The translations under genes and the position numbers were made by a program. The notes below the pieces were generated by a model that saw only the letters and a program-made list of their open reading frames with translations, was not told the origin of the DNA and ran no database searches. From Sedimentisphaerales bacterium (GTDB taxonomy: Bacteria; Planctomycetota; Phycisphaerae; Sedimentisphaerales; Anaerobacaceae): 64,000 nucleotides of DNA. Of this stretch, positions 1 to 64,000 are shown one piece after another (the first letter of the stretch is position 1; the number at the start of each line of letters is the position of its first letter). The stretch spans positions 1 to 64,000 of the forward strand of contig JAFGLV010000021.1 of assembly GCA_016927855.1 (NCBI GenBank), in the 5' to 3' direction.

Positions 1-164
1 AGTTCCGCCGCATCGTCGGCATTGGCACACATTTTCAGGATGACGTTGTAGATGCGGCTCTGGTACTTGAGAATCAGCCTCTCCATGGCCATCGTATCGC
101 CGGACTGGGCCTGCTGAACCAGCACGGAATCGTCGATATTGATGCTTGCCGCTCTGGCGTACAC
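1..164 (-). CDS. ECF-type RNA polymerase sigma factor, N-terminal fragment
   Basis: Reading leftward from a GTG at 164, the frame gives a region that looks like sigma-70 region 2 (LVQQAQSGDTMAMERLILKY, then SRIYNVILKMCANADDAAEL). It runs off the left edge, so only about 54 residues are visible. GTG was chosen as start because GAGAGG lies six bases upstream and the sigma-like similarity begins about 12 residues later. The length and motif fit an extracytoplasmic-function sigma factor, which directs RNA polymerase to a small regulon. The promoter-recognition region 4 and any anti-sigma partner lie outside the window. Nothing visible ties it to the large array. Confidence 0.72.
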   Translation of the reverse strand, partial: MYARAASINIDDSVLVQQAQSGDTMAMERLILKYQSRIYNVILKMCANADDAAE

Positions 165-297
165 TGCGTTCCTCTCGTTAGAACGTTGGGACCGATAAAC
201 CGCTTTGTCGGGCACGAGCCACCTGTTCAGGCCGGAACTATCTTCGCAGATTGGCTGGTCGGGGTCAACCGAATTCAGGACGGACGAGCGGCGACGG

Positions 298-502
298 CTG
301 CACTGCATGTGTGCAGGTGGAATCCGCTGGGTAGAACACTCAGCGCCATTGTCATTCCGACCAAGGGCGAAGCCCGCGTGGAGGAATCTGGCCGAGGATG
401 AAGAGGTTGTTTCGTTCGCAGCCAGATGCCTCGATTCCGCTTCGCTCCATTCGACATGAAAAAGGGCGGACCTTTCGCGTTACGTGCAAACGTGCAGTGC
501 GC
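298..502. repeat. Composite palindromic intergenic repeat, copy 1
   Basis: This is a roughly 205-bp non-coding block. Its core (351-458) begins GTCATTCCGA, ends CATTCGACATGA and contains GAGGAATCTGGCC and AGCCAGATGCCTCGATTCC, the two arms of an imperfect inverted repeat. The same block recurs at 4101-4320, including outer flanks of the type CTGCATGT at one end and AAACGTGC at the other. A core-related copy lies at 11379-11503. Short spurious ORFs in it are translations of the repeat. It resembles the dispersed hairpin repeats seen between genes in many bacteria, and no transposase is present. Confidence 0.7.
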
Positions 503-530
503 CCAGGGGCTGTCAGGCGCCGTAACGACA

Positions 531-563
531 GCGGGGCCCGTGCCGAACCGACACGAGCCCCGC
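531..563 (-). terminator. Strong hairpin downstream of the LamG gene, possible terminator
   Basis: On the minus strand, GCGGGGCTCGTG and CACGGGCCCCGC pair as a 12-bp stem with one U-G wobble around a 9-nt loop. It starts about 40 nt past the stop codon at 603. No clear T-tract follows, so Rho-independent termination is plausible but not certain. Confidence 0.45.
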
Positions 564-602
564 GAGAATCTACCTGCAAAGGCGGAATCGTCCTTGCCGT
601 CG

Positions 603-3599
603 TTACGGCGTCATCAACTGGACCACCTCAGCCGCCGACAAGGCGCCGTCGTAGATGCGGACCTCGTCGATCAGGCCCTCGTAGAAGCGGTCCGTATTCT
701 GAGCGTTGCGGCCGAGGTTGACGTTGTACGTCGCGCTGGCAATCGAGCCGGTGTACTCCGTTGTCGCGCGGAGAACCCCGTCCACGTAAAGCCTCAAGTT
801 CAGACCGTCATACGTCGAAGCCACATGGTGCCACCCGCCGTTGAACGAAGGATCGATGGCGTAGGTGGCCGTATGCCAACCCCCGTCATAGATGAACGTC
901 TCGATCTGGTCGTTAAGATTGTGCTTGATCGCATAGGCCTGGTCACCCTTGGTCACGAAGGGGTTGTGCTCGCCGTTGTTGGCGTCGGCAGTGTTGACCC
1001 AGGCCGATAGCGTGATCGCCTCGGTGATGTCAAGGCTTTCGCCGTTGCCACAGTCGACGTAGGCGTCGGTCCCGTTGAGGCTCAGCGCCCCGCCGACCTT
1101 GCCGGCCGCGGCCCACGTGGCGCCGCCGTTAAGAGTGCCGTCGTTGCCGTTGCCTGAGCTATCGGTGGCGTTGCCACCGAGGGCCCAGTGCGCCGCCAGG
1201 ACCGGCGTGATTGCCGGAGCATCCGGATAGAGCCGGATGTCGTCGAAGAGCATCATGCCGCTGCTCCGCGGACCGGTGCCGCCAAAGCCGATCGTCATTG
1301 AGGCAACTCTCGTTAAGTTCACGTCGAACCGAGACAGCGGGATGCTCCACTCATGCCAGGCCGCGATGGCCTGGTTGTCCGTGCCCTCAGCGGTGCCGGT
1401 GCCGTAAGTCACGGTGCCGCTCTTGCCGCTCTGGTCGGTCAGGCGGACCCACATCGGCTCAGCGGGGTTGTTGTCCGGATCGCCATAGAAGTACAGCGCC
1501 AGCGTGGTCGCGCCGCCCAGCGTCCAGTCCTGGGAGCCGGCAAACGTGCGTTTGGCCTCCGAGGAGGTCGCCATCCCGCTGTTGTCATAGGTCACCGGCA
1601 TGGCTTGGGCGCCGCTGTGAACAGTGGCCCTCTCGACGTAAGGCGGATCGTTATGGCCTACCTGGGAGCCGTTGTTGTCGATCTCGAAACCGTCGGCCCA
1701 AGCCATGTACACTTCGTCGCCTTCGTCGCCGGAGTACGTCTCGAAACCGTCCACCAGGGTGTACTGCTGCGTGGTGAAGCTCCACAGATCGCTCGACCAG
1801 GTTGTGATCGCTTCGGCTTCGTTGACCTCATCGACCATCCAGTAGTAGGTGGTCCCCAAGTCGAGCGGTCCGGCACTGTAGCTGGCGACGCTGGTCGTAT
1901 CGACCACGGCCGTCCCACCGGCGACCGCCTCCGGGTCGGTGCCGAAGGAGACCTGGTGCGAGACGGCTTCGCGACCGGCACGCCAGGTGAGATCAGGATT
2001 CAGGCTCACGCCGGTGGCGCCGGAAGCCGGCTGGGGCTGACGCGCATGGGCGGGAATGTAGCGGAATTGCACCTCGCTCAAACCGTACTGGATTCCGCCG
2101 TAGTTGCTCAGCGCGGTGATTCTCAGGCCTTGGGCGGCTATGCCGCCAAGGTCGATCACCTGACCGGCATAGGTGGGCAACGCAGGCGCCTGAGCAAACT
2201 GGAAATCACCCAGAGTCATCCATTCGCCAGCGTCGTTGAGGTACTCCACCGTCACGTCCTTGAAACCGAAGAAGAGGAACGGTTCGTACAGGAAGTTGTA
2301 ATTCCAGACGTGCATCTCGCTGACCTTGTAGACCCGGTCGAAATCGAACTGGATCCAGACGACGTCACCGGCAGCGGGTTTGACGATCCAGCAGTCGGGG
2401 TCCTCCGTGGAGTGCTGTCCTTGGGCGTCAAGGCCGGAACCGTCAACCGTGCGATTCGGGTCTTGCCCCTCGGGAGACGGCAGTGACGCACTGGCGGTGA
2501 CATTGGTGACGAGATAGCTGACCGGTTCGGTCGTGAAGCTCCAGACGTTGCCTTTGTGCATCGTCACGCCGTCGGCTTCCCACTCATCGACGCGCCAGTA
2601 GTATGTCTGGTCGAAGTCCAGCGCCACAGGCGGCTCGAACGTTGTCGTCGTCTGACCCTGGCTGACAAGCACATCCAGCGGGTTCGCTCGGCTGGCGTTG
2701 TTGACATCGGCGAAGGTCGTGCCAAAGTAGACGTCATGTGTCGCGGCATTCTCGCCCGCCTGCCAGCCCAGAACCACGTCACGCGGCACGTCTGTCTTTT
2801 CGGCCTCCGGCGTCGGACCGCCCGCACGACCGGGGTTCAAATCCAGGCCCAGCATGTAGGCAACCGCGTTGAGGAATATCGTCTGGCCCGCCGGGGTAAA
2901 ATTCATCGAACCGGCGGTCTGGGCGCCGCCACCGCCGGCGCCGGAAAGCAGCATCCTCTTGCCAGCGGGCACTTGGCTGGTCCCGTCGTAGAAGACGGTG
3001 CCGGGCTCCCACTCGACAATCCATACGTTGCCGTTATCCGAGCGCGTGGCGATCAGAGTTCCGTTACTCGCGTTGGGAGCAGTGAGAAAGGTGGCCTGGC
3101 CCGAATTCACCGCCGCGTCGATCACGTCGATCTGGCCGTTGCCGACATTAACGCCGGTGAAGATCGGGTGGGTGGCGTCTTCCACCTGCATCGCTGTCTG
3201 GGCGGTGTACTCGGTGATGCCATCGGAATTGATCCATTGCCAGCGATTGCTTCTAACGAGATAGGCCGTCAGAAGCAGCAGGGGTGTGGTTACCGAGTTC
3301 CACTGGGTCACTTCGGTGGCGTCGCCGGCGTAGTTGCCGCTGTTAGTGGTCCGGCTGACGATGACCAGGTCGGCCGCTTCGAGCGTCGCGATGTTGGTCG
3401 CCGTCAGCGTCATCCACGAGCCGCGCTGGTCGTCGACGGTGTGCCCTTGGGCGGTGAGCAGGTCGATCCAGCCCTGGTCATACGGGACTCCCGCCGCGTC
3501 AACGTTTCCCTCGGCAACCCACACGATGTTGGCCGCCTGGGCAGACGATGCCAGGCACAGAACCGGCACCGCCAGTAGCAAGACGAGTCTTTTACACAT
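603..3599 (-). CDS. Secreted multidomain LamG / discoidin / Fn3-like protein
   Basis: The 998-residue product starts with a clear signal peptide (about residues 1-22, cut after SSAQA). A Rossmann-like domain follows (about 23-255, WVAEGNVDAAGVPYDQGW onward). Two Fn3-like modules each end YYW(R/M)VDE...WSFTT (about 270-365 and 530-620). Between them is an F5/8-type C (discoidin-like) domain (about 370-525). A jelly-roll-like segment leads to a C-terminal LamG/concanavalin-like domain (about 780-998) with HHVASTYDG and GLIDEVRIYDGALS. These folds usually bind carbohydrates or surface ligands, so a cell-surface or extracellular role is inferred. No catalytic residues were recognised. The start is supported by AAGGAGG six bases upstream of the ATG. 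Confidence 0.88.
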   Translation of the reverse strand: MCKRLVLLLAVPVLCLASSAQAANIVWVAEGNVDAAGVPYDQGWIDLLTAQGHTVDDQRGSWMTLTATNIATLEAADLVIVSRTTNSGNYAGDATEVTQWNSVTTPLLLLTAYLVRSNRWQWINSDGITEYTAQTAMQVEDATHPIFTGVNVGNGQIDVIDAAVNSGQATFLTAPNASNGTLIATRSDNGNVWIVEWEPGTVFYDGTSQVPAGKRMLLSGAGGGGAQTAGSMNFTPAGQTIFLNAVAYMLGLDLNPGRAGGPTPEAEKTDVPRDVVLGWQAGENAATHDVYFGTTFADVNNASRANPLDVLVSQGQTTTTFEPPVALDFDQTYYWRVDEWEADGVTMHKGNVWSFTTEPVSYLVTNVTASASLPSPEGQDPNRTVDGSGLDAQGQHSTEDPDCWIVKPAAGDVVWIQFDFDRVYKVSEMHVWNYNFLYEPFLFFGFKDVTVEYLNDAGEWMTLGDFQFAQAPALPTYAGQVIDLGGIAAQGLRITALSNYGGIQYGLSEVQFRYIPAHARQPQPASGATGVSLNPDLTWRAGREAVSHQVSFGTDPEAVAGGTAVVDTTSVASYSAGPLDLGTTYYWMVDEVNEAEAITTWSSDLWSFTTQQYTLVDGFETYSGDEGDEVYMAWADGFEIDNNGSQVGHNDPPYVERATVHSGAQAMPVTYDNSGMATSSEAKRTFAGSQDWTLGGATTLALYFYGDPDNNPAEPMWVRLTDQSGKSGTVTYGTGTAEGTDNQAIAAWHEWSIPLSRFDVNLTRVASMTIGFGGTGPRSSGMMLFDDIRLYPDAPAITPVLAAHWALGGNATDSSGNGNDGTLNGGATWAAAGKVGGALSLNGTDAYVDCGNGESLDITEAITLSAWVNTADANNGEHNPFVTKGDQAYAIKHNLNDQIETFIYDGGWHTATYAIDPSFNGGWHHVASTYDGLNLRLYVDGVLRATTEYTGSIASATYNVNLGRNAQNTDRFYEGLIDEVRIYDGALSAAEVVQLMTP

Positions 3600-4042
3600 T
3601 GCAGTCCTCCTTCTGAGATTGAGAGAAATCGATTGCCACCCACCGTCACCGCTTGGCGTCTGCCTGCGCCAACGGGCTTGACGCTAAGGAACCGCACCGG
3701 CCGGCGTCCGGCGGCCTCTCAACGCGACAATCCCGATCGCCGGATGTTCCAGGACCGGACCGACGCACACAGCCCGATTGCCGGCGCTGCGGATGGCCCG
3801 CCTGCCCCTGGAATGTCGGCGCACCACAAGTCCGCCGCTTGGAGAGTCGGGCACACCTCCTTCGTTCGCAGACCCATACCGCTGCGGGTTCGTCAGTCGA
3901 GATACGCCAGATTACGCAGACCCGGCTGCCGGAGCGAGTCGGGATCAGGCCGGAATGCACCTCCACCGGACCTGCGGGCGCGCCTCGACGCCGGCAAATA
4001 CCCTGTCCTCCGACACAGGAGACCTGACCAAACCCTAGCCTG
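3600..4042. other. Long leader or non-coding region upstream of the LamG gene
   Basis: About 440 bp lie between the LamG start codon and the candidate promoter at 4043-4072. No ORF here looks like a protein. I looked for a GEMM (cyclic-di-GMP) riboswitch core and for tRNA-like structure and recognised neither. If the promoter is real, this would be an unusually long 5' leader. Confidence 0.35.
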
Positions 4043-4072
4043 TTTATAGCAGAAACGGGACCACGACTTCAA
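4043..4072 (-). promoter_or_regulatory. Candidate sigma70-type promoter for the LamG gene
   Basis: On the minus strand, TTGAAG (4072-4067) and TATAAA (4048-4043) are separated by 18 bases. Both resemble the -35 and -10 consensus. The distance to the LamG start codon is about 440 bases. This is read by eye only. Confidence 0.35.
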
Positions 4073-4100
4073 GAAAAATCTACACGCGTCCGGGTCAAGG

Positions 4101-4320
4101 CGTGTACTGCATGTCTGTAGGTAGCCTTCCGCTAACCGGCGGCTGTGCTTGTCATTTCGAGTGGAGGGCTGCCGCAGGCAGGCCGAAATCGAGAAATCTG
4201 GCCGAGAACGAGGTGGCCGTCTCACTCGCAGCCAGATGTCTCGATTCCGCTTCGCTCCACTCGACATGACAAAGGGGCTGACTGTCCCGGTTACCTAAAA
4301 ACGTGCCGTGCACGCCGGGT
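4101..4320. repeat. Composite palindromic intergenic repeat, copy 2
   Basis: This matches the block at 298-502 along most of its length, in the same orientation. The core begins at about 4152 (TGTCATTTCGAG), passes through GAAATCTGGCCGAGAACGAG and CAGCCAGATGTCTCGATTCC, and ends at CACTCGACATGACAAAGG. The flanks (GTACTGCATGT before, AAACGTGCCGTGCA after) match copy 1 as well, so the repeated unit is larger than the hairpin. The two copies bracket the LamG gene. Confidence 0.7.
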
Positions 4321-4373
4321 CAAGGGAGTGGGCCGCCACCCAGGCCGAGCGTGACGCGACGGCGACCGAGCGG

Positions 4374-4392
4374 AGGATGGTGAGACCATCCT
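4374..4392 (-). terminator. Hairpin just after the ribBA-lipoprotein unit
   Basis: AGGATGGT and ACCATCCT form a perfect 8-bp stem with a 3-nt loop about ten bases past the lipoprotein stop codon. The T-run of a classical intrinsic terminator is missing, so it may only stabilise the transcript end. Confidence 0.45.
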
Positions 4393-4401
4393 ACCGTCTG
4401 G

Positions 4402-4992
4402 TCAGTTGTCAGGCCTGAGCATGAAGTCGGTCGAAAGCCGCCGGCCGCCCGCACACATGCAGGTGGCCTCGACGATGTACGTCCTGCCGCGCGCCGCTTG
4501 GGTTGCCAGGTCAAAGGCATAGCAGCGCAGGAAATCCTGCCAGTACGCGTGGTTCTCCGCAGGGTTGGTCAGGTCAATATCGGGCCAGATGGCGATTCGC
4601 TGACCCTTCGGCTCGGCTGACCGTTGGACGTAGTCATAGAGCTCAAAGCGCAGGACCACGGGGGCCTTGATCTTCGATCCAAAGGCGTCCAGCAAGGACA
4701 CATAGACATTCAGTTGCGTGCCCTGATCCGGTCCCGAGGCCTGAACCAGTTCGGTCAAAGGCAGGACTTCGATCCCGGCGGGCCCAAAACCGCTCGGGGA
4801 GGTGACCGCCGGAGCCTGCGGCGCCGCCGTGGCTTGGCCGGCGCCAATCGGCTGCGACGGCGCCGGCGGCTTGGCCGGCGGCGACTCGCAACCGGCGCCC
4901 ACAAACAGCGACGCGGCCAAGAAGCAACAGGCGACAGGCGCGAAACACGAAGGGGACAATCGCAAAGCGCAAAGCGCAGATCGCAAAGCCAT
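4402..4992 (-). CDS. Putative small lipoprotein of unknown function
   Basis: The product is 196 residues from the ATG at 4992. The N-terminus is basic then hydrophobic (FAPVACCFLAASLFVGAGC), and a Cys follows the hydrophobic stretch, as in a lipoprotein signal. The lipobox is weak because the residue at -3 is Gly. A Pro/Ala-rich linker follows (about 36-70). The rest is a mixed alpha/beta domain with GTQLNVYVSLLDAFGSKIKA and VVLRFELYDY, which I cannot assign. An upstream in-frame extension exists but lies inside ribBA. This start overlaps the ribBA stop as TGATG, so translation is probably coupled. An envelope role is inferred only from the signal. Confidence 0.75.
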   Translation of the reverse strand: MALRSALCALRLSPSCFAPVACCFLAASLFVGAGCESPPAKPPAPSQPIGAGQATAAPQAPAVTSPSGFGPAGIEVLPLTELVQASGPDQGTQLNVYVSLLDAFGSKIKAPVVLRFELYDYVQRSAEPKGQRIAIWPDIDLTNPAENHAYWQDFLRCYAFDLATQAARGRTYIVEATCMCAGGRRLSTDFMLRPDN

Positions 4993-6263
4993 CACAGGTC
5001 CTTGTCCAGCAGGTGTCCGAGACGGTACTTCTTCGTCCTGAGGTAGTCGATGTTGTGTGCGCCCGGCTTGGCCAGCAGCGGAATCTGCTCGGTGATCCGA
5101 ATGCCATAGACCTCCAGGCGGCTGACTTTCTTGGGATTGTTGGTCAGGATTCGCACCTGGCGAAGGCCCAGATCCCGGCAAATCTGCGCGCCGATCCCGT
5201 AATCCCGCCGGTCGGCGCCGAAGCCCAGCTTCAGGTTCGCGTCAACGGTGTCCAGGCCCTTCTCCTGGAGCTCGTAGGCGCGCAGCTTGTTGGACAGGCC
5301 GATCCCGCGACCCTCCTGGCGCAGGTAGATCAGGGCGCCTTTGCCCTCGGCCTCGATCATCTCCATAGCGGTGATCAACTGGTAGCCGCACTCGCAGCGC
5401 TGCGAATGGAACAGGTCGCCGGTCATGCACTCCGAGTGAACGCGGACCAGGACCGGTTCGGGATGCTCGATCGGCTGGCCGGACTCGTCGAGGTCGCCGA
5501 TGCCTCCCTTGCACAACGCCAGATGCGGCTCCGGCGACGTCATACTTTCGTAGGCAACGAGCTTGAACTGGCCGTAGTCGGTCGGCAAATCGACCGAGAC
5601 GAAGCGCTTGATGTGGCTTTCGCGCTGGAGACGGTACTCGATCAGTTTGGCGATCGAGACGATTTTCAGGTCGTGCTGCCGGCAGAACTCCAGCAGGTCA
5701 GGCACTCTGGCCATGGACCCGTCGTCGTTCATGACCTCGCAGATGACCGCGGCGGGCTTGAGACCCGCCAGGTGAGCCAGGTCAATCGCACCTTCGGTCT
5801 GGCCGGCACGCACCAGGACGCCGCCGTGTCTGGCGCGCAAGGGGAAGATGTGTCCCGGCCGGGCCAGGTCGCGCGGGCGGACGTCGGGAGCGACCGCCAC
5901 TTGGATGGTATGCGCCCGGTCGGCAGCGCTGATCCCAGTCGAGATTCCTTCGGCCGCATCCACGCTGACGGTAAAGGCGGTCCCGAAACGCGCCGTGTTC
6001 TCCAGCGTCTGCGGATACAGGCCCAGCGCGTCACACCGCTCTTCCGGCAGCGGCAGGCAAATCAGACCCCGACCGAATTTGGCCATGAAGTTGATGATCT
6101 CAGGCGTGACTTTCTCGGCGGCGCAGACCAAATCTCCTTCGTTCTCGCGGTCCTCGGCATCTACAAGAACGACCATCTTCCCCTGCCGCAGGTCCTTCAG
6201 CACCTCCGGCACGTCGCTGAACTGCGTCTGGGCTATCTCATCCGGCAACGGCGCCTGGCTCAT
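4992..6263 (-). CDS. ribBA: Bifunctional DHBP synthase / GTP cyclohydrolase II (RibBA)
   Basis: This 423-residue cytosolic enzyme supplies both riboflavin branch precursors. The N-terminal half makes 3,4-dihydroxy-2-butanone 4-phosphate from ribulose 5-phosphate; it has [35 protein letters not shown] and [11 protein letters not shown]. The C-terminal half converts GTP to the pyrimidine precursor. It has the zinc-binding Cys pattern in [16 protein letters not shown], the catalytic [10 protein letters not shown] and the ILTNNPKK segment. The ATG at 6263 (MSQAPLP) was preferred to a GTG nine codons upstream, which lacks a ribosome-binding site. The gene sits between pgsA (42-bp gap) and the small lipoprotein gene (1-nt overlap). 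Both active sites look intact. Confidence 0.96.
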
Positions 6264-6305
6264 GTCTACTCTATGCAAATCCAAATCCACTATGATGTCG
6301 CTACG

Positions 6306-7001
6306 TCAATCCTTCGGCGTCTCGGCGTCTTTCGCCTGCGTCCGCTCGAAATACTCAATATAGCGGCTTCCGTTGCGGATGTAAACCAGCGTTGCCAAAA
6401 CCGCCGCGGCGCCCGCCGACCACCACAGCAGGCTCAAGAATGGCCGGTAGCCTGGAATCACCGTAGACAACTCCGGCGCCACGAGCACGCACGCCACCAT
6501 GACGAGCTGCAGCGCCGTCGCCAGCTTACCTGCGAACACGGGGACGATGTGGATTTGCGACGTAATCAGGTAGACGAGCACAAAACCGATGACCAACAGC
6601 ACGTCCTTACCGATGATCAGCACCACGACCGTCGGCGGCAGGACAAAGCCCTCCACGTGGCCTCTTTGCGATACGAGCAACAGAGAGGCAGAAGTGATCA
6701 GCAACTTGTCGGCAAGCGGGTCGAGGAATGTGCCCAGGCGGGTGATCTCCTTGCGGCGGCGGGCCAGGTAGCCGTCGAGAGCGTCGCTGATCGCCATCAG
6801 GACGAAGATGCCGACGGCCGCATATCGCAGGAGCGTTCGCGTCGCTTCGCGTAGGGACGCGTCGTTGATATTGAGCATGCAACTGACGAATGGGACGATC
6901 AGGAGGATGCGCAGCAAGGTGATCCGCGTCGGCCAGCTCAGCCGAAGGTCGCTCGGGTGTCGCACGAAGTGAAACCAGCTCGTCCCACCTCTGGCCGCCA
7001 T
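6306..7001 (-). CDS. pgsA: CDP-diacylglycerol--glycerol-3-phosphate 3-phosphatidyltransferase
   Basis: This 231-residue membrane enzyme makes phosphatidylglycerol phosphate, the first committed step to phosphatidylglycerol and cardiolipin. The CDP-alcohol phosphotransferase signature is complete: DALDGYLAR, then GTFLDPLAD, matching D-x2-DG-x2-AR-x8-G-x3-D-x3-D (about residues 88-110). Several hydrophobic helices surround it. The N-terminus [16 protein letters not shown] is typical of the family. AAGGA lies about eight bases upstream of the ATG. It is probably the first gene of the unit pgsA-ribBA-lipoprotein and is divergent from the GspF-like gene. Confidence 0.93.
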
Positions 7002-7040
7002 GGCGCCGTCCTTAACAAAAGCCCGCCTGGAGCGTCATTA

Positions 7041-7068
7041 TTGCATCCGTCTCGGACTATGCTATACT
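7041..7068 (+). promoter_or_regulatory. Sigma70-type promoter of the GspF-like gene
   Basis: TTGCAT (7041-7046) and TATACT (7063-7068) are separated by 16 bases. The predicted transcription start is near 7075. That makes the GTG at 7077 nearly leaderless and favours the internal ATG at 7161. Confidence 0.6.
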
Positions 7069-7160
7069 ACACTTAGGTGGCGGTGTTGGCAATCAGGTCA
7101 CGTCCCGGCGTCGTCGGCGGGCTCGATGGCAGCACTGACGCGATAGCGGAGCAGCGTCTG

Positions 7161-8132
7161 ATGAGTTCGAACACCAGTCTGGCACAGGCTTACTATGACT
7201 TGTCCGTAATGATCGACGCTGGCGTGCCCATCCTGCGGACCCTGGATATCGTGACGGAAGGCCGCCAGGGGTACCTGAAGCGCGTCCTGACCCAGATTCG
7301 TGCCTCGATAGCCAAAGGTTCGGACCTGACGGAGGCTCTGGCGGAGCATCGCAATGTCTTTCCCGAACTGGATCGGATGCTGATCGAAGCCGCCGAGACC
7401 TCGGGCTCGCTTGGCACGTCGTTCAAGATGCTCTCCCAATGGTACGAGTTCGTCCACCGGATTACACGCCGGATGCTGGCGGGCCTGATCTATCCGCTCT
7501 TCATTCTCCACGCAGGCGCCCTGATCGCGGCAGTTCCCGCCTCCGTCATGCGTGGCTTCACGCCTGGGGGGTTCGCTCGCGACGTGCTGACTCCGCTGGT
7601 GTACTTCTACGTCCCGGCGTCGATCGTCATCGCGTGCATGCTGCTCAGGAACCAGATCCCGCCGCTGCGCTGTATCCTCGACGCCGTCGTTCTGAGGATT
7701 CCGGTCCTCGGGCTGGCGGTCTATCACATGTCCGTCTGTCGGTACGCGCGCGCCTTCCACATGATGTACGCGGCCGGCGTCCCGATGACGGAGGTGACCG
7801 AACGCGCCACGCGCGCGACCGGTAACGTGATGGTCGCGCGCCTGTTCGCCGGCGGCTCGGAGAGCGTCCGCAACGGCGGCCTGGCCTGGGAAGGCTACTC
7901 CAAGCGGCTCCTCCCACAATATCTGCACCTGTTCCAGATTGGCGAGGAGACCGGGGAGCTGGACAAGACCGCCGACAAGGTTGCCGAGATTGCCGCCGAT
8001 CGAGCGGATCTGCTGTTCACCGAGTTCGCCAAGTGGCTGCCGAAGATCATCTACTTCGCCATCGTGGGGTACCTGGCCATGAGAGTCATTACGCTCTGGC
8101 AGCAGGTCTACAGCGGCGCGGGTGTCCTCTAA
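7161..8132 (+). CDS. Type II secretion / type IV pilus inner-membrane protein, GspF/PilC-like
   Basis: The 323-residue product has the tandem T2SSF fold. The first copy starts LAQAYYDLSVMIDAGVPILR and the second CRYARAFHMMYAAGVPMTEV. Each is followed by hydrophobic helices (IYPLFILHAGALIAAVPASV, IYFAIVGYLAMRVITLW), and QIGEETGELDKTADKVAEI is a typical second-domain signature. Such proteins are polytopic platforms for pseudopilus or pilus assembly. It is shorter than canonical GspF (about 400 residues) and stands alone, with no ATPase, secretin or pilin gene nearby. The ATG at 7161 has GGAG nine bases upstream; a GTG at 7077 would add 28 residues. It overlaps the convergent gene at 8129 by 4 bp. 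Confidence 0.85.
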   Translation: MSSNTSLAQAYYDLSVMIDAGVPILRTLDIVTEGRQGYLKRVLTQIRASIAKGSDLTEALAEHRNVFPELDRMLIEAAETSGSLGTSFKMLSQWYEFVHRITRRMLAGLIYPLFILHAGALIAAVPASVMRGFTPGGFARDVLTPLVYFYVPASIVIACMLLRNQIPPLRCILDAVVLRIPVLGLAVYHMSVCRYARAFHMMYAAGVPMTEVTERATRATGNVMVARLFAGGSESVRNGGLAWEGYSKRLLPQYLHLFQIGEETGELDKTADKVAEIAADRADLLFTEFAKWLPKIIYFAIVGYLAMRVITLWQQVYSGAGVL

Positions 8133-8503
8133 CTCGCCTTGATGACGACCGGCGCACCGTCGGGAACGTCGTGAAGCGGCGCTAGGTCGCCCTGCACGCG
8201 GCCGACGACGTTGACTGGCGAAGCGGCGTGGATTTCCTTGCCCTGCGAGGCCGGCGTGCGTCCGAAGAAGATACAAAAGGCGTTCCCCGGAGGCCAGTAC
8301 GCCAGGTCCCCTGTCTCGACGATGTCGCTCGCGTCGGCCTCGACTTCGGCCTGAACGTCGATGGAGAAGTAGATTTCCTCGCCCCACCGATTGGCGCTGG
8401 CTTCGATAGGCAACTCCGCGGCGATGGCTTTGGCAGTGGTGCTGCCGTTGAGATCCGCTCGAATCGTGGTCTTTCCCAGGGTAATGATTATCGGTTTTGG
8501 CAT
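8129..8503 (-). CDS. Cyclophilin-like fold protein (TM1367 type)
   Basis: This small 124-residue protein has the compact all-beta pattern of the TM1367/COG2164 cyclophilin-like family: IITLGKTTIRADL near the start, NRWGEEIYFSID mid-protein, then GDLAYWPPGNAFCIFFGRTP. Family members adopt a cyclophilin-like barrel, but prolyl isomerase activity has not been established for them as far as I know. GGGGGA sits about eight bases upstream of the ATG. The 3' end overlaps the convergent GspF-like gene by four bases. It is predicted to be cytosolic. Confidence 0.82.
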   Translation of the reverse strand: MPKPIIITLGKTTIRADLNGSTTAKAIAAELPIEASANRWGEEIYFSIDVQAEVEADASDIVETGDLAYWPPGNAFCIFFGRTPASQGKEIHAASPVNVVGRVQGDLAPLHDVPDGAPVVIKAS

Positions 8504-8590
8504 CGGTAATGTCCCCCAGCAAGGGTGGCTCCTTGTCGCGATTCGCAGGCCGGTCGCGTCCGGCGTTCGGCATTTTATGTGGTTATGCCC

Positions 8591-8618
8591 TTGATATACA
8601 GCCTTTCGTTGCTACAAT
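8591..8618 (+). promoter_or_regulatory. Sigma70-type promoter upstream of pdxJ
   Basis: TTGATA (8591-8596) and TACAAT (8613-8618) are separated by 16 bases. Predicted transcription starts near 8625, about 20 bases before the pdxJ ATG. It probably serves pdxJ, dapA and the isomerase-like gene. Confidence 0.6.
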
Positions 8619-8644
8619 TTGGCCGTCGATGTCCGGATGGAACT

Positions 8645-9370
8645 ATGGCAGTCCTCAATGTCAATATCGATCATGTCGCCACGATCCGTCAGGCGCGCTT
8701 GGCGGACGAGCCGGACCCGGTCTGGGCCGCAGTCGAGTGCGAGCTGGCCGGCGCCAACGGGATCACGGTGCATCTGCGCCAGGACCGACGGCATATCAAC
8801 GATCGCGACGTGCGCGTCCTTAAGGAGACCGTCGCCTGCAAGTTCAACCTCGAGATGTCGATGGCCGAGCCGATCGTCAAGATCGCCGAGCAGATCAGGC
8901 CCGATCAGGTGACGCTCGTCCCCGAAAACCGCGCCGAGCTGACCACCGAAGGGGGTCTGGACTGCGTCCGCCACCAGCAGCGCCTCGCCCAGGTCGTCAA
9001 ACGGATGCACAAGAAGGGCATCCTGGTCAGCGCCTTCATCGTACCGGCCAGCGAGCAGATCGTCGCGTCGGCCGAGGCCGGTTGTGACGCCGTCGAGTTG
9101 CACACCGGCATGTACGCCAACGCGCGGACGCAGAAAGCCGTCGCCAGACGTCTGGCCGAGCTCGTGGCCGGCCGAGACATCGGCCTCGAGCGCAAGCTCG
9201 TGGTACACGCCGGACACGGATTGACCTATCGCAACATCGACCCGGTCGCCGCTGTCGAGGGTCTGTGCGAGTTCAACATCGGCCATAGCATCGTCGCCCG
9301 CGCCGTCCTCGTAGGTATGCGCCCGGCGACGCGCGAGATGATCGAACTAATCGGCAAGCACCATGCGTAG
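8645..9370 (+). CDS. pdxJ: Pyridoxine 5'-phosphate synthase
   Basis: This 241-residue cytosolic TIM-barrel enzyme condenses 1-deoxy-D-xylulose 5-phosphate with 3-amino-2-oxopropyl phosphate to form pyridoxine 5'-phosphate, in the DXP-dependent vitamin B6 route. Diagnostic segments are NVNIDHVATIRQAR at the N-terminus, ITVHLRQDRRHINDRDV, QVTLVPENRAELTTEGGLD, CDAVELHTGMYANA, VHAGHGLTYRN and FNIGHSIVARAVLVGM. The ATG at 8645 was chosen because the conserved N-terminus begins there; longer in-frame extensions cross the promoter. It is followed 78 bp later by dapA. Confidence 0.96.
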   Translation: MAVLNVNIDHVATIRQARLADEPDPVWAAVECELAGANGITVHLRQDRRHINDRDVRVLKETVACKFNLEMSMAEPIVKIAEQIRPDQVTLVPENRAELTTEGGLDCVRHQQRLAQVVKRMHKKGILVSAFIVPASEQIVASAEAGCDAVELHTGMYANARTQKAVARRLAELVAGRDIGLERKLVVHAGHGLTYRNIDPVAAVEGLCEFNIGHSIVARAVLVGMRPATREMIELIGKHHA

Positions 9371-9373
9371 CAA

Positions 9374-9405
9374 CATAGGTCCCATAGGTCAAATAGGACC
9401 TATTT
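9374..9405. repeat. Cluster of ATAGGTCC direct and inverted repeats between pdxJ and dapA
   Basis: Two direct CATAGGTC units are followed by AAATAGG-A-CCTATTT (9391-9405), a 7-bp perfect palindrome around one base. The outer arms ATAGGTCC (9375-9382) and GGACCTAT (9396-9403) can also pair. It could be an operator or a weak terminator; nothing decides between them. Confidence 0.55.
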
Positions 9406-9448
9406 CCCGCGAGGCGGCCAAGACGCCACGCAATTGAGGAGACGCAGG

Positions 9449-10321
9449 ATGTTCACAGGGGCCATGGTCGCACTCGTGACGCCCTTTCAAGAGGGTCAGA
9501 TCGACTTCGAGACGCTCGACGAGCTGATCGAGTTCCAGCTTGAGCATGGCATCGACGCCATCGTGCCGGTGGGCACGACCGGCGAATCGCCCACGCTCAG
9601 CCACGAGGAGCACAAGCAGGTCATGGAACGCGTCGTCAAGGGCGCCGGCGGCAGCGTCCCGGTCATCCCCGGCGCCGGCTCGAACAGCACGGCCGAAGCC
9701 ATCGAGCTGACCGCCTACGCCAAGAAAGTCGGCGCCGACGCGACCTTGCAGGTGTGCCCCTACTACAACAAGCCGACCCAGGAAGGCTTCTATCAGCATT
9801 TCAAAGCGATTGCCGAAGAGGTGGACCTGCCGATCGTGCTGTACAACATCCCAGGCCGCTGCGGCGCCGGCATGACGCCGGAGACCATCGCGCGTCTGTC
9901 CGAGCTGGAGAACATCGTCGCCATCAAGGAGGCGACCGGCAGTCTCGACCAGGCCTCGGAAATCGCGATGCGCTGCGACATCACCATCCTCTCGGGTGAC
10001 GACTCGCTGACTCTGCCTCTGGCGTCGATCGGCGGCAAAGGGGTCATCAGCGTGGTCGCCAACGTCGTGCCGGCTGATGTTAAGGCCATGACCGACCTGA
10101 TCCTCCAGGGCGACCTCGTCTCGGCGCGTCAGTGGCACCGCAAGCTGTTCGCGCTGGGCAAGAACATGCTGACGCTCGCGACCAACCCGATCCCGATCAA
10201 GGCGGCGATGGCGATGCGAGAGATGGCCTCCGACGAGCTGCGCCTGCCCATGACGCCACTGGAAGACAGCAAGAAAGCCACCCTGCGCCAAGCTCTGAAA
10301 GACTATGGCCTGCTGGGCTAA
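9449..10321 (+). CDS. dapA: 4-hydroxy-tetrahydrodipicolinate synthase
   Basis: This 290-residue class I aldolase-type TIM barrel condenses pyruvate with aspartate semialdehyde in lysine and diaminopimelate synthesis. It shows GTTGESPTLSHEEH (substrate loop), the catalytic Tyr region YNIPGRCG and the Schiff-base Lys in VAIKEATGSLDQ, with YYNKPTQEGFYQHF between them. All key residues are present. The ATG at 9449 was chosen because GAGGAG lies seven bases upstream; a TTG five codons earlier is in frame but falls on that site. It lies 15 bp before the isomerase-like gene. Confidence 0.96.
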   Translation: MFTGAMVALVTPFQEGQIDFETLDELIEFQLEHGIDAIVPVGTTGESPTLSHEEHKQVMERVVKGAGGSVPVIPGAGSNSTAEAIELTAYAKKVGADATLQVCPYYNKPTQEGFYQHFKAIAEEVDLPIVLYNIPGRCGAGMTPETIARLSELENIVAIKEATGSLDQASEIAMRCDITILSGDDSLTLPLASIGGKGVISVVANVVPADVKAMTDLILQGDLVSARQWHRKLFALGKNMLTLATNPIPIKAAMAMREMASDELRLPMTPLEDSKKATLRQALKDYGLLG

Positions 10322-10336
10322 TCGAGGAGTACAACC

Positions 10337-11347
10337 ATGAGAGAGCGGAACCAATCGAATCAACGACAAATGCTGTCCCGCCGGGAACTACTCGGCAGTG
10401 CGGCCGCCGCGGCGGCTTTGACCGTGGTCCCGAGCCACGTGCTGAGAGGCGCCGAGACGCCCGCGTCGAAGAAACCGAATTCCGTTTTCGACGGAGTGCG
10501 TATCGGGACGATCACCTACAGCTTCCGCGGCGTCGAGAACACCGCCGAGGGAACGCTCCAGGCGCTGCTCAAGTGCGGGCTCAGCGAGGTCGAGCTGATG
10601 AGCGGTCCCGTCGATGACTACGTCGGACTCAGTGGCGGAGCGGGCGGCGGACCTCGCGGCGGCATGCGTCGCCGTGGTGGCCAGATGACCGACGAGCAGC
10701 GCGAAGCGATGCGCAAGCAGCAGGAAGAACAGCTTCAACGGCGCCTGTCGATCCCGATGGAGAAGTACCAGGCCCTCCGCAAGATGTATACCGACGCGGG
10801 CGTCAACATTCATATCGTCAAGTTCGACCGGATCGGCGAAGCGAACATGAGCGACGCCGAGATCGACAATTGCTTCAACGTCGCCAAGGCGCTGGGCGCC
10901 ACTGGTATCACGCGCGAGCTGTCCGACGAGATCGCCAAGCGGCTCGCTCCCTTCGCCGACAAGCACCAGGTCTGGATCGGCTTCCACAACCACACCCAGA
11001 TCACGCCGACGACGTACGACGAAGGTGTGCTGTCCTACGGCAAGTACCTGGGCATCAACTTCGACGTCGGCCACTACCTCACCGGCACGGGCGAGTCGCC
11101 CATCCCCTTCATCGAGAAGTACCACGAGCGGATCGTCAGCCTGCACCTCAAGGACAGGACCAAAGCCGGCGGCAACCTGCCCTGGGGCGAAGGCGAAACG
11201 CCGATCAAAGAGGTCCTACACCTGATGCGCAAGAACAAGTGGACCTTCCCTGCCGACATCGAACTGGAGTACCGCATCCCGCAAGGCTCGGATGCCGTGA
11301 CGGAAGTCGCCAAGTGTGTCCAGTACTGCAAAGAGGCTCTGACCTGA
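10337..11347 (+). CDS. Tat-exported sugar phosphate isomerase/epimerase-like TIM barrel
   Basis: The 336-residue product starts with a twin-arginine signal (SRRELLGSAAAAAALTVVPS, about residues 14-33), so a folded, cofactor-bound periplasmic protein is likely. The body is a xylose-isomerase-like (AP_endonuc_2) barrel with metal-ligand-type segments IGFHNHTQITP, INFDVGHYLTG and IVSLHLKDRTK and a late acidic IELEYRIPQG. Planctomycetes have many such proteins and their substrates are mostly unknown. A Gly/Arg/Met-rich low-complexity insertion (about residues 97-135, GGGPRGGMRRRGGQMTDEQR onward) interrupts the early barrel. GAGGAG precedes the ATG. Confidence 0.88.
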   Translation: MRERNQSNQRQMLSRRELLGSAAAAAALTVVPSHVLRGAETPASKKPNSVFDGVRIGTITYSFRGVENTAEGTLQALLKCGLSEVELMSGPVDDYVGLSGGAGGGPRGGMRRRGGQMTDEQREAMRKQQEEQLQRRLSIPMEKYQALRKMYTDAGVNIHIVKFDRIGEANMSDAEIDNCFNVAKALGATGITRELSDEIAKRLAPFADKHQVWIGFHNHTQITPTTYDEGVLSYGKYLGINFDVGHYLTGTGESPIPFIEKYHERIVSLHLKDRTKAGGNLPWGEGETPIKEVLHLMRKNKWTFPADIELEYRIPQGSDAVTEVAKCVQYCKEALT

Positions 11348-11378
11348 TACGGAGTTACGGAGATTCTTGCGCTTCTTT

Positions 11379-11503
11379 GTCATCCTGAACGGAACGTAGT
11401 GTAGTGAAGGATCTGGGCTGCGAGCGAGACGGCCCTCTCTTGCGGTGGCCAGATCCTTCGGCTTCGCCTCAGAGCTTGCCCTGAACGCAGTGAACGGAAT
11501 GAC
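11379..11503. repeat. Palindromic dispersed repeat at the 3' end of the array
   Basis: The element begins GTCATCCTGAACGGAACG and ends GAACGCAGTGAACGGAATGAC, with GAAGGATCTGGG and CCAGATCCTTCGG as internal arms. It has the same plan as the cores at 351-458 and 4152-4272 but a diverged sequence. It overlaps the last ~40 codons of array locus 23 and supplies its stop codon. It lies between that gene and the convergent isomerase-like gene, so the hairpin could also act as a bidirectional terminator. Confidence 0.75.
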
Positions 11504-14376
11504 AAAACGTCTGGCGCCCAAGGACTCTTCCGAATCCGTGTGACGCGTCGGTACATATCCATGATCTTCGCGTCGAGTTCGTCCAGAGAGGAACCTTCGG
11601 CCTGGACGACGTGATTGCGGTCCGTCAGGATCAGCCAAGGCAGCGAGCGGACGCCCCAGGCCAGAGGCGCCCATTGTTCGGTGGTCCGTGCGACCGCAAA
11701 GGCAATACCGTTTTCCTCGACCCATCGGCCAAGCTCTTGCTGCTCGATGGGCGCCGCTTGCACGGCTACGACCACGACGCCTTGCCCGCCAAAGCGCTCG
11801 GCCCGTCCGGTCAGGTCCAGGACAGCATTCCGCGATGGCCTCTGCTGCACGTCGAAGAAGCAGACGAGGATCATGCGACCGGCCGCGTCGAACTCAAGCG
11901 CCGATGTCGTCAGGCCCGCAAGAGGTGGCAGCACTTTGCCGACGAGCGAAGCCGGTTGGAGGGACAAACTCTGCTCGTCGCCGACTTCGAGAACCATCTC
12001 ATCGTACGCTTTGTCCTCAACGGCCACCGAGAGCGGCCTTTGACTGGCCATGAAGCGGCCCACCTGCCCGACGAACTGCACGTAGTATAGCCGATAGTCG
12101 CCCGGCGCCAGCAGCAGTTCCCAGCTCCCATCCGCCGCGATCCGGCTGGAGGCCACCGTGTGACCCGATTCCAGACGGGCATCCAGATAGGTCCGCTCGC
12201 CCGTCGGCGGCCGCTGCGTCGCGGCATCGACCAGGCGTCCTTTGAGGACGACGCCCTCTCGCACCTGGATCGTGGCCTGTATGGTCTCGCCGGCCTTTGC
12301 AGCGATAATCTCAGGCACACAGACCTGAGACGTGTCGCTCCCGTCTGTGGGGTTCTCCAGGCAGGGTGCGTACTCTCCCGGCTCCAGGTCCTCGATGCGA
12401 AAGGCGCCTTTACCATCCGTGGTGACATCACGAGCAGACCCGTTTATCCGTTTCAGAGAGAGGTGCGCATCTGCCACCGGTTCCCCAGGGGAGGCATCCA
12501 TCACGACGCCGCTCAAGGTCGCGACATCAGGAGAAAGTTGGAACACGTAGTCATGGGTGCGTACGATCCCCCCGGAAGCGCGGAGAATCTCACCACCTTC
12601 TTGCTCGGGCGAGAAGTCCAGTTCGTCGCTACTGAAGCCGGCGGCTTTCACCATCACCCTGACGAAGTCCTTCCGGTTGAAGCGAGACAAGACGAACCGA
12701 CCTTCCTGGTCCGAGCGGCCCGCCAGCGGCAGTGGCGACGGCGCGCGATAGATCGATTGATCCAACGCCTGCGGTGTCGTCCGTTGCGGCGTCGTCACAT
12801 GTTGAGACATGCTCGTCAGGTGGAGCTCCGCCGCCGGGATGGGATTCTGCTGTGGATCGACCAGCCGGCCGGACCAGTGCTGGCCCGGCTTGTGCAGCAC
12901 GAGCTTCACTTCGGCATCGGTATAGTTCGGAATGCTGTTGTAGGCCAGATCGTAGCCTTCGACGTCGCAGGAGACGGCGCCCATCGCGCGAAGGCCGTCG
13001 GCATAGATCTCGATCGCAAACTGCACTCGGCCGTCGGCGTCGGTCCGCGCTGTCTGCGACGACAGCAACTCGCCCGACTCAACCGAGGTGAAATCCAAAC
13101 GCACGGGCACGTCCGGCACCGGCTCGTAGTCGTCGTCCACGACCTGCACCTCGCACAGACCCGGCTCAGAGAACGGCCGCAGCACGATCTCCACGTCCTT
13201 CGCGTCCGTAGGCGCCCAGATGTATCTCGATCTCAATCCGGATTTGTATACGTGCACCGCTGCCAGACCGTCGGTGAGACCGTGGAGGCTCACGCCACCG
13301 TCACCGTCCGTGCGAACGCCGCTGCCGAGCCGATCCAGGCCCTGCGACTGAAGGCGCCGCGTGACGATCACGACCCTGGCGTTTTCGATCGGAGCTCCGT
13401 TGGCATCCACGACCCGTGCCGTGATCGTATTGAGGTACTGGGTAACAGCAAGCTCGATGGGGTCGTCAAGCCCTTGCCGCGACAGATCCACCCATTTCTC
13501 GCCGTGCGTGCCGAGCGTCCGATTGACCTGCTCGTCGGGAAACCACCAGAGCAGATACTTGGCCTCAGGACACAGGGAATCCACAACAAACGTTCCGTCG
13601 GCTTCGGCCAGGACATTCTGTTGTAGACAGTCATTGTTACTGCCGTTGAGGCGCAGGCCGACGAGGAACCTGAACGGTCCAACGGGTCGATTCTCCGTAT
13701 CCCTGACCCGGCCTCGATAGCTGGCCGTCGGTTCCAATTCGATTGTCGTTGTCGTTGAGCCTCCCTTCAGATGCGCCAGTCCGGCCTGGTCCCTATCTGC
13801 TGTGATAGCGAACAGGTCGAAGTCCTGCTTCGTGGGAGCGACCTCAACATGAAAGGTACCGTTGGCATCCGTCTTGACCGCCGGCACGTCACAGTGGATA
13901 TACACCGAAGCGTTGACGACCGGGCGGCCCGATCCATCGACCACGCGGCCCGTTAGCGTCGTGACGGGCCAGAGCTTGACCTTGATGAGCAAGTCGGTCT
14001 GGTCCTCGTTGACCACGCCGCTGAAAGGCCGCAGCCCCGCTTGCTCCTGCGCCAACCAGTCGATGATGTAGGTGCCTTGTCGCGACCGATCCAGCGCGAA
14101 ATAGCGGTCGCTGCCCTTCGGCGCCGTCGTGCGAAAGCGGCCTTGCTCGTCCGTTTCGAGGTGTTCGACCACCGTGCCGTTCCGGTTCATCTGGCGCAAG
14201 TGGAAGAAAGGCACCGGCTGACCGGTATCCGCATCGACCACCGTCCCTGCCAGCGTGCAGGTCTCGGCCTGAACCGCCTCGCCCGTGACCGGCAGTCGGG
14301 CGGCGTCGGACGAGTTCGTCAGCAACAGAATACCGGCCACAACAACGACTTTGAGTAGCATCTGCGATGCGTTCAT
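11380..14376 (-). CDS. Array locus 23: CarboxypepD_reg repeats with QRPS Trx-like domain
   Basis: This is the last locus of the array (998 residues). The signal peptide spans about 1-25. About eight CarboxypepD_reg-like beta-sandwich repeats follow, for example LAGTVVDADTGQPVPFFHLR, LTGRVVDGSGRPVVNASVYI and LSGVVMDASPGEPVADAHLS. The Trx-like domain then has CFFDVQQRPSRNAV and RSLPWLILTDRNH. The last ~40 residues (after about PWAPDV) do not resemble the family; they are the translation of the repeat at 11379-11503, so the original stop was probably displaced. The start overlaps the locus 22 stop as ATGA. Confidence 0.85.
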   Translation of the reverse strand: MNASQMLLKVVVVAGILLLTNSSDAARLPVTGEAVQAETCTLAGTVVDADTGQPVPFFHLRQMNRNGTVVEHLETDEQGRFRTTAPKGSDRYFALDRSRQGTYIIDWLAQEQAGLRPFSGVVNEDQTDLLIKVKLWPVTTLTGRVVDGSGRPVVNASVYIHCDVPAVKTDANGTFHVEVAPTKQDFDLFAITADRDQAGLAHLKGGSTTTTIELEPTASYRGRVRDTENRPVGPFRFLVGLRLNGSNNDCLQQNVLAEADGTFVVDSLCPEAKYLLWWFPDEQVNRTLGTHGEKWVDLSRQGLDDPIELAVTQYLNTITARVVDANGAPIENARVVIVTRRLQSQGLDRLGSGVRTDGDGGVSLHGLTDGLAAVHVYKSGLRSRYIWAPTDAKDVEIVLRPFSEPGLCEVQVVDDDYEPVPDVPVRLDFTSVESGELLSSQTARTDADGRVQFAIEIYADGLRAMGAVSCDVEGYDLAYNSIPNYTDAEVKLVLHKPGQHWSGRLVDPQQNPIPAAELHLTSMSQHVTTPQRTTPQALDQSIYRAPSPLPLAGRSDQEGRFVLSRFNRKDFVRVMVKAAGFSSDELDFSPEQEGGEILRASGGIVRTHDYVFQLSPDVATLSGVVMDASPGEPVADAHLSLKRINGSARDVTTDGKGAFRIEDLEPGEYAPCLENPTDGSDTSQVCVPEIIAAKAGETIQATIQVREGVVLKGRLVDAATQRPPTGERTYLDARLESGHTVASSRIAADGSWELLLAPGDYRLYYVQFVGQVGRFMASQRPLSVAVEDKAYDEMVLEVGDEQSLSLQPASLVGKVLPPLAGLTTSALEFDAAGRMILVCFFDVQQRPSRNAVLDLTGRAERFGGQGVVVVAVQAAPIEQQELGRWVEENGIAFAVARTTEQWAPLAWGVRSLPWLILTDRNHVVQAEGSSLDELDAKIMDMYRRVTRIRKSPWAPDVLSFRSLRSGQALRRSRRIWPPQERAVSLAAQILHYTTFRSG

Positions 14377-16304
14377 CTGATCTGCTCTCCTATCTCTGCC
14401 ACTGAGAATCCTTCAGCGGTAACGACGTGGTTGGCATCCGTCAGAATCAGCCAAGGCAGCGAGCGGACCGCCCAGGTGAACTTCTGGATGTCAGGGTCGC
14501 CCGCGATCGCCCCAACCGGAAACGTAACGCCGGACTCGTCCGCCCAAGCCCTGAGCTGGGCTGCGTCGACGCCCTTCTCGTGGACTGTCAGGACAGCCAC
14601 GCCTTTCTCGGCCAGCAATTTCGCCTGCTCAGCCAGTTCCAGCACGCACCTCCGCGCGGGCCGCTGCTCCATGTCGAAAAAGCAGACCAGCACCCGTCGG
14701 CCGTCGATGTCAGTGGCTGTGACATCCAACCCCAGCCCGGCCAAGCTTGGCAAAGGCTTGCTGACCAGAGGAGCAGCCGCCTTTACGTTGGGTTTGAGCA
14801 CGAGCTCGATCTCACGGCGGTCTCCCGGAGCGTCGAAGGTCACCGTCTGCGAAGTCAGGCCGCACCGTATCTCCCAGGGCACCGGCACGTATCGCGCCGG
14901 CTCGGAAGACCGATTCGAGCGGTCTCGCAGCCGGACAGCCAGTCCCGTCAACTCGAACCGACCTTGCTCGTCCGTCCTCGTCTCCTCGGGTGAAACCGGC
15001 ACGCCCGGTGCGAGAAAACTGTCCCCGGCGGAGGCATATATCCGCGCGTCACCGAGTAGAACCTTCTGGGCGCCGTTCGCAAAGAACACACGCCCGCTCA
15101 GGGTGCCGCCCTCTTCGAGTATGACCTTCAGACCGGGCTCACCGGCTGGGACGGCGTTTGCTCTCGCCTCAACAAAACCGGCTCGGTGGAAGGACAGGTT
15201 ATACTCACCTTCTTCCTCGCATTCGAGCGCGAAGCGACCCTGCGGGTCGGTCACCGCACACGTTCGCTCGTAGGGCTGAACTAGACGCGTCAGGCTGCGA
15301 CCATCGGCTCGTTCGGTCGTGACGCGAGCCGGCGCTACCACTACCCCGGCAAGAGGTGTCCCACTCGTGTCAGTGACTGCACCCGCAATGAACTTGCCGC
15401 CGCTGGAAACGATCTGCTCGTAGCTCTTCGTCGTTCCGCCTGCGATGCTGGTGAGTCGGGTGGAGACGTTATAGATCGTGCCTCCTTCCGGCGGATCGAG
15501 TCGGAACAAAGACGCAGGCACCTGCGTCGTGATGCTGTTGACATCCACCGAGACATGCTCAGAAGCCGTGATCGTGCGAACGCCAGAGATCGGAATCCAG
15601 CCACCATTGGGCAGCTTATGCGGCGTGACACCTTTGACCTCCACCAGTAGTCTGGTGTGAGGAGCGTCGGGATGACCATCATAGAGACGCGTTCGGATCG
15701 GAATCGAGCTTTGTGCGTCAATCCAGACTCTCTCGACGGTGGTCGGTCGATCCGGGCGGACGAGGTCAACGACGTGCGCAGGACGTCCACCAACTGATTC
15801 CATATCGGGATGAAGCGTCGCATACAGCGGCACCAGTGCTTCGCTTAACCACTGATGGTCTTCGAAGGGCCTCAGGCGCAGCTTGGCGGTCAGCGCGTCA
15901 GACCAGTCGGTGTTACGCGTGGGTCCGACCGAGACATGCTGGGGCTGCGGCGAGTAAATATAGGCCCTTGTGTCGTCGTCGAAAACGGTCTGGCTCCACC
16001 TAGCCGCCTCATTGGGTCCGTAGAAATATTGAACGCGTACGTACTGCATCGACCCCTTTTGGGCCCAGGTGACGTCATAGTGCGAGAAGGACCGACCTGC
16101 CCTGCGGCCTCCCATCGCCACAGGGCGTCGTTCCTCCGTCCGGACGATCTTCACCGTGTAGTCCAGCTTGATCGGGTCGATCAATGCTTCGTTGCGCGCG
16201 ACCTGCTGCCGCAATGTCTCCAGCGTGACTTCTTGCGCATGAGCCGGCGTTATGCCGCCGGCCGTCAAGGCCAAACTCAGCGTCAATGCACGTACCGTTT
16301 GCAT
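14373..16304 (-). CDS. Array locus 22: LolA-like domain, CarboxypepD_reg module, QRPA Trx-like domain
   Basis: The product is 643 residues with a signal peptide (about 1-23, ending PAHA). Residues about 25-275 resemble LolA-like outer-membrane-lipoprotein-sorting folds: VWIDAQSSIPIRTRLYDG and a following LPNGGWIPISGV strand pattern. A linker that recurs in loci 9, 13, 14 and 15 (KSYEQIVSSGGKFIAG) joins it to two beta-sandwich modules. In the C-terminal domain the motif is CFFDMEQRPARR, so Ser of QRPS is Ala. GAGGAG sits nine bases before the ATG. The N-terminus matches one array subclass and the middle another, so this gene looks chimeric. Confidence 0.87.
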   Translation of the reverse strand: MQTVRALTLSLALTAGGITPAHAQEVTLETLRQQVARNEALIDPIKLDYTVKIVRTEERRPVAMGGRRAGRSFSHYDVTWAQKGSMQYVRVQYFYGPNEAARWSQTVFDDDTRAYIYSPQPQHVSVGPTRNTDWSDALTAKLRLRPFEDHQWLSEALVPLYATLHPDMESVGGRPAHVVDLVRPDRPTTVERVWIDAQSSIPIRTRLYDGHPDAPHTRLLVEVKGVTPHKLPNGGWIPISGVRTITASEHVSVDVNSITTQVPASLFRLDPPEGGTIYNVSTRLTSIAGGTTKSYEQIVSSGGKFIAGAVTDTSGTPLAGVVVAPARVTTERADGRSLTRLVQPYERTCAVTDPQGRFALECEEEGEYNLSFHRAGFVEARANAVPAGEPGLKVILEEGGTLSGRVFFANGAQKVLLGDARIYASAGDSFLAPGVPVSPEETRTDEQGRFELTGLAVRLRDRSNRSSEPARYVPVPWEIRCGLTSQTVTFDAPGDRREIELVLKPNVKAAAPLVSKPLPSLAGLGLDVTATDIDGRRVLVCFFDMEQRPARRCVLELAEQAKLLAEKGVAVLTVHEKGVDAAQLRAWADESGVTFPVGAIAGDPDIQKFTWAVRSLPWLILTDANHVVTAEGFSVAEIGEQIR

Positions 16305-16317
16305 GATAGTGCGCTCC

Positions 16318-19300
16318 TCATCGATTGCTTTCGATGGCCGCGTCCAGTTCGTCCAGGGCGATGCCTTCGGCGGTCACGAGATGCTCGCGGTCCGTCAAGA
16401 TCAGCCAAGGCAGGGACCGGACGCCCCAGGTGAGGCGCGTCTTCTGCTCGTCGGCTTCGATCATGCCGGCTGGGAACGGGACGTTCTGCTCCTTGAGCCA
16501 GTTGTCCAGCGCGGCTCTCTCAACCGGCGACGTCTGGATGGTGACGACCGTGATACCTTTGCCTTCCAGCTCGCGTGCCTTGCCCACGAGTTGCGTCAGG
16601 CCATTCCGTGACGGTCGCTGATTCATGTCCCAGAAGCAGATCAGAAGTCGCTTGTCCTGTAGCTGCTCGCGCGCGAGATCGAGCGCGACGTTCTCGAACG
16701 CCGGCAGGCGCTTGCCCAGCAGGGAAGGCGGTTGGCTGGGGACAACCCGGCCGCTGGGGTCCAACTCGTTGATCACGATCTTGATGTCGGTGTCACCGCC
16801 TTCGGCCCGCGCCCGGCCGTGCAGGCGCTTGGGCTCTATCGCATTGGCCTGGAAGTTGATCGTCCCCTTGCACATATTCTCCAGAGTGAACTTCCCCTCG
16901 CTGTCGGTGTACACCTCTCGCGTCGGTTGGCCATTGCCATAGGCATAAACCCGGATGTTGGCAACGGGCTGATCGAACGCATTGACGACGATACCGCCAG
17001 TCAGGAGATTCGCGACTTCCAGAACCAGCGGCTCCAATTCCACGCGCCTATCCGCCGCGTTGGCCGGATCGACGCGAACGTAGCGCAGCCCGTACCCCTC
17101 GGCCTGGGCTTGAACCGAGTAGAGAAAACCACGAGGGACAGCCTTGATTTCAAAACTGCCGTCCGAACTGGTTTGCACAGGCTCTCGGCTGCCATAGCCG
17201 GTGTTCGATATCCATAGCGTCAATGACATCTGGGCTTCAGGGATTCCTTTGCCGTCTGCGTCGACCACCCTCCCGTAAAACACCACGCCCGGGTCCAGGT
17301 TGATGTCGACCTTGTCGCTGGCAGGGTCGATCTGCACCGCGGCAGCGAGATTCCGTTCCGTATGACGTGCCACGACGAAGACCAGTTCGTCCCTACCGCC
17401 GGGCCCGTACACAGATCCGCCGCCGCCGAATCTGAACACGAACGTACCATCGTCGCCAGTCACGACCTCGCGTGCGAGCGCCGGGCGCAGCGAAACCGTC
17501 GCACCGGAGACGGGCCGGCCCTGCGCATCGCGAACCACGCCGCGGATTCTGTGCACGCCGGGTTCGCGATCTGGCGGACGGGGCTGGCCCGCGGTCTCCT
17601 CCTTGAAATCCGATCCTCGGGCCAACTGGAAGTTGAACTCGCGCCGGCCCTCGTCGATCGTGAACTCCTCCGAGACCGCCTGCTCGTATCCGACCGCAGA
17701 GACGTGCAGTTGCAGCGGCGCCGAGGAACTCTCGTCGAAACGCAGTTCGTACGTTCCGTCGCTGAACGCCGCCGGGCGATCTGCGCGAGGTCTGCCTCCG
17801 AGGTTCCGAGCGGTGGCGATCTCGAAATTGGGAATGGGGTAGCCCGTCTGCGCGTCGGTGACCGTCCCTTCTAGGGTCATGGCGCGCTTCATCGGGATCG
17901 TGAACTCGTCCCGGGTCGGAACTACCGCGTAGTCTCTGACCGTGATGAATCCTGATTTTCCGACGGTCAGCGCGATGTCACTGGCCGGAACGTGGGGCAC
18001 CTTGAACACGCCCTGCGCGTCGGTATCTTCCAGCCACACGTCGTAATCCCGATAGTCCACGAACGGCTGAACGACGGTCCAGGCGTCCGCGACGGGCTTG
18101 CCTTCGCTGTCCACGACGCGACAGGTGAGCGTCTTGCCGCGAGTCAACAGGAATTCCAGCGGCGCCGGATTCGGCTCGATGTCGATCACCTGGTAGGCAG
18201 GCGCGTATCCCGGAGCTTCAACGATAACGGTAGGTACGTTGCCGTACGTATCGCGGTCGGGCGAAGCGACGAGCCTGAACGCTCCGGCGGCATCCGAGAT
18301 GGCGTAGAAAGGCCGGTCGCTTCTCTGGGCGAGCAGAACTGTGACGCCGGCTACAGGCTGTCCGTCTTCGTCGCGCACCGTGCCAGCCAGCGTGATGCCT
18401 TTCTTCAGCGTTTCGACGTGCTTGAGCGCTTTGGCGTTCAGAATTGCCTCGCCGACGAGGGTGCGTCCCGTGCCGTGGTCGCCACCATAGTCAGGGTGGC
18501 GCAGGCCCAGAGAGATCCGCTCCACTTCAGCGGGAACGCCTTCAACACGCCACCGACCGTTCGGGTCGGACCGCACGCAACGGTTGACGTAGAACGGGCG
18601 GGTGACGTAAAGATAGACTTCGGCCATGCCGATCGGATTGCCGTCCGTGTCCTGAACGATTCCTCCAACCGCCGACGTAGGGAGCATGTCGAAAACATGA
18701 CGCGTCGGCAAATCGACCAGAGGCAGCCGGCCGACCGGCGACGGACCCGAATTGGACCACGACTTCGTCATGGAGGCCAAGCCGGGCGCTTGGACCTGCA
18801 CACTCAGCGACGAAAAGACATCGTTGGCGTCGAGCTTCACGTCGCATCGTCCCTGCGAATTCGTCACGTAGAGCGCGATGTGGCGCTGATAGGCGTCCAA
18901 ACCATAACTGCCGTGAGCCACCACCGTGGCCTCAGGAACAGGCTCGCCTTGCCGGCGAACCAGGACCCCGAGTGTCCGCGGCTTCGTTCCAGGTGGCGCA
19001 GACAAGGGCTCCAGGCGAACGCGAAAGCGCACGGCGTGCCTGCGTCCCTGATCCTGCATAACGTCCAGGTCCAGCTCGACGTAATGCATGGCGGTCTGTT
19101 CCGTCCCTGTGGCCTTGGCGGTAAACGCAGTCTCTTCGTCTCTGGGATGGCGCAACACTCGGCCTTGTGAATCGAGTAATTCCACCGCGATGCTCCAGGT
19201 CGTGTCGACCACCGGCAACCAGCCCACCCGCGCGGTCACCCGCCAAGCGTTGGCGTACGCTTTCTCGAAGCGGATCGATTCGATTTCCACCAGCCGGGGA

Positions 19301-19491
19301 TGCTCGGCCGTCCCGGCCACCAGGCCCACGGGAAGATCCTCGCTCCAGGTCAAACCGTCTTCGTGCGTGTATTTTGCCGGCCGCGGAGCGGTCGCCAGAT
19401 CCGCAGCGGATGAGCTCATCCCTGGCGCAGGCAACGACCCAAGGGACATTGCGAGGACGACAATAGCAGCAAGTGGTTTCGTCGAGCGCAT
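16318..19491 (-). CDS. Array locus 21: long CarboxypepD_reg repeat protein with QRPS Trx-like domain
   Basis: At 1057 residues this is the longest intact member. The signal peptide spans about 1-30. A distinctive beta-rich N-terminal domain follows (about 40-190, with RLVEIESIRFEKAYANAW). About eight CarboxypepD_reg-like repeats follow, including GGIVQDTDGNPIGMAEVYLY, LAGTVRDEDGQPVAGVTVLL and IRGVVRDAQGRPVSGATVSL. The C-terminal domain has CFWDMNQRPSRNGL and RSLPWLILTDREH. The segment VARHTERNLAAAV is useful because it shows the intact form of the site where locus 14 carries an in-frame stop. AAGGAGAG lies upstream of the ATG, and locus 22 starts 13 bp after the stop. Confidence 0.9.
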   Translation of the reverse strand: MRSTKPLAAIVVLAMSLGSLPAPGMSSSAADLATAPRPAKYTHEDGLTWSEDLPVGLVAGTAEHPRLVEIESIRFEKAYANAWRVTARVGWLPVVDTTWSIAVELLDSQGRVLRHPRDEETAFTAKATGTEQTAMHYVELDLDVMQDQGRRHAVRFRVRLEPLSAPPGTKPRTLGVLVRRQGEPVPEATVVAHGSYGLDAYQRHIALYVTNSQGRCDVKLDANDVFSSLSVQVQAPGLASMTKSWSNSGPSPVGRLPLVDLPTRHVFDMLPTSAVGGIVQDTDGNPIGMAEVYLYVTRPFYVNRCVRSDPNGRWRVEGVPAEVERISLGLRHPDYGGDHGTGRTLVGEAILNAKALKHVETLKKGITLAGTVRDEDGQPVAGVTVLLAQRSDRPFYAISDAAGAFRLVASPDRDTYGNVPTVIVEAPGYAPAYQVIDIEPNPAPLEFLLTRGKTLTCRVVDSEGKPVADAWTVVQPFVDYRDYDVWLEDTDAQGVFKVPHVPASDIALTVGKSGFITVRDYAVVPTRDEFTIPMKRAMTLEGTVTDAQTGYPIPNFEIATARNLGGRPRADRPAAFSDGTYELRFDESSSAPLQLHVSAVGYEQAVSEEFTIDEGRREFNFQLARGSDFKEETAGQPRPPDREPGVHRIRGVVRDAQGRPVSGATVSLRPALAREVVTGDDGTFVFRFGGGGSVYGPGGRDELVFVVARHTERNLAAAVQIDPASDKVDINLDPGVVFYGRVVDADGKGIPEAQMSLTLWISNTGYGSREPVQTSSDGSFEIKAVPRGFLYSVQAQAEGYGLRYVRVDPANAADRRVELEPLVLEVANLLTGGIVVNAFDQPVANIRVYAYGNGQPTREVYTDSEGKFTLENMCKGTINFQANAIEPKRLHGRARAEGGDTDIKIVINELDPSGRVVPSQPPSLLGKRLPAFENVALDLAREQLQDKRLLICFWDMNQRPSRNGLTQLVGKARELEGKGITVVTIQTSPVERAALDNWLKEQNVPFPAGMIEADEQKTRLTWGVRSLPWLILTDREHLVTAEGIALDELDAAIESNR

Positions 19492-19518
19492 TTCTTCTCT
19501 CCTTTCACCCCGGTGGTC

Positions 19519-22350
19519 TCAGTTTTTGTCGGGCACCAAGTCCAGACGTCGCGGCGGCGCCGCGCCTTCGGCCATCCGTTGCAGCAGCGACACCGCGGTT
19601 CCGCGCGCCAGGTTGCCTTTGGGTAATTCCTGGGCGAGGCGGTTCAGTTGCGTTCGCGCGCCCTCCGCATCGCCGGCGTGCCAGTCGAGCCAGGCCTTGC
19701 CCAGGCGGACGTAGTCGTACTCGAACGCGTCCGGCCGTTCGCGCAGGAAGCGTTCCACGCGTTCCGGGAGGGTTTCTTCTCGGCCGTCACCGTAGCTGAA
19801 TGTGCCGCGGTGCCAGACACCGTGATAAATGGGCACACCGTCCATGACATCCAACCGGCTCAGTGGCGGATCGGTCCGGCGATATCCCCACGGAGTCCAG
19901 ACCCGCGTCTTGGGCCAGCGGGCCAGAACCGTGTTGGCGTCGTCAACCGCCTTAACCTCGAACATGTAGATATTCCCTGGCCCAAGCTGCAACCCTCCAA
20001 CGCCCTCAGTGCCGACCGGCCATTCGGTAGCTTTGAGAGTGTGTGTAGCCGAACGGACCTTGTGCCCCGGCGTATCCAACAGACTCGGATGCTGCGTGGG
20101 CGCCGAGAGAGACATCTCCAGCTCGTAGCAGGCAACCTTCTGCTGCAACGCGGCGTCGAGGCCTTGCCAGCTAAGCACGAAGCTGTCTGTCTCGACGCGG
20201 TCCATGTCCATGACATTCAGACCGAAGGCCGAGCGCACGACGAGCTTCGGATAGCGCACAGTCTGTCCCGGCTGCAACGTCACCACCGCCGGCGGCTCGA
20301 TCGGGCTGACAGCATCCGGGCCGCCGTAGGGCTTGGCCAGCTTGAACACGCCAGGCTCGACCTCCATCCAGAGGTCCCAATTGGGCCGGCTCTCCGGGAG
20401 ATTCGACGTCGGCACGAGGACTTCGACCTTGATCGGAATATCAGGCAGCTTCTCGAAACGTACGATTCCCGAATCGCCGCTGAGCGCGTAACGCGTCTCC
20501 TCGCGGTCTTGTCCTCGATAGCCGAACGAGAAGCGAGCGTCCCCGACGGGATAGGGCGCGAGGAACAAGGTGTCGGCCTCGATGCCGGAAAAATAGACGT
20601 TCGTCTGCTCCGGCGCGCGTTTGACCAGCACGTGGGCGCCCGCGAGGCCTTTGCCGTCTTTCTCTATCCTGAATTCAAGGGCGCAATCGCCCGAGCGCAT
20701 CGACTCGGCGCACGCCCGCCAGTGTGACGCCAGGCCCACCGCCCAGTCCGCCGGCGGCGCCGGCAGCCACGGCTGCAACTCCGACGGGACCGGCTCCTGA
20801 CCGAGCTTCGCCAGTGTCGCGTTCATTCCGTCCCAATCCCCCTGCAGCAGGCGCAGCTTCGCCAGCGCGATTCCCAGATTCTCGCGCAGCGGGGTTTCCG
20901 CCTGCGCGTGCGCGAAGCCCAGTTCCAGCGCCTCTGCCAGAGTGACGAAACTCTCGGATGGGTCTTCCCGGTCGGAGCGTCCGCGCGAACTCCGCGTCGG
21001 CGCCGCCCATTCGAGGGCCGTGTTGAGCAGACCGTTCTGAATGATTTGCGCCAGGGTCCAGGCCAGCTCGGGGTCGGGTTTCTCCTGGAGCCGTTGCCGG
21101 TGCAGCGCCTTGACTTTCTCCGTGAGCGGATGGCGCTGGCCCGAGTTGACGATCCCTTTCGTACTGGCCAGATACCTGGGCACGCTGGGATCGAAGGGGT
21201 CTTCTTCCACAAGCCGCGTGTAATACTCCGCGCGCGTCATTTGGCCTTCCTTGGCCGCAAGCTGTGAGACCATACCGCGCGCGAGGTCGCGCATCTCGCG
21301 CTCGTCGGACGCCGCGATTTTCTCGATGACCGACATCGCCTCGCCGCCGAGATTGCTGAGCCCCGTGAGGGCCAAGCGCCGCAGGGAGCTGTCTGCCTTG
21401 GCGTCCTCAGCGATCTGCGTAAGCACCGGCAGCACTCTCTCCTGCGCCCAGGTCATATTGCCGAGACAGGACACCGCGATCCGGCGGATGTTGCCTGGCC
21501 CTTCCGACGAACCTCGGTCCAGGGCGGTTTCTATGAGCCAGTCGAGAGCTTCTTCAGCGTCGGGTCCCATCTTGCCGAGCACGGCACCGGCGTACCCGGC
21601 GTGAGGGCCGCCCTGCTGGATTGCCTCCACCATGAAAGGCACGACCGGCCGGCCGATTCCGGTCAGTACCTCGGTAGCTCGGTTGATCTCCTCGTACACG
21701 CGCGTGTCCCACTGAGCGATCCATTGGCTGATGGTCCTGCCTTCGTAGACCACCGTCGCCGGGTCAGGCGCCGGTCCCCAGGCCCGTCCGATCCGCAGCG
21801 CCTCAGCTTCCCCGCCATCCAGGAGACCATCCGGAACGCCTTCGCCTACCACGCGCACGGCGTAGACGACGCTCTTGACGACCTGGTCGTCCCGAACGAA
21901 CTGGCCCTTCCACAACGGTTGTAGCTCAGCGGTCAGATTCAACGGTGTGGATAGATAGTACGTCTTCAGTTCGGCGCCGTCGGGCCATCGCGTCCGATTG
22001 GCGATGTCTGCCTGCTGGTCGCCGGAATCGCCTGAGAAGCCGTAGCCGCGGTTCAAGACGAGGTAGTCGTTCTCTCTGGCTACGACCAGCGACAGGCGCA
22101 TCGACTGGGCTTCCGCGAGGGCGCGACCACCGCCGCCATGCGCGCGAATCCCGCCTTCGTCGAACGCAAACCAGCCCTGCACGACCTTCACAGGTGCGGT
22201 CCGGGTTACACCCCAGCGATACGTCTTCTGCTCGGCGCTTTCATCAGCCAGCACGAGGCTAACGTGCGCCGGCTCCGCCGCCCAGACCCGGCCGACAACA
22301 CAGACCAGACAACACGCAACGAACACTCTACGCATGATCCTCATGACCAT
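19519..22350 (-). CDS. Array locus 20: exported HEAT-repeat-like protein lacking the Trx-like domain
   Basis: This 943-residue protein is the only intact array locus without the QRPS domain. A signal peptide (cut near VGRVWA) precedes a beta-rich N-terminal domain. HEAT-like helical repeats follow (about 215-370: GRPVVPFMVEAIQQGGPHAG, RRIAVSCLGNMTWAQERVLP, RRLALTGLSNLGGEAMSVIE). A longer helical stretch and a C-terminal domain with a Trp-rich middle and a TPR-like end (RLGKAWLDWHAGDAEGARTQ) complete it. Its function is unknown; a scaffold role is inferred from the helical repeats. Three in-frame ATGs lie close together (22350, 22344, 22335), and GAGGG best fits the second. It keeps operon spacing (27 and 38 bp). 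Confidence 0.82.
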   Translation of the reverse strand: MVMRIMRRVFVACCLVCVVGRVWAAEPAHVSLVLADESAEQKTYRWGVTRTAPVKVVQGWFAFDEGGIRAHGGGGRALAEAQSMRLSLVVARENDYLVLNRGYGFSGDSGDQQADIANRTRWPDGAELKTYYLSTPLNLTAELQPLWKGQFVRDDQVVKSVVYAVRVVGEGVPDGLLDGGEAEALRIGRAWGPAPDPATVVYEGRTISQWIAQWDTRVYEEINRATEVLTGIGRPVVPFMVEAIQQGGPHAGYAGAVLGKMGPDAEEALDWLIETALDRGSSEGPGNIRRIAVSCLGNMTWAQERVLPVLTQIAEDAKADSSLRRLALTGLSNLGGEAMSVIEKIAASDEREMRDLARGMVSQLAAKEGQMTRAEYYTRLVEEDPFDPSVPRYLASTKGIVNSGQRHPLTEKVKALHRQRLQEKPDPELAWTLAQIIQNGLLNTALEWAAPTRSSRGRSDREDPSESFVTLAEALELGFAHAQAETPLRENLGIALAKLRLLQGDWDGMNATLAKLGQEPVPSELQPWLPAPPADWAVGLASHWRACAESMRSGDCALEFRIEKDGKGLAGAHVLVKRAPEQTNVYFSGIEADTLFLAPYPVGDARFSFGYRGQDREETRYALSGDSGIVRFEKLPDIPIKVEVLVPTSNLPESRPNWDLWMEVEPGVFKLAKPYGGPDAVSPIEPPAVVTLQPGQTVRYPKLVVRSAFGLNVMDMDRVETDSFVLSWQGLDAALQQKVACYELEMSLSAPTQHPSLLDTPGHKVRSATHTLKATEWPVGTEGVGGLQLGPGNIYMFEVKAVDDANTVLARWPKTRVWTPWGYRRTDPPLSRLDVMDGVPIYHGVWHRGTFSYGDGREETLPERVERFLRERPDAFEYDYVRLGKAWLDWHAGDAEGARTQLNRLAQELPKGNLARGTAVSLLQRMAEGAAPPRRLDLVPDKN

Positions 22351-22388
22351 CCCTCACTTCCACGAATGTGCGCATCTGCAGACCGGCT

Positions 22389-23906
22389 TCACTCGCCGGG
22401 TGCATCATCAATCCTCTGTCCCAACTCCGCGACGCCGAAGCCTTCCGCAACTACAGTGTGGTTGCGATCCGTCAAGATCAACCAAGGCAGGGACCTCACG
22501 CCCCAGTTGAAGCGAACCTGCTGCTCATCGGTCTGAATCATCCCCACAGGGAACTGAATGCCGTTCTGCTCAGTCCACTCGATGAGCCTGTCTGACTCAA
22601 GCGGCGCCGTTTGGATCGAGCGAACGACCACACCTCGTTCCTTCAGCACCTCGACACCATCGTTCAGTTGCAGCATGCTACTTCGCGACGGGCGTCGCTG
22701 CATGTCGAAGAAACACACCAGGACGCTCTTGTTCGTGGTCTGTTCCGGATCGAGACGAGTGTCGATCTTCGACAGGTCAGGCAACGTTGCGCCCACCAGC
22801 GAGTCCCGCGGGCCCGCGCGCGGGAAGTAGAACGCCCGAGCTTGGTTGCTCTGCTTCGAGAGCTTGTCGATATGGATCTGGCCTATCTCCCGCGCTTCCG
22901 CGTCATGGATGCAGACATACCCCTCTGATACTCCCATGAAGTTCGCTTTCTCTCGCTGAGAGAGCGGAGCGCGAAGCAAGCCGTCGGATTCAATCCTGTT
23001 TCCGTAGCCTTCACCAAAGGTGTGATACCGCAGTCGTTCTTCGGGCGAGTACTTCTTGAACCACAGCCAAAAACTGCCCGGATAGACCGGCAGACCATCC
23101 TGGTAGAACGCTCGCCCACAAAACAGTTCCTTGGCTTCGATCCGGATGTCCGACTGGACCACGGCGTTGGGCGCGTCCGGTATGGTGAAGCTCGCCATGT
23201 CGAAATCCCAGACGTATGCGGCCCGATCTTCGGGAATGACCCTGACCGAATAAGGCAACGGCGCCAGTCTGCTCCATCTGAAACGGCCTTCGGGGTCTTC
23301 GACCTGAATCGTCTGATAGACGGAGAAGCTGTCACTCCAGTCAGGCAGTACGCCTCGAAGGTAGCGCAGGGTGAGTTCAAACTTCGTCACCGGCCTGTCA
23401 TGCTGGTCCAGGACCTGCCCTTCCACGGTGCCGGTTCCCGAAGGGAAAGGGTCCCATTTGACCACGACTAGCTTGTCGCTCTGGGCGCTGTACAACTCGC
23501 CGATCTTCTTGTGCTGGCTGCGCGAGCTTCCACTGGCTGGATCGTACTCGGTTAAATGCGCATTGATGGAAAACGTGTTGCCCAGCGTGTCGCAATAGGC
23601 GTACCCGTCGGTGTTGGTCACTGCCTCGTAGAAGTTTCGTGTCGTGGTCTCATCGCGATCCACAAAGACGATCCGGCAATACGGAACCGGCCTGCCCTCA
23701 TGATCGACAGTCCTGACCGTGATGAGAGACTCCGAGTCCATCTGGTTCGGATCGCGGAACCCCTCTGCCAGAAGCGCCTTGCCGCGTGGATCGCGTGTCA
23801 GTCCCTCCCGACGGCGCGCGTTCAACTCCTCTTGCCCAGCCGAAGCGAGACCTCCCCCGGCCCACACCGAGACAACGCACAGAGTAATCCAAGTCGTCCT
23901 GCTCAT
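22389..23906 (-). CDS. Array locus 19: beta-sandwich protein with QRPS-type Trx-like domain
   Basis: The product is 505 residues from the ATG at 23906, preferred over an in-frame ATG seven codons upstream because GGAG sits just before it. A signal peptide (about 1-24) leads into divergent CarboxypepD_reg-like segments (VRTVDHEGRPVPYCRIVFVD, VEGQVLDQHDRPVTKFELTL, CGRAFYQDGLPVYPGSFWLW). The C-terminal motif is CFFDMQRRPSRSSM, with Arg replacing the first Gln of QQRPS, and RSLPWLILTDRNH follows. It begins four bases after the locus 18 stop. Confidence 0.87.
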   Translation of the reverse strand: MSRTTWITLCVVSVWAGGGLASAGQEELNARRREGLTRDPRGKALLAEGFRDPNQMDSESLITVRTVDHEGRPVPYCRIVFVDRDETTTRNFYEAVTNTDGYAYCDTLGNTFSINAHLTEYDPASGSSRSQHKKIGELYSAQSDKLVVVKWDPFPSGTGTVEGQVLDQHDRPVTKFELTLRYLRGVLPDWSDSFSVYQTIQVEDPEGRFRWSRLAPLPYSVRVIPEDRAAYVWDFDMASFTIPDAPNAVVQSDIRIEAKELFCGRAFYQDGLPVYPGSFWLWFKKYSPEERLRYHTFGEGYGNRIESDGLLRAPLSQREKANFMGVSEGYVCIHDAEAREIGQIHIDKLSKQSNQARAFYFPRAGPRDSLVGATLPDLSKIDTRLDPEQTTNKSVLVCFFDMQRRPSRSSMLQLNDGVEVLKERGVVVRSIQTAPLESDRLIEWTEQNGIQFPVGMIQTDEQQVRFNWGVRSLPWLILTDRNHTVVAEGFGVAELGQRIDDAPGE

Positions 23907-23910
23907 GGTC

Positions 23911-24501
23911 CTACTCCCCAATCTCATCCAACTCGTCCAGACTGAGACCTCCGGCGACTACTACGACATGCTCTTTGTCGGCTAAGATCAACCACGGCAA
24001 CGCCCTGACGCCCCAGGTAGAACGCCTCTGCTCTGGGTGGGCTGCAACCGTGCCAACAGGAAAGGAGACTTGGTTGTCTTTGCGCCACGCGTCCAGTTCT
24101 GCATGGTCCGTCTGCGCAGCCTGAACGCCAATGACCTGCACGCCCCGCCGTTCCAGCGTTGCCACTTGTCCGGCCAGTTGCAGGAGCGCTTGGCGGGAAG
24201 GACGTTGCTGGAAGTCGAAGAAGCAGATCAGCCAGGCGCGGCCTTCGGCCTCTTTCGGTAAGTCTATGTCGATCCCGTCGAAGCTCGGCAGTGAATTGCC
24301 CGGCAGCAGGGAGCCCGGCTTCTCGACGGTCACCTCGACGTGCGTTTCGTGCTCCGGCGAGAGGGACACGCCGTGGAACGTTATTCGGTAATCGTAAGGC
24401 CTGGCCTGGAATTCGATACGCTTGACGTCGGCCCAGTCGAGGTTCTCGTAGCGGTGGATGTGGCGAATCAGGCAGACGCACAGAAGAAATCTCCATCCCA
24501 T
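23911..24501 (-). CDS. Array locus 18: minimal member, nearly only the QRPS Trx-like domain
   Basis: At 196 residues this is the shortest array protein. Only about 65 residues precede the Trx-like domain. They begin with a short hydrophobic run (RFLLCVCLI) that is too weak to call a signal peptide with confidence, then one beta-rich segment (EFQARPYDYRITFHGVSLSP). The domain itself is complete: CFFDFQQRPSRQAL, WGVRALPWLILADKEH. GGAG eight bases upstream supports the ATG. It may be a 5'-truncated paralog or a free-standing form, and it defines the minimal unit of the family. Confidence 0.82.
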   Translation of the reverse strand: MGWRFLLCVCLIRHIHRYENLDWADVKRIEFQARPYDYRITFHGVSLSPEHETHVEVTVEKPGSLLPGNSLPSFDGIDIDLPKEAEGRAWLICFFDFQQRPSRQALLQLAGQVATLERRGVQVIGVQAAQTDHAELDAWRKDNQVSFPVGTVAAHPEQRRSTWGVRALPWLILADKEHVVVVAGGLSLDELDEIGE

Positions 24502-24519
24502 GGCGCTATCTCCAGAAGT

Positions 24520-25878
24520 CTATTCGAGGTTGCCGTTCAACTCATCCAGCGCGAAGCCTTCGGCGGTCACCACGTGCTTGTCGTCCGTCAGGATCAGCCA
24601 GGGCAGGGACGTGGCAGCCCAGGACCAGCGCACAGCTTCGGCGTCGCCCGCGATGGTGCCGATTTCGCACGACACGTTCAGCTTCTCGCGCCAGATGGCC
24701 AATGCCTCCGGCGTCATCGGCGCGGCCTGGATGATAATCGTTTCGATCCGGTCTTCCAGCGCCACAAGCCGTGGCAGGATGTGACGGGAAGGACGCTGCT
24801 CCAGATCGACAAATGCAATCAGGAGCGGTTTGCCTTTGTCCGGTGGCGGTGAAGGGAGACCGAATTCGCTGAAGCCCTCAACCGCCTTGCCGAGCAGGCT
24901 GGGCGAGAGCCTGTAGACTCGCAGTTTTCCCGACCGGTTATCCTGGATCTTCACACCCGGCTGAATGGACAAAACAAACAGCTCATCGGCCAAAGGCTCG
25001 TTCAAATGAAACTCGACGACCTCCTGATTGCAGGTGGAATTGAGCTGCGCCTTGCCTGCCTCGCTCAAATCGTAGAAACACCAACTCGACTTCATGGGAA
25101 ACCATCCGCCGGGAACCACCTGACGGTAGTCTGACCACCAATGCTCGACACTCGGCTGACCACTGGACAGGCTCTGAATCCCATACAAGAGGCCGTCTGA
25201 TTGCCCGACAAACCAACGATAGGTCCAGACAGACCCGAGCCGAAGCGATTGCTGGTAATCCAACACGTAGCACGGAACACCACGATATACTTGCTGGTCG
25301 ACCAGCTTGAACAGCTCGGCCGGTCCATAAAAGTCCACGGTCGCGTTGACATCGCGTGGGTCGTACCAGGACGAATGCGCCTGCGATCGCGGCCAGCCGT
25401 AGTAGCAGGCGAATAGCTCGCTGAACATCCGCTCCGGAATTTCCGCGTAGAGCCCGTAGTGCTCCTGGTCGTGATGGTAGTACTTCTCGTGAATTCGAAG
25501 CTCGTTGCCATCATAGACCTTTAGCTGGCGCCAGTAGCCCGGATCGTCGGTAAGGTAGCGCACGCGGGTACGGTCGACAGCGACTTCAAGGCTCTGCTCG
25601 GACGTCGCGCGCAAACCGGAAAACTGCCTGACACTGGGAGCGTCGACGCCGTATTCGGCTTTGATCTCAGCCCGGCGTCTGGCAATGCCTTCGGGCGTCT
25701 TGGTCCAGCGAGCTTGCACGCGCAGGTACAGGCTGTTGCAGTCGTGTAGCCACATCTCCGTCGCGCGCACGGCGCGGACCAGTTCAGCCGCATTCGGCTC
25801 GGCCTGTCCCCAACACAAGGAAGAGGAAACCAGACATGCAAGCGCTCCGATGATAAGGCATCTCTCACGGTTCTCCAT
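24520..25878 (-). CDS. Array locus 17: LolA-like domain with degenerate Trx-like domain
   Basis: The product is 452 residues. The signal peptide (about 1-25) is followed by a LolA-like domain (about 27-300) with LVRAVRATEMWLHDCNSLYL, VYRGVPCYVLDYQQSLRLGS and WFVGQSDGLLYG, close to locus 16. In the C-terminal domain the motif is AFVDLEQRPSRHIL: the Cys found in most copies is Ala. The cis-Pro loop reads TSLPWLILTDDKH. Its first 14 bases overlap the end of locus 16, with GAGGAG inside that gene as ribosome-binding site. Confidence 0.88.
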   Translation of the reverse strand: MENRERCLIIGALACLVSSSLCWGQAEPNAAELVRAVRATEMWLHDCNSLYLRVQARWTKTPEGIARRRAEIKAEYGVDAPSVRQFSGLRATSEQSLEVAVDRTRVRYLTDDPGYWRQLKVYDGNELRIHEKYYHHDQEHYGLYAEIPERMFSELFACYYGWPRSQAHSSWYDPRDVNATVDFYGPAELFKLVDQQVYRGVPCYVLDYQQSLRLGSVWTYRWFVGQSDGLLYGIQSLSSGQPSVEHWWSDYRQVVPGGWFPMKSSWCFYDLSEAGKAQLNSTCNQEVVEFHLNEPLADELFVLSIQPGVKIQDNRSGKLRVYRLSPSLLGKAVEGFSEFGLPSPPPDKGKPLLIAFVDLEQRPSRHILPRLVALEDRIETIIIQAAPMTPEALAIWREKLNVSCEIGTIAGDAEAVRWSWAATSLPWLILTDDKHVVTAEGFALDELNGNLE

Positions 25879-27247
25879 CGGTCATCTCCTCAATCCGCGC
25901 ATGCAGTTCGTCGAGGCCAAAGCCCTCGGCTCGCACGACACAGTCTTTGTCTGCCAGGATCAGCCAAGGCAAGGACCGAATGCCCCAGGTCTGGCGCACT
26001 TTCCCAAGATTGCCCTCGACCTTGTCGAGGGGCAGCGGGATCCCCCGCTCCTGCTTCCAGCGCGAGATAGATTCCGCATCTCTCGCTGAAACATCAGCAG
26101 CGACGACTGCCACACCGCCTGCGAGAACCTGCTCGTGGTCTGCCGCAAGCTGGGCGAGGCAGTGACGCGACGGTCGTTGGTCCAGGTCCAGAAAGCAAAG
26201 GAGGATCGCTTTCCCTGCAATCCGCTCGCCAAGTCCATCGATGCCGAGCGACATGGTGTCCGGGAGGGTCTGGCCGAGAAGCGAAGGCGGGATCGCCAAG
26301 TGCTTTGAGACGACCGTCTGGCCGGAACGCCGGTCCACCACATAGATGCCCTCTTTCCACTCCATCTCAAAGAGCGCCTCGGGTAATTCCTTGTCGACTC
26401 GTACATCGACGACACGCGCGTCGCGCTGAACGCTGAGATACCGCTTCTTGTTGCTCGGATCGTAGGACCTGATGGTGTATCCCTGGGTCAAGGGCAGCCA
26501 GCAATTGGGCGCGATTTCCTGGTAGTCGAGTGTCCAATACTCGATGTAGTCCTCGACACGCCCATACAAGAGATGGTCCTGCTGCCCGACATACCATTGG
26601 AAAGTCTTTCCGGGCACGTCACATGGATCGTACTCCAAGAGATAGCAGCCTACTCCCCGATATTGCCTTCGACCGGCCATCCGAAAATCCGCGGGCTTAC
26701 CGAAGACGCCCATCAACCGCTCGACATCCTGCGGCGCCCACCAAAAGGAGTGCGGTTGGGCCCTGGGCCAACTCAGCGATCCGAAGATACGGTCAATGGT
26801 CTCCTTCGTCAGTTCCAGACTGTACTGCTCATAGCCATCGGGACGCCTTTGGTAGCACACCAACTGCTGCCCATCCCAAATGTCAAGGAAGTGGGCATTG
26901 GTCGCGGAATTCCTGACATACCGCAGGCGCTGTCCGGCGAAGTCGATCGCGAATTCGAGGCTGTCGGTGGCAAGGGGTCGCAGACTCGCGTCATAGCGAG
27001 GGTCCGGCTCTCGGTTGGGGTCCTGTCGCTTGAGTTGGGCGCGCCTGATAACGATGCTCTCAGGAGGGTGGGTCCAGGTCCCCTCGACCTTGAATTGCAG
27101 GCTGTCGATCCGGTACAACCAGTCTTCACTGGCCCGAACCGCCCTGACCAGATCGGCCGCATTCGGCTCGGCTTGTCCCAAGGATAAAGAGGCGATGCTC
27201 AAGCACGCAAGTGTGCCGACGACAAGGTATGCCTCACGGTCGCGCAT
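25865..27247 (-). CDS. Array locus 16: LolA-like domain with QRPS Trx-like domain
   Basis: This 460-residue protein is a tandem paralog of locus 17 from the signal peptide onward (SLGQAEPNAADLVRAVRASE against CWGQAEPNAAELVRAVRATE). The LolA-like part carries RQYRGVGCYLLEYDPCDV and WYVGQQDHLLYGRVEDY. The C-terminal motif is CFLDLDQRPSRHCL, then RSLPWLILADKDC. The start overlaps the end of locus 15 by 14 bases in the same sequence context as the locus 16/17 junction, pointing to unit duplication. LolA-like folds bind lipid or lipoprotein acyl chains in known members; ligand binding here is only a possibility. Confidence 0.89.
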   Translation of the reverse strand: MRDREAYLVVGTLACLSIASLSLGQAEPNAADLVRAVRASEDWLYRIDSLQFKVEGTWTHPPESIVIRRAQLKRQDPNREPDPRYDASLRPLATDSLEFAIDFAGQRLRYVRNSATNAHFLDIWDGQQLVCYQRRPDGYEQYSLELTKETIDRIFGSLSWPRAQPHSFWWAPQDVERLMGVFGKPADFRMAGRRQYRGVGCYLLEYDPCDVPGKTFQWYVGQQDHLLYGRVEDYIEYWTLDYQEIAPNCWLPLTQGYTIRSYDPSNKKRYLSVQRDARVVDVRVDKELPEALFEMEWKEGIYVVDRRSGQTVVSKHLAIPPSLLGQTLPDTMSLGIDGLGERIAGKAILLCFLDLDQRPSRHCLAQLAADHEQVLAGGVAVVAADVSARDAESISRWKQERGIPLPLDKVEGNLGKVRQTWGIRSLPWLILADKDCVVRAEGFGLDELHARIEEMTDGEP

Positions 27248-29210
27248 CGGTCATCTCCTCAATCTTCGCTCGTAGCTCGTCGAGACCAAAACCTTCGGCC
27301 CGCACGATGTGATCCTCGTCAGACAGGATCAGCCAAGGCAGGCTCTGGACGCGCCAGACGCCACGGGTGGCTTCGATGTCGGCGGTGATCGTTCCCACGG
27401 GGAAGGAAACGTTGTTGTCCTTGACCCAGGCGGCCAACGCCGCACGCTCGGTCTGCGCCGCCTGGATCACGGCGACCATGAGCCCCTCTTGTTTCAACGC
27501 CTCGGCTTGTCGGACCAGTTGCATCACGGTATTGCGCGAGGGTCGCTGCTGGTAGTCGAAGAAGCAGAGAAGCATCGCTTGGCCTTTCGTCTGCTCTTCG
27601 AACAGCTCGACCGCGATGCCTTCGAACGACGGCAGCCGGTTGCCGACCAGCGGCGCGGCGGTCTCGGTCCTTGGCTTGACGAGCAGTTCAAAATCCTCTA
27701 TCGCCAGCCCGTCGGTGAAGGCAAAGGTCTGGATCGTGTCCTCGTAGACCAGTTGCCAAATGCGCGAGACCGCGGTCCATTCTACCTCATTGCGGCTGCT
27801 GTTCGGGCGGACGCGCGTCCCGATCCGCTCGAAGCGGAAGCATCCCTGGTCGTCGGTCCGAGTCGTCTGGTCGCGGTCGAAGCCGAGATGCGAATACGAC
27901 AGGCGGCTGTTCTGTTCCAGCCTGACCTCGACATTGGGGATCGGGACCTTGCGCATTCCGTCCAGTTGCAGCAGGCGCCCTCCGATGGTGCCGCCCTTTT
28001 CCAACGTGACCTTCACGTCCCTGGTGTCGGGAGGGATGTCATAGACGATGGTCGCGGCGTGCCGGTCGGGAGTGAACAACAGACTGTATTCGCCATCTTC
28101 CTCGAACGCGATAGCAAAGCGTCCTTGCTGATCGGTTGTCGCTCCCAACAATGGCGACGACGAGTAAGACCACCGCGAACGACCGTCTGCCAGGGTTGTC
28201 TTATGGCAACGCACGCTGACGATAACGTCTGGAACCGGCGCGCCGCGCTCATCGACCGTGACACCCGCGATGACCTTGGCGCTGTCGGCGACGATCTGCT
28301 CGTAGGTGCGGATGCTGTGATACTGGAGTTGAGAACGGCCCGCGTGCACGACCATCCGCACCCCCGTCGCGCCGCCTTCGGTCGCCAGCCGCCCTGAGAG
28401 ACGCTTGCCGTCGTGGCTCGCGTCGGCATAAAGGACGATCACTCCGGCGCAGACGGACTCCAGCACGAATTTGCCTGTGTCATCCACCGCGGCAAACAGG
28501 CCCTCAGGCTGCCCCTCGGCGTTGGCATGGAGACGGACGCCAGGTACCGGATTGCCGTCCACATCGACCACGCGTCCGGCGATCGACAGATTCGCTACCG
28601 GCAGCGTGATCGTCCCGAGATCGACGTTGTCACCCTGCGGCTGCGCGAGTTCTACGTCGCTGATAACCCGGCCGTAGCCATCGGCCTCGGCGTGGATCTT
28701 GCAGGTCTGATCGCGTGGGAATCCCGTCCAGACAAACGTTCCATCGGCCTCCACGACCAGCGCTACCGGCGTCAGGAACGCCTCCCAATATGACATGCGC
28801 AGCGTGGACTGCACCCGAGCCTCTGCGATACCCCGTCCGTTCGGATCGACCACTTTGCCGCGCAGGATCAGGCCGCGTTCGAGTTTGACGTCTACCGCCC
28901 TGGTCCCGGCGCTCATCTCGACGGCTGCCGCCAGGTTGCGCTGCGGATGACGCGCCAGCAGGCAGAACTTGGCATCCTCGCCGCTCAACCGAGTCGGGTC
29001 CCATTCAAGCGCATATCGACCGTTGGCATCGGAGACGGCCTGTCTCGTGTTGCCCGGCAACACGGAGACGGAAGCGCCTGCGACCGGTGCGCCCGTCGGA
29101 TCGCGCAAGACGCCGGCGACCTGCGCGCAATCAGCAGTCGCCACCAGCCAGCCGCTGATCGCGACCGCCCAGATCACTGAAACCGGTGTGTTGTTGCTCA
29201 CTCTCAGCAT
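27234..29210 (-). CDS. Array locus 15: CarboxypepD_reg repeats with QRPS Trx-like domain
   Basis: The 658-residue product begins with a signal peptide (about 1-29), then VAGVLRDPTGAPVAGASVSV and LRGKVVDPNGRGIAEARVQS repeats. A subclass block follows (RTYEQIVADSAKVIAGVTVD, YSLLFTPDRHAATIVYDIPP, RLSYSHLGFDRDQTTRTDDQ) that recurs in loci 9, 13 and 14. The C-terminal motif is CFFDYQQRPSRNTVMQL. Around 27511-27690 the DNA is nearly identical to locus 14 at about 29530-29710, which suggests recent duplication or gene conversion. It looks like locus 14 without the first ~400 residues. GAGGA lies eight bases before the ATG. Confidence 0.9.
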   Translation of the reverse strand: MLRVSNNTPVSVIWAVAISGWLVATADCAQVAGVLRDPTGAPVAGASVSVLPGNTRQAVSDANGRYALEWDPTRLSGEDAKFCLLARHPQRNLAAAVEMSAGTRAVDVKLERGLILRGKVVDPNGRGIAEARVQSTLRMSYWEAFLTPVALVVEADGTFVWTGFPRDQTCKIHAEADGYGRVISDVELAQPQGDNVDLGTITLPVANLSIAGRVVDVDGNPVPGVRLHANAEGQPEGLFAAVDDTGKFVLESVCAGVIVLYADASHDGKRLSGRLATEGGATGVRMVVHAGRSQLQYHSIRTYEQIVADSAKVIAGVTVDERGAPVPDVIVSVRCHKTTLADGRSRWSYSSSPLLGATTDQQGRFAIAFEEDGEYSLLFTPDRHAATIVYDIPPDTRDVKVTLEKGGTIGGRLLQLDGMRKVPIPNVEVRLEQNSRLSYSHLGFDRDQTTRTDDQGCFRFERIGTRVRPNSSRNEVEWTAVSRIWQLVYEDTIQTFAFTDGLAIEDFELLVKPRTETAAPLVGNRLPSFEGIAVELFEEQTKGQAMLLCFFDYQQRPSRNTVMQLVRQAEALKQEGLMVAVIQAAQTERAALAAWVKDNNVSFPVGTITADIEATRGVWRVQSLPWLILSDEDHIVRAEGFGLDELRAKIEEMTDARP

Positions 29211-29263
29211 GATCTCGTTCCTCTACACATCCAATTATCCGTGACCACTGCGAGTCACGATCG

Positions 29264-30943
29264 CTATCGCTCGGCGCGGTTGCTGGCCCCAACCTCATCG
29301 AGCTCGTCAAGACCAAACCCCTCGGCGAGCACGATATGTTCCTTATCTGTCAAGATCAGCCAGGGCAGGCTTTCGACGCGCCAGACGGCGCGCGTGGCTT
29401 CGATGTCTGCCGTGATCGTTCCGACAGGGAAGGGAACGTTGTTGTCCCTTGCCCAGGTGTCCAGCGCGGCGCGGCCGCTCTGTGCCGCCTGGATGGCGGC
29501 GACGACGATCCCTTTTTGCCTCAGCGCTTCGGCCTGTCGGACCAGTTGCATCACGGTATTGCGCGAGGGTCGCTGCTGGTAGTCGAAGAAGCAGAGAAGC
29601 ATCGCTTTGCCTGCTCTTCGCCCTTCGGACAGCTCGACCGCGATGCCTTCGAACGACGGCAGCCGATTACCGACCAGTGGTGCGGTGGTCTCGATGCTTG
29701 GCTTGACGAGCAACTCGAAATCCTCGATCCGCGGCCCGTCGGTAAAGGCGAAGGTCTGGGTCGTGTCGCCATGGACGAGCTGCCAGACGCGCGGCACGGG
29801 CGACCACTCGGCTTGCGTTCGGCTGCTGTCGGGTCGGACGCCGGTCTGGATGTGCTCGAAGCGGAAACGGCCCTGCTCATCTGTGCGGGCGATCTGGTCG
29901 CGGTCGAAGCCGAGATGCGTGTATGAGGAGCGGCTGGTCTGTTCGAGCTTCACTTCCGCGTTCGGGATCGGGACCTTCCGCGTCCCCTCCAGCCGCATCA
30001 GGCGTCCTGCGATCGTGCCGCCTTTCTCCAGCGTGACTTTCAGGTCCCGGGTATTGACGGGAACGTCATAGACAAGGGTCGCGGCGTGGTTGTTCGGCGA
30101 GAACAGCAGGCCGTACTCGCCGTCGTCCTCCTCCATTGGGATCGCGAAGCGGCCTTGCTTGTCGGTCGTCGCACGCAGGTTGTCGGACCCGCCGAACATC
30201 CAGCTCATCCTGCCTTCCCTCTCCCGTTTGACGAAGCGCACGCCCAGCGGGACGCCGGCCACCGGCGCGCCGCTCTCTTCGACCGCGACGCCGGCGATGA
30301 TCTTGTCGCTGGACGCGACGATCTGCTCGTAGGTCTTGGTGGTATGGTATTGAGTCGGCGCGTTGCCTTCGCGAACGACGATCTTCACGCCGGCCGCGCC
30401 GCCTTCAGTCACCATCCGGCCCGTCAGACGCCTGCCTTCGCGTGCGACGTCTGCCTGGAGACTGATCTCGCCGGCACAGACGGCGTCCAGTACGAATCGG
30501 CCTTCGCCGTCGGTCTGCGCATCGATGCGGTCGGGCTGTCCCTCGCCATAACCGTAGAGACGCACGCCGGGGATCGGGTTGCCTTCGAGATCGACGACCT
30601 GGCCTGAGATCGACAGGTTCGCCAAGGGAAGCGTCAGTGCGCCGATCTCTAATTGCTCGCCCTGCGTCTGCTCGACTTCGATATCGCTCTCCGCCCGTCC
30701 ATAGCCATCGGCCGTGGCATAGATACCGTATCGATGGTCACGCGGCAAAGCGAGAACCGTGAAGGTCCCGTCTGCCCCCGTCGTGACCCGCTCGCGGGTC
30801 ATCGACCAGCCCCAGTTCGCCATTCGCAGCATGGGTGTGATGCGAGCGCTCGCGATGGGCTGGCCTTGCTCATTGACGACCTTGCCGCTGAGGGTCAGCG
30901 TCGGCGCCAGCGTGACATCGAGTGTCGCGTCACCTTCACGCAT
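29264..30943 (-). CDS. Array locus 14b: downstream part of a gene split by an in-frame TAG
   Basis: This 559-residue frame starts at an internal ATG with no ribosome-binding site and no signal peptide. It continues exactly in frame from locus 14a after its TAG: the six codons QLAAAV lie between that stop and EMREGDATLD. It holds repeats LSGKVVNEQGQPIASARITP, ISGQVVDLEGNPIPGVRLYG and IAGVAVEESGAPVAGVPLGV and a complete C-terminal domain (CFFDYQQRPSRNTVMQL, ESLPWLILTDKEH). Together, 14a and 14b match locus 13 end to end. Either this is a pseudogene, or the TAG is read through, or translation restarts here without export. The downstream part shows no further damage. Confidence 0.7.
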   Translation of the reverse strand: MREGDATLDVTLAPTLTLSGKVVNEQGQPIASARITPMLRMANWGWSMTRERVTTGADGTFTVLALPRDHRYGIYATADGYGRAESDIEVEQTQGEQLEIGALTLPLANLSISGQVVDLEGNPIPGVRLYGYGEGQPDRIDAQTDGEGRFVLDAVCAGEISLQADVAREGRRLTGRMVTEGGAAGVKIVVREGNAPTQYHTTKTYEQIVASSDKIIAGVAVEESGAPVAGVPLGVRFVKREREGRMSWMFGGSDNLRATTDKQGRFAIPMEEDDGEYGLLFSPNNHAATLVYDVPVNTRDLKVTLEKGGTIAGRLMRLEGTRKVPIPNAEVKLEQTSRSSYTHLGFDRDQIARTDEQGRFRFEHIQTGVRPDSSRTQAEWSPVPRVWQLVHGDTTQTFAFTDGPRIEDFELLVKPSIETTAPLVGNRLPSFEGIAVELSEGRRAGKAMLLCFFDYQQRPSRNTVMQLVRQAEALRQKGIVVAAIQAAQSGRAALDTWARDNNVPFPVGTITADIEATRAVWRVESLPWLILTDKEHIVLAEGFGLDELDEVGASNRAER

Positions 30944-30964
30944 CTCGACGGCAGCCGCGAGCTG

Positions 30965-32410
30965 CTACTCCGTGTGGCGCACCAGCAGGCAGAAGGTCGT
31001 GCCGCGTTCACCCCAGAAGCTCGGGTCCCAGGTGACCTCGTACTTGCCCCGCGTATCGGAAACGGCTTCACCTCGACTGCCCCCGGGCATCACCTGGACC
31101 GTCGCTCCCGCCACCGGTTGACCATGGGCGTCGCGAATCACACCCGCAGTCTTCGGCCGCGCCTGGAGCGTCACATCGATCCGTTGCGTCCGGCCCTCGA
31201 CCACCGTGACAATCTGCTGGCGAGATTCAGTGCTGTAGGATGGTGCGGCGACGTTCTGCAACAGATACGTTCCGGGCACGAGGCGCACGCGGGCCAGACC
31301 GCTCGCATCGGAGACGCCACTGGCCCATGTCTCTTGAACCGGATGGCGGAGGCTGACCGTGACGCCGGGGATCGGCTTGTTGGCGGTCGCGTCAGTGACG
31401 AGCACTTCCAGGACGCCGCCCTTGCTGACCTCGATTCGCCCATCGGCTATGGTCTGTCCCGCTTCCACGGCCACGGACAACGGCTCGGCGACCCACTTGG
31501 CCATGCCCTCTCTCGGCAAAGGCGCCATAAGGCGGATCACGTGGTTGCCCGGCGGCAGCGCGTCGATCCGGAACGTCCCGTCCTGCGCGGAGGTGATGAG
31601 ATCGTGCGTCGCCAGCGGCGTGGCGCCGCCCTCCATGACTCTCAAGGGGATACCCGCAACCGGTTGACCTGTGTCCCTGTCTACAACGACACCTTCGATC
31701 CTGGCTGCGGCGTGTTGGACCAGTTCAATATCCGCCTGGCCGACCGCATATTTGTAGCCGGCACTGCGGCCCGCCTGGCGATCGAAGGTATCGATCGAGG
31801 CTCGTCCGGCCTTCTTGACGACGAACTCGGCAGTCGCACCCGCCGGCAGATTCCTGAACGCAAAGCGTCCCTCAGCATCGCTGGTGACCACCAGCACTTG
31901 CGGCCCAACAGTCCGGGCCAGACCAAGGTTGTCAGGGCCGACACCGGCCATCAGCACGGAAATGGCGACCGTCGCCTGCGGGACAGGCGTGCCGTCTTCA
32001 TCCACGACCACGCCCGCAAGCGTCTTCGGTGCACCCAACGTGATATCGGTCTGCTGATCGCTCTGCATCGGCCAGGTTGCATACGTCAGCGCGTACCCGG
32101 CCTTTTGGGCGACCACAAACCCAAACCGGTAGCTTGGACTCTCGCCAGCGGCTTCGAAGGAGTACGCGCCGTCCGCCTGGGTGATCGTCTCGCCGAGCTT
32201 TATGCCGGCATAGTCCCGGATTGCTTCGCTGTAAGTGTTCACGTAGCAGGTGACGACGGCGCCCGCCAGAGGCTGTCCCGCTCCATCGACCACCCGGCCT
32301 GAGATCGTGATCGGCGAAACTTGCTCCGCCCAGGCGTTTGTCGCGAGTATCACTGCAACCGCCACCATCATTCTCACACCGGCACGCTTGCTCGCACTGA
32401 TTCGCGTCAT
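30965..32410 (-). CDS. Array locus 14a: upstream part of a gene split by an in-frame TAG
   Basis: The 481-residue frame has a signal peptide (MMVAVAVILATNAWA) and CarboxypepD_reg-like repeats (ISGRVVDGAGQPLAGAVVTC, LAGVVVDEDGTPVPQATVAI, IEGVVVDRDTGQPVAGIPLR). It ends abruptly at CLLVRHTE-TAG (30967-30965). Paralogs read on at this point: locus 21 has ARHTERNLAAAV and locus 13 has IRHVQRNLAAAV. Without the TAG, loci 14a and 14b would make one 1048-residue protein, close to the 1045 of locus 13. GAGGAG eight bases before the ATG supports the start. As it stands, the product lacks the Trx-like domain. Confidence 0.8.
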   Translation of the reverse strand: MTRISASKRAGVRMMVAVAVILATNAWAEQVSPITISGRVVDGAGQPLAGAVVTCYVNTYSEAIRDYAGIKLGETITQADGAYSFEAAGESPSYRFGFVVAQKAGYALTYATWPMQSDQQTDITLGAPKTLAGVVVDEDGTPVPQATVAISVLMAGVGPDNLGLARTVGPQVLVVTSDAEGRFAFRNLPAGATAEFVVKKAGRASIDTFDRQAGRSAGYKYAVGQADIELVQHAAARIEGVVVDRDTGQPVAGIPLRVMEGGATPLATHDLITSAQDGTFRIDALPPGNHVIRLMAPLPREGMAKWVAEPLSVAVEAGQTIADGRIEVSKGGVLEVLVTDATANKPIPGVTVSLRHPVQETWASGVSDASGLARVRLVPGTYLLQNVAAPSYSTESRQQIVTVVEGRTQRIDVTLQARPKTAGVIRDAHGQPVAGATVQVMPGGSRGEAVSDTRGKYEVTWDPSFWGERGTTFCLLVRHTE

Positions 32411-32429
32411 GGCTCTACTCCTCTATGCA

Positions 32430-35400
32430 TCATCTATCGTTGTCGGCCTCACTCTTGAGCCTCCCGTCCAATTCATCGATCCCGAACCCTTCAGCCACCA
32501 CCGTATGCGCTGGGTCGGTCAGGACCAACCAAGGCAGACTCTTAACGTGCCACACGGCGCGGGCGGAGTCGATATCGTCTGCAATCGTGCCGACAGGGAA
32601 CGGAACGCTGCTATTTTTCGTCCAAGCTTCGAACGCAGCGGGCTCGACCTGCGCTGCCTGGATAGCGACAACGACGATCCCCTTCTGCGTCAGCGCCTCA
32701 GCCTGCCGGACCAGTTGCATCACGCAGTTGCGCGAGGGTCGCTGCTGGTAGTCGAAGAAACAAACCAGAATGGCCTTGCCCTCGATCCGGTCCTGACCCA
32801 GATCGACGGAGAGACCTTCGAACCCGGGCAACGGATTGCCCGTCAGCGGTGTCGCAGCGTCGATATCCAGCTTGATGAGCAGCTCGAAGTCTTCGATCGT
32901 CGGCCCGTCGGTGAACGCGAAGGTCTGGGTCGTAGCTCCGTAGACAACCTGCCACACGCGTGGGATGGGAGACCACTGGGCCTGCGTCCGGCTGGTCATG
33001 GGACGCACGTTCATCTGGATGTGTTCGAACCGAAAACGCCCCTGGTCGTCCGTCAGCATCGTCCGGTCGCGATCGAAGCCGAGATGCGAGTACGCGGCGC
33101 GGTCGGTCTGCTCGAGCTTCACCTCCGCATGGCCGATGGGGACCTTCCGCGTGCCATCCAGGCGGACCAGCCGGCCCACGAGCGTGCCGCCGGTTTCCAA
33201 AGTCACCTTCAGGTCCTTCGTGTTGACGGGAACGTCGTAGACAATCGTCGCGGCGTGCCGGTCGGGAGAGAGCAGCAGGCTGTACTCGCCGTCCTCCTCC
33301 AGCACGATCGCAAAGCGACCTTGCCCATCCGTCGTGGCGCGCAGCGTGGAAAACGACGAGTAGTGCCAGCCCGTGCGACCGTCTTCTCGAATCCTCTTGT
33401 GGCAACAGACGCCGACGGGAACGCCCGCTACCGGCGCACCGCTCTCATCGACCGCAACGCCGGCAATCACCCTCGCGCTGGAAGCGACAGTCTCTTCGTA
33501 CGTCTCGGAGCGGTGATACTGGAGAGGCGAACGTCCCTCGCGCACGACAACGCGCACCCCGCTCGCGCCCCCTTCGGTAATCATGCGACCAGAGAGCCCC
33601 TTGCCGGCGCGAGAGAGCCCGACTCGCAAGTTGACCTGCCCGGGAGAGACATTCTCAAGGATGAACTGCCCTGCCGCATCGGACCGCGTGCTTGTGCCGC
33701 GCTGACCTTCGCCGTGACAATCCACAGCCGCACCGGGTACGGGATTGCCGTCGATGTCTACCACTACGCCGGATATCGTAAGATTGGCTATCGGCAGCAC
33801 CAACGTGCCGACGTCTGCCTGTTGTCCTTGCGTGAGACCAACTTCGACATCATGCGAGACCCGACCGTAGCCATCAGCGTATGCCTCGATACTATAGTTC
33901 ATGTTGCGAGGCAGACACGGCACCTCAAACGTTCCATCAGCTTCGATACGAACTGATTCCTGTACTATCGGCGCGCCCCAATTGGACACATGCAACATCG
34001 GAAAGACGTGCGGATTCGCCACAGGCTGCCCGTCGGGATCGAGCACCTTACCGCAGAGAGTCATGCCCGGCTGCAATGTGACGTCGAGCGACTGGGTATC
34101 GGCAGCCATTTCCACTGCCGCCGCGAGATTCCTCTGCACGTGACGGATGAGCAGGCAGAACGTGGCGTCGCCCTCGCCCCAGATGCCCGGGTCCCAGCTC
34201 ATCTCATAGCGACCCTGCGTGTCGGAGACCGTTTCGGTTCGACCGCCCGGCAAGATAGAGACCGCCGCACCCGCGACCGGTCTTCCCTCTTGGTCGCGAA
34301 GCACGCCGGTCAGTCGCGGTGTGGCTTCGAGCGACAGGCTCATACGCTGGGTCTGACCCTCCGCCACCGCAAGCTGTCTTCCCTCGGGGTCGCGGGAATA
34401 GCCTGTTTTAGACGCACTGGTCAGATGGTAGCCTCCGGGGGATAGTCGCAGGCGGGCAATGCCGTTCTCGTTCGAGTTTGCATAGAACCATTGGCCGTCC
34501 CGCGTGCGTCGTGTGCCGACGCGGGCCTGATTTATTGCTTGACCACTCGCGGCGTCCGTGATAACGAATTCCACGAGCCCTCCCTTGCCGGCTTTAACGA
34601 CAACGTCGGTCTCTGCCTGACCAGCCTCCAGCGTTACCTGAACGGGAGTCGCCACCCATTCGGCCAGGTCTTCTTCCGGCACGGCCAGCCCGATCGTGTA
34701 CGTGTCCGCCAACAGCCGGTCGAAGCGAAACGTACCATCTGCTTGCGACCTTGCCGGGTTCGGCAGCAAGTATGGGACCATCCGTTGGCCGCGAATGGCG
34801 ACGGGCACATCTTCAAGAGGCGCGCCGTCCTGCCGGACGACTTGGCCTTCGATGCACGCTTCCGGCTCCATCACAAGCTTCAGGTCGGTCTTTCCCGGCG
34901 CAAACTGGAGACCCTCGGCGCGGGAAGACCGGTCAAACGTTGCCATCGTGGCATAGCCGGCCTTCTCAGCGCCCAGCTCGAACGTAGCATCGGCAGACAG
35001 GCAGTCCAGAACGAATCGTCCCGAAGCATCCGCCTGGGCAGTGAGCAGGCGACGCGACAGCGGACCGAGCAGGTAGTGCTCGCCATCGGCGCGCGTGCCG
35101 ATTTGGCCTGCCGCCACGAACACCGTCACGCCTGGCAGCGGCCGGTCCTGCGCGCCGACCACTGTGCCGCTGACCTGCCCGGGGTCGGTCAGCCGAAAAT
35201 CATGCTGTTGATCTTCGCGCATGCCCCAATAGCCCCAGCCGAGAGCCAGTCCTTCCTTGCGTGCGACGATCATGGCCTGCCGATAGGTCCCGGCCGCGTC
35301 AGTCTCGAACGAGAACGCACCGTCGGGGCCCGTCGTCATGCGTTCGAGCAGCTCGATCTCGTAGCCTGAGGGCGTGCCGACGCCACCGGTCATCTCATGT

Positions 35401-35567
35401 AGCTCGACCTCGGCTCCACTGATGGGCTGACCGGAGATATCCACCACCCTACCGCTGAAGGTGACCCGCGTGCCTATCATCGCGGCCGACCCGGCGCGTA
35501 CTCCAGGCCCACCGACCAACAACGACACCATTACGGTCGAACACCATACAAGATTTGTCTTTGCCAT
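32430..35567 (-). CDS. Array locus 13: full-length CarboxypepD_reg repeat protein with QRPS Trx-like domain
   Basis: The product is 1045 residues from the ATG at 35567 (MAKTNLVWCSTV), chosen because the signal peptide begins there and GAAGGG lies upstream; the longer frame runs into locus 12. About nine beta-sandwich repeats follow (FSGRVVDISGQPISGAEVEL, VSGTVVGAQDRPLPGVTVFV, LTGVLRDQEGRPVAGAAVSI, ISGVVVDIDGNPVPGAAVDC, IAGVAVDESGAPVAGVPVGV). The C-terminal domain has CFFDYQQRPSRNCVMQL and KSLPWLVLTDPAH. It is the intact template for the interrupted locus 14 and contains the whole of the shorter locus 15 architecture. Confidence 0.91.
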   Translation of the reverse strand: MAKTNLVWCSTVMVSLLVGGPGVRAGSAAMIGTRVTFSGRVVDISGQPISGAEVELHEMTGGVGTPSGYEIELLERMTTGPDGAFSFETDAAGTYRQAMIVARKEGLALGWGYWGMREDQQHDFRLTDPGQVSGTVVGAQDRPLPGVTVFVAAGQIGTRADGEHYLLGPLSRRLLTAQADASGRFVLDCLSADATFELGAEKAGYATMATFDRSSRAEGLQFAPGKTDLKLVMEPEACIEGQVVRQDGAPLEDVPVAIRGQRMVPYLLPNPARSQADGTFRFDRLLADTYTIGLAVPEEDLAEWVATPVQVTLEAGQAETDVVVKAGKGGLVEFVITDAASGQAINQARVGTRRTRDGQWFYANSNENGIARLRLSPGGYHLTSASKTGYSRDPEGRQLAVAEGQTQRMSLSLEATPRLTGVLRDQEGRPVAGAAVSILPGGRTETVSDTQGRYEMSWDPGIWGEGDATFCLLIRHVQRNLAAAVEMAADTQSLDVTLQPGMTLCGKVLDPDGQPVANPHVFPMLHVSNWGAPIVQESVRIEADGTFEVPCLPRNMNYSIEAYADGYGRVSHDVEVGLTQGQQADVGTLVLPIANLTISGVVVDIDGNPVPGAAVDCHGEGQRGTSTRSDAAGQFILENVSPGQVNLRVGLSRAGKGLSGRMITEGGASGVRVVVREGRSPLQYHRSETYEETVASSARVIAGVAVDESGAPVAGVPVGVCCHKRIREDGRTGWHYSSFSTLRATTDGQGRFAIVLEEDGEYSLLLSPDRHAATIVYDVPVNTKDLKVTLETGGTLVGRLVRLDGTRKVPIGHAEVKLEQTDRAAYSHLGFDRDRTMLTDDQGRFRFEHIQMNVRPMTSRTQAQWSPIPRVWQVVYGATTQTFAFTDGPTIEDFELLIKLDIDAATPLTGNPLPGFEGLSVDLGQDRIEGKAILVCFFDYQQRPSRNCVMQLVRQAEALTQKGIVVVAIQAAQVEPAAFEAWTKNSSVPFPVGTIADDIDSARAVWHVKSLPWLVLTDPAHTVVAEGFGIDELDGRLKSEADNDR

Positions 35568-35640
35568 TTTCTTGGCCCTTCGCAAGACACTCCCATACCG
35601 TGGCGCGGTCGCCGCGTTGAACTCCATCGGAGCAGACGCA

Positions 35641-37854
35641 CTATCGGGTCTGCCTGTCCTCGACCCGCTGGACGACCGCCTCCCATTCGTCGAGGGCGAA
35701 CCCTTCCGCACGAACGACGTGATCTCCGTCGGTCAGGACCAGCCAAGGCAGCGCCTTGACGCCCCACGCCTGCCGAACGGCTTCGACGTCGCCGGCGATT
35801 GTCCCGATGGGCAGCCCGATTTCGTTCTGGTCGAGCCACCGGCGCAGCGCCTCGTCATCCGTGGGCGACACGTGGACCGCAACCAGTGTGACGTTCCTGT
35901 CGCGCAATCGGTCCGCTTGTTGAGCGAGCTGCAGCAGGCAATTCCGCGCGGGCCGCTGCTGCATGTCCCAGAAGCAGACCAGAATCATCTTGCCTTCCGC
36001 CTGCTCGGGACGAAAGTCGATGTCGATCCCGTCGAACGAGACTCTCGTGGGTTCCTGTTTCACCAGCGGAATCAGAACGAGTTGATCGTGGTAGTACTTG
36101 TCCGGCCAGTCCCGCTCGCTGCGACTGCCCTTGGCGTCCATCAGGAAGTACTCCATGCCCGGAATGATCCCATCGACCTTGAGACAACCTTCGGCATCGG
36201 TTGCGCCGCGCAGATCGTCGGCACGCGGTATGTGGTTGCCCCACATCCTCGGCGAGACCGTGATCTCCATATTCGCGCACGGATTACCCCGCCGGTCCGT
36301 GAGCGGCAGTTCGGCCGTCTGTCCGGCGCGCATGACCAGCGGCGCTGACAGCACGGTCGGGGCCATCACCGAATCGATCGTCTCCGCCAGGATATACTGG
36401 GAGTCCTTGGTCCGGCCATAGATGAAGAGCCTCAGCTCCTCAGGAACCTCGGTCAATTCAAAAGTGCCGTCGGGGTTGGTCGCGGTATAGGCACCGCCGG
36501 CTCCCGACCAGGTCGAGGTGTTGTAGAAAGCTGAATTCGTGGTGAAGAGCTTGACCTCAGCGGCGGGAGTGCCGTCGGGAAGCTGCACCTGGCCGCGCAC
36601 GCTCGTCAGGCGGCCGGCAACGTCAGGCGCTCTGAGCGTGACCGTCATCTCGTCGCCTTGGGCCTGGAACTGCATACTGCGCTGGTCGTCGTCCCTGAGC
36701 GTGTAGACACCTTCGGGCGGCGAGGTGAAGAACAGCGAAACGCGACCAGGCAATACTCGGAAGGTCAACACGCCGTTCGCGTCGGACCTACCGTCGATGC
36801 GAGCGAGTTCGTTCGATCCCTGAATTCGCGCCCCGGCCAGGGGTCGGCCGGTACTCGTCTGCACCACCCTGCACTTGACGAGCGTGCCGCGACAGGCCTC
36901 GATGGCAAAGTCTTCCACAACTTCGCCGGGCTCGAACTGGTCTTGCGTCTCCGCCGCGACGTAGTCGTCGTGCTCCATCGTGATGATATAGATACCGCTG
37001 CCGCCGACCGGCTGACCCCAGGGACTCATGTCCCAGCCTTCGGCCGGGATATCTTCGAGTCGGAACCGACCCAGCGCATCGGTTTGAGCCAGGAAGAACT
37101 GCCAGAGACCCCAGTTGGTGTGGAACCGGACAACCGCGTCCTTGACCGGCTGGCCTTCCTCATTCCGCACGCTGCCCGCGACCGTGGCGCCCTTGTTCAG
37201 GCGAATCGTATGGCTGGCGGAGAAAGTAAGCCCCTGCGCATAGCCTTTGAGGTCCGCGTGGAAACTGCAGCGCGTTCGAGGCAAGTTGGTGACAACCGCT
37301 TTGCCGTCGGCGCCGGTGGTGCCGCCGACGAGTCCCGGATCGGTCGATACGAAAAAGGTCTCGCGAAAGAGCGCCTCCGAGCCCGCCGGGTCGCCCAGCG
37401 CATAGGGCCAGACCCGCACACCGGCCAGGGGGTTGCCTTCGTGGTCCGTCACCGTCACAGTCTGCGACTGAGGTTCGGTCAGTACCAGTTCGTAGCTGGG
37501 TTTCTCCTGCCCCCTGGCAATACTGCACCACGCCAAAGCGCAGTCGGGATGGACCGCCAGGAGGATGTAGGTATCGCGCCCATAGGCGTATTCGGAGGGC
37601 CCGCAATAGCGCACTGGCTGCGGGAAGGCGAACGACCCATCGAGACCCGTGGTGGTCTCCTGTGCCACGCGATTGCCCAGACGCCACCGGCTGCAATTGT
37701 GATACAGCGCCACCCTCGCGTTCGGGATCGGCTTGCCCTCTCGATCGACGACGGTCCCCTTGCAGACCATCGGTTCCGCCTGCTGGGCCAAGCTCCCATT
37801 GCCTACACAAGCAAGCAGGACAACGACCACGTGCAGAATTCTGCGCATGTACAT
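35641..37854 (-). CDS. Array locus 12: CarboxypepD_reg repeat protein with QRPA Trx-like domain
   Basis: The product is 737 residues with a signal peptide (MRRILHVVVVLLACVGNG). The repeats are more diverged than in loci 13-15 (CKGTVVDREGKPIPNARVAL, VTVTDHEGNPLAGVRVWPYA, VAGSVRNEEGQPVKDAVVRF, VRGQVQLPDGTPAAEVKLFT). The C-terminal motif is CFWDMQQRPARNCL, with Ala for Ser, followed by KALPWLVLTDGDH. Two ATGs lie two codons apart at the start, and GGAG fits the first. Gaps of 21 bp before and 73 bp after keep it in the array. Confidence 0.9.
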   Translation of the reverse strand: MYMRRILHVVVVLLACVGNGSLAQQAEPMVCKGTVVDREGKPIPNARVALYHNCSRWRLGNRVAQETTTGLDGSFAFPQPVRYCGPSEYAYGRDTYILLAVHPDCALAWCSIARGQEKPSYELVLTEPQSQTVTVTDHEGNPLAGVRVWPYALGDPAGSEALFRETFFVSTDPGLVGGTTGADGKAVVTNLPRTRCSFHADLKGYAQGLTFSASHTIRLNKGATVAGSVRNEEGQPVKDAVVRFHTNWGLWQFFLAQTDALGRFRLEDIPAEGWDMSPWGQPVGGSGIYIITMEHDDYVAAETQDQFEPGEVVEDFAIEACRGTLVKCRVVQTSTGRPLAGARIQGSNELARIDGRSDANGVLTFRVLPGRVSLFFTSPPEGVYTLRDDDQRSMQFQAQGDEMTVTLRAPDVAGRLTSVRGQVQLPDGTPAAEVKLFTTNSAFYNTSTWSGAGGAYTATNPDGTFELTEVPEELRLFIYGRTKDSQYILAETIDSVMAPTVLSAPLVMRAGQTAELPLTDRRGNPCANMEITVSPRMWGNHIPRADDLRGATDAEGCLKVDGIIPGMEYFLMDAKGSRSERDWPDKYYHDQLVLIPLVKQEPTRVSFDGIDIDFRPEQAEGKMILVCFWDMQQRPARNCLLQLAQQADRLRDRNVTLVAVHVSPTDDEALRRWLDQNEIGLPIGTIAGDVEAVRQAWGVKALPWLVLTDGDHVVRAEGFALDEWEAVVQRVEDRQTR

Positions 37855-37875
37855 ATCTCGTCTCCACTGAATCCA

Positions 37876-40632
37876 TTATTGCGTGAGTTTCTCACCCAGT
37901 TCACCTAACGAAAACCCCTCCGCCACCACTGCATGATCGCGATTCGTCAGCACCAGCCAGGGCAGTGACTGGATGCCCCAAGCCGAGCGCGTTCTCTGCT
38001 CGTCGCCTGGGATCGCTCCAACGCGGAATGGAATGTTGTTGTCGCTGACCCATTCGTCCAGCGCGGCTTGATCCGCCTCAGAGGTGTGGATGGCGATCAC
38101 GGCCACGCCTTTCTCACGCAGTGATTCGGCCTGACCAGTCAGTTGCAGCAGTGTGTTTCGCGAGGGCCGCTGCTGCATGTCGAAGAAGCAGATCAAGAGT
38201 GGCTTTCCGCTCGACTCGTCCAGTGAAGCCTCGGGCAAGAAAGGCGACAAGTCCGGCACGGGCCTGCCGACCAGATAGGGACTACTGACGCGTCCACCCA
38301 ACATCGGCAGCGTCAGCAGACCAAGGTCGAGCGCGTCATCACTACGACCGCCCGGCATCTCGGGGACTGTGAACGGATGGACCAGCGAGCCGAGCAACTC
38401 TCCGCGGAAGCCGCGAGGCGTGGTGGCTGGCGTGTAGACGGAAAAATGCAGACAATAATCTCCGGCTGGCACATCGTCGGCGCGGAGGCTGCCGTCTCGC
38501 TCAACGGTCGCCCTCAGGAGCCGGTAGGTGCTTTGCGGTGACTGACTCCTTACCGAGCACTCCACGGTCGTCCAGTCGATCTTGTCCCTAACGGGATCCG
38601 GAATGGCCACCCTGCCGACGACGGGACGTCCCATCCCTCCAACCGTCACGGTAGTCGTTTGCCCGGACTTGATCTCTATCGGGCTGCTGTGTGTATAGGC
38701 GCTCATGCGGTCGCTGATTCTGACCTCGCGGCTAATGCGGGCCTGGCCGGCCGGCACACGATCCAGCACAAAACCGCCGTCCTTGTCGCCGACGGCACTG
38801 CAGTCGAACGCGACTCTCGGACCGGTTGTCTCCGACGGCCTGTCAAACGAGACCCGAACCGTCTCGCCGACACCCGGCTGGCTGCCGATCATGACCTTGC
38901 CCTCGATCCGACCCCAGGGTTGCAGCGTCACATCGGGCGACGCCTTGAGGTCCTCCTCGCTGACCTGGGCATAGCCTGCATCGCTGATCGCAACGAGGCA
39001 GTATGGGTCTGCCTGGGGTGGAAAGGAGAATCGTCCTGCCTCGCCGGTTTGCACCGATATCGTATCGCGAGCCTGCAAGTTGCGGCCGTTGCTGATATAG
39101 AGGGCCCGCGAAGGTGTACACAGGATCACCTCGGTATCGACCGCCGGCCGGCCGTCGGGCTGGCGGACCGTCCCGCTAAGCCCGCGGCCCTTCTTCAGCG
39201 AGAAGTCATAGGTCACCTGGCCTTCGGTGTCTTCAAATCGACGGGAGACACCTGGCAGATAACCCTCGGCCTCCACCAGGATCAGATGCGCCAGGCGCGG
39301 CTCGCTGAAAGTCATTTCGAAGGCGCCGTCGGCACAAGGCGTGCCCGAGCGGCGCTGCCAGGAGACGGCCTGGCCGTTGCCCCAGTCGATTCCGGGGTAG
39401 GTCGTGAAGGCGGGGATCGGGACACCTGTCTCTTCGTCCACGACGCGCCCCTTGACCCGTAGTACCGGATGCATCGTGATGGTGTACTCCTGCTCGGAGG
39501 CCGTCAGACCGTGCCGGCGGACGCTCATATAATCTCGTTTGCCCATGTCGATCAGCACTTCGTCGGACGGCGCCTCGTCCCACTGGAATCGCCCGTCGGC
39601 ATCGGTATCCACGCGCCAGCGCAGGGAGCGATGGCCGCGCCATTTGTCGGCCGCTACGAATGCCCCGGCGATGGGGTCGCCCTGCGGGTCGACCACGCGC
39701 CCGCGCAGCGTGCGTCCACGCGCCAGGCGAAACTCGACAGGCTCAAGGTCTTTGTTCACCGCGATCTGCTTCAAGTCGGGTGCATAGCCGCTGGCCTGGA
39801 CAGTCAGGATCATTTGTGTCGGCTCAGCGTTGGCGAACTTGAAACGCCCCTCAGCATCGGTGGTGGTGCTCGGATAGTGTGTGCCGAAGCGATCGGACCC
39901 CTGGGCGACGGTGGCGTCCGCGATGGGCCGGCCGTCGGCGTCGAGCACGCGCCCAGTGACAGTGACACCTTTCTTCATGATCATCACGCCGGTCAGGTCG
40001 CGCAGCTTCTCCAGCGGCGGTTTGGGCGTGCTGCCAAACATCTCGTCGCTGACATAGTCCGGATGAGCCAGGCGGATCCAGATCTCGTTGAGCTTGGCCG
40101 GCATGATATCGCACCGCCAGCAACCCCGGGCATCGGTCGTCACGGGATGGTCGTAGATAGAGATTCGCTCGATCTGCCCGCTGGCACTGTCGGACGGCAC
40201 CAGCAGATAGACGGTGGCGCCTTCGATCGGCTCGCCCTGCTCGTTCTGGATGATGCCGCCGATGGTTGTGCCTGGCTCCATCGCCAGGGTATATTTGTCC
40301 GGCAGGGTCACCGACGGTTCGGTCAGACGCCATGCGGCCTGCACCGGCACCAAGCCCTCCTTGCTGGCGCGCACACTGAGATACTCCGGCGGCTCGGGGC
40401 CATATTCAATCCGGAATTGCCCCTGCTCGTTCGTGATCTCACTGCTGGTCTCGTTGCCGATGCGAATTTGCAGGTTCACGCCGGCCAGAGGTTCGCGCGT
40501 TTCACGGCTGACGACCCGAAACGTCAGCGTGCGATTCGATCCGGCCGCTCCCCCGGCGCCTGCGAGCGCCGTCTCCGCTGCCATGAACACTGTCATAATC
40601 GAGACCATCAACTCAAGCCATGTACTTTTCAT
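37876..40632 (-). CDS. Array locus 11: CarboxypepD_reg repeat protein with QRPS Trx-like domain
   Basis: The 918-residue product has a signal peptide (about 1-24, ending TALA). Seven or more repeats follow, for example FRVVSRETREPLAGVNLQIR, IGGIIQNEQGEPIEGATVYL, VTGRVLDADGRPIADATVAQ, LRGRVVDPQGDPIAGAFVAA and VKGRVVDEETGVPIPAFTTY. The middle resembles locus 21 (PDYVSDEMFG and YLSVRASKEGLVP contexts). The C-terminal domain has CFFDMQQRPSRNTL and QSLPWLVLTNRDH. AAAGGG sits seven bases before the ATG. Confidence 0.91.
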   Translation of the reverse strand: MKSTWLELMVSIMTVFMAAETALAGAGGAAGSNRTLTFRVVSRETREPLAGVNLQIRIGNETSSEITNEQGQFRIEYGPEPPEYLSVRASKEGLVPVQAAWRLTEPSVTLPDKYTLAMEPGTTIGGIIQNEQGEPIEGATVYLLVPSDSASGQIERISIYDHPVTTDARGCWRCDIMPAKLNEIWIRLAHPDYVSDEMFGSTPKPPLEKLRDLTGVMIMKKGVTVTGRVLDADGRPIADATVAQGSDRFGTHYPSTTTDAEGRFKFANAEPTQMILTVQASGYAPDLKQIAVNKDLEPVEFRLARGRTLRGRVVDPQGDPIAGAFVAADKWRGHRSLRWRVDTDADGRFQWDEAPSDEVLIDMGKRDYMSVRRHGLTASEQEYTITMHPVLRVKGRVVDEETGVPIPAFTTYPGIDWGNGQAVSWQRRSGTPCADGAFEMTFSEPRLAHLILVEAEGYLPGVSRRFEDTEGQVTYDFSLKKGRGLSGTVRQPDGRPAVDTEVILCTPSRALYISNGRNLQARDTISVQTGEAGRFSFPPQADPYCLVAISDAGYAQVSEEDLKASPDVTLQPWGRIEGKVMIGSQPGVGETVRVSFDRPSETTGPRVAFDCSAVGDKDGGFVLDRVPAGQARISREVRISDRMSAYTHSSPIEIKSGQTTTVTVGGMGRPVVGRVAIPDPVRDKIDWTTVECSVRSQSPQSTYRLLRATVERDGSLRADDVPAGDYCLHFSVYTPATTPRGFRGELLGSLVHPFTVPEMPGGRSDDALDLGLLTLPMLGGRVSSPYLVGRPVPDLSPFLPEASLDESSGKPLLICFFDMQQRPSRNTLLQLTGQAESLREKGVAVIAIHTSEADQAALDEWVSDNNIPFRVGAIPGDEQRTRSAWGIQSLPWLVLTNRDHAVVAEGFSLGELGEKLTQ

Positions 40633-40653
40633 GCCGCTGCCCTTTCCTATCCG

Positions 40654-43200
40654 CTATTGGGTCACCGCGAGACTCTCAATGCGCGCATTCAACTCGTCGT
40701 ATCTGAAACCTTGGGCACGCACCACGTGGTCTTTGTCGGTCAGGACCAGCCAGGGCAGGGACTCGACACCCCAGGCGTAGCGCTGCCGGTCGAGATCCCC
40801 TGGGAGGACGTGCGCCTTGAAGGGCAGCTTCTGCTCGGCCAGCCACCGGTCCAGGTCGGCGCGATCGATGCTGACGGTCTGCGCCAGCACCACCTCGATC
40901 TCCTTTTCGCGCAGTGCGCCCACGCGCTGAGCTAACTCATGGACCATCCGCCGCGACGGACGCTGCTGCTGGTCCATGAAGAGAATCAGCAGGGGTCTGC
41001 CTGCGACGTCTTCCGGCACGAGAGACTTCAGTCCCTCGACCTCATCGAGGCGTTTGCCGATCAGACTCACGTATGCCGGCGGTCTTTGGGCAATGGAGGT
41101 GCCTGCACTGCTTATCCTGAGCATGCCGGACGTCCCGGGCTGCAAGACGATCTTCACGTCCTGTTGGCCGGCCTCGACACTGGCACGACCATACAGAGGG
41201 CTGTTGCTAAAGCCCGCCTGGAGGCGAACGGGGCCCCGGCAGATACGCTCGAAACGGAAGCGGCCGTTTCCGTCGGTCGCGGTTCGCCTGTCGGGCTGGG
41301 TGATCTCGCGCGAGCCGCCGTGCAGGAAAACCGGGACGTTGGGCACCGGCGCGTCGTTGGCATCCACCGCGATCCCGGCCAGCGATTCGTTGGCCGCAAT
41401 CAACACGATCGCGCCCAAGTCGGTCACCGCTTCCGGTCTGTTGGGCACCTCGATTTCCACGTATGACTTCGGACCATAGCCGGCAGCATCGGCACTCAGT
41501 CTGCACGTCGTCGCTTCGTCCGGCGGCAATATACCTGCAAGGGAGAAGGCGCCGCGAGCATCGCACAGCGTCTCTATCGTGATGCTGGACACCGCGCCGC
41601 TAGGCTGAACCATCACCGCCACGCGCGCGGCGGGAATCCCGATCCCCTCCTCGTTGGTGACGGTCCCCTTGACCGTCACACCCGGGCCGAGTCTGATCTG
41701 CACCGGCTCATCCGCAGCGTCAACGTCCGCCAAGCCGACCCAATCTCGCTCTTCGCAGCAGGCGGTCACATGCCATCCTCTTGGGTCCGCGTCGCCGCAG
41801 GGAGCCTCGAAGCGACCCTGCGCGTCGGCGCTAAGCTCGTCGCCTATGTTGGAGATGATCCGACTGCCGGTGCTGAGGGGATGCATGCTGACGGTGGCCC
41901 CAGGCACTGGTTTGCCTTCCGGGTCCACCACCATCCCGCGCAGCTTGGTGGCCGGCTCCAAGTCCACGTCCAGCCGGGTCGTCTCTCCCCGTTCAACCAC
42001 AAACGCCTCGCTGGGGCCTCGCAACCCCCAACTGCGGTATTCATCATTCGGGCTGATACCTGACGAGATCAAGGCGCGCGCCTGGCCAGGGCGCAGACGC
42101 ACACGCGCGATACCCTTGCTGTCAGTGCGTGGCAGATCGGAGAGGGACAGACCACCCAGGGACACCACGACCCCGCCCACGGGTTCCCGCGTCTGCGCGT
42201 TGCGAACGAGTAGCTCGACCAAGCCGCCTCTATCCACTTCGAACGTCACGTCATCGGCGGCATGGTCGGGTCCAAGCAGGACTCCGATGGGCTCGGCCAC
42301 CCACTTCGCCAGTTCACTCTGGGGCCGCACGAGATCGATCTGGTGGTCACCGTCCGGGACGCCTGGGAATGAGAACCGCCCATCGGCATCCGAACGGACC
42401 TTGTACGGCAGGTACAGGTCCTTGATATCCTCCCTCTGGCCGCGCTCGCGCGGACGAGAAATCTCCAGCTCCACGCCGGCAACCGGCGCGCCGGTGCCCT
42501 GCTCCACGACACGGCCGCGAACCAGTCGCTCGTTGTGCAGTGTGAGCATGACGTCAGAACGGCCCACAGGATAGCCAAAGCCATTCAGATAATTCGTCGT
42601 GAATACGTACGCGCAAGGACGGTCCTGGGCCTGGACCCAGAAATCACAACTCATATCTGCAGAGAACCCATCGAACCGGAAGCAGCCATCCGCGTCGGTC
42701 TGAGTCGAGAGCCAGGCCTCGGGCTGCGAGATCGGGCTCTGGCTCAATCGCGACAGATAGGCTGACGTCGGCACCGCGCGCAGCTTCGCCTGCGCCACGG
42801 CCCGGCCCGATATATCCAGCACCTTGCCTGAGATCGACGCCGGCTGCTCCATGACCAACTGGAAACGAACGCGGTCGGCGTTGCTCGCCTGTAGCGGCGC
42901 CCGATCCCAGGCCAGCGCCAGGCCCGCTTTCCTGACGACGACGAACACATTGCGCATGGACTCGATCTGCGCCTGGACCTCGAACAGACCCTGTGCGTCC
43001 GTTCGCCCGATAGGCGCACAGATTCTGGCACACTGGAGCTCGGTGGCCGTATCTTGACCGTTTTCCACGACCGCTACCTCCGCCTGAACCGCCGGTCGGG
43101 CGAGGTAGTCAACCACCCTTCCCGTGACCATGACTGTCCGGCCAAAGCACGCACCAGTCCAAAGCAAAGTGGCACAACTGACCACAATCGTTCTCCGCAT
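40654..43200 (-). CDS. Array locus 10: type II subclass member with degenerate Trx-like domain
   Basis: The product is 848 residues with a signal peptide (about 1-20). The N-terminal half follows the plan shared with loci 1-5: VTGRVVDYLARPAVQAEVAV, then VVRKAGLALAWDRAPLQASN, RLSQSPISQPEAWLSTQTDA, RFDGFSADMSCDFWVQA and YPVGRSDVMLTLHNERLVRG. The last domain is one of two that lost the Cys: LFMDQQQRPSRRMV. The loop ESLPWLVLTDKDH is intact. The segment between them (FKAHVLPGDLDRQRYAWGV) also departs from the usual FPVG pattern, so this copy is drifting. Confidence 0.9.
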   Translation of the reverse strand: MRRTIVVSCATLLWTGACFGRTVMVTGRVVDYLARPAVQAEVAVVENGQDTATELQCARICAPIGRTDAQGLFEVQAQIESMRNVFVVVRKAGLALAWDRAPLQASNADRVRFQLVMEQPASISGKVLDISGRAVAQAKLRAVPTSAYLSRLSQSPISQPEAWLSTQTDADGCFRFDGFSADMSCDFWVQAQDRPCAYVFTTNYLNGFGYPVGRSDVMLTLHNERLVRGRVVEQGTGAPVAGVELEISRPRERGQREDIKDLYLPYKVRSDADGRFSFPGVPDGDHQIDLVRPQSELAKWVAEPIGVLLGPDHAADDVTFEVDRGGLVELLVRNAQTREPVGGVVVSLGGLSLSDLPRTDSKGIARVRLRPGQARALISSGISPNDEYRSWGLRGPSEAFVVERGETTRLDVDLEPATKLRGMVVDPEGKPVPGATVSMHPLSTGSRIISNIGDELSADAQGRFEAPCGDADPRGWHVTACCEERDWVGLADVDAADEPVQIRLGPGVTVKGTVTNEEGIGIPAARVAVMVQPSGAVSSITIETLCDARGAFSLAGILPPDEATTCRLSADAAGYGPKSYVEIEVPNRPEAVTDLGAIVLIAANESLAGIAVDANDAPVPNVPVFLHGGSREITQPDRRTATDGNGRFRFERICRGPVRLQAGFSNSPLYGRASVEAGQQDVKIVLQPGTSGMLRISSAGTSIAQRPPAYVSLIGKRLDEVEGLKSLVPEDVAGRPLLILFMDQQQRPSRRMVHELAQRVGALREKEIEVVLAQTVSIDRADLDRWLAEQKLPFKAHVLPGDLDRQRYAWGVESLPWLVLTDKDHVVRAQGFRYDELNARIESLAVTQ

Positions 43201-43240
43201 GGCACGCCGTCCTTTCTCTTCTCCAAGTAGACCTGTCCGT

Positions 43241-45175
43241 CTATGGCAGTCTCATCTGCGCCAAATGCGCGCCCAGTTCCTCAACCGAAAACCCTTCTGC
43301 CACCACGGCATGTTCCGCATCCGTCAGGATCAGCCAGGGCAGCGACTGAACGTTCCAGTTGAAGCGAGCTTCGTCTCGATCGGTGGTCATCTGTCTCATC
43401 AAGGACACAGGCAGATCGTCAGCCCATGCTTGCAGCGCGTTTACATCCGCCGAGGACACATCCACAGCCACGACGGCCACATCCGCGACAGCCAGCGTCT
43501 CGACCTGGCGCGCCAACTGTGACACGCCGCGACGACCAAGACGCTGCTCGTAATCGAAGAAACACACCAGGACTCGCTTGTTGACGAGCGGTTCCGTCTC
43601 GACCGAGATACCGAGCGTCTCCCAGGCCGGCAAGGGCTTGCCCTTGAGCGGGGTCGCGTCCTCCAGCTTGGGTTTGACAACCAGTTCGATGTCCACCGTC
43701 TCGGCGTCGTCAAAGAAGCCAACCGTCTGCGTGAGCCCCAGGCTGCTTACCTCCCAGATGCGAGTACTCTGCTCGCCGGTGTATCGATCGGAGCGGTACA
43801 GCCTGCGCAGGTGCTCGAATCGAAATCGTCCCTGCGCATCGGTCTTGGTGGTTCGGTCCTGGTCGAAGCCCAAGTGAGAATAGGATGCTCGACTCGTCTG
43901 GGCGATCCTGACCTCGGTATCGGCAACAGGGACTTTCTGGCCGTTTTGCAGACGTACCAGACGACCGGTCACGGTGCCGCCTTCCGGCAGGATCACTTCG
44001 TAGTCTTTCGTTCCCATGGGCAGATCGTACACCATGAGTGCGGCCTGATGCACCGGGGAAAAGAGCAGACAGTAGGCCGCATCTTCTTCCACCTCAATAA
44101 TGAAACGCCCTTCTCGATCGGTAATGTCACCCAGGGTGTTGTAGTTGGAATAGGTCCAGGAGAATCTCCCCGGTTCGCGTTCGCGGCGAATGGCGTTGAC
44201 GTTGACCGGCACACCGGCTACAGGTTGGCCTGATTCGTCCACGGCGCGCCCGGCCACGAACTTGCCGGTAGTCAGGATCTCATCGGCCGGCTTGGAGCGT
44301 ATGTATCGATGGGCCGACCGGCGTCCCGGAGTCACAACCAGTCGTACATCCATCGTACCAGCCATGGTCGTGGCGCGGCAGGACACTTCCCGCTCGTCCA
44401 AACGCCCTTCGGCCATGAATCCGACGGCTCCCTCACAGACATTGAGCGTGAAACGCCCCTCGTCATCGGTGGTCGTCTGGCCATCAGGTTGCCCCTCGCC
44501 GTAGATACGCAGCCGGATGCCTTCAAGAGGCCTGCCTTCCGAATCCACCACCTGACCCGAAACGATCCGATTCGCTGCGGCCAGCGTCATCCGACCCACG
44601 TCGAGGCGACGATCGACAGTCTCCGAGGCATCGACACTCAGATTCGTCCGGCCGTATCCCTCGGCTGTAACCGCCAACGAATAGCGACTCCCCGTCGGCA
44701 GGGCCGTGATCTCGAATCGCCCTTGAGCGTCAGTCGCCGGCTGTGGGCCGGATGGGTCCATGGTCGTTCCCCAACTTGTCATCCAGTACGTCACACGGAT
44801 CTGCGCATTGGCGATACCTCGATCGTTCGCATCCGCGACGCGGCCGGCAATGGTCAACGCGGGTCTCAAGACCAAATCCTGAGTGTCGCTTTCCGGATTC
44901 ACAGGCAACGCGACAGCCAGATTCCGTAAGCGATCCTGGGCGACGATGTGAATGGCCGGACCGTCTTCGCCCAGAAACCGGGGATTATAGGCGATCGTGT
45001 ACGAACCATCCTGATCTGTCTTCACGACCTCCCGGCCGCCCAGAACCACCTGAATCTTGACGCCTTCCAATGGCACTCCATTGGGGTCACGTACGGTCCC
45101 GTGAATCTCTTCCAGAGCCTGGGCCGTGACACTCATCACCAGGAACACATAAACGCACCATACGTTGACCTTCAT
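43241..45175 (-). CDS. Array locus 9: CarboxypepD_reg protein with diverged Trx-like domain (QRLG)
   Basis: The product is 644 residues from the ATG at 45175, supported by AAGGAAGG three bases upstream and by the signal peptide (MKVNVWCVYVFLVMSVTAQA). The architecture parallels locus 15: IHGTVRDPNGVPLEGVKIQV, RNLAVALPVNPESDTQDLVL, ILTTGKFVAGRAVDESGQPV and RASYSHLGFDQDRTTKTDAQ. In the C-terminal domain the motif is CFFDYEQRLGRRGV: Pro and Ser of QRPS are replaced, although QSLPWLILTDAEH is kept. That makes it the most altered motif in the array. Confidence 0.9.
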   Translation of the reverse strand: MKVNVWCVYVFLVMSVTAQALEEIHGTVRDPNGVPLEGVKIQVVLGGREVVKTDQDGSYTIAYNPRFLGEDGPAIHIVAQDRLRNLAVALPVNPESDTQDLVLRPALTIAGRVADANDRGIANAQIRVTYWMTSWGTTMDPSGPQPATDAQGRFEITALPTGSRYSLAVTAEGYGRTNLSVDASETVDRRLDVGRMTLAAANRIVSGQVVDSEGRPLEGIRLRIYGEGQPDGQTTTDDEGRFTLNVCEGAVGFMAEGRLDEREVSCRATTMAGTMDVRLVVTPGRRSAHRYIRSKPADEILTTGKFVAGRAVDESGQPVAGVPVNVNAIRREREPGRFSWTYSNYNTLGDITDREGRFIIEVEEDAAYCLLFSPVHQAALMVYDLPMGTKDYEVILPEGGTVTGRLVRLQNGQKVPVADTEVRIAQTSRASYSHLGFDQDRTTKTDAQGRFRFEHLRRLYRSDRYTGEQSTRIWEVSSLGLTQTVGFFDDAETVDIELVVKPKLEDATPLKGKPLPAWETLGISVETEPLVNKRVLVCFFDYEQRLGRRGVSQLARQVETLAVADVAVVAVDVSSADVNALQAWADDLPVSLMRQMTTDRDEARFNWNVQSLPWLILTDAEHAVVAEGFSVEELGAHLAQMRLP

Positions 45176-45247
45176 CGCACCTTCCTTTCCCCAGACAGCC
45201 AATCGGTCTTCGCCGACGGCCAGTGGTCTTGAGTTGTCAATTGCATG

Positions 45248-46735
45248 TCACTCGCCGGCCGCTTCATCCATCTTCCCTTCCAGCTCGCTGAGCCCAAATC
45301 CCTCCGCCACCACATTGTGCATCTTGTCCGTCAAGATCAGCCAAGGCAGCGACTTAACGCCCCACGTGTGGGCCAGCGCGGGCATATCGGCTCGGTTGGT
45401 CCCCACCGGGGGTTGAATCTGTTTCTGCTCGAGCCAGGACGTCAGTGTCTCCGCAACGGCAGGCTCGGCGTGGACCAGGACGATGTCCACGTTCCTCTCC
45501 GCCAAGGTCCGGGCCCTCGCGTTCAGAGTCTGCACACAGATGCGGCTCGGCCTTTGGTTGACGCTCCAGAAACACACGAGCAGCCTCTTGCCTTGGACCA
45601 ACTCAGCGTCAAGCCCGACGCCGAATGCCTCCAGTGACGGCAAGGTCTTGCCCACGAGCGAGGGTGGCCCCAGGTGCTCGGGGTCCACCTCATAACCATA
45701 GCTGTCCACCACCTTTCCGTCCTTCCAGGTCAATGGCTGTCCGCCCCCTGGGACAAGCGCCATCGTTCCATCCGGCACATCCGGCTTGAAGGCATCGCTG
45801 GCTGTGAAATCCGGGTCACAGTCCATTTCCAGCGTCTTGAGAGACGCCTGGGTCCAGGTCTTGCCGGCTTCATCCTCAAGGACATCCTCATACTGACACG
45901 CCATCGGCACCCACACGCCGTCACGCTCTTCATACGTCGCCGAGGTGAGGGTGAACGTATACGAAACCAACTCCGGGAGCGACCTTACAGTGACACCGGC
46001 GGGCAATCTGGCGGCAGCAAGAGTCTGCGAACGATATTTGTTTAGCGGCTTGCCATTGTAGAGGTCGTCGTCGGTCTTGCGGACTTGGGCCCGCACGATG
46101 TGGTATCCCCGCGTCGGATCGATCCACACGTTGTAGCGGCCGCTGGACGTCTCGGCATCGATGACGTAGCACAGGGCGCCGCCGGTCTCTTCCTTGGCCT
46201 GTCGGAGTGTCAGCGTCTGCGCCGTGGACAGGGTCGTGTCAAAGGCCTCTCTATCGCCTCCGAAGACGCCCAGCAGAGGCATCCCGCAGAAGTACCCTTC
46301 TGTGTTGCGATCGGCCTTCACGTCGACGCGAACATAGCCGGGTTGAGCACGATCAGAAAAACGAACTGATGGCTCTATGAGGTAGTACCGCCGGCCATCC
46401 CAAAGGCGGCGCATATCCGCTCTTCCACGAGGCGTCATCTCCACATCCGGACGCTCAAGTTTGGCATGGCGCCATACCAACAGGTCAAACCGCTTCCCGT
46501 CGGCGCGGAATTCATTTGTCGCGCCGGAGAATGTCGCAGCCGCTTCACTCGGTTGCCGCCCTTGTGATCGCACTTCAACCCGCCAGACCATCCGCTCAAA
46601 CGCCTTCTGGCCGGCACGCCAGCGGTCAAGTACGTCCTGAGGTGTCTGCTCTGCAGAACGGATAGTCGAACACAGCGTGCCGACGGTACAGACAATCAGG
46701 ACCGTCCAATCCAACCGCCTCTGCTTGACGTTCAT
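45248..46735 (-). CDS. Array locus 8: LolA-like domain with QRPS Trx-like domain
   Basis: The 495-residue product has a signal peptide (about 1-28), then a LolA-like domain (about 30-310): VLDRWRAGQKAFERMVWRVE, LWDGRRYYLIEPSVRFSD, YNVWIDPTRGYHIVRAQVRK and YEERDGVWVPMACQYEDVLE. It is only distantly similar to loci 16 and 17. The C-terminal motif is CFWSVNQRPSRICV, with Ser in place of the usual Asp, and KSLPWLILTDKMH follows. It starts 13 bp after locus 7. Confidence 0.88.
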   Translation of the reverse strand: MNVKQRRLDWTVLIVCTVGTLCSTIRSAEQTPQDVLDRWRAGQKAFERMVWRVEVRSQGRQPSEAAATFSGATNEFRADGKRFDLLVWRHAKLERPDVEMTPRGRADMRRLWDGRRYYLIEPSVRFSDRAQPGYVRVDVKADRNTEGYFCGMPLLGVFGGDREAFDTTLSTAQTLTLRQAKEETGGALCYVIDAETSSGRYNVWIDPTRGYHIVRAQVRKTDDDLYNGKPLNKYRSQTLAAARLPAGVTVRSLPELVSYTFTLTSATYEERDGVWVPMACQYEDVLEDEAGKTWTQASLKTLEMDCDPDFTASDAFKPDVPDGTMALVPGGGQPLTWKDGKVVDSYGYEVDPEHLGPPSLVGKTLPSLEAFGVGLDAELVQGKRLLVCFWSVNQRPSRICVQTLNARARTLAERNVDIVLVHAEPAVAETLTSWLEQKQIQPPVGTNRADMPALAHTWGVKSLPWLILTDKMHNVVAEGFGLSELEGKMDEAAGE

Positions 46736-46748
46736 TGCTCCTCTCCTG

Positions 46749-48308
46749 CTATTGTGCGAGCTGATCTTCGAGATCCGCCACGGCGAAACCTTCGGCGGTC
46801 ACAATATGCTCTTCGTTCGTCAGGATCAGCCACGGCAATGACTCGATGCCCCACTTGACGCGCGTCTGCTTCTCGTCGGCTTCGATCATCCCGATGCGGA
46901 CGCGGATGCCGTTCTCCTCGATCCACTCATCGAGTGTCCCACGTTCGATCCTCGACGCCTGGACAGCCACGATAGCAGCGTTTTCGTCGCTCAGTTCGTT
47001 CAGTTGCAGGAGGCAGTTCCGCGACGGTCGCTGCTGGAAGTCGAAGAAGCACAGCAGGACCCGCTTTCGGTCAAGGGCATCGCGGTCGAGTCGGAGACCG
47101 AATTCTTCCAGGTTGCCGAGCGGTTGGTACAGGAGGGACTGCCTGGGCGGCTCCCTCAGGGCTCGGAGCCTGGCCTGGAATCGCTGGCGGTCCTGTGCTG
47201 TCACGATCAGCTCACGGCGTTCGATCGTCCTGGTCGCGTCGGGACGAATCTCCCAGGGAGCTTCGAAATACTGCCCGGATTTCGAGGTGGTGACGAAACC
47301 TCCCTCGGCATTCGGCTCTTCGATGCTGGCGTAGTCCACCCAGTACGTCCCGGCGGGAAGAGGCATGGTCCCGTCGAAGGTAAGGAGCTTGATCGGACCG
47401 AGCTCGCCGACCAGCTTCACATAGGCTCTGTCGGCCGGCATGCGAAGGTGGCCCATCGGCACGTCGAGCGCGCGAACCGTTACGGTCCGGCCGTCAGGGG
47501 AGCAATCGATGCGGTATGCCTTGCCCTTGAAAACCGTGCAGCCGCCGATGAATTCCATCTCAAATCTATCGATCTGGCCGCTGCCGTCGGCGTCCCATCC
47601 GATCAGATCGTAATCCTGCTCGCGCCGGCCCAGCGTGCCGATCCATTGGAGGTCCGTATGGCCGGCGCTGTAGCGACCGTCGCAGTTGTAGTCGATCAAT
47701 ACCGCTTCCAGTTCCTCGTCGCCCAGCTTGATCCGGCCGGACAGGTAACAGTGCGAATTCAGATACAGCTCGCCAGGGTTGGAGGCGCCGAGCATGTGAT
47801 ACCAGGAAAAGACCCGATGCACGCGCGGCCTGTCCTGTCCAACCAGAGGCAATTCGACCGGACCGTAGTAGCAGTCTGTGACCTCGGGGCCCATCGTGCT
47901 GCTGCGGTTTTCTCCCTTGAGAATCTCGTCCTCTTCGATCCGACCGTCGCGATTCAGATCGATGAAAAACTCATCGAAGCCTACGAGTTCTGCGGAGGAT
48001 TTCCTCAGGCCGCAGAAGAACGTCGTCCGCACCGAATCTGAAAACCCGGCCCGCCCATATTCGACGCTCGCGCCGGACAAACCCTCCAACCCCTCGGGGA
48101 CTCTCGGCTCGGTCTCGATGTGATGGACCCGGAAGCAGCCCGGCGCGACGGGAATGCCCTGCTGTTTGTCGGCCCCGCCGGGATGCCAGGTCATACCGAA
48201 CGTGCCGACGACGCGCCCTGGTACCGAACTCGATGCTTGCTCCTCGCTGCGTGCCGGACTGTATGGCATCCATACCAGAAGCAAAACGACTGAGAGGTAC
48301 TTCCTCAT
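46749..48308 (-). CDS. Array locus 7: exported EF-hand-type protein with QRPS Trx-like domain
   Basis: The product is 519 residues from the ATG at 48308 (MRKYLSVVLLLVWM), where the signal peptide starts and GGAG lies nine bases upstream. The N-terminal region has no CarboxypepD_reg repeats. It holds two 12-residue loops that fit the EF-hand consensus, DLNRDGRIEEDE and DADGSGQIDRFE, plus a partial one, DYNCDGRYSAG, so calcium binding is likely. A beta-rich region with YWVDYASIEEPNAEGGFVTT follows. The C-terminal domain has CFFDFQQRPSRNCL and ESLPWLILTNEEH. It begins four bases after the locus 6 stop. Confidence 0.9.
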   Translation of the reverse strand: MRKYLSVVLLLVWMPYSPARSEEQASSSVPGRVVGTFGMTWHPGGADKQQGIPVAPGCFRVHHIETEPRVPEGLEGLSGASVEYGRAGFSDSVRTTFFCGLRKSSAELVGFDEFFIDLNRDGRIEEDEILKGENRSSTMGPEVTDCYYGPVELPLVGQDRPRVHRVFSWYHMLGASNPGELYLNSHCYLSGRIKLGDEELEAVLIDYNCDGRYSAGHTDLQWIGTLGRREQDYDLIGWDADGSGQIDRFEMEFIGGCTVFKGKAYRIDCSPDGRTVTVRALDVPMGHLRMPADRAYVKLVGELGPIKLLTFDGTMPLPAGTYWVDYASIEEPNAEGGFVTTSKSGQYFEAPWEIRPDATRTIERRELIVTAQDRQRFQARLRALREPPRQSLLYQPLGNLEEFGLRLDRDALDRKRVLLCFFDFQQRPSRNCLLQLNELSDENAAIVAVQASRIERGTLDEWIEENGIRVRIGMIEADEKQTRVKWGIESLPWLILTNEEHIVTAEGFAVADLEDQLAQ

Positions 48309-48312
48309 CCTA

Positions 48313-50607
48313 TCAGTCTCCGTCTCTGGACAACCGCGCAACTTCTTCATCGAGCGCATCAAGGCCGAACCCCTCCGCACGGACGATATGCTGCGCGTCC
48401 GTCAGGATCAGCCAAGGTAGCGACTTGGCACCCCAGGCGAGACGAGTCGCATCGAGGCTGTCAGAGATCGTGCCTACGGGAAAGGCGATGCTGTTCTGCT
48501 CGATCCACTCGTCAAGCGCCTGGCGGCCCACCTCGGTGGCCTGCACTGCGATGACGGCGACATTCTTGCGGCTCAGCGCTTCGGACCGACATGCCAACTC
48601 CTGCATGGTATTGCGCGACGGTCGCTGCTGCATGTCGAAGAAGCAAAGCAAGATTGCCTTGCCCTCGTTCTCGTCGGCAGAGAAGTCGATCCTGATGTTC
48701 TCGAAGTCGAGCAGCTTGCGGCCGACCTGCAATCGAGGCATCCTCGGCTGGGGCGGTTTTGCGATTTGACGTTGAATCCGCGCATCGCTTGGCAGTGCAC
48801 CTTGCAGGCGCAGTACCGCGTCGGGATCGACCTTGTGCGCGGAGAGGATGCGCACGGTTCTCAGCCCCTTGAGACCTTCGAGGTGGCGCAGGCCGCGCCC
48901 TTGGAAGTCGCCGCTGATAGTCAGGTAGTTCAGCCTGCTCATGGAGGCAAGGTATTGCAGTCCGTCGTCGGTCAGGTTGGCGTTGTGTACTTCAAGTCGA
49001 TTGAGGCCGGTCAGATGCTGCAAATGGGCTAAGCCGGTGTCGGTCAGCGTCCCCTGATTGGCGATCTCCAGCCACCGAAGGTCCTGAAGCGCCGCCAGGC
49101 AGGCAAGGTCTTCATCGCGAAACACGGGCACGCGCAGGCGTCGGAGCCCGGTCAACGTACCGATCCGCAGAATGGAATCGTCGGCCGCAATCTCTCGCGC
49201 ATACCCGCCGGTGATATCCAACTCGGCCAGGTTGGACAACGCCGCGAGGTGGTTAACGCCGTAGGTCGTAACCTTGGGCGCCCATACCTCCAGCCTAGTC
49301 AGCTCGCTGAGCCCACGCAATCGGGCCAGTCCCTCGTTCGTTATCTGCTGTCCACTGAAAAGGGTCAGGTCCCTGAGGCTGGTCAGTTGGCCGATCACGG
49401 CCAGAGCGTCCTCAGTGAAGCCTCGGCTGCCTACGCTGAGCTGCTCGAGATGCTCCAATGCGGTCAGATGGATCAGCCCTGAGGCGGTGAAACGGTGACA
49501 ATTGGGAACGACCAGGCTCCGCAGGCCGCGCAGTCGGCACAACTGCTCCAAGCCCTCGTCCGTGAAATTGCCATGGCGCAGCTCCAGTGATTCCAGAGAC
49601 TCGATCTGCGCCAGATGGGCGAGGCCCGTGTCGCCCAGGTCGTCTCCCATTTGCTGGAAGTCGGGTTGGAGCAACAGCCTGCGCAGTGACCACAGCGATT
49701 CGAGCGACGCGACGTGCCGGTCGTCGAGGACGGCGTTCCGAACGGCCAGGTCTTCGATCTGAGTCAATTGCGCCAGCGCCGCTACCCACTCCGGCGAGAC
49801 CGGCGGATCGACGAACTCCAGCCTCTTGAGAGAGGTCAGACCCTTCAGATGCATCAGTCCCGCCTGGCTGTACCCGCCGCCGGAGAGCAGCAGGTAGTGG
49901 AGCCTTGGCAGCTTTGCGAAGACGGCCAGGCTGTCATCGTGCGCGCTGGCTTGGTCGGGAAACAGCTCTTCCAGCAAAGTCAGCTTGGCCAAGTGCGCTG
50001 GGCCGGTGGGCGTGACCTTCGGACCGTAGAACCGCAGACCTCTGAGCGACGCGACTTCCGCAATGTGCGCCAGACCAGCGTCGCCGAGAAAGTCAGACAC
50101 AACCGACAGCCGCTCCAGTGACGCCAAGCTCGTTAGCGACTTGAGACCCTCATCGCTGATGCCAGCGTGCTCGAGGACCAGTGTCCTAAGCCCGCCCAGT
50201 CCACAAATATGCGGCACGCACCGGTCGTCCGGCGTGACGCTACGGTAGCTGGTGCGTCGAATGACCAGCGCATCGAGGTCATCGTCACGCAACTGAGCCA
50301 GCGGCGCGAGGTCCTTCCAGCCGTCCGGACCGACCGCCAGCGCCAACGGCTGGCCCGCCGGTACGCGAATGTCCCCCGTTGCCTCGCCCAGGTATCGCCA
50401 ACCCATGAGCTGACCCCACCACCACGAAACCGAGGCATCGGCGGCGTCGGCCTCCCGAACGAAAAGCTCACCGAGCGAGCGGTCGTTCGGAAAGTGCAAT
50501 ACCTTCGTTTCCGTCCCTGCCGGCGCGGAGGCCCCGAGAACCGTCACGACGGCCGTGACAATTGCGACGAACGCAAGTCCTCTGCGTCTCTCGGCACCCT
50601 CGCTCAT
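48313..50607 (-). CDS. Array locus 6: leucine-rich-repeat protein with QRPS Trx-like domain
   Basis: The 764-residue product has an N-terminal hydrophobic segment (LAFVAIVTAVVTVLGASAPA) that could be a signal peptide or anchor. About fifteen leucine-rich repeats occupy residues 130-600, of the type LRTLVLEHAGISDEGLKSL, LESLELRHGNFTDEGLEQL and LNRLEVHNANLTDDGLQYL. The family C-terminus follows: CFFDMQQRPSRNTM and KSLPWLILTDAQH. LRR arcs usually bind proteins. Joining them to the same tail as the beta-sandwich members shows that the tail is a transferable unit. Start and end overlap or abut neighbours (4-nt ATGA overlap with locus 5). Confidence 0.92.
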   Translation of the reverse strand: MSEGAERRRGLAFVAIVTAVVTVLGASAPAGTETKVLHFPNDRSLGELFVREADAADASVSWWWGQLMGWRYLGEATGDIRVPAGQPLALAVGPDGWKDLAPLAQLRDDDLDALVIRRTSYRSVTPDDRCVPHICGLGGLRTLVLEHAGISDEGLKSLTSLASLERLSVVSDFLGDAGLAHIAEVASLRGLRFYGPKVTPTGPAHLAKLTLLEELFPDQASAHDDSLAVFAKLPRLHYLLLSGGGYSQAGLMHLKGLTSLKRLEFVDPPVSPEWVAALAQLTQIEDLAVRNAVLDDRHVASLESLWSLRRLLLQPDFQQMGDDLGDTGLAHLAQIESLESLELRHGNFTDEGLEQLCRLRGLRSLVVPNCHRFTASGLIHLTALEHLEQLSVGSRGFTEDALAVIGQLTSLRDLTLFSGQQITNEGLARLRGLSELTRLEVWAPKVTTYGVNHLAALSNLAELDITGGYAREIAADDSILRIGTLTGLRRLRVPVFRDEDLACLAALQDLRWLEIANQGTLTDTGLAHLQHLTGLNRLEVHNANLTDDGLQYLASMSRLNYLTISGDFQGRGLRHLEGLKGLRTVRILSAHKVDPDAVLRLQGALPSDARIQRQIAKPPQPRMPRLQVGRKLLDFENIRIDFSADENEGKAILLCFFDMQQRPSRNTMQELACRSEALSRKNVAVIAVQATEVGRQALDEWIEQNSIAFPVGTISDSLDATRLAWGAKSLPWLILTDAQHIVRAEGFGLDALDEEVARLSRDGD

Positions 50608-53042
50608 CGCGACTCCTTTCCTGTCATGGCCTCGATCTTGTCGTCAAGCTCGCTGAGAGGGAATCCTTCCGCACGGACGACACGTTCACGATCCGCCAGG
50701 ATCAGCCAAGGCAAGGACTTGACGCCCCAGGCGAGGCGGGTTGCGTTCACGTCACGACGAATGCGCTCGATAGGAAGGGTGACCTCGCTCTGCTCGATCC
50801 AGCCGGCCAGCGCGTCGTCTTCAACTTCTGAGGTTTGTACGGCCATCACAACGACGTCTTTCTGCTTCAGCGCGTCCGCTTGTCTGGCGAGTTGCAGAAA
50901 CGCGGCCCGCGAAGGACGCTGCTGGAAGTCGAAGAAGCACAAGAGGATCGCCCGGTCGCGCAGGTCTGTCCGTGACAAGTCCAGGCCAATCTCGTTGCCA
51001 TCGGGCAGCGGCTTTCCCTCCAGGGATGCGTAGTCCGTGTGCACGCGCTCCTGGCCCAGGATGATCGTCACGTCCTGGTCGCCGCCTTCGGCGCGCAGGT
51101 GGCCGGCGCCGCCGGGCCAATTGTCGTAGCTGGCCTGGATTCGCAGCGGTCCTTGGCAGACGCGTCTGACGACAAACCGTCCGGCGCTGTCGGTCGCGGT
51201 GGATCGAGATGGCTGGTCCGTGCCGCGTGCATGGATCGGCACGCCGGCAACGGGGCTGCCGTTAGCATCGACCACGATGCCCGAGACCGACCGATCAGCC
51301 GGCGGCAGTACGACCGGCTCGATCTGGGCACGCCGGTCAGGCTGCGGCGTGACGGAGATTCTCCGGTACCGCCAGCCGCCGAATCCGGAGGCATCGACCG
51401 AGAGCCGGTAGTTGAAACCCTCCTGCTCCGGCGCGACTGCGCTAACCTCAAAGCGCCCTTGAGAGTCGGTCGTGACGTCCGGTGCATAAGGCATCAGAGC
51501 ACCCGGCGTGTTCAGGTAGAGCGCCACGCGTGCGGCGGGGATCCCCTTGCCGTTGGGGTCGGTCACCGTCCCGCAGACCGACAAGGCAGGATTCAGCACC
51601 ATTCGTGGCGACGGTCCAAGGTCGGCGGGATTGACCACGGCCGCGAGGTTCCGCTCTGGGTGACGAGCCACCCAGACAACGGCACGATCGTCGGAAGGAC
51701 GCCGCGCCTCGAACCTGCCGGCTTGATCTGTCGGTGCTAGGGCACCGCCGATTTCGGCACCGCCGACGGGCTGGCCCGCCTCGTCGAGCGCCACACCTGA
51801 AACGCGAGCGTAACGATCCAGAACAATCTCGGCTCTGACCGTCTGTCCCTGGGCAACCATGACCTGGCTGTCGTAGAACATCGGCGAGTAGCTGTCCGTA
51901 CGCGTGCTCAAAGCGCACTCGCCCAGAGGCGCCTGGATGCGTAGCAAGCCATTAGCGTCGGTACGGGCAGACGTGTAGAAGTCGGATGATTCGTTTTGGA
52001 CCGCCTGCCAGAACTGAACCGGCAGTCCGGCAATCGGCTCGCCCGTTTCCTGTTCCTGCGCGACGATTTCGATCGTGCCACCTCTGCGAAGCTCTGCGGT
52101 CACTTTCGTGGGCTCCGCGCCGGCGCGCACGTCGAATGTCACGCGCCTGTCGACCAGCCCTGTCTCCGGCGGCGCCGAAACCTTGACATAGCGCTCGCCC
52201 GGTGGGACACCTTTGAACGCAAAACGCCCATCTTGTCCCGAGGTGGTCACGACGGGAGTGAATGGATTCTTGTCGTGATCGATGCTCTTGGGGTGGAGCA
52301 GCACACGCGCTCCGGCGATCGACGCGCCGCTGTCAGCGTCGATGACCTGTCCTTGCAGTGGGACTTCTCGTGGCAGGACCAGGCGGATATCGGTGCGGCC
52401 GACCTCGAAACCACACGCAGACATCCTCTGGGTGGTGAACTGATAGACCTGAGCCCAGCCAGGCGCCTCGACCCAGAAATCCGTGCTGACGTCAGCGGAG
52501 AAACGGTCGAAGCGGAACGCTCCTTGCTCATTCGTCTGCGTAGTCAACCACGATTGCGGCGCCAGGACCGGCGTCTGGTCGAGCCGCTCCAGGTAGCTGC
52601 TCTTGGGCGCAGCGCGCACCGTCGCTCCCGCCACAGGCCGGTCCTCGCTGTCCAACAACACGCCTGCCAGCACAGACGGCTGCTCCAGGACGATCACGTT
52701 ATCGTACGGTCGGCCCAGCCCGTCCCAGCCCAGCGCGTACCCATCCTTGCGAGCCACGATCAAATACATGCCGATCGCGCTGAAGGTCACATCCGCCGTA
52801 AGAACGAATCGCCCCTCGTTGTCGGTCCGCCTGATCTCGTCGCGCAGCACACCGGTGTCGTCGGTCGACGCGTAGTCGTAGACCCGCTCAAAAACCGCGA
52901 CCTCAGCGTCTGCAACCGGCCGGGCCTGGCAATTGACCACCCTGCCGGTGATCGTACGGACTTCACCCCACGTCACGAGGCTTGGCGTCAGAACGATCAA
53001 AAACACGATCGCCAGGATTCGTATCCGCGTGGTCGACTTCAT
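50604..53042 (-). CDS. Array locus 5: type II subclass CarboxypepD_reg protein with QRPS Trx-like domain
   Basis: The product is 812 residues. The signal peptide (about 1-25) leads into ITGRVVNCQARPVADAEVAV, VARKDGYALGWDGLGRPYDN, APQSWLTTQTNEQGAFRFDR, GFEVGRTDIRLVLPREVPLQ and FWQAVQNESSDFYTSARTDA, in nearly the same order and wording as locus 3. The C-terminal motif is CFFDFQQRPSRAAF, then KSLPWLILADRER. GGAGAGAG sits just before the ATG, and both ends overlap neighbours by four bases. Loci 3 and 5 are the closest pair among the beta-sandwich members, although locus 4 lies between them. Confidence 0.92.
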   Translation of the reverse strand: MKSTTRIRILAIVFLIVLTPSLVTWGEVRTITGRVVNCQARPVADAEVAVFERVYDYASTDDTGVLRDEIRRTDNEGRFVLTADVTFSAIGMYLIVARKDGYALGWDGLGRPYDNVIVLEQPSVLAGVLLDSEDRPVAGATVRAAPKSSYLERLDQTPVLAPQSWLTTQTNEQGAFRFDRFSADVSTDFWVEAPGWAQVYQFTTQRMSACGFEVGRTDIRLVLPREVPLQGQVIDADSGASIAGARVLLHPKSIDHDKNPFTPVVTTSGQDGRFAFKGVPPGERYVKVSAPPETGLVDRRVTFDVRAGAEPTKVTAELRRGGTIEIVAQEQETGEPIAGLPVQFWQAVQNESSDFYTSARTDANGLLRIQAPLGECALSTRTDSYSPMFYDSQVMVAQGQTVRAEIVLDRYARVSGVALDEAGQPVGGAEIGGALAPTDQAGRFEARRPSDDRAVVWVARHPERNLAAVVNPADLGPSPRMVLNPALSVCGTVTDPNGKGIPAARVALYLNTPGALMPYAPDVTTDSQGRFEVSAVAPEQEGFNYRLSVDASGFGGWRYRRISVTPQPDRRAQIEPVVLPPADRSVSGIVVDANGSPVAGVPIHARGTDQPSRSTATDSAGRFVVRRVCQGPLRIQASYDNWPGGAGHLRAEGGDQDVTIILGQERVHTDYASLEGKPLPDGNEIGLDLSRTDLRDRAILLCFFDFQQRPSRAAFLQLARQADALKQKDVVVMAVQTSEVEDDALAGWIEQSEVTLPIERIRRDVNATRLAWGVKSLPWLILADRERVVRAEGFPLSELDDKIEAMTGKESR

Positions 53043-55471
53043 GGACTCTCTCCTGTCGTCGCTAGTTGGTTTTCCAGCTCACCCAGCGCGAACCCTTCCG
53101 CTCGGACGAGATGGCTTCTGTCCGCCAGGATCAGCCAAGGCAACGACATGATGCCCCACGTCAAGCGGGTCTCTTGCGCGTTCGCTCCAACCATGCCGAT
53201 GCGGAAAGGCACGTTGCTGTCCCTGACCCACTTGTCGAGCTCAGCCTGAGCGACGACGGATGCCTGTACTGCAGCTACGACAATGCCCTTTTGCGTCAGA
53301 GTATCGGCTTGCCCGGCCAATTGGAGAAGAGCCTGCCGTGACGGCCGCTGTTGCATGTCGAAGAAGCAGACAAGAACCGGTTTCCCGTCTGTCTCTGCGG
53401 ATGACAGGCCCAACTCCTTGAGATCGGGCAGAGGCTTTCCTGCAAGCGTGACTTCGGGCTCGTGAACGAGTTGCTGGCCCAGGATGATCTTGAGGTTCCG
53501 GGCCGGCAATTCGGCTTTGATGAAGCCCGCGCCGCCGGGACTGGACCCGAAGTTGGCTTGAATGCGAATCGGTCCCCTGCACAGACGCGTCAGTGCAAAC
53601 TCGCCTCGTTCGTTGGTGGCGGTTGCCTTGGAAGGCTGGCTGACTCTGGGCAAGCCGTTCACGAAGATCGGCACGTGAGCCGCAGGCACTCCGTTGGGGT
53701 CCACCACAACACCGGAGACGGACTGATCGGCCAAGGGCAGTTCCGTCTCGCCGACGTCCACGACTGTTCCCGGCGCCCCACTGGGAGAGATCCGCAGGTA
53801 CTCCCTCGGGCCGTAGCCTGCCGCGGCGACGGAAAGGCGATACATGAAACCGTCCTGGACCGGCGGGATGGCCTTCATCTCGAATCGGCCCTGCGCGTCA
53901 GTCAAGAGCTCGACACCTAGTTGGCTCAGGCAGTTTTGCGTACTCAGGCACAGGGACACTCGTGCGGCGGGTATACCGGCGCCGTCGGGGCCGACCACCT
54001 TGCCGGTCAGAGTCCACGCCGGCGCGAGCCTGAGGTCAATCGGCCGGGACCAGTCTGTCACGCGCATCGCCACGGCCGAGCCGACACCGACATCCCGAGC
54101 CACCGCAAATCCGCCGTTGGCGGCGTGCTGCTCGTCACAGGCCGCCTCGAACCTGCCGTTGCTGTCACTGTACGCATGATCGCCAAAGGGATGGACGGAA
54201 ACCACCGCATCTCTGACCGGCTCGCCGCCGGGGCCGAGCACGCGACCGTAGGCTGTCGGCGGAAGCGAAAGCAACGCCTCATAGCGCACCGTCTGCCCCG
54301 CCGCAACCTGCTCCTTGCTTTGGTAGCCGACAAACTGGTCTGCCGTTACGTAAACGTCATACTCACCTGCCGGCGCCCGGACGCGTGCGATGCCTTTGGC
54401 ATCCGTGCGCGCCGGCTTGTCGCGCCACCAGTCACGTGCATAAAGGCTCACCCTGGCGCCCGGCACCGGACGCCGGGCTTGTGCGCTCAGGACGGTCACT
54501 TCCAGGACGCCTCCCTTGACCACGTGGATGGTGGCCTCCGTCGCCGCCGGACCGGCCTTCACCGACACTTCCATCAGCTTGCCCACCCAGAGACCGGGCC
54601 CTTCCTCAGGCGCGAGTACCTCGATTTGGCCCTCCCCTTCGGGAATGCCCGCGAAAGCGAACGCTCCGTTCCGATCTGAGGTAGTCTTGCGCGCGAGATA
54701 CGAGCGGGTGACATCGGCTTCGGAACGATTGGGAGAGATCATCAGGTCTACACCGCTGACCGGTTGACCCTGCTCATCCACAACGCGTCCTTCGATCGCA
54801 CCGAGGACGGGCAGTTGCAGCCGGATGTCGGAACGCCACACCTCGAAGCCACATGACGCCTGCTCGTGCAGGCGCAGCACCTGGATGGTGTCCTGGCCGG
54901 GGAGCTTGACGCGGTACGACATACTGACATCGGCCGCGAATGCGGCAAAACGGAACTGCCCTTGCGCGTCGGTGGTCGTGGTGAACCATTCCTTGGGCGC
55001 GAGGATCGAACGCTGACGGAGGCGATCCAGGTAGCTGTTTACAGGCAGAGCCTGCACCTGCGCGCCGACGATGGGACTACCCTTTGAATCGACAACTTGG
55101 CCGGTCAATGCGCACGGTGGCTCCAAGACGAGCGGGAAAAGGCCTTTGCCCTTGGTGTTGTGGCTGTAGTTGAGACCGTCCCAAGCCAGCGCCAAGCCCT
55201 GCTTGCGCGCCACGATGAAGGTACCGTACTGGTTCGACACGTTCGCCTGGAGCTGGAACCGCCCCGTTGCGTCGGTCTTCACGATGGGCGCGACCAGTTT
55301 GGCGTCATAGGCAGACCCGCCGATCGCATACCACTCGTACACCGCCACTTCTGCTCCCTCTACCGGTCGGGCCTTGCTGTCCACCACTTGTCCCAGCACC
55401 GGCAACGCTTCGCTGGATGAAACCCAGGCACCCAGGAGGACCCACACACAGACTATGATTGTCGTTCGCAT
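53039..55471 (-). CDS. Array locus 4: type II subclass CarboxypepD_reg protein with QRPS Trx-like domain
   Basis: The product is 810 residues from the ATG at 55471, preceded by AAGGAG at ideal spacing; an upstream in-frame extension has no such site. A signal peptide (MRTTIIVCVWVLLGAWVSSS) is followed by LGQVVDSKARPVEGAEVAVY, VARKQGLALAWDGLNYSHNT, APKEWFTTTTDAQGQFRFAA and GFEVWRSDIRLQLPVLGAIE. Its sequence is closest to locus 2. The C-terminal domain has CFFDMQQRPSRQAL and MSLPWLILADRSH. The 55-bp gap before it is one of the larger ones in the first part of the array. Confidence 0.92.
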   Translation of the reverse strand: MRTTIIVCVWVLLGAWVSSSEALPVLGQVVDSKARPVEGAEVAVYEWYAIGGSAYDAKLVAPIVKTDATGRFQLQANVSNQYGTFIVARKQGLALAWDGLNYSHNTKGKGLFPLVLEPPCALTGQVVDSKGSPIVGAQVQALPVNSYLDRLRQRSILAPKEWFTTTTDAQGQFRFAAFAADVSMSYRVKLPGQDTIQVLRLHEQASCGFEVWRSDIRLQLPVLGAIEGRVVDEQGQPVSGVDLMISPNRSEADVTRSYLARKTTSDRNGAFAFAGIPEGEGQIEVLAPEEGPGLWVGKLMEVSVKAGPAATEATIHVVKGGVLEVTVLSAQARRPVPGARVSLYARDWWRDKPARTDAKGIARVRAPAGEYDVYVTADQFVGYQSKEQVAAGQTVRYEALLSLPPTAYGRVLGPGGEPVRDAVVSVHPFGDHAYSDSNGRFEAACDEQHAANGGFAVARDVGVGSAVAMRVTDWSRPIDLRLAPAWTLTGKVVGPDGAGIPAARVSLCLSTQNCLSQLGVELLTDAQGRFEMKAIPPVQDGFMYRLSVAAAGYGPREYLRISPSGAPGTVVDVGETELPLADQSVSGVVVDPNGVPAAHVPIFVNGLPRVSQPSKATATNERGEFALTRLCRGPIRIQANFGSSPGGAGFIKAELPARNLKIILGQQLVHEPEVTLAGKPLPDLKELGLSSAETDGKPVLVCFFDMQQRPSRQALLQLAGQADTLTQKGIVVAAVQASVVAQAELDKWVRDSNVPFRIGMVGANAQETRLTWGIMSLPWLILADRSHLVRAEGFALGELENQLATTGESP

Positions 55472-55526
55472 GACAGACTCCTTGGTGAAATCAACACATC
55501 TCTCAACAAAGGCTTCTACCCCACCG

Positions 55527-57968
55527 TCAATCCCTCGTTGTCCTGTTGACGTGGGCTTCAAGCTCATCCAACGCGAACCCCTCTGCCCTTACGACGTGCT
55601 TCCTGTCCGCAAGGACCAACCAAGGCAGGGACTTGACGCCCCACGCCAGGCGCGTCGCGTCGATGTCACCGCGCATCCGCCCGACGGGCAACGCGACGTC
55701 GCTCTGCGTCACCCACTCGGACAGCGCGTCAGCATCCACCTCGGAAGCCTGCACGCCGACTACGATGACGCCTTTCTGTTTCAACGCCTCCGCTCGCCCG
55801 GCCAGTTGCAGGAGAGCGTTCCGCGAGGGACGCTGCTGGAAGTCGAAGAAACACAGGAGGATCGCGCCGTCTCGAATATCCGCGTGCGAGAAATTCAAGC
55901 CAAGAGCGTCGCCGGGCGGCAGTGGTTTGTCCTCTAGTGACGCGTACCTCTGGTGCACCCGACGCTGGCCGAGGATGATCTTGACGTCGCGATCACCGCC
56001 CTCGGCTTCCACGGTCCCGCCGGCCTGGCGGGAGAGGCTGCCTTGAATACTCACCGGCGCTTGGCAGAGGCGATGGAGTGTGAAACGCCCGGCGGCATCG
56101 CTTACCGTGGTCCGTGAGAGTTGACTGCGGCCGTATGCGGAGACCAAGGCGCCGCCAGCGCGCGCTCCGTTGGCATCTGCGACAATGCCGGTGACAGACC
56201 TGTCGGCCGGAACCAGCACGATGGGCTCGAGCTCGATTCGTGCGCCGGGCTCCCGCGGTACGGCGACTCGCTGCCCCGAATTTCCATAGCCGCAGGCGCT
56301 GACGGAGAGCCGATAGGAAAACCCGGCTTGGCCGGTGGCGATGCTCCTGAGTTCGAATCGCCCTTCAGCATCGGTCGCAACGTCGGGCGCGTACGGCATG
56401 CTGACATGCAATTGCTGGATAACCACATCGTGGCCCACTCGCGCCGCAGGAATCCCGTTGCCGTTCGGATCGACCACCCGTCCGGCGATCAGGCAGGCCG
56501 GGTTCATGGTGATGCACAGCGGCTCGGCAGCCTGCTCTGCCATCCTCAGGCCGACGAGATTTAGCGGCGAATGGCGTGCGACCCAGACCCCAGGCAAATT
56601 GCCTGGCGGCAGGCTTACCTCAAACCTGCCGGCCCGATCCGTGCGCGCCGAGCCCTTGGCGAAATAGTCGCTCGCGACCGCCAGGCCGGTGACGACAGCG
56701 TCTGGGACAGATTGTCCGGACGCGTCGAGCACAGTTCCCGATACCCTTGTGTAGCCCTCGAGCAGAATGGTAGTCTCGACCGTCCGGCCCTGGAGCACGG
56801 TGGCCGCGCCTTCATAGAACATCGGAATGTAGCGATCCGAACGGGTGCTGAAGGCGCATTCTCCCACCGGCACCGGGACTCTCAGAACGCCGTTGGCATC
56901 GGTGTGAGCGTCCCTGTAGAAGTCGGATCGTTCGGTTTGGACGGCCTGCCAGAAGTGAACGGGTAGCCCGGCAATGGGCGCGCCGGTCTGCTCTTCTCGG
57001 GCGACGATTTCGATCGTGCCGCCTCGGCGCAACTCGGCCGTTACCTCCGTCACCGGCGCGCCAGCCCCGACGTCGAACGTCACGCGTCGGTCGACCAAGC
57101 CGGTTTCGTCCGGCGCGGAGACGGCGACGTACCGTTGGCCGGGGGGAACCCGTTGAAAGGAGAACCGGCCGTCCGACCCGGTGGTCGTCGCGAGCGGAAT
57201 GAACGGGTTCGCATCGGGGTTAAGGTCCTTCGGTTCGAGAAGCACGCGAGCACCGTCGACCGGCGCGCCGCTGTCGACGTCGACCACCTGCCCCTGCACC
57301 GGACTCTCCCGAGGCAACACCAAGCGGATGTCCGTCCGACCGACCTCGAATCCGCATAGGGTCATCATGTGCGGCGAGTATTCAAAGACGAGCTGCCGGT
57401 CAGGGGCTTTCACCCAGAAGTCCGTGCTGACCTCCGCCGAGAAAACGCCGAAGAGGAACCTTCCGTCGTCATCTGTCTGCGTCGTCAGCCAGGACGGCGG
57501 CGCCAGGATCGGCAGTTGCTCCAGCCGTCTCAGTTGGCTGTTCTTCGGAGCAGCTCGCACCACCGCGCCCGCTACGGGCCGGTCATTTGCGTCGACCACG
57601 ACGCCTCCGACCGAACACAGCCGGTCCAGAACGATCACATTGTCGTCGATATGCTCCAGCAGGTCCCAGCCAAGGGCAAGGCCATCCTTGCGCGCGACGA
57701 TCACATAGACTCGGAGCACACTGAGGCTCACGTCGGTGGTAAAGGCAAATCGACCGTCCTGGTCCGTTATCCTGATCTCGTCGCGCATTTCGGCGGTATG
57801 ACGACCCGTCTTCTCGTGGAGGGCCACCTCGGCTCCTTGAACCGGGCGCCCCAGGTAGTCGACTACCCTGCCGGTAATTATGTGCGCTTGGCCCGATGTC
57901 ACGAGGCTCTGGACGAGAACAATCGAGAATGCCAACGTCAGGCTGCGCATTTGCACGGTCGGTTTCAT
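55527..57968 (-). CDS. Array locus 3: type II subclass CarboxypepD_reg protein with QRPS Trx-like domain
   Basis: The product is 813 residues from the ATG at 57968 (MKPTVQMRSLTLAF), which overlaps the locus 2 stop as ATGA; the longer frame lies inside locus 2. A signal peptide precedes ITGRVVDYLGRPVQGAEVAL, VARKDGLALGWDLLEHIDDN, APPSWLTTQTDDDGRFLFGV, GFEVGRTDIRLVLPRESPVQ and FWQAVQTERSDFYRDAHTDA. The C-terminal domain has CFFDFQQRPSRNAL and KSLPWLVLADRKH. The run NLAAVV seen in locus 5 is NLVGLR here, one of the few departures between the pair. Confidence 0.92.
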   Translation of the reverse strand: MKPTVQMRSLTLAFSIVLVQSLVTSGQAHIITGRVVDYLGRPVQGAEVALHEKTGRHTAEMRDEIRITDQDGRFAFTTDVSLSVLRVYVIVARKDGLALGWDLLEHIDDNVIVLDRLCSVGGVVVDANDRPVAGAVVRAAPKNSQLRRLEQLPILAPPSWLTTQTDDDGRFLFGVFSAEVSTDFWVKAPDRQLVFEYSPHMMTLCGFEVGRTDIRLVLPRESPVQGQVVDVDSGAPVDGARVLLEPKDLNPDANPFIPLATTTGSDGRFSFQRVPPGQRYVAVSAPDETGLVDRRVTFDVGAGAPVTEVTAELRRGGTIEIVAREEQTGAPIAGLPVHFWQAVQTERSDFYRDAHTDANGVLRVPVPVGECAFSTRSDRYIPMFYEGAATVLQGRTVETTILLEGYTRVSGTVLDASGQSVPDAVVTGLAVASDYFAKGSARTDRAGRFEVSLPPGNLPGVWVARHSPLNLVGLRMAEQAAEPLCITMNPACLIAGRVVDPNGNGIPAARVGHDVVIQQLHVSMPYAPDVATDAEGRFELRSIATGQAGFSYRLSVSACGYGNSGQRVAVPREPGARIELEPIVLVPADRSVTGIVADANGARAGGALVSAYGRSQLSRTTVSDAAGRFTLHRLCQAPVSIQGSLSRQAGGTVEAEGGDRDVKIILGQRRVHQRYASLEDKPLPPGDALGLNFSHADIRDGAILLCFFDFQQRPSRNALLQLAGRAEALKQKGVIVVGVQASEVDADALSEWVTQSDVALPVGRMRGDIDATRLAWGVKSLPWLVLADRKHVVRAEGFALDELEAHVNRTTRD

Positions 57969-60421
57969 GGGTTTTCCCCTATCGTCGCCAGTCGCTTTTC
58001 CAGTTCCGCCACCGCGAACCCTTCCGCTGTGACGATGTGATTCGAGTCCGTCAGAATCAGCCAAGGCAGCGACTTGACGCCCCATAGAGCCCGCGTGGCC
58101 TCGGCGTCGGCAGCGATCCGGACCAGCGGGAAAGGTACATCGCTCTGTTCGGCCCATGCATTGAGTTCAGCCTGCTCGACCTTGGGCGCTTGAACCCCCA
58201 CGACGAGCACCCCTTGCTGGGCCAAGGCGTCGGCTTGCCTGGCCAATTGCAGGACCGCGTTTCGCGAAGGGCGCTGCTGGAAGTCGAAGAAGCACAGCAG
58301 GATCATCTTGTCCCGCGCATCCGCCTCGAGCGGGTCCAGGCCGAGGTCGGTCCACTCGGGCAGAGGTTTGCCGAGCAATGAGGCGAAAGGCTCGTGGACG
58401 ACGCGCTGGCCCAGGACCGCGCGGATGCCTTGGGCGCCCGCCTCGGCGCGCACCGTGCCCATACCGCCGGGACTGCTGGAGAAATTCACCTGGAGGTGGA
58501 TCGGACCTTTGGCGATACGAGTTATCCGAAATCGGCCCTGCTCGTCGGTCGCGGTGCTCTTGCGCGGCTGCAGGGCGCCGTCTCTGCCGTTTAGCATCAG
58601 AATCACGCGCGGCGCTGGCATGCCGTTGGCATCGACGACAACACCCGAGATGGACATATCCGCGTGGGCCAACTCGATGGGTCCGACGTTTGCAGTCGCA
58701 CCGGCTTCTTCCGCGAAGGTGAATTCTCGCATGCCTCCGGGAGCGAAATCCGTCGCGCACATCGAGATGGAGTAGTCAAATGGCTCCTGCGCCGGCGGGA
58801 CCGCCTTGAATTCGAAACGACCCTGCGCATCGGCGAGGACCTCCTCCCCAATCGAGCACTGGTAATTCCCCATGTCGAGTCTCAGCAGGACGTGCAGCAT
58901 GGCTCTGGCCGCGGGAATGCCGTTGCCGTTCGGATCGGTGGCTCTGCCGATCACCGTCGCAGCCGGACCGAGGGACAATGCGACCGGCTCCTGCAGGCGT
59001 GTCACGTGCGTCACCGCCGCCAAGGCGCGCGTCCGCGCGCGGGCGAACACCCAAAGGCCCTCACCGGCGCGCTCGTGCTCGTAGTTGGCAATGAAGCGCC
59101 CGGCGCGGTCGGTATAGACCCGGTCGCCATAGGGCAGCACGGCGATCAGCGCGTCTTCAACCGGCCGGCCCTGCGGGTCAGTCACCGTGCCCTGAAGGCG
59201 CGCCGACGGATCGAGCACGATCTGCAGAGGCGTCACCTGACCGGTCTCGACAACGATCGGCTCGCCGCTATTCCACCATTGGTAAGCTCCGCCGCCGCAA
59301 TAGGCGCCGTGCTCGCCGGCCGGCGCGCGGATGCTCGCGCGGCCCTTGTCGTCTGTCACGGCGTATGTGCCCGCCGCGGTAACACGAATCCCGCTCAATG
59401 GACGGTTCGTGTCACGCTCGCGCACGATCGCCTGGATGAGCCCTCCTCGGCCCAGGGACACGTGTACGTTCTCGACGGCTCGATTGCCGACAACGGTCAC
59501 ATCGACCGGCTCAGCGATCCACTGAGGCGTCTTGGTCCCGTCCGCGGCGACACTGATTCGGTGCGCGCCCTCGGGCAAGCCGGCACAGATGAAAGCGCCG
59601 TCGGCACCGGTCACCAAGGTCTGGGCCAGGTAGCGATTGGAGACATCCTCTCTGTCTCGTCGAGTCGCGATGACCAGTTCCACGTTCTCGACACCCTGGC
59701 CGGTCTCCGCCTTCACAGCACGACCCTGCACCTGACGCTCTTGTGGCATGACAAGCCTGATGTCCGAGCGGTCCGTCTCGAACCCGCAGCAGTTCTGATA
59801 GTGCGTCGTGAACGCATAGGTGCAGTTCCAGCCAGGCGCCTGGATGCGGAAGTCGGCGCTGACGTCGGCGGAGAAGGCGCCGAAGCGAAACACGCCCTTC
59901 TCGTCGGTCTGGACGGTGAACCACTCGGCCGGACCGTAGATGGGGCGCTGCTCCAGGCGCGACAGGTAGCTTGTCTTCGGCACCGCCTGCACCTTCGCGC
60001 CCGTCACCGGCGCGCCGTTAGCGTCCACCACCATCCCTTCGAGCGTGCAGGGCTTCTCCAGCACCAGAAGGAAGTGGCCCCTTTCCAGCGTGTTGGAGCC
60101 ATAGTTCAGCCCGTCCCAGGCCAGCGCCAGACCCTCCTTGCGCGCCACGATGAACGTGTCGTATTGAGACGTGCAATCGGCCTCCAACTCGAAACGCCCA
60201 TTCGCATCTGTACGGACAACCGGCGCGATCGATCTGGCGAAGTAGTCGTCGTAGCGCCGCTCGCTCTGGTAGACGGTCACCTCGGCGCCTTCCACCGGCC
60301 GCGCCAGGTAATCAACCACCTGTCCGCTGATGGGCAGCTTCCCGGCTGCGGCGGCGACGCTCTGCGCCGCCACGCAGGCGATCAATACGATACCGATGAA
60401 CTCTCCCGCTCTGGTCTTCAT
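57965..60421 (-). CDS. Array locus 2: type II subclass CarboxypepD_reg protein with QRPS Trx-like domain
   Basis: The product is 818 residues with a signal peptide (about 1-25, ending VAAAAG). The repeats start ISGQVVDYLARPVEGAEVTV and VARKEGLALAWDGLNYGSNT, then GPAEWFTVQTDEKGVFRFGA, GFETDRSDIRLVMPQERQVQ and LQGTVTDPQGRPVEDALIAV. The C-terminal domain has CFFDFQQRPSRNAV and KSLPWLILTDSNH. GGGAG seven bases before the ATG lies inside locus 1, with which it overlaps as ATGA. Confidence 0.92.
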   Translation of the reverse strand: MKTRAGEFIGIVLIACVAAQSVAAAAGKLPISGQVVDYLARPVEGAEVTVYQSERRYDDYFARSIAPVVRTDANGRFELEADCTSQYDTFIVARKEGLALAWDGLNYGSNTLERGHFLLVLEKPCTLEGMVVDANGAPVTGAKVQAVPKTSYLSRLEQRPIYGPAEWFTVQTDEKGVFRFGAFSADVSADFRIQAPGWNCTYAFTTHYQNCCGFETDRSDIRLVMPQERQVQGRAVKAETGQGVENVELVIATRRDREDVSNRYLAQTLVTGADGAFICAGLPEGAHRISVAADGTKTPQWIAEPVDVTVVGNRAVENVHVSLGRGGLIQAIVRERDTNRPLSGIRVTAAGTYAVTDDKGRASIRAPAGEHGAYCGGGAYQWWNSGEPIVVETGQVTPLQIVLDPSARLQGTVTDPQGRPVEDALIAVLPYGDRVYTDRAGRFIANYEHERAGEGLWVFARARTRALAAVTHVTRLQEPVALSLGPAATVIGRATDPNGNGIPAARAMLHVLLRLDMGNYQCSIGEEVLADAQGRFEFKAVPPAQEPFDYSISMCATDFAPGGMREFTFAEEAGATANVGPIELAHADMSISGVVVDANGMPAPRVILMLNGRDGALQPRKSTATDEQGRFRITRIAKGPIHLQVNFSSSPGGMGTVRAEAGAQGIRAVLGQRVVHEPFASLLGKPLPEWTDLGLDPLEADARDKMILLCFFDFQQRPSRNAVLQLARQADALAQQGVLVVGVQAPKVEQAELNAWAEQSDVPFPLVRIAADAEATRALWGVKSLPWLILTDSNHIVTAEGFAVAELEKRLATIGENP

Positions 60422-62916
60422 TGCGTTTCTCCCATTTGACGAATTTGAGTCTCAAGGTCCCCCACTGCGAAGCCTTCCGCCCTAACGACGTGGTTCAAGT
60501 CTGCCGAAATCAGCCAAGGTAGCGACTTGATGCCCCACGCCAGGCGAGTCGCGTCCACGTCAGTGCGAATCCGTCCGACGGGCAGTGTGATGTCGCTCTG
60601 CTCGATCCATTCGGACAGCGCATCGGCATCCACGTCAGAAGCCTGCACAGCGACTACGATGACGCCTTTCTGTTTCAGCGCGTCGGCCTGTCCGGCCAAT
60701 TGCAGGAGGGTGTTTCGCGAAGGGCGCTGCTGGAAGTCGAAGAAACAGACGAGGATCGGCTTGCCTTGCGTCTGCTCGGCGTCGAGGTCGATCAGGTCTT
60801 TCCAGTCGGGCAAGGGCTTGCCCAACAACGGGCGCAGGCGAGAGTGGACGCCTTCGCGGCCCAGGATAACCTCGACGTCACGGTCGCCTCCTTCGGCGTC
60901 GAGGAAGCCGGCGCCGCCGGGACTGCTGCTGTAGCTGGCCTGGATGCGCAGGGGACCGGCGCAGACGCCTTCGACGGCGAACCTGCCCTGTTCGTCGCTG
61001 GAGGTTTGATGTCGCGGCTGGCCGGCCGTATCGCTGCCGCGAGGCCCTGTGACAAATATCGGAACCCCCGCAACTGGGGTCCCGTTGGCATCGACGACCA
61101 CGCCGGAGATGGACTTGTCCGCCGGCATCAGCACGGTAGGCTGGATCTCAACCTGCCTATCGTGGGCGGCGTCGAATGGCAGGTCTCTCTGTTCGACCGG
61201 GCCGAAACCCTCGGCGCTTATGCCCATGCGGTACCGGAAATCCTCGGTAGGAGCGGGAACCGCACGAATCTCATAAAGGCCGTTGGCATCAGTAAGTACA
61301 TCCGGCGCGGCGCTCGTGCGCCAACCCGGCATGAACGCCCACAGAGAAACCGTCGCCAGGGGTATCGGCTGGCCGTTCGGGTCCGCAATGCGCCCGCGCA
61401 CCACGAAGGCAGGGGCTAGCGCCACGTCAACCGCCTGGGCTTGGTCGTTCACCTCTGCCAGCCCGGCCAGATCGCGCTGTGGATCGCGAGCCAGGATCAG
61501 CACGTCTCGAATGTTGCCGCTCGGACGCCAACAGACCCTGAAGCGCCCCTGCTTGTCGGTACGCACATCCTCCTCACAGACTGGTTTGGAGGCGACGATC
61601 ACGCCAGCGGCGGGCGCTCCGCTCGGATCGCGGACGGTCCCTGTGACCGCCGGATACGGGACCAGCGATGCTTCGCGCCGGAGGACCTGGCCCTTGGCTA
61701 CCACCGCAGGGTCGGGGTCGGTAAAGTACTCGTACGCATCGGCCCACATCCGCAGTTGGGACTGGCCTGTTGGTACGCGCAGACGCGCGACACCTTCGGC
61801 GTTGGTCAAGACCGACTGATACCAGCAAGGATGCCTGCCGAAGCTGGCTGGCTGCGAGACGTGCGCGCGGGCGTTCTCGATGGGCTGTTGCGTCGTCGCA
61901 TCCAGGATCGTAACTTCAATGATTCCCCCTTTGCCCACGGGAACGTTGACATCGACCGTTTGTCCGACCTCGACGGTGACCTTGGTATCGTGCCCCACCC
62001 ACTCGGCAGCTTCATAGTTTGGCGAGACAACTTGAAGGGAATACTCGCCGGCGGCCAGCCCTGAATAGACGAAGGTCCCGTCCGAGCCGGAGACCACGGG
62101 AGGCACACAGGAATAGTTGGCGTATGCCATATCGGGACGAGCGAGCAGGCGGACCCCGGGCACGCCTTTGCCGCTGTCCTCGTCCACGACCTTGCCTCGG
62201 ATGATGGCTTCGGGGTTCAGCACAATACGAATGTCGGTGCGTCCTGCTTGAAACTGGCTGCCCGCGATGCTCGACCGCTCGTGCTCCCAGTAGGTCCAGC
62301 ACGAGGCTTTGCCGGGCGCTTCGACCCAGAGGTCGGCGGTGCCGCTGGCAGGCACGTTATCGAATTGGAACCGGCCCTGGTCGTCCGTATCAGCGGTGAA
62401 CCACTCTCGGGGCGTCTCGAACGACACGCCGGGCGTTCCGCCCATCCAGCTCATCTTCAGACACAAGCGAAGCGTTGCCCCGCCGATCCCCCGACCGGTC
62501 TCTTCCACAACCGAACCCGCTAGGACTTCCGGTTTGCCGAGTTGGACCACCATGTCCTGGCATGACCGCGCAAAACGCGGGCTCTGCCAGCCTATTGCCA
62601 GCCCCTTCTTCCAGGCGACGACATAGATGTAGTTCTCCCTCTCGGCGCGCACGCGCAGGGCAAACCTGCCGTCCGGCCCTGTGGTGGTTCGAGCGAGCGG
62701 CCCCCAACTCGTCCGGCCGGCTGCGTAATCATACAGATTCTCGCCACCGATCACTTCAACGCCTGCCACGGGATGGCTTTGCCAATCGACCACGATGCCT
62801 GAGCATCGGACCGGGTCGAAACGGTCTTGGGCTCGCGCCCCTGCGGTCGCGGCAGCGCTGACGAAGACCAAGAGAATCCCGATCAAAACCACGCGTGCGC
62901 TTGCAAGACGAGACAT
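60418..62916 (-). CDS. Array locus 1: first gene of the array, CarboxypepD_reg repeats with QRPS Trx-like domain
   Basis: The product is 832 residues from the ATG at 62916, preceded by GGAGGTGA, the best ribosome-binding site in the array. The signal peptide (about 1-30) is followed by repeats CSGIVVDWQSHPVAGVEVIG, IRGKVVDEDSGKGVPGVRLL, VRGRIADPNGQPIPLATVSL and ISGVVVDANGTPVAGVPIFV. The Trx-like domain covers about 695-832. Aligned to TlpA (VNFWATWCPPCR), the segment VCFFDFQQRPSR (723-734) puts QRPS (730-733) where CPPC should be. The Cys at 724 is four residues from the N-terminal edge of that site. The cis-Pro loop is KSLPWLISADLNH. Thiol-disulfide exchange by CxxC is therefore excluded; a binding or docking role is inferred. 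Confidence 0.93.
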   Translation of the reverse strand: MSRLASARVVLIGILLVFVSAAATAGARAQDRFDPVRCSGIVVDWQSHPVAGVEVIGGENLYDYAAGRTSWGPLARTTTGPDGRFALRVRAERENYIYVVAWKKGLAIGWQSPRFARSCQDMVVQLGKPEVLAGSVVEETGRGIGGATLRLCLKMSWMGGTPGVSFETPREWFTADTDDQGRFQFDNVPASGTADLWVEAPGKASCWTYWEHERSSIAGSQFQAGRTDIRIVLNPEAIIRGKVVDEDSGKGVPGVRLLARPDMAYANYSCVPPVVSGSDGTFVYSGLAAGEYSLQVVSPNYEAAEWVGHDTKVTVEVGQTVDVNVPVGKGGIIEVTILDATTQQPIENARAHVSQPASFGRHPCWYQSVLTNAEGVARLRVPTGQSQLRMWADAYEYFTDPDPAVVAKGQVLRREASLVPYPAVTGTVRDPSGAPAAGVIVASKPVCEEDVRTDKQGRFRVCWRPSGNIRDVLILARDPQRDLAGLAEVNDQAQAVDVALAPAFVVRGRIADPNGQPIPLATVSLWAFMPGWRTSAAPDVLTDANGLYEIRAVPAPTEDFRYRMGISAEGFGPVEQRDLPFDAAHDRQVEIQPTVLMPADKSISGVVVDANGTPVAGVPIFVTGPRGSDTAGQPRHQTSSDEQGRFAVEGVCAGPLRIQASYSSSPGGAGFLDAEGGDRDVEVILGREGVHSRLRPLLGKPLPDWKDLIDLDAEQTQGKPILVCFFDFQQRPSRNTLLQLAGQADALKQKGVIVVAVQASDVDADALSEWIEQSDITLPVGRIRTDVDATRLAWGIKSLPWLISADLNHVVRAEGFAVGDLETQIRQMGETQ

Positions 62917-63119
62917 AGTCACCTCCGGAGTTGGCTCAAGCAAGGTGCGGCTGGCAGTGGGACAACACAGATTCCCCCCGTTGTTCGGCGTGGACAGGCA
63001 ACACGGGACAAAATGCTCAAATGGAGGATAGACGCACAGTGTTTGCGCACACCTGCTCCCTCCTGGGCAACCTTCAGCCGCAGAACGATAGGCCGAACCG
63101 TCGTGCTGTCGTGCGTCGG
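62917..63119. other. 203-bp gap between the candidate selenoprotein gene and the array
   Basis: Apart from the locus 1 ribosome-binding site, I see no gene here. A promoter for the array would be expected here or further upstream. By eye no -35/-10 pair is convincing; a TATCCT without a good -35 partner lies roughly 100 bp upstream of the locus 1 start. An imperfect inverted repeat of the GTGCGCA/TGTGCG type lies next to it. Confidence 0.4.
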
Positions 63120-64000
63120 CTACGTCGTTGGTCTCTTGCGTAGCCTGGTCACCACCGCACCTATCACCATAACCGCAAGAACGACCGCGATCAGCCATAA
63201 ATTCTGCCCGCCATCCGTCGCGGCCGGGATACCGGACTCGGCCGAGACAGCAGGTCCCGCCGCGACATTAGGCTCGGTCGTTACATCCGGAGCCTCGGAG
63301 GCAGTAACAGCCGGTTCGGGCGCGACTTCGGTCAGTGCCGGCTCAGCCGACACCATCGCGCCGGCGATCGTATAGGGCTCGCCCGTGACCTCGAACGGGG
63401 CACCCATATCGAGCGTTGCGGTGAACGGACCTTTGACATTCTTGGGCTCTCGCCACGAGAGCGAACAGGTGCCGCCTCAGCCATAAGAGAAGCTGAAGGT
63501 TCGATCGTACGTACCATCTTTGTTCTTGATGTTCAGCCGCGGCGCCTGGGGTTGGGCTCCGTTGCGGGTCAGGACGATCCGCTCACCACGACGGCCTCTC
63601 AGGCTCTGGTTGAAGCTGTACGTCCCTTCTCTGGCGGTGGCCTGAACGATAGCCTCCACGGGCTCGCCGATTTCCAGGGAGGCATCAGTGGTTTCCGACA
63701 CCTCGAAGGAACTTGCGTTCCCTACGCCGATCGCCTGCAGGCGCCACTGGGCGCCGTTGTCGTCCTTGCGGTCGATGGTCCACTCGGTAATGCGGTACTT
63801 GCCTACCGGCAGCGTCGCGACGCCGTTCTCGGGGCTGCGGACGAACTGCCCGTTTTCGCCTCCGGCGCAGAAGCTCGAAACGGTGTCCGCCAACTTGACC
63901 GCGCCGAACTTGACGTTCTGGGCTTTGGGCAGCTTGACGAAAGCACCGTCGCGCGCGATCTGCGGTTCGTAGAGCGTGTCGCCAATCTCAAGATACTTGC
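63120..64000 (-). CDS. Membrane-anchored protein with in-frame TGA, candidate selenoprotein (5' end outside window)
   Basis: Reading in from the right edge, the frame is open for 173 codons (KYLEIGDTLYEPQIARDGAF onward) to a TGA at 63479-63477. It then stays open in the same frame for 118 more codons. The local product is FSYG-(TGA)-GGTCSLSWREPKN, then a Pro/Ala/Glu-rich linker and a C-terminal helix (NLWLIAVVLAVMVIGAVVTR) ending in basic residues. A Sec at the TGA would form a U-x3-C pair. The extracytoplasmic part looks beta-rich, and I cannot assign a family. Conventional calling would give two genes: one ending at 63477, and a short one starting at an internal ATG (63407) that has no export signal. 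A nonsense mutation or sequence error is the alternative. Confidence 0.6.
63446..63476 (-). promoter_or_regulatory. Candidate bacterial SECIS hairpin after the in-frame TGA
   Basis: On the coding strand, GCUCUCG (63462-63456) and CGAGAGC (63452-63446) pair perfectly over 7 bp around a UGG loop (63455-63453). The loop starts 21 nt after the UGA and has G at its second position. Both features agree with what is known of bacterial SECIS elements: a small apical stem-loop within about 16-37 nt, with G in the first two loop bases. No lower stem is obvious. Confidence 0.5.

Follow-up and report, generated by a model that had tools for sequence, protein, structure and literature searches.

A predicted thioredoxin-fold tail lacking CxxC in a planctomycete gene array and in BlaR1-type (M56) receptor fusions

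The genes of a same-strand array in a Sedimentisphaerales bacterium resemble a set of exchangeable sensor parts, because the same modules recur as the outer half of BlaR1-type receptors. We propose, at a probability of about one half, that the array encodes the ectodomains of membrane signalling receptors as free-standing units and that a redox-dead thioredoxin domain at the ends of its proteins (hereafter the tail) serves as their common, non-enzymatic docking module. The array would be the free-standing version because relatives carry the same units within M56 receptors. The window, that is, the whole stretch of 64,000 nucleotides analysed, covers positions 1-64000 of contig C63, which is 72,253 bases long and belongs to an 87%-complete genome.

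The leucine-rich repeat gene and its array

The earlier note had described a leucine-rich repeat (LRR) ectodomain fused to the C-terminal domain common to the array, and this is borne out by Pfam matches to LRR and AhpC-TSA families in the product of ORF 48313-50607(-) and by the tail in 22 array genes (Table 1). The ORF starts with ATG and its frame is intact and gap-free. LRR_14 was matched at 3.2e-24 (85.8 bits against a curated cut-off of 40) and LRR_6 was matched likewise; AhpC-TSA at residues 630-744 (2.8e-6) scored 27.7 bits, just over the cut-off of 26, and falls under it in several paralogues. Pfam found no M56 domain in this product. The full-length structure model (pLDDT 89.7, pTM 0.78) shows a signal-peptide-like helix at residues 4-23, LRR strands at 113-615 and a thioredoxin fold at 644-762. 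No lipobox was seen by eye in the putative signal peptide. The small N-terminal beta domain is conserved in LRR relatives, and matches to LRR proteins start at query residues 26-32. The LRRs had been put at about fifteen; they are present, but the model shows more, and the count in Table 1 was taken from it because a regular expression gave only 4 strict LRR motifs and was dropped. Repeat type and solenoid fold are common to this protein and bacterial LRR proteins (internalin-like, LRR_14/LRR_4), whereas here the LRRs are joined to a dead thioredoxin domain; NCBIfam internalin models score far under their cut-offs, the likeness being that of LRRs in general.

Neighbouring ORFs of the array are spaced by at most 53 bases or overlap, and four of the overlaps are of 4 bases, as counted from longest-ORF starts. 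ORFs 19519 and 30965 are without the tail. The 21 other tails in the window share 33-51% identity with that of the LRR gene, and a search of the window's own genome gave 25 tail matches, 22 of them in the window contig. Several members deserve separate mention. ORFs 29264-30943 and 30965-32410 (both minus strand) are seemingly one gene in two pieces and, to judge from shared BLASTP matches, jointly resemble the single ORF 32430-35711. ORF 19519-22350(-) encodes 943 aa with a signal-peptide-like start and has no Pfam or NCBIfam match. The N-terminal part of 46749-48380(-) has a sub-threshold EF-hand-like motif (E 2e-4). Outside the array, a 998-aa protein at 603-3599(-) has a weak C-terminal match to the TafC fimbrial family (NCBIfam 2.4e-9, far under cut-off).

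Table 1. Features of the window, with the evidence for each
Feature	Position	Strand	Evidence
Array of 24 ORFs, 22 with tail	11380..63198	(-)	Tail alignment, genome search
Tail-bearing array ORFs	Lower coordinates 11380, 14373, 16318, 22389, 23911, 24520, 25865, 27234, 29264, 32430, 35641	(-)	
Tail-bearing array ORFs, continued	Lower coordinates 37876, 40654, 43241, 45248, 46749, 48313, 50604, 53039, 55527, 57965, 60418	(-)	
Nearly full-length match to M56 receptor L105, residues 382-1009	14373..16304	(-)	42%, 4e-164 (BLASTP)
Full-length match to M56 receptor L163, residues 372-1442	16318..19491	(-)	43%, E=0 (BLASTP)
Match to giant M56 receptor L104, residues 1198-1649	22389..23927	(-)	39%, 3e-116 (BLASTP)
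Match to giant M56 receptor L104, residues 3018-3584	35641..37854	(-)	58%, E=0 (BLASTP)
LRR and pseudo-thioredoxin gene, 764 aa	48313..50607	(-)	Pfam and structure model
Putative Sec-type signal peptide, about residues 1-30	50518..50607	(-)	Hydrophobic window at residue 9, model helix 4-23; judged by eye
Small N-terminal beta domain, residues 34-92	50332..50508	(-)	Model strands
LRR solenoid, residues 101-615, about 20 repeats	48763..50307	(-)	Model secondary structure, Pfam
C-terminal tail, predicted redox-dead ResA/TlpA-type thioredoxin fold	48316..48750	(-)	Alignment, PDB search, model
Q-R-P-S-R motif in place of CxxC-R, residues 661-665	48613..48627	(-)	Alignment with same-genome CPPCR/CGPCK domains
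S-L-P-W, cis-proline position kept, residues 729-732	48412..48423	(-)	Tail alignments

M56 receptors with array-like ectodomains and ECF sigma factors near tail loci

To the window we added loci collected from its own and other genomes (numbered L, genomes G), which gave 171 distinct tail ORFs, 135 of them complete, after matches with a core of less than 40 residues were dropped. M56 domains accompany the tail in 5 of the 171 (six rows minus L195, a partial duplicate of L027) and LRRs, in either order, in 8. The largest M56 case, L104, is a single N-free frame that stays open for at least 3648 aa; it encodes an M56 domain (HEFAH; Pfam 2e-38) and four tails, the third being immediately preceded by a block of LRRs. 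L105 (3.7e-38) and L163 (2.9e-26) each hold M56 and two tails in one N-free frame, and L027, from the window's own genome, has M56 and one tail in such a frame. The same genome carries M56 with LRRs on a tail-less protein (L166), and LRRs of the window class are also found on the tail-less M56 receptors L160 and L151. Residues 2102-2238 of L163:11082-18665 form a further AhpC-TSA/Redoxin thioredoxin fold, also without CxxC, which the tail profile does not match.

Four array products match such receptors of related Phycisphaerae over long segments (Table 1), the first of them matching L104 as well (38%, 1e-122, BLASTP), and residues 33-752 of the LRR protein match L104 residues 1674-2355 (27%, 1e-78, BLASTP). 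Penicillinase_R, the BlaI type, was found by Pfam in all six tested ORFs adjoining M56 genes, and in G018 an LRR-tail gene is followed on the same strand by a BlaI ORF and then an M56 gene. PMC9834060 describes cleavage of BlaI by BlaR1 upon a signal at the ectodomain. The loci related to the window share with BlaR1/MecR1 and BlaI/MecI the M56 domain, its HExxH motif, an adjacent BlaI-type repressor and an ectodomain placed after the last membrane helix; they differ in that CarboxypepD_reg, LRR and dead-thioredoxin units replace the penicillin-binding sensor. The window array differs further, as its ectodomain units are separate, predicted exported proteins without M56. A Pfam scan of 20 array ORFs, made up of the longer ORFs of the window, found no Penicillinase_R (PF03965). 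As to M56 in general, the window's own genome (G000) is rich in it, with 17 matches, some of them in frames that reach 2927 aa and encode large ectodomains of uncharacterised type.

Several observations count against the signalling reading. M56 fusions are a minority of the tail ORFs, all 17 M56 matches of the genome lie off the window contig, the units of L104 do not follow the gene order of the window, and most N-terminal parts in the window are generic CarboxypepD_reg sandwiches, which are found in structural proteins too. A fusion also shows that its parts are functionally linked rather than which face binds what. It is possible, though we consider it unlikely, that the array encodes structural surface proteins, that is, adhesin or envelope-scaffold subunits in which the dead thioredoxin is a polymerisation or spacer module and whose bricks were reused in the M56 fusions. 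Beta-sandwich repeats are indeed the most frequent partners (CarboxypepD_reg in 39 of the 60 complete tail ORFs taken for the Pfam partner census), one protein of the window weakly matches an S-layer glycoprotein model (NCBIfam), and a protein may have up to four tails. However, the near-full-length homology to segments of M56 receptors and the BlaI neighbours point to signalling, and the strict conservation of the former active-site loop (see below) is more in keeping with a specific binding site than with a spacer.

A second candidate link to signalling is an ECF sigma factor upstream of the array (L026:1616-2716, minus strand), which has a C-terminal hydrophobic segment as judged by eye. 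Because ECF genes are common (85 matches in the 5.34-Mb genome), proximity to the array says little, and we set it aside as evidence while retaining the count of the subfamily. At E≤1e-25 the subfamily has four members in the six genomes searched, of which three, a small count, adjoin tail or LRR/tail loci: at the array head, before an LRR/tail locus in G023 and between two tail genes in G018. The contig of the fourth (G018:C81) is without a tail match. PMC8999054 describes ECF sigma factors that carry membrane extensions at the C-terminus (ECF52/53, IutY); the array-head ECF resembles them in having a C-terminal extension with a hydrophobic segment, which is followed by an LRR ORF, and its tie to the array products is putative. 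That LRR ORF, of the window class, lies right behind the ECF ORF in a different frame (L026:861-1580, minus strand), and the two may be separate genes or a single ECF-membrane-LRR protein interrupted by a frameshift. In G013, a 121-aa ORF (L041:1486-1848, minus strand) joins the N-terminus of such an ECF to the latter half of a tail and adjoins a glycosyltransferase-like ORF resembling L026:2983-4185; this locus looks like a collapsed array.

Position, fold and active site of the tail

The tail is usually C-terminal, ending within 60 residues of the C-terminus in 129 of the 135 complete ORFs, and it is also found internally, repeated or preceding LRRs. Most ORFs (161 of 171) have one tail, nine have two and one has four. 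In L130:4921-7071(+) the tail is flanked by an SMP-30/gluconolactonase domain on one side and a metallo-beta-lactamase fold on the other, so that enzymes are also among its partners. The C-terminal preference, and the presence of one tail on otherwise unrelated proteins, would suit a signal by which a dedicated surface-attachment machine sorts or attaches proteins, like the C-terminal domains of type IX secretion. We regard this as quite improbable: the tail is repeated in 10 of the 171 ORFs and precedes LRRs in others, it is retained in M56 receptors that are already membrane-bound, its fold is that of thioredoxin, and no sorting-signal family (LPXTG, PEP-CTERM, type IX CTD) was matched in NCBIfam at E≤0.01. 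No hydrophobic window was found in the tail of the window protein. The earlier idea that the array presents its binding surfaces through one anchor finds no support in view of the same findings, namely the globular fold, the hydrophobicity and NCBIfam results, the internal tails, up to four per protein, and the tails before LRRs. An anchor or sorting signal was therefore rejected as the leading view, and we retain the tail as a candidate docking module.

Folded alone with 82 sequences (the G016 relative left out of the alignment), the tail gave a model of pLDDT 94.2, which among known structures comes closest to a Bacillus ResA-type oxidoreductase (4nmu; Z 17.1, rmsd 2.8, 137 residues aligned). 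The same protein ranked first in Foldseek (E 4.6e-10), and the nearest PDB sequence is ResA (E 8e-4). The QRPSR of the tails aligns with the CPPCR and CGPCK of thioredoxin domains from the same genome. Motif letters are present in 183-184 of 190 aligned tails, six or seven being gapped there, and among these Q is conserved in 179, the first R in 179, P in 176, S in 174 and the last R in 179, with no cysteine at either catalytic position in any of them. A ResA/TlpA-type thioredoxin fold lacking CxxC is a well-supported prediction from the model and the alignments. The tail shares with ResA/TlpA, periplasmic thiol-disulfide oxidoreductases (PF00578/PF13905, NF002854), the fold, the cis-proline and the extracytoplasmic setting; it differs in having QRPS instead of CxxC, in being a module within large multidomain proteins, and in its score of 20.3 bits against the NF002854 cut-off of 170. 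To judge from its sequences, the tail has probably lost redox chemistry and retained a conserved site, a pattern other than decay.

An enzymatic or redox role of the tail (thiol exchange, peroxidase or chaperone) is very unlikely. The tail does belong to the AhpC/TSA-ResA superfamily and one cysteine in a buried strand is common among tails, but that cysteine aligns inside the strand preceding the motif, off both catalytic positions, and both of these are replaced, CxxC occurring in none of the tails with motif letters. An active redox domain was accordingly rejected, QRPS standing in place of CxxC.

Probable repeated fusion, distribution and proposed role

The LRR/tail junction is conserved outside the window's genome. 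L158:3692-5038, from another genus, is 45% identical to residues 324-754 of the window protein across the junction, and three more cases of LRR then tail in the same frame were found in two genomes, so that the proteins sought elsewhere on the suggestion of the earlier note do exist; nor is the fusion peculiar to this assembly or broken at a gap, the ORF lying away from the contig end in a window with zero N bases. That an LRR gene was joined to a neighbouring tail gene by misassembly or frameshift can be dismissed: neighbouring array ORFs do overlap and a split-looking gene is present in the array (30965/29264), but the junction is kept in another genus, recurs in two genomes and lies in N-free sequence. 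In the G016 relative L159 the LRR and the tail do not share a frame and are separated by two N bases; it was kept unrepaired and excluded from the fusion counts.

LRRs directly precede the tail in five ORFs: in the window, in L139/L158, in L113, in L069 and inside L104. With 45 of 175 tails, the AU test rejects a single clade for these five (P = 0.0035) and for the four without L139 (P = 1.5e-5), and it retains the grouping of the window with L139 (P = 0.49). Because the single clade is rejected, the tail appears to have been joined to LRRs repeatedly, unless the tree was shaped by gene conversion; the tails within L104 and L105 lie close to each other, which suggests that conversion between the tails of one protein could mimic repeated fusion. 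FastTree parsimony gave 5 changes for the 5 LRR-linked tails and was distrusted alone, since it placed the collinear relative L139/L158 apart from the window tail. The window fusion itself is probably old and inherited, because L158 aligns across the junction and the AU test keeps the window with L139/L158. The description of the tail as a movable module is upheld by its joining to CarboxypepD_reg, LRRs, gluconolactonase-like and metallo-beta-lactamase domains and M56, and by the rejection of a single LRR-tail clade.

Of 41 genomes chosen as relatives, 13 had tail matches (E≤1e-3), as did 5 of 392 genomes of a phylum sample (E≤1e-15, with at most 10 candidates per genome scored), the window's own genome included in both; these searches used a profile without a QRPSR/SLPW pattern filter. 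All 72 taxon-titled loci from a pattern search are from Planctomycetota, 59 of them from Phycisphaerae and the rest given without class; that search incorporated parts of QRPSR and SLPW and under-sampled relatives with other motifs. No description of the tail family was found in the open-licence PubMed Central literature searched, and within this partial literature the family appears undescribed.

Beyond the predicted fold, the loss of CxxC, the conservation, the fusions and the gene order, we infer secretion, docking by the tail, a signalling role and ligand binding by the LRRs. The LRR protein would be an exported, unanchored ectodomain consisting of a signal peptide, a beta domain, an LRR solenoid for recognition and the tail. 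Recognition of proteins is what LRRs usually do, as the earlier note remarked. In thioredoxins, the active-site loop and the cis-proline loop form the peptide-binding face; the tail may keep this fold and face with its redox cysteines changed to Q-R-P-S, and would dock a common partner rather than exchange disulfides, while the N-terminal part would give each array member its own recognition surface. Relatives appear to string such recognition-plus-tail units into the extracytoplasmic half of M56 receptors adjoining BlaI-type repressors. If these act like BlaR1, their CarboxypepD_reg, LRR and dead-thioredoxin ectodomains would be the signal-receiving part, and the window array would supply membrane signalling with secreted units that act as co-receptors or bind ligands. 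Because the window contig yielded no M56 gene, the transducer is suggested to be either the array-head ECF sigma factor or an M56 receptor from another part of the genome. A doubtful and more speculative extension is a plug-in system, in which a secreted recognition battery with the same redox-dead thioredoxin plug docks on one or a few M56 or ECF-linked transducers that feed one output, and evolution converts separate-gene and giant-receptor forms into each other.

The tail is a clear example of a redox fold that has been taken over as a conserved module without catalysis, and its QRPSR motif can be mutated. An array of nameless secreted proteins thereby becomes a testable hypothesis on planctomycete signalling. 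If the hypothesis is true, BlaR1-type receptors, known for antibiotic sensing, would have a large class of relatives with exchangeable ectodomain units, the recognition units being joined by a dead thioredoxin domain; and if the plug-in arrangement also holds, many surfaces would feed one signalling output.

Follow-up and report, generated by a model that had tools for sequence, protein, structure and literature searches.

At the end of the window, by which we mean the whole 64,000-nucleotide stretch of the Sedimentisphaerales contig analysed here, a minus-strand reading frame is interrupted by a TGA, raising the question of whether this codon terminates the protein or is read as selenocysteine (Sec). 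The gene begins outside the window, at contig base C63:64655, and codes for a product of 511 residues, with the TGA at codon 393 (63477-63479) as the sole interruption of the frame. Around this codon the frame reads FSYG-UGA-GGTCSLSW, and 118 sense codons separate the UGA from the normal stop at 63120-63122. The preliminary description had read this frame and its continuation correctly; the coordinates it gave for the gene, 63120-64000, hold for the 3' part, which contains the C-terminal residues and the stop, but the whole gene extends to the start indicated above. A Cys codon lies four residues after the UGA codon (U-G-G-T-C; 63465-63467, minus strand) in this protein and in the main branch of its family, and the C-terminal membrane anchor noticed earlier is recovered as a helix of the predicted structure spanning residues 486-506 (63138-63200, minus strand). 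Taken together, the sequence and the predicted structure outline a protein with a signal-peptide-like start, DxDxDG loops, a putative Sec-bearing domain and this terminal membrane helix. Based on the conservation of the in-frame UGA, a covarying SECIS hairpin, the presence of Sec machinery, the co-occurrence and clustering of the family with selA, the predicted fold and the conserved neighbours, we propose that codon 393 is almost certainly read as Sec and that the gene belongs to a large, uncatalogued family of selenoproteins. Immediately upstream of the gene, on the same strand, are a gene for an ECF-type sigma factor and a leucine-rich-repeat-like ORF (L016:3861-5716, contig C63). Elsewhere in the window, a 550-codon minus-strand frame shares residues 99-198, from the N-terminal part of the selenoprotein, at 47652-47975, the matched segment being free of stops.

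Homologues of the protein were recovered in 31 of 99 relative genomes, and every match spanning codon 393 carries TGA, except for two (in G084 and G090) that read FQSQ-C-CGNYRLSW, with Cys at the UGA position and Tyr replacing the Cys at +4. Neither selA nor tRNA-Sec was found in these two genomes. Cys at this site, which the preliminary description had regarded as potentially strong support, is thus confined among these relatives to genomes without selA, alongside numerous UGA homologues. When 392 genomes of the phylum were searched with a profile, 44 of them yielded a total of 73 matches, and 68 of these matches contain exactly one TGA; one of the remaining five is of the Cys type and three are reported to end near the Sec position. 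We also scanned a genome collection in which each of 84,980 species is represented once, using a pattern that permitted TGA, TGC or TGT at the site; it matched at least 114 stretches. Among the matches listed, reading of the frames yielded at least about 125 family sites, all with TGA, and the Cys codons were confined to four chance matches (in Aquibacillus, Luteimonas, a comamonad and a Bipolaricaulota MAG). The family was recorded in Planctomycetota (with many members in Sedimentisphaerales and Phycisphaerae), Verrucomicrobiota, Lentisphaerae, Omnitrophota, Hydrogenedentota, Sumerlaeota/BRC1 and Riflebacteria, as judged from record titles that are MAG labels. Furthermore, divergent relatives from across the phylum (L221-L245) retain the Sec codon and have lost the Cys at +4, with motifs such as YGUGGGGWASVKP, GCUGGGF and YGUGSQATGTW. 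Judging from these sequences, the superfamily is wider than the UGGTC motif, and the +4 Cys cannot be essential everywhere; the Sec-x3-Cys pair pointed out earlier is typical of the main branch and does not extend to these divergent members.

Immediately 3' of the UGA is a candidate SECIS hairpin (63446-63462, minus strand), GCTCTCG-TGG-CGAGAGC, with a perfect 7-bp stem and a UGG loop (63453-63455); it begins 14 nt after the UGA, and the distance from the UGA to the start of the loop is 21 nt, as had been noted. Its minimum free energy (MFE) is -10.5 kcal/mol, and, with the peptide and the local codon usage kept fixed, the probability of a 7/7 stem arising by chance in this gene is approximately 0.005. 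It conforms fully to the published bSECIS model, which specifies a stem of 4-16 bp, a loop of 3-9 nt with G in the first two loop positions, a distance of 16-37 nt from the UGA and an MFE of -7.5 or lower (PMC13188914). It differs from this general model in that the UGG loop is nearly invariant, being encoded by a conserved Trp, and is common to many paralogues in each genome. Across 134 distinct UGA-to-hairpin sequences of 36 nt, 95.9% of the seven base pairs are formed, as against 20-57% in controls in which the partner was slid by 1-3 bases; because the sequences are related to one another, the counts do not represent independent events, although the changes behind them are many and varied. 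The observed mean of 6.69 pairs likewise exceeds both the 3.82 of 7 expected under a synonymous-codon null and the values obtained when the 3' halves were re-dealt among the sequences (mean 5.97, maximum 6.12). In several homologues compensatory changes swap amino acids and leave the stem perfect, as in YSWRV, LSWRE, LTWRE, HTWRV, LRWPE, YAWRV, HLWQV and HLWQM; similarly, twelve codons of varied meaning are in use at the fifth position after the UGA, every one of them ending in G, and where a codon has been inserted before the Trp the hairpin shifts along with it. The more divergent members, when read by eye, also retain a hairpin, with other loops including GGU. The Rfam SECIS_1 model (RF00031) had no match in this genome, and this search is uninformative because the model was silent in every control genome as well. 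Since the same UGA turns up in well over a hundred sequences, drawn from numerous assemblies and phyla, and the hairpin evolves by compensation, the notion that the TGA is a sequencing error or marks a pseudogene, which the draft state of the assembly (180 contigs, 87% complete) might have encouraged, is already refuted by the homologues and can be given practically no credence.

We then considered the machinery for Sec insertion. Contig C43 of the same genome encodes selA (541 bits), selB (362 bits) and selD (365 bits), all above the curated cut-offs. These genes form part of a Sec island (L017, contig C43 33000-52000), in which selA-selB is followed by five members of the family on the same strand, with a sixth divergent from selA and selD situated about 11 kb away; all six members bear the hairpin, and the genome encodes at least seven members of the family. 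No tRNA-Sec (selC) above the Rfam cut-off was detected in this genome, none was reported by ARAGORN in the places checked, and the candidates that were considered turned out to be ordinary or cut-off tRNAs. Of the four genes that the preliminary description had singled out, three are therefore present and no selC was detected in this MAG of 87% completeness, but when this genome and 28 relatives were searched, 19 of the 29 had a tRNA-Sec scoring above the cut-off. Among the 99 relatives, selA was matched in 24 genomes, every one of which carries the family, as against 7 of the other 75 (Fisher p = 4e-17), and in no fewer than 13 of these selA genomes a family member lies divergent from selA within 1.5 kb. 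Besides the tRNA-Sec not found in this assembly, what counts against reading codon 393 as Sec is a set of three genomes (G011, G039 and G058) that have UGA-bearing members with intact hairpins (L251, L250 and L252) and in which no selA, no selB above the cut-off and no tRNA-Sec were found. Two of the three are single-contig assemblies, and the absence of Sec genes from this set likely reflects incomplete assemblies or recent loss. The same three genomes might suggest that suppression, with no involvement of Sec, places Trp or some other amino acid at the UGA; however, the tight link to selA and tRNA-Sec elsewhere, the covariation of the SECIS and the occurrence of Cys, not Trp, in the non-UGA homologues render this exceedingly improbable.

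The AlphaFold models of the family are confident (mean pLDDT of 85.2 for this protein and 94.8 for a short type described below) and comprise predicted beta-sandwich domains, with strands flanking the Sec loop on both sides. Fold matches in the PDB are generic sandwiches of the Ig, FN3 and macroglobulin-like kinds with low TM-scores, a sequence search of the PDB produced no match, and the Pfam MG2 domain is matched weakly by 7 of 23 short members. A thioredoxin fold with a UxxC or CxxU motif was not found; the spacing is UxxxC and the weak structural matches are to the above sandwiches. Thus, Sec is predicted to lie in a loop of an Ig/macroglobulin-like beta-sandwich and not in a thioredoxin fold. 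As strands are modelled on both sides of the loop, the stretch after the Sec would complete a domain that termination would cut. This bears on the view that the UGA is an ordinary stop, yielding a truncated protein of 392 residues followed by a relic or a separate gene. Such a view could draw on UGA being the commonest stop among the long ORFs of this genome (26 of 42), which also indicates that UGA is not globally reassigned here, and on the tRNA-Sec not found in the assembly. Nevertheless, the frame, motif and hairpin are conserved past the UGA over many genera, the predicted sandwich would be severed mid-domain, and the Sec machinery is present and co-occurs with the family; hence termination appears very improbable.

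Three architectures recur in the family: that of the present protein, one with several membrane helices and the short type, which adjoins selA. Contextual information for the first of these points to a potential partner. Directly downstream of the selenoprotein gene, on the same strand (60418-62916), is a gene coding for CarboxypepD_reg repeats and a TlpA/AhpC-like domain in which QRPS replaces CxPC; its start is likely at an MSRLASARV signal peptide, the mechanical ORF beginning at 63198. It is followed by four further tandem paralogues on the minus strand between 50604 and 60421 (50604-53042, 53039-55567, 55527-58157 and 57965-60421), the domains having been checked for one of them. The array of thioredoxin-like proteins devoid of catalytic Cys reported in the preliminary description is confirmed. 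Of the genes of the present type, 19 have sufficient sequence downstream, and for 12 of these a CarboxypepD_reg/TlpA-like gene comes directly next on the same strand; the thioredoxin-like domain it encodes has (F/W)Dxx-QRPSR at the CxPC site, a signature common to planctomycetes and verrucomicrobia. We observed that CarboxypepD_reg/TlpA-like proteins with a cysteine-free QRPS site also occur beside selenoprotein genes across phyla (L126, L131, L134, L140, L143, L157, L167, L187 and L205). Since QRPS-type relatives occupy the position immediately downstream in other phyla too, a functional link between the selenoprotein and the window's array, whose relevance had been left undecided, is probable. 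The multi-helix type is often found near a Fer4_5 (NapH-like) membrane polyferredoxin (L103, L126, L134 and other loci), and this is a possible electron donor.

In light of these features, we envisage that SelB binds the UGG-loop hairpin just 3' of the UGA and brings Sec-tRNA to codon 393, and that the product would be exported and membrane-anchored, with its Sec in a beta-sandwich loop. The selenol would then most likely act as an extracytoplasmic redox nucleophile, paired in most members with the Cys four residues on, and would probably work together with the thioredoxin-like protein of the neighbouring gene, which has itself lost its cysteines. We incline toward such a role in redox catalysis, albeit with reserve, as the partner Cys is missing in the divergent members. 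The alternative that survives best likewise accepts the recoding of the UGA but holds that Sec serves as a metal ligand, together with the nearby Cys, or in a structural Se-S bridge. It would be consistent with a beta-sandwich in lieu of a thioredoxin fold, a +4 Cys that is not universal, DxDxDG loops in the anchored proteins and a partner protein without redox cysteines. Against it, Sec is seldom retained for structure alone, UGGTC is a plausible selenenylsulfide pair, and the frequency of the Fer4_5 membrane polyferredoxin as a neighbour hints at a supply of electrons; we consider it a serious, though minority, possibility, with roles of other kinds making up the remainder. Extending the redox proposal, it is conceivable, though less likely than not, that a superfamily of exported beta-sandwich Sec proteins, often several per genome, constitutes a main reason why these phyla keep Sec machinery, that the Sec of these proteins is practically irreplaceable by Cys, and that they form with the QRPS protein a split redox system in which one partner supplies the fold and the other the selenol.

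Sec insertion here follows the mechanism already known from bacteria; what is uncatalogued is the protein family. As the preliminary description had surmised in not recognising it as a known selenoprotein, no Pfam family scores above the cut-off with the protein (GEVED and Myco_19_kDa both fell below it), the short members have weak Pfam matches only, and no NCBIfam model (release 20.0), including those for curated selenoprotein families, exceeds its cut-off. A 2026 catalogue of 119 prokaryotic selenoprotein families contains no UxxxC/YGUGGTC family (PMC13188914). Open-licence papers on the motif and on planctomycete selenoproteins yielded general accounts and not the family, which may have been described elsewhere. 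Selenoprotein finders rely mostly on Cys homologues, and the authors of deep-Sep state that selenoproteins without them may be filtered out (PMC12013277); a family that is nearly Sec-only is therefore likely to have been missed. Its genes are presumably annotated as truncated. The family places Sec in an unusual predicted fold and offers a clear gene set for testing why Sec is kept.

Among known systems, the closest parallel in the near-obligate use of Sec is glycine reductase selenoprotein A (GrdA), which the deep-Sep authors name as the sole selenoprotein without Cys homologues known before their work (PMC12013277). The family described here differs from it in sequence and context, consisting of predicted exported beta-sandwich proteins of planctomycetes, verrucomicrobia and others, and in having rare Cys homologues. 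OS_HP2/DUF1573 (NF041425) is likewise a small selenoprotein domain and aligns locally with the Sec region (12 bits, E 0.2; best 0.08); however, 12 bits compare with a cut-off of 100 bits and its motif is UxC as opposed to UGGTC, and a kinship this weak was not accepted. With the thioredoxin-like selenoproteins (UxxC) the family shares a Sec close to a Cys and a probable redox role, whereas here the motif is UxxxC, the predicted fold is not that of thioredoxin, and the adjacent gene encodes a thioredoxin-like protein devoid of Cys.
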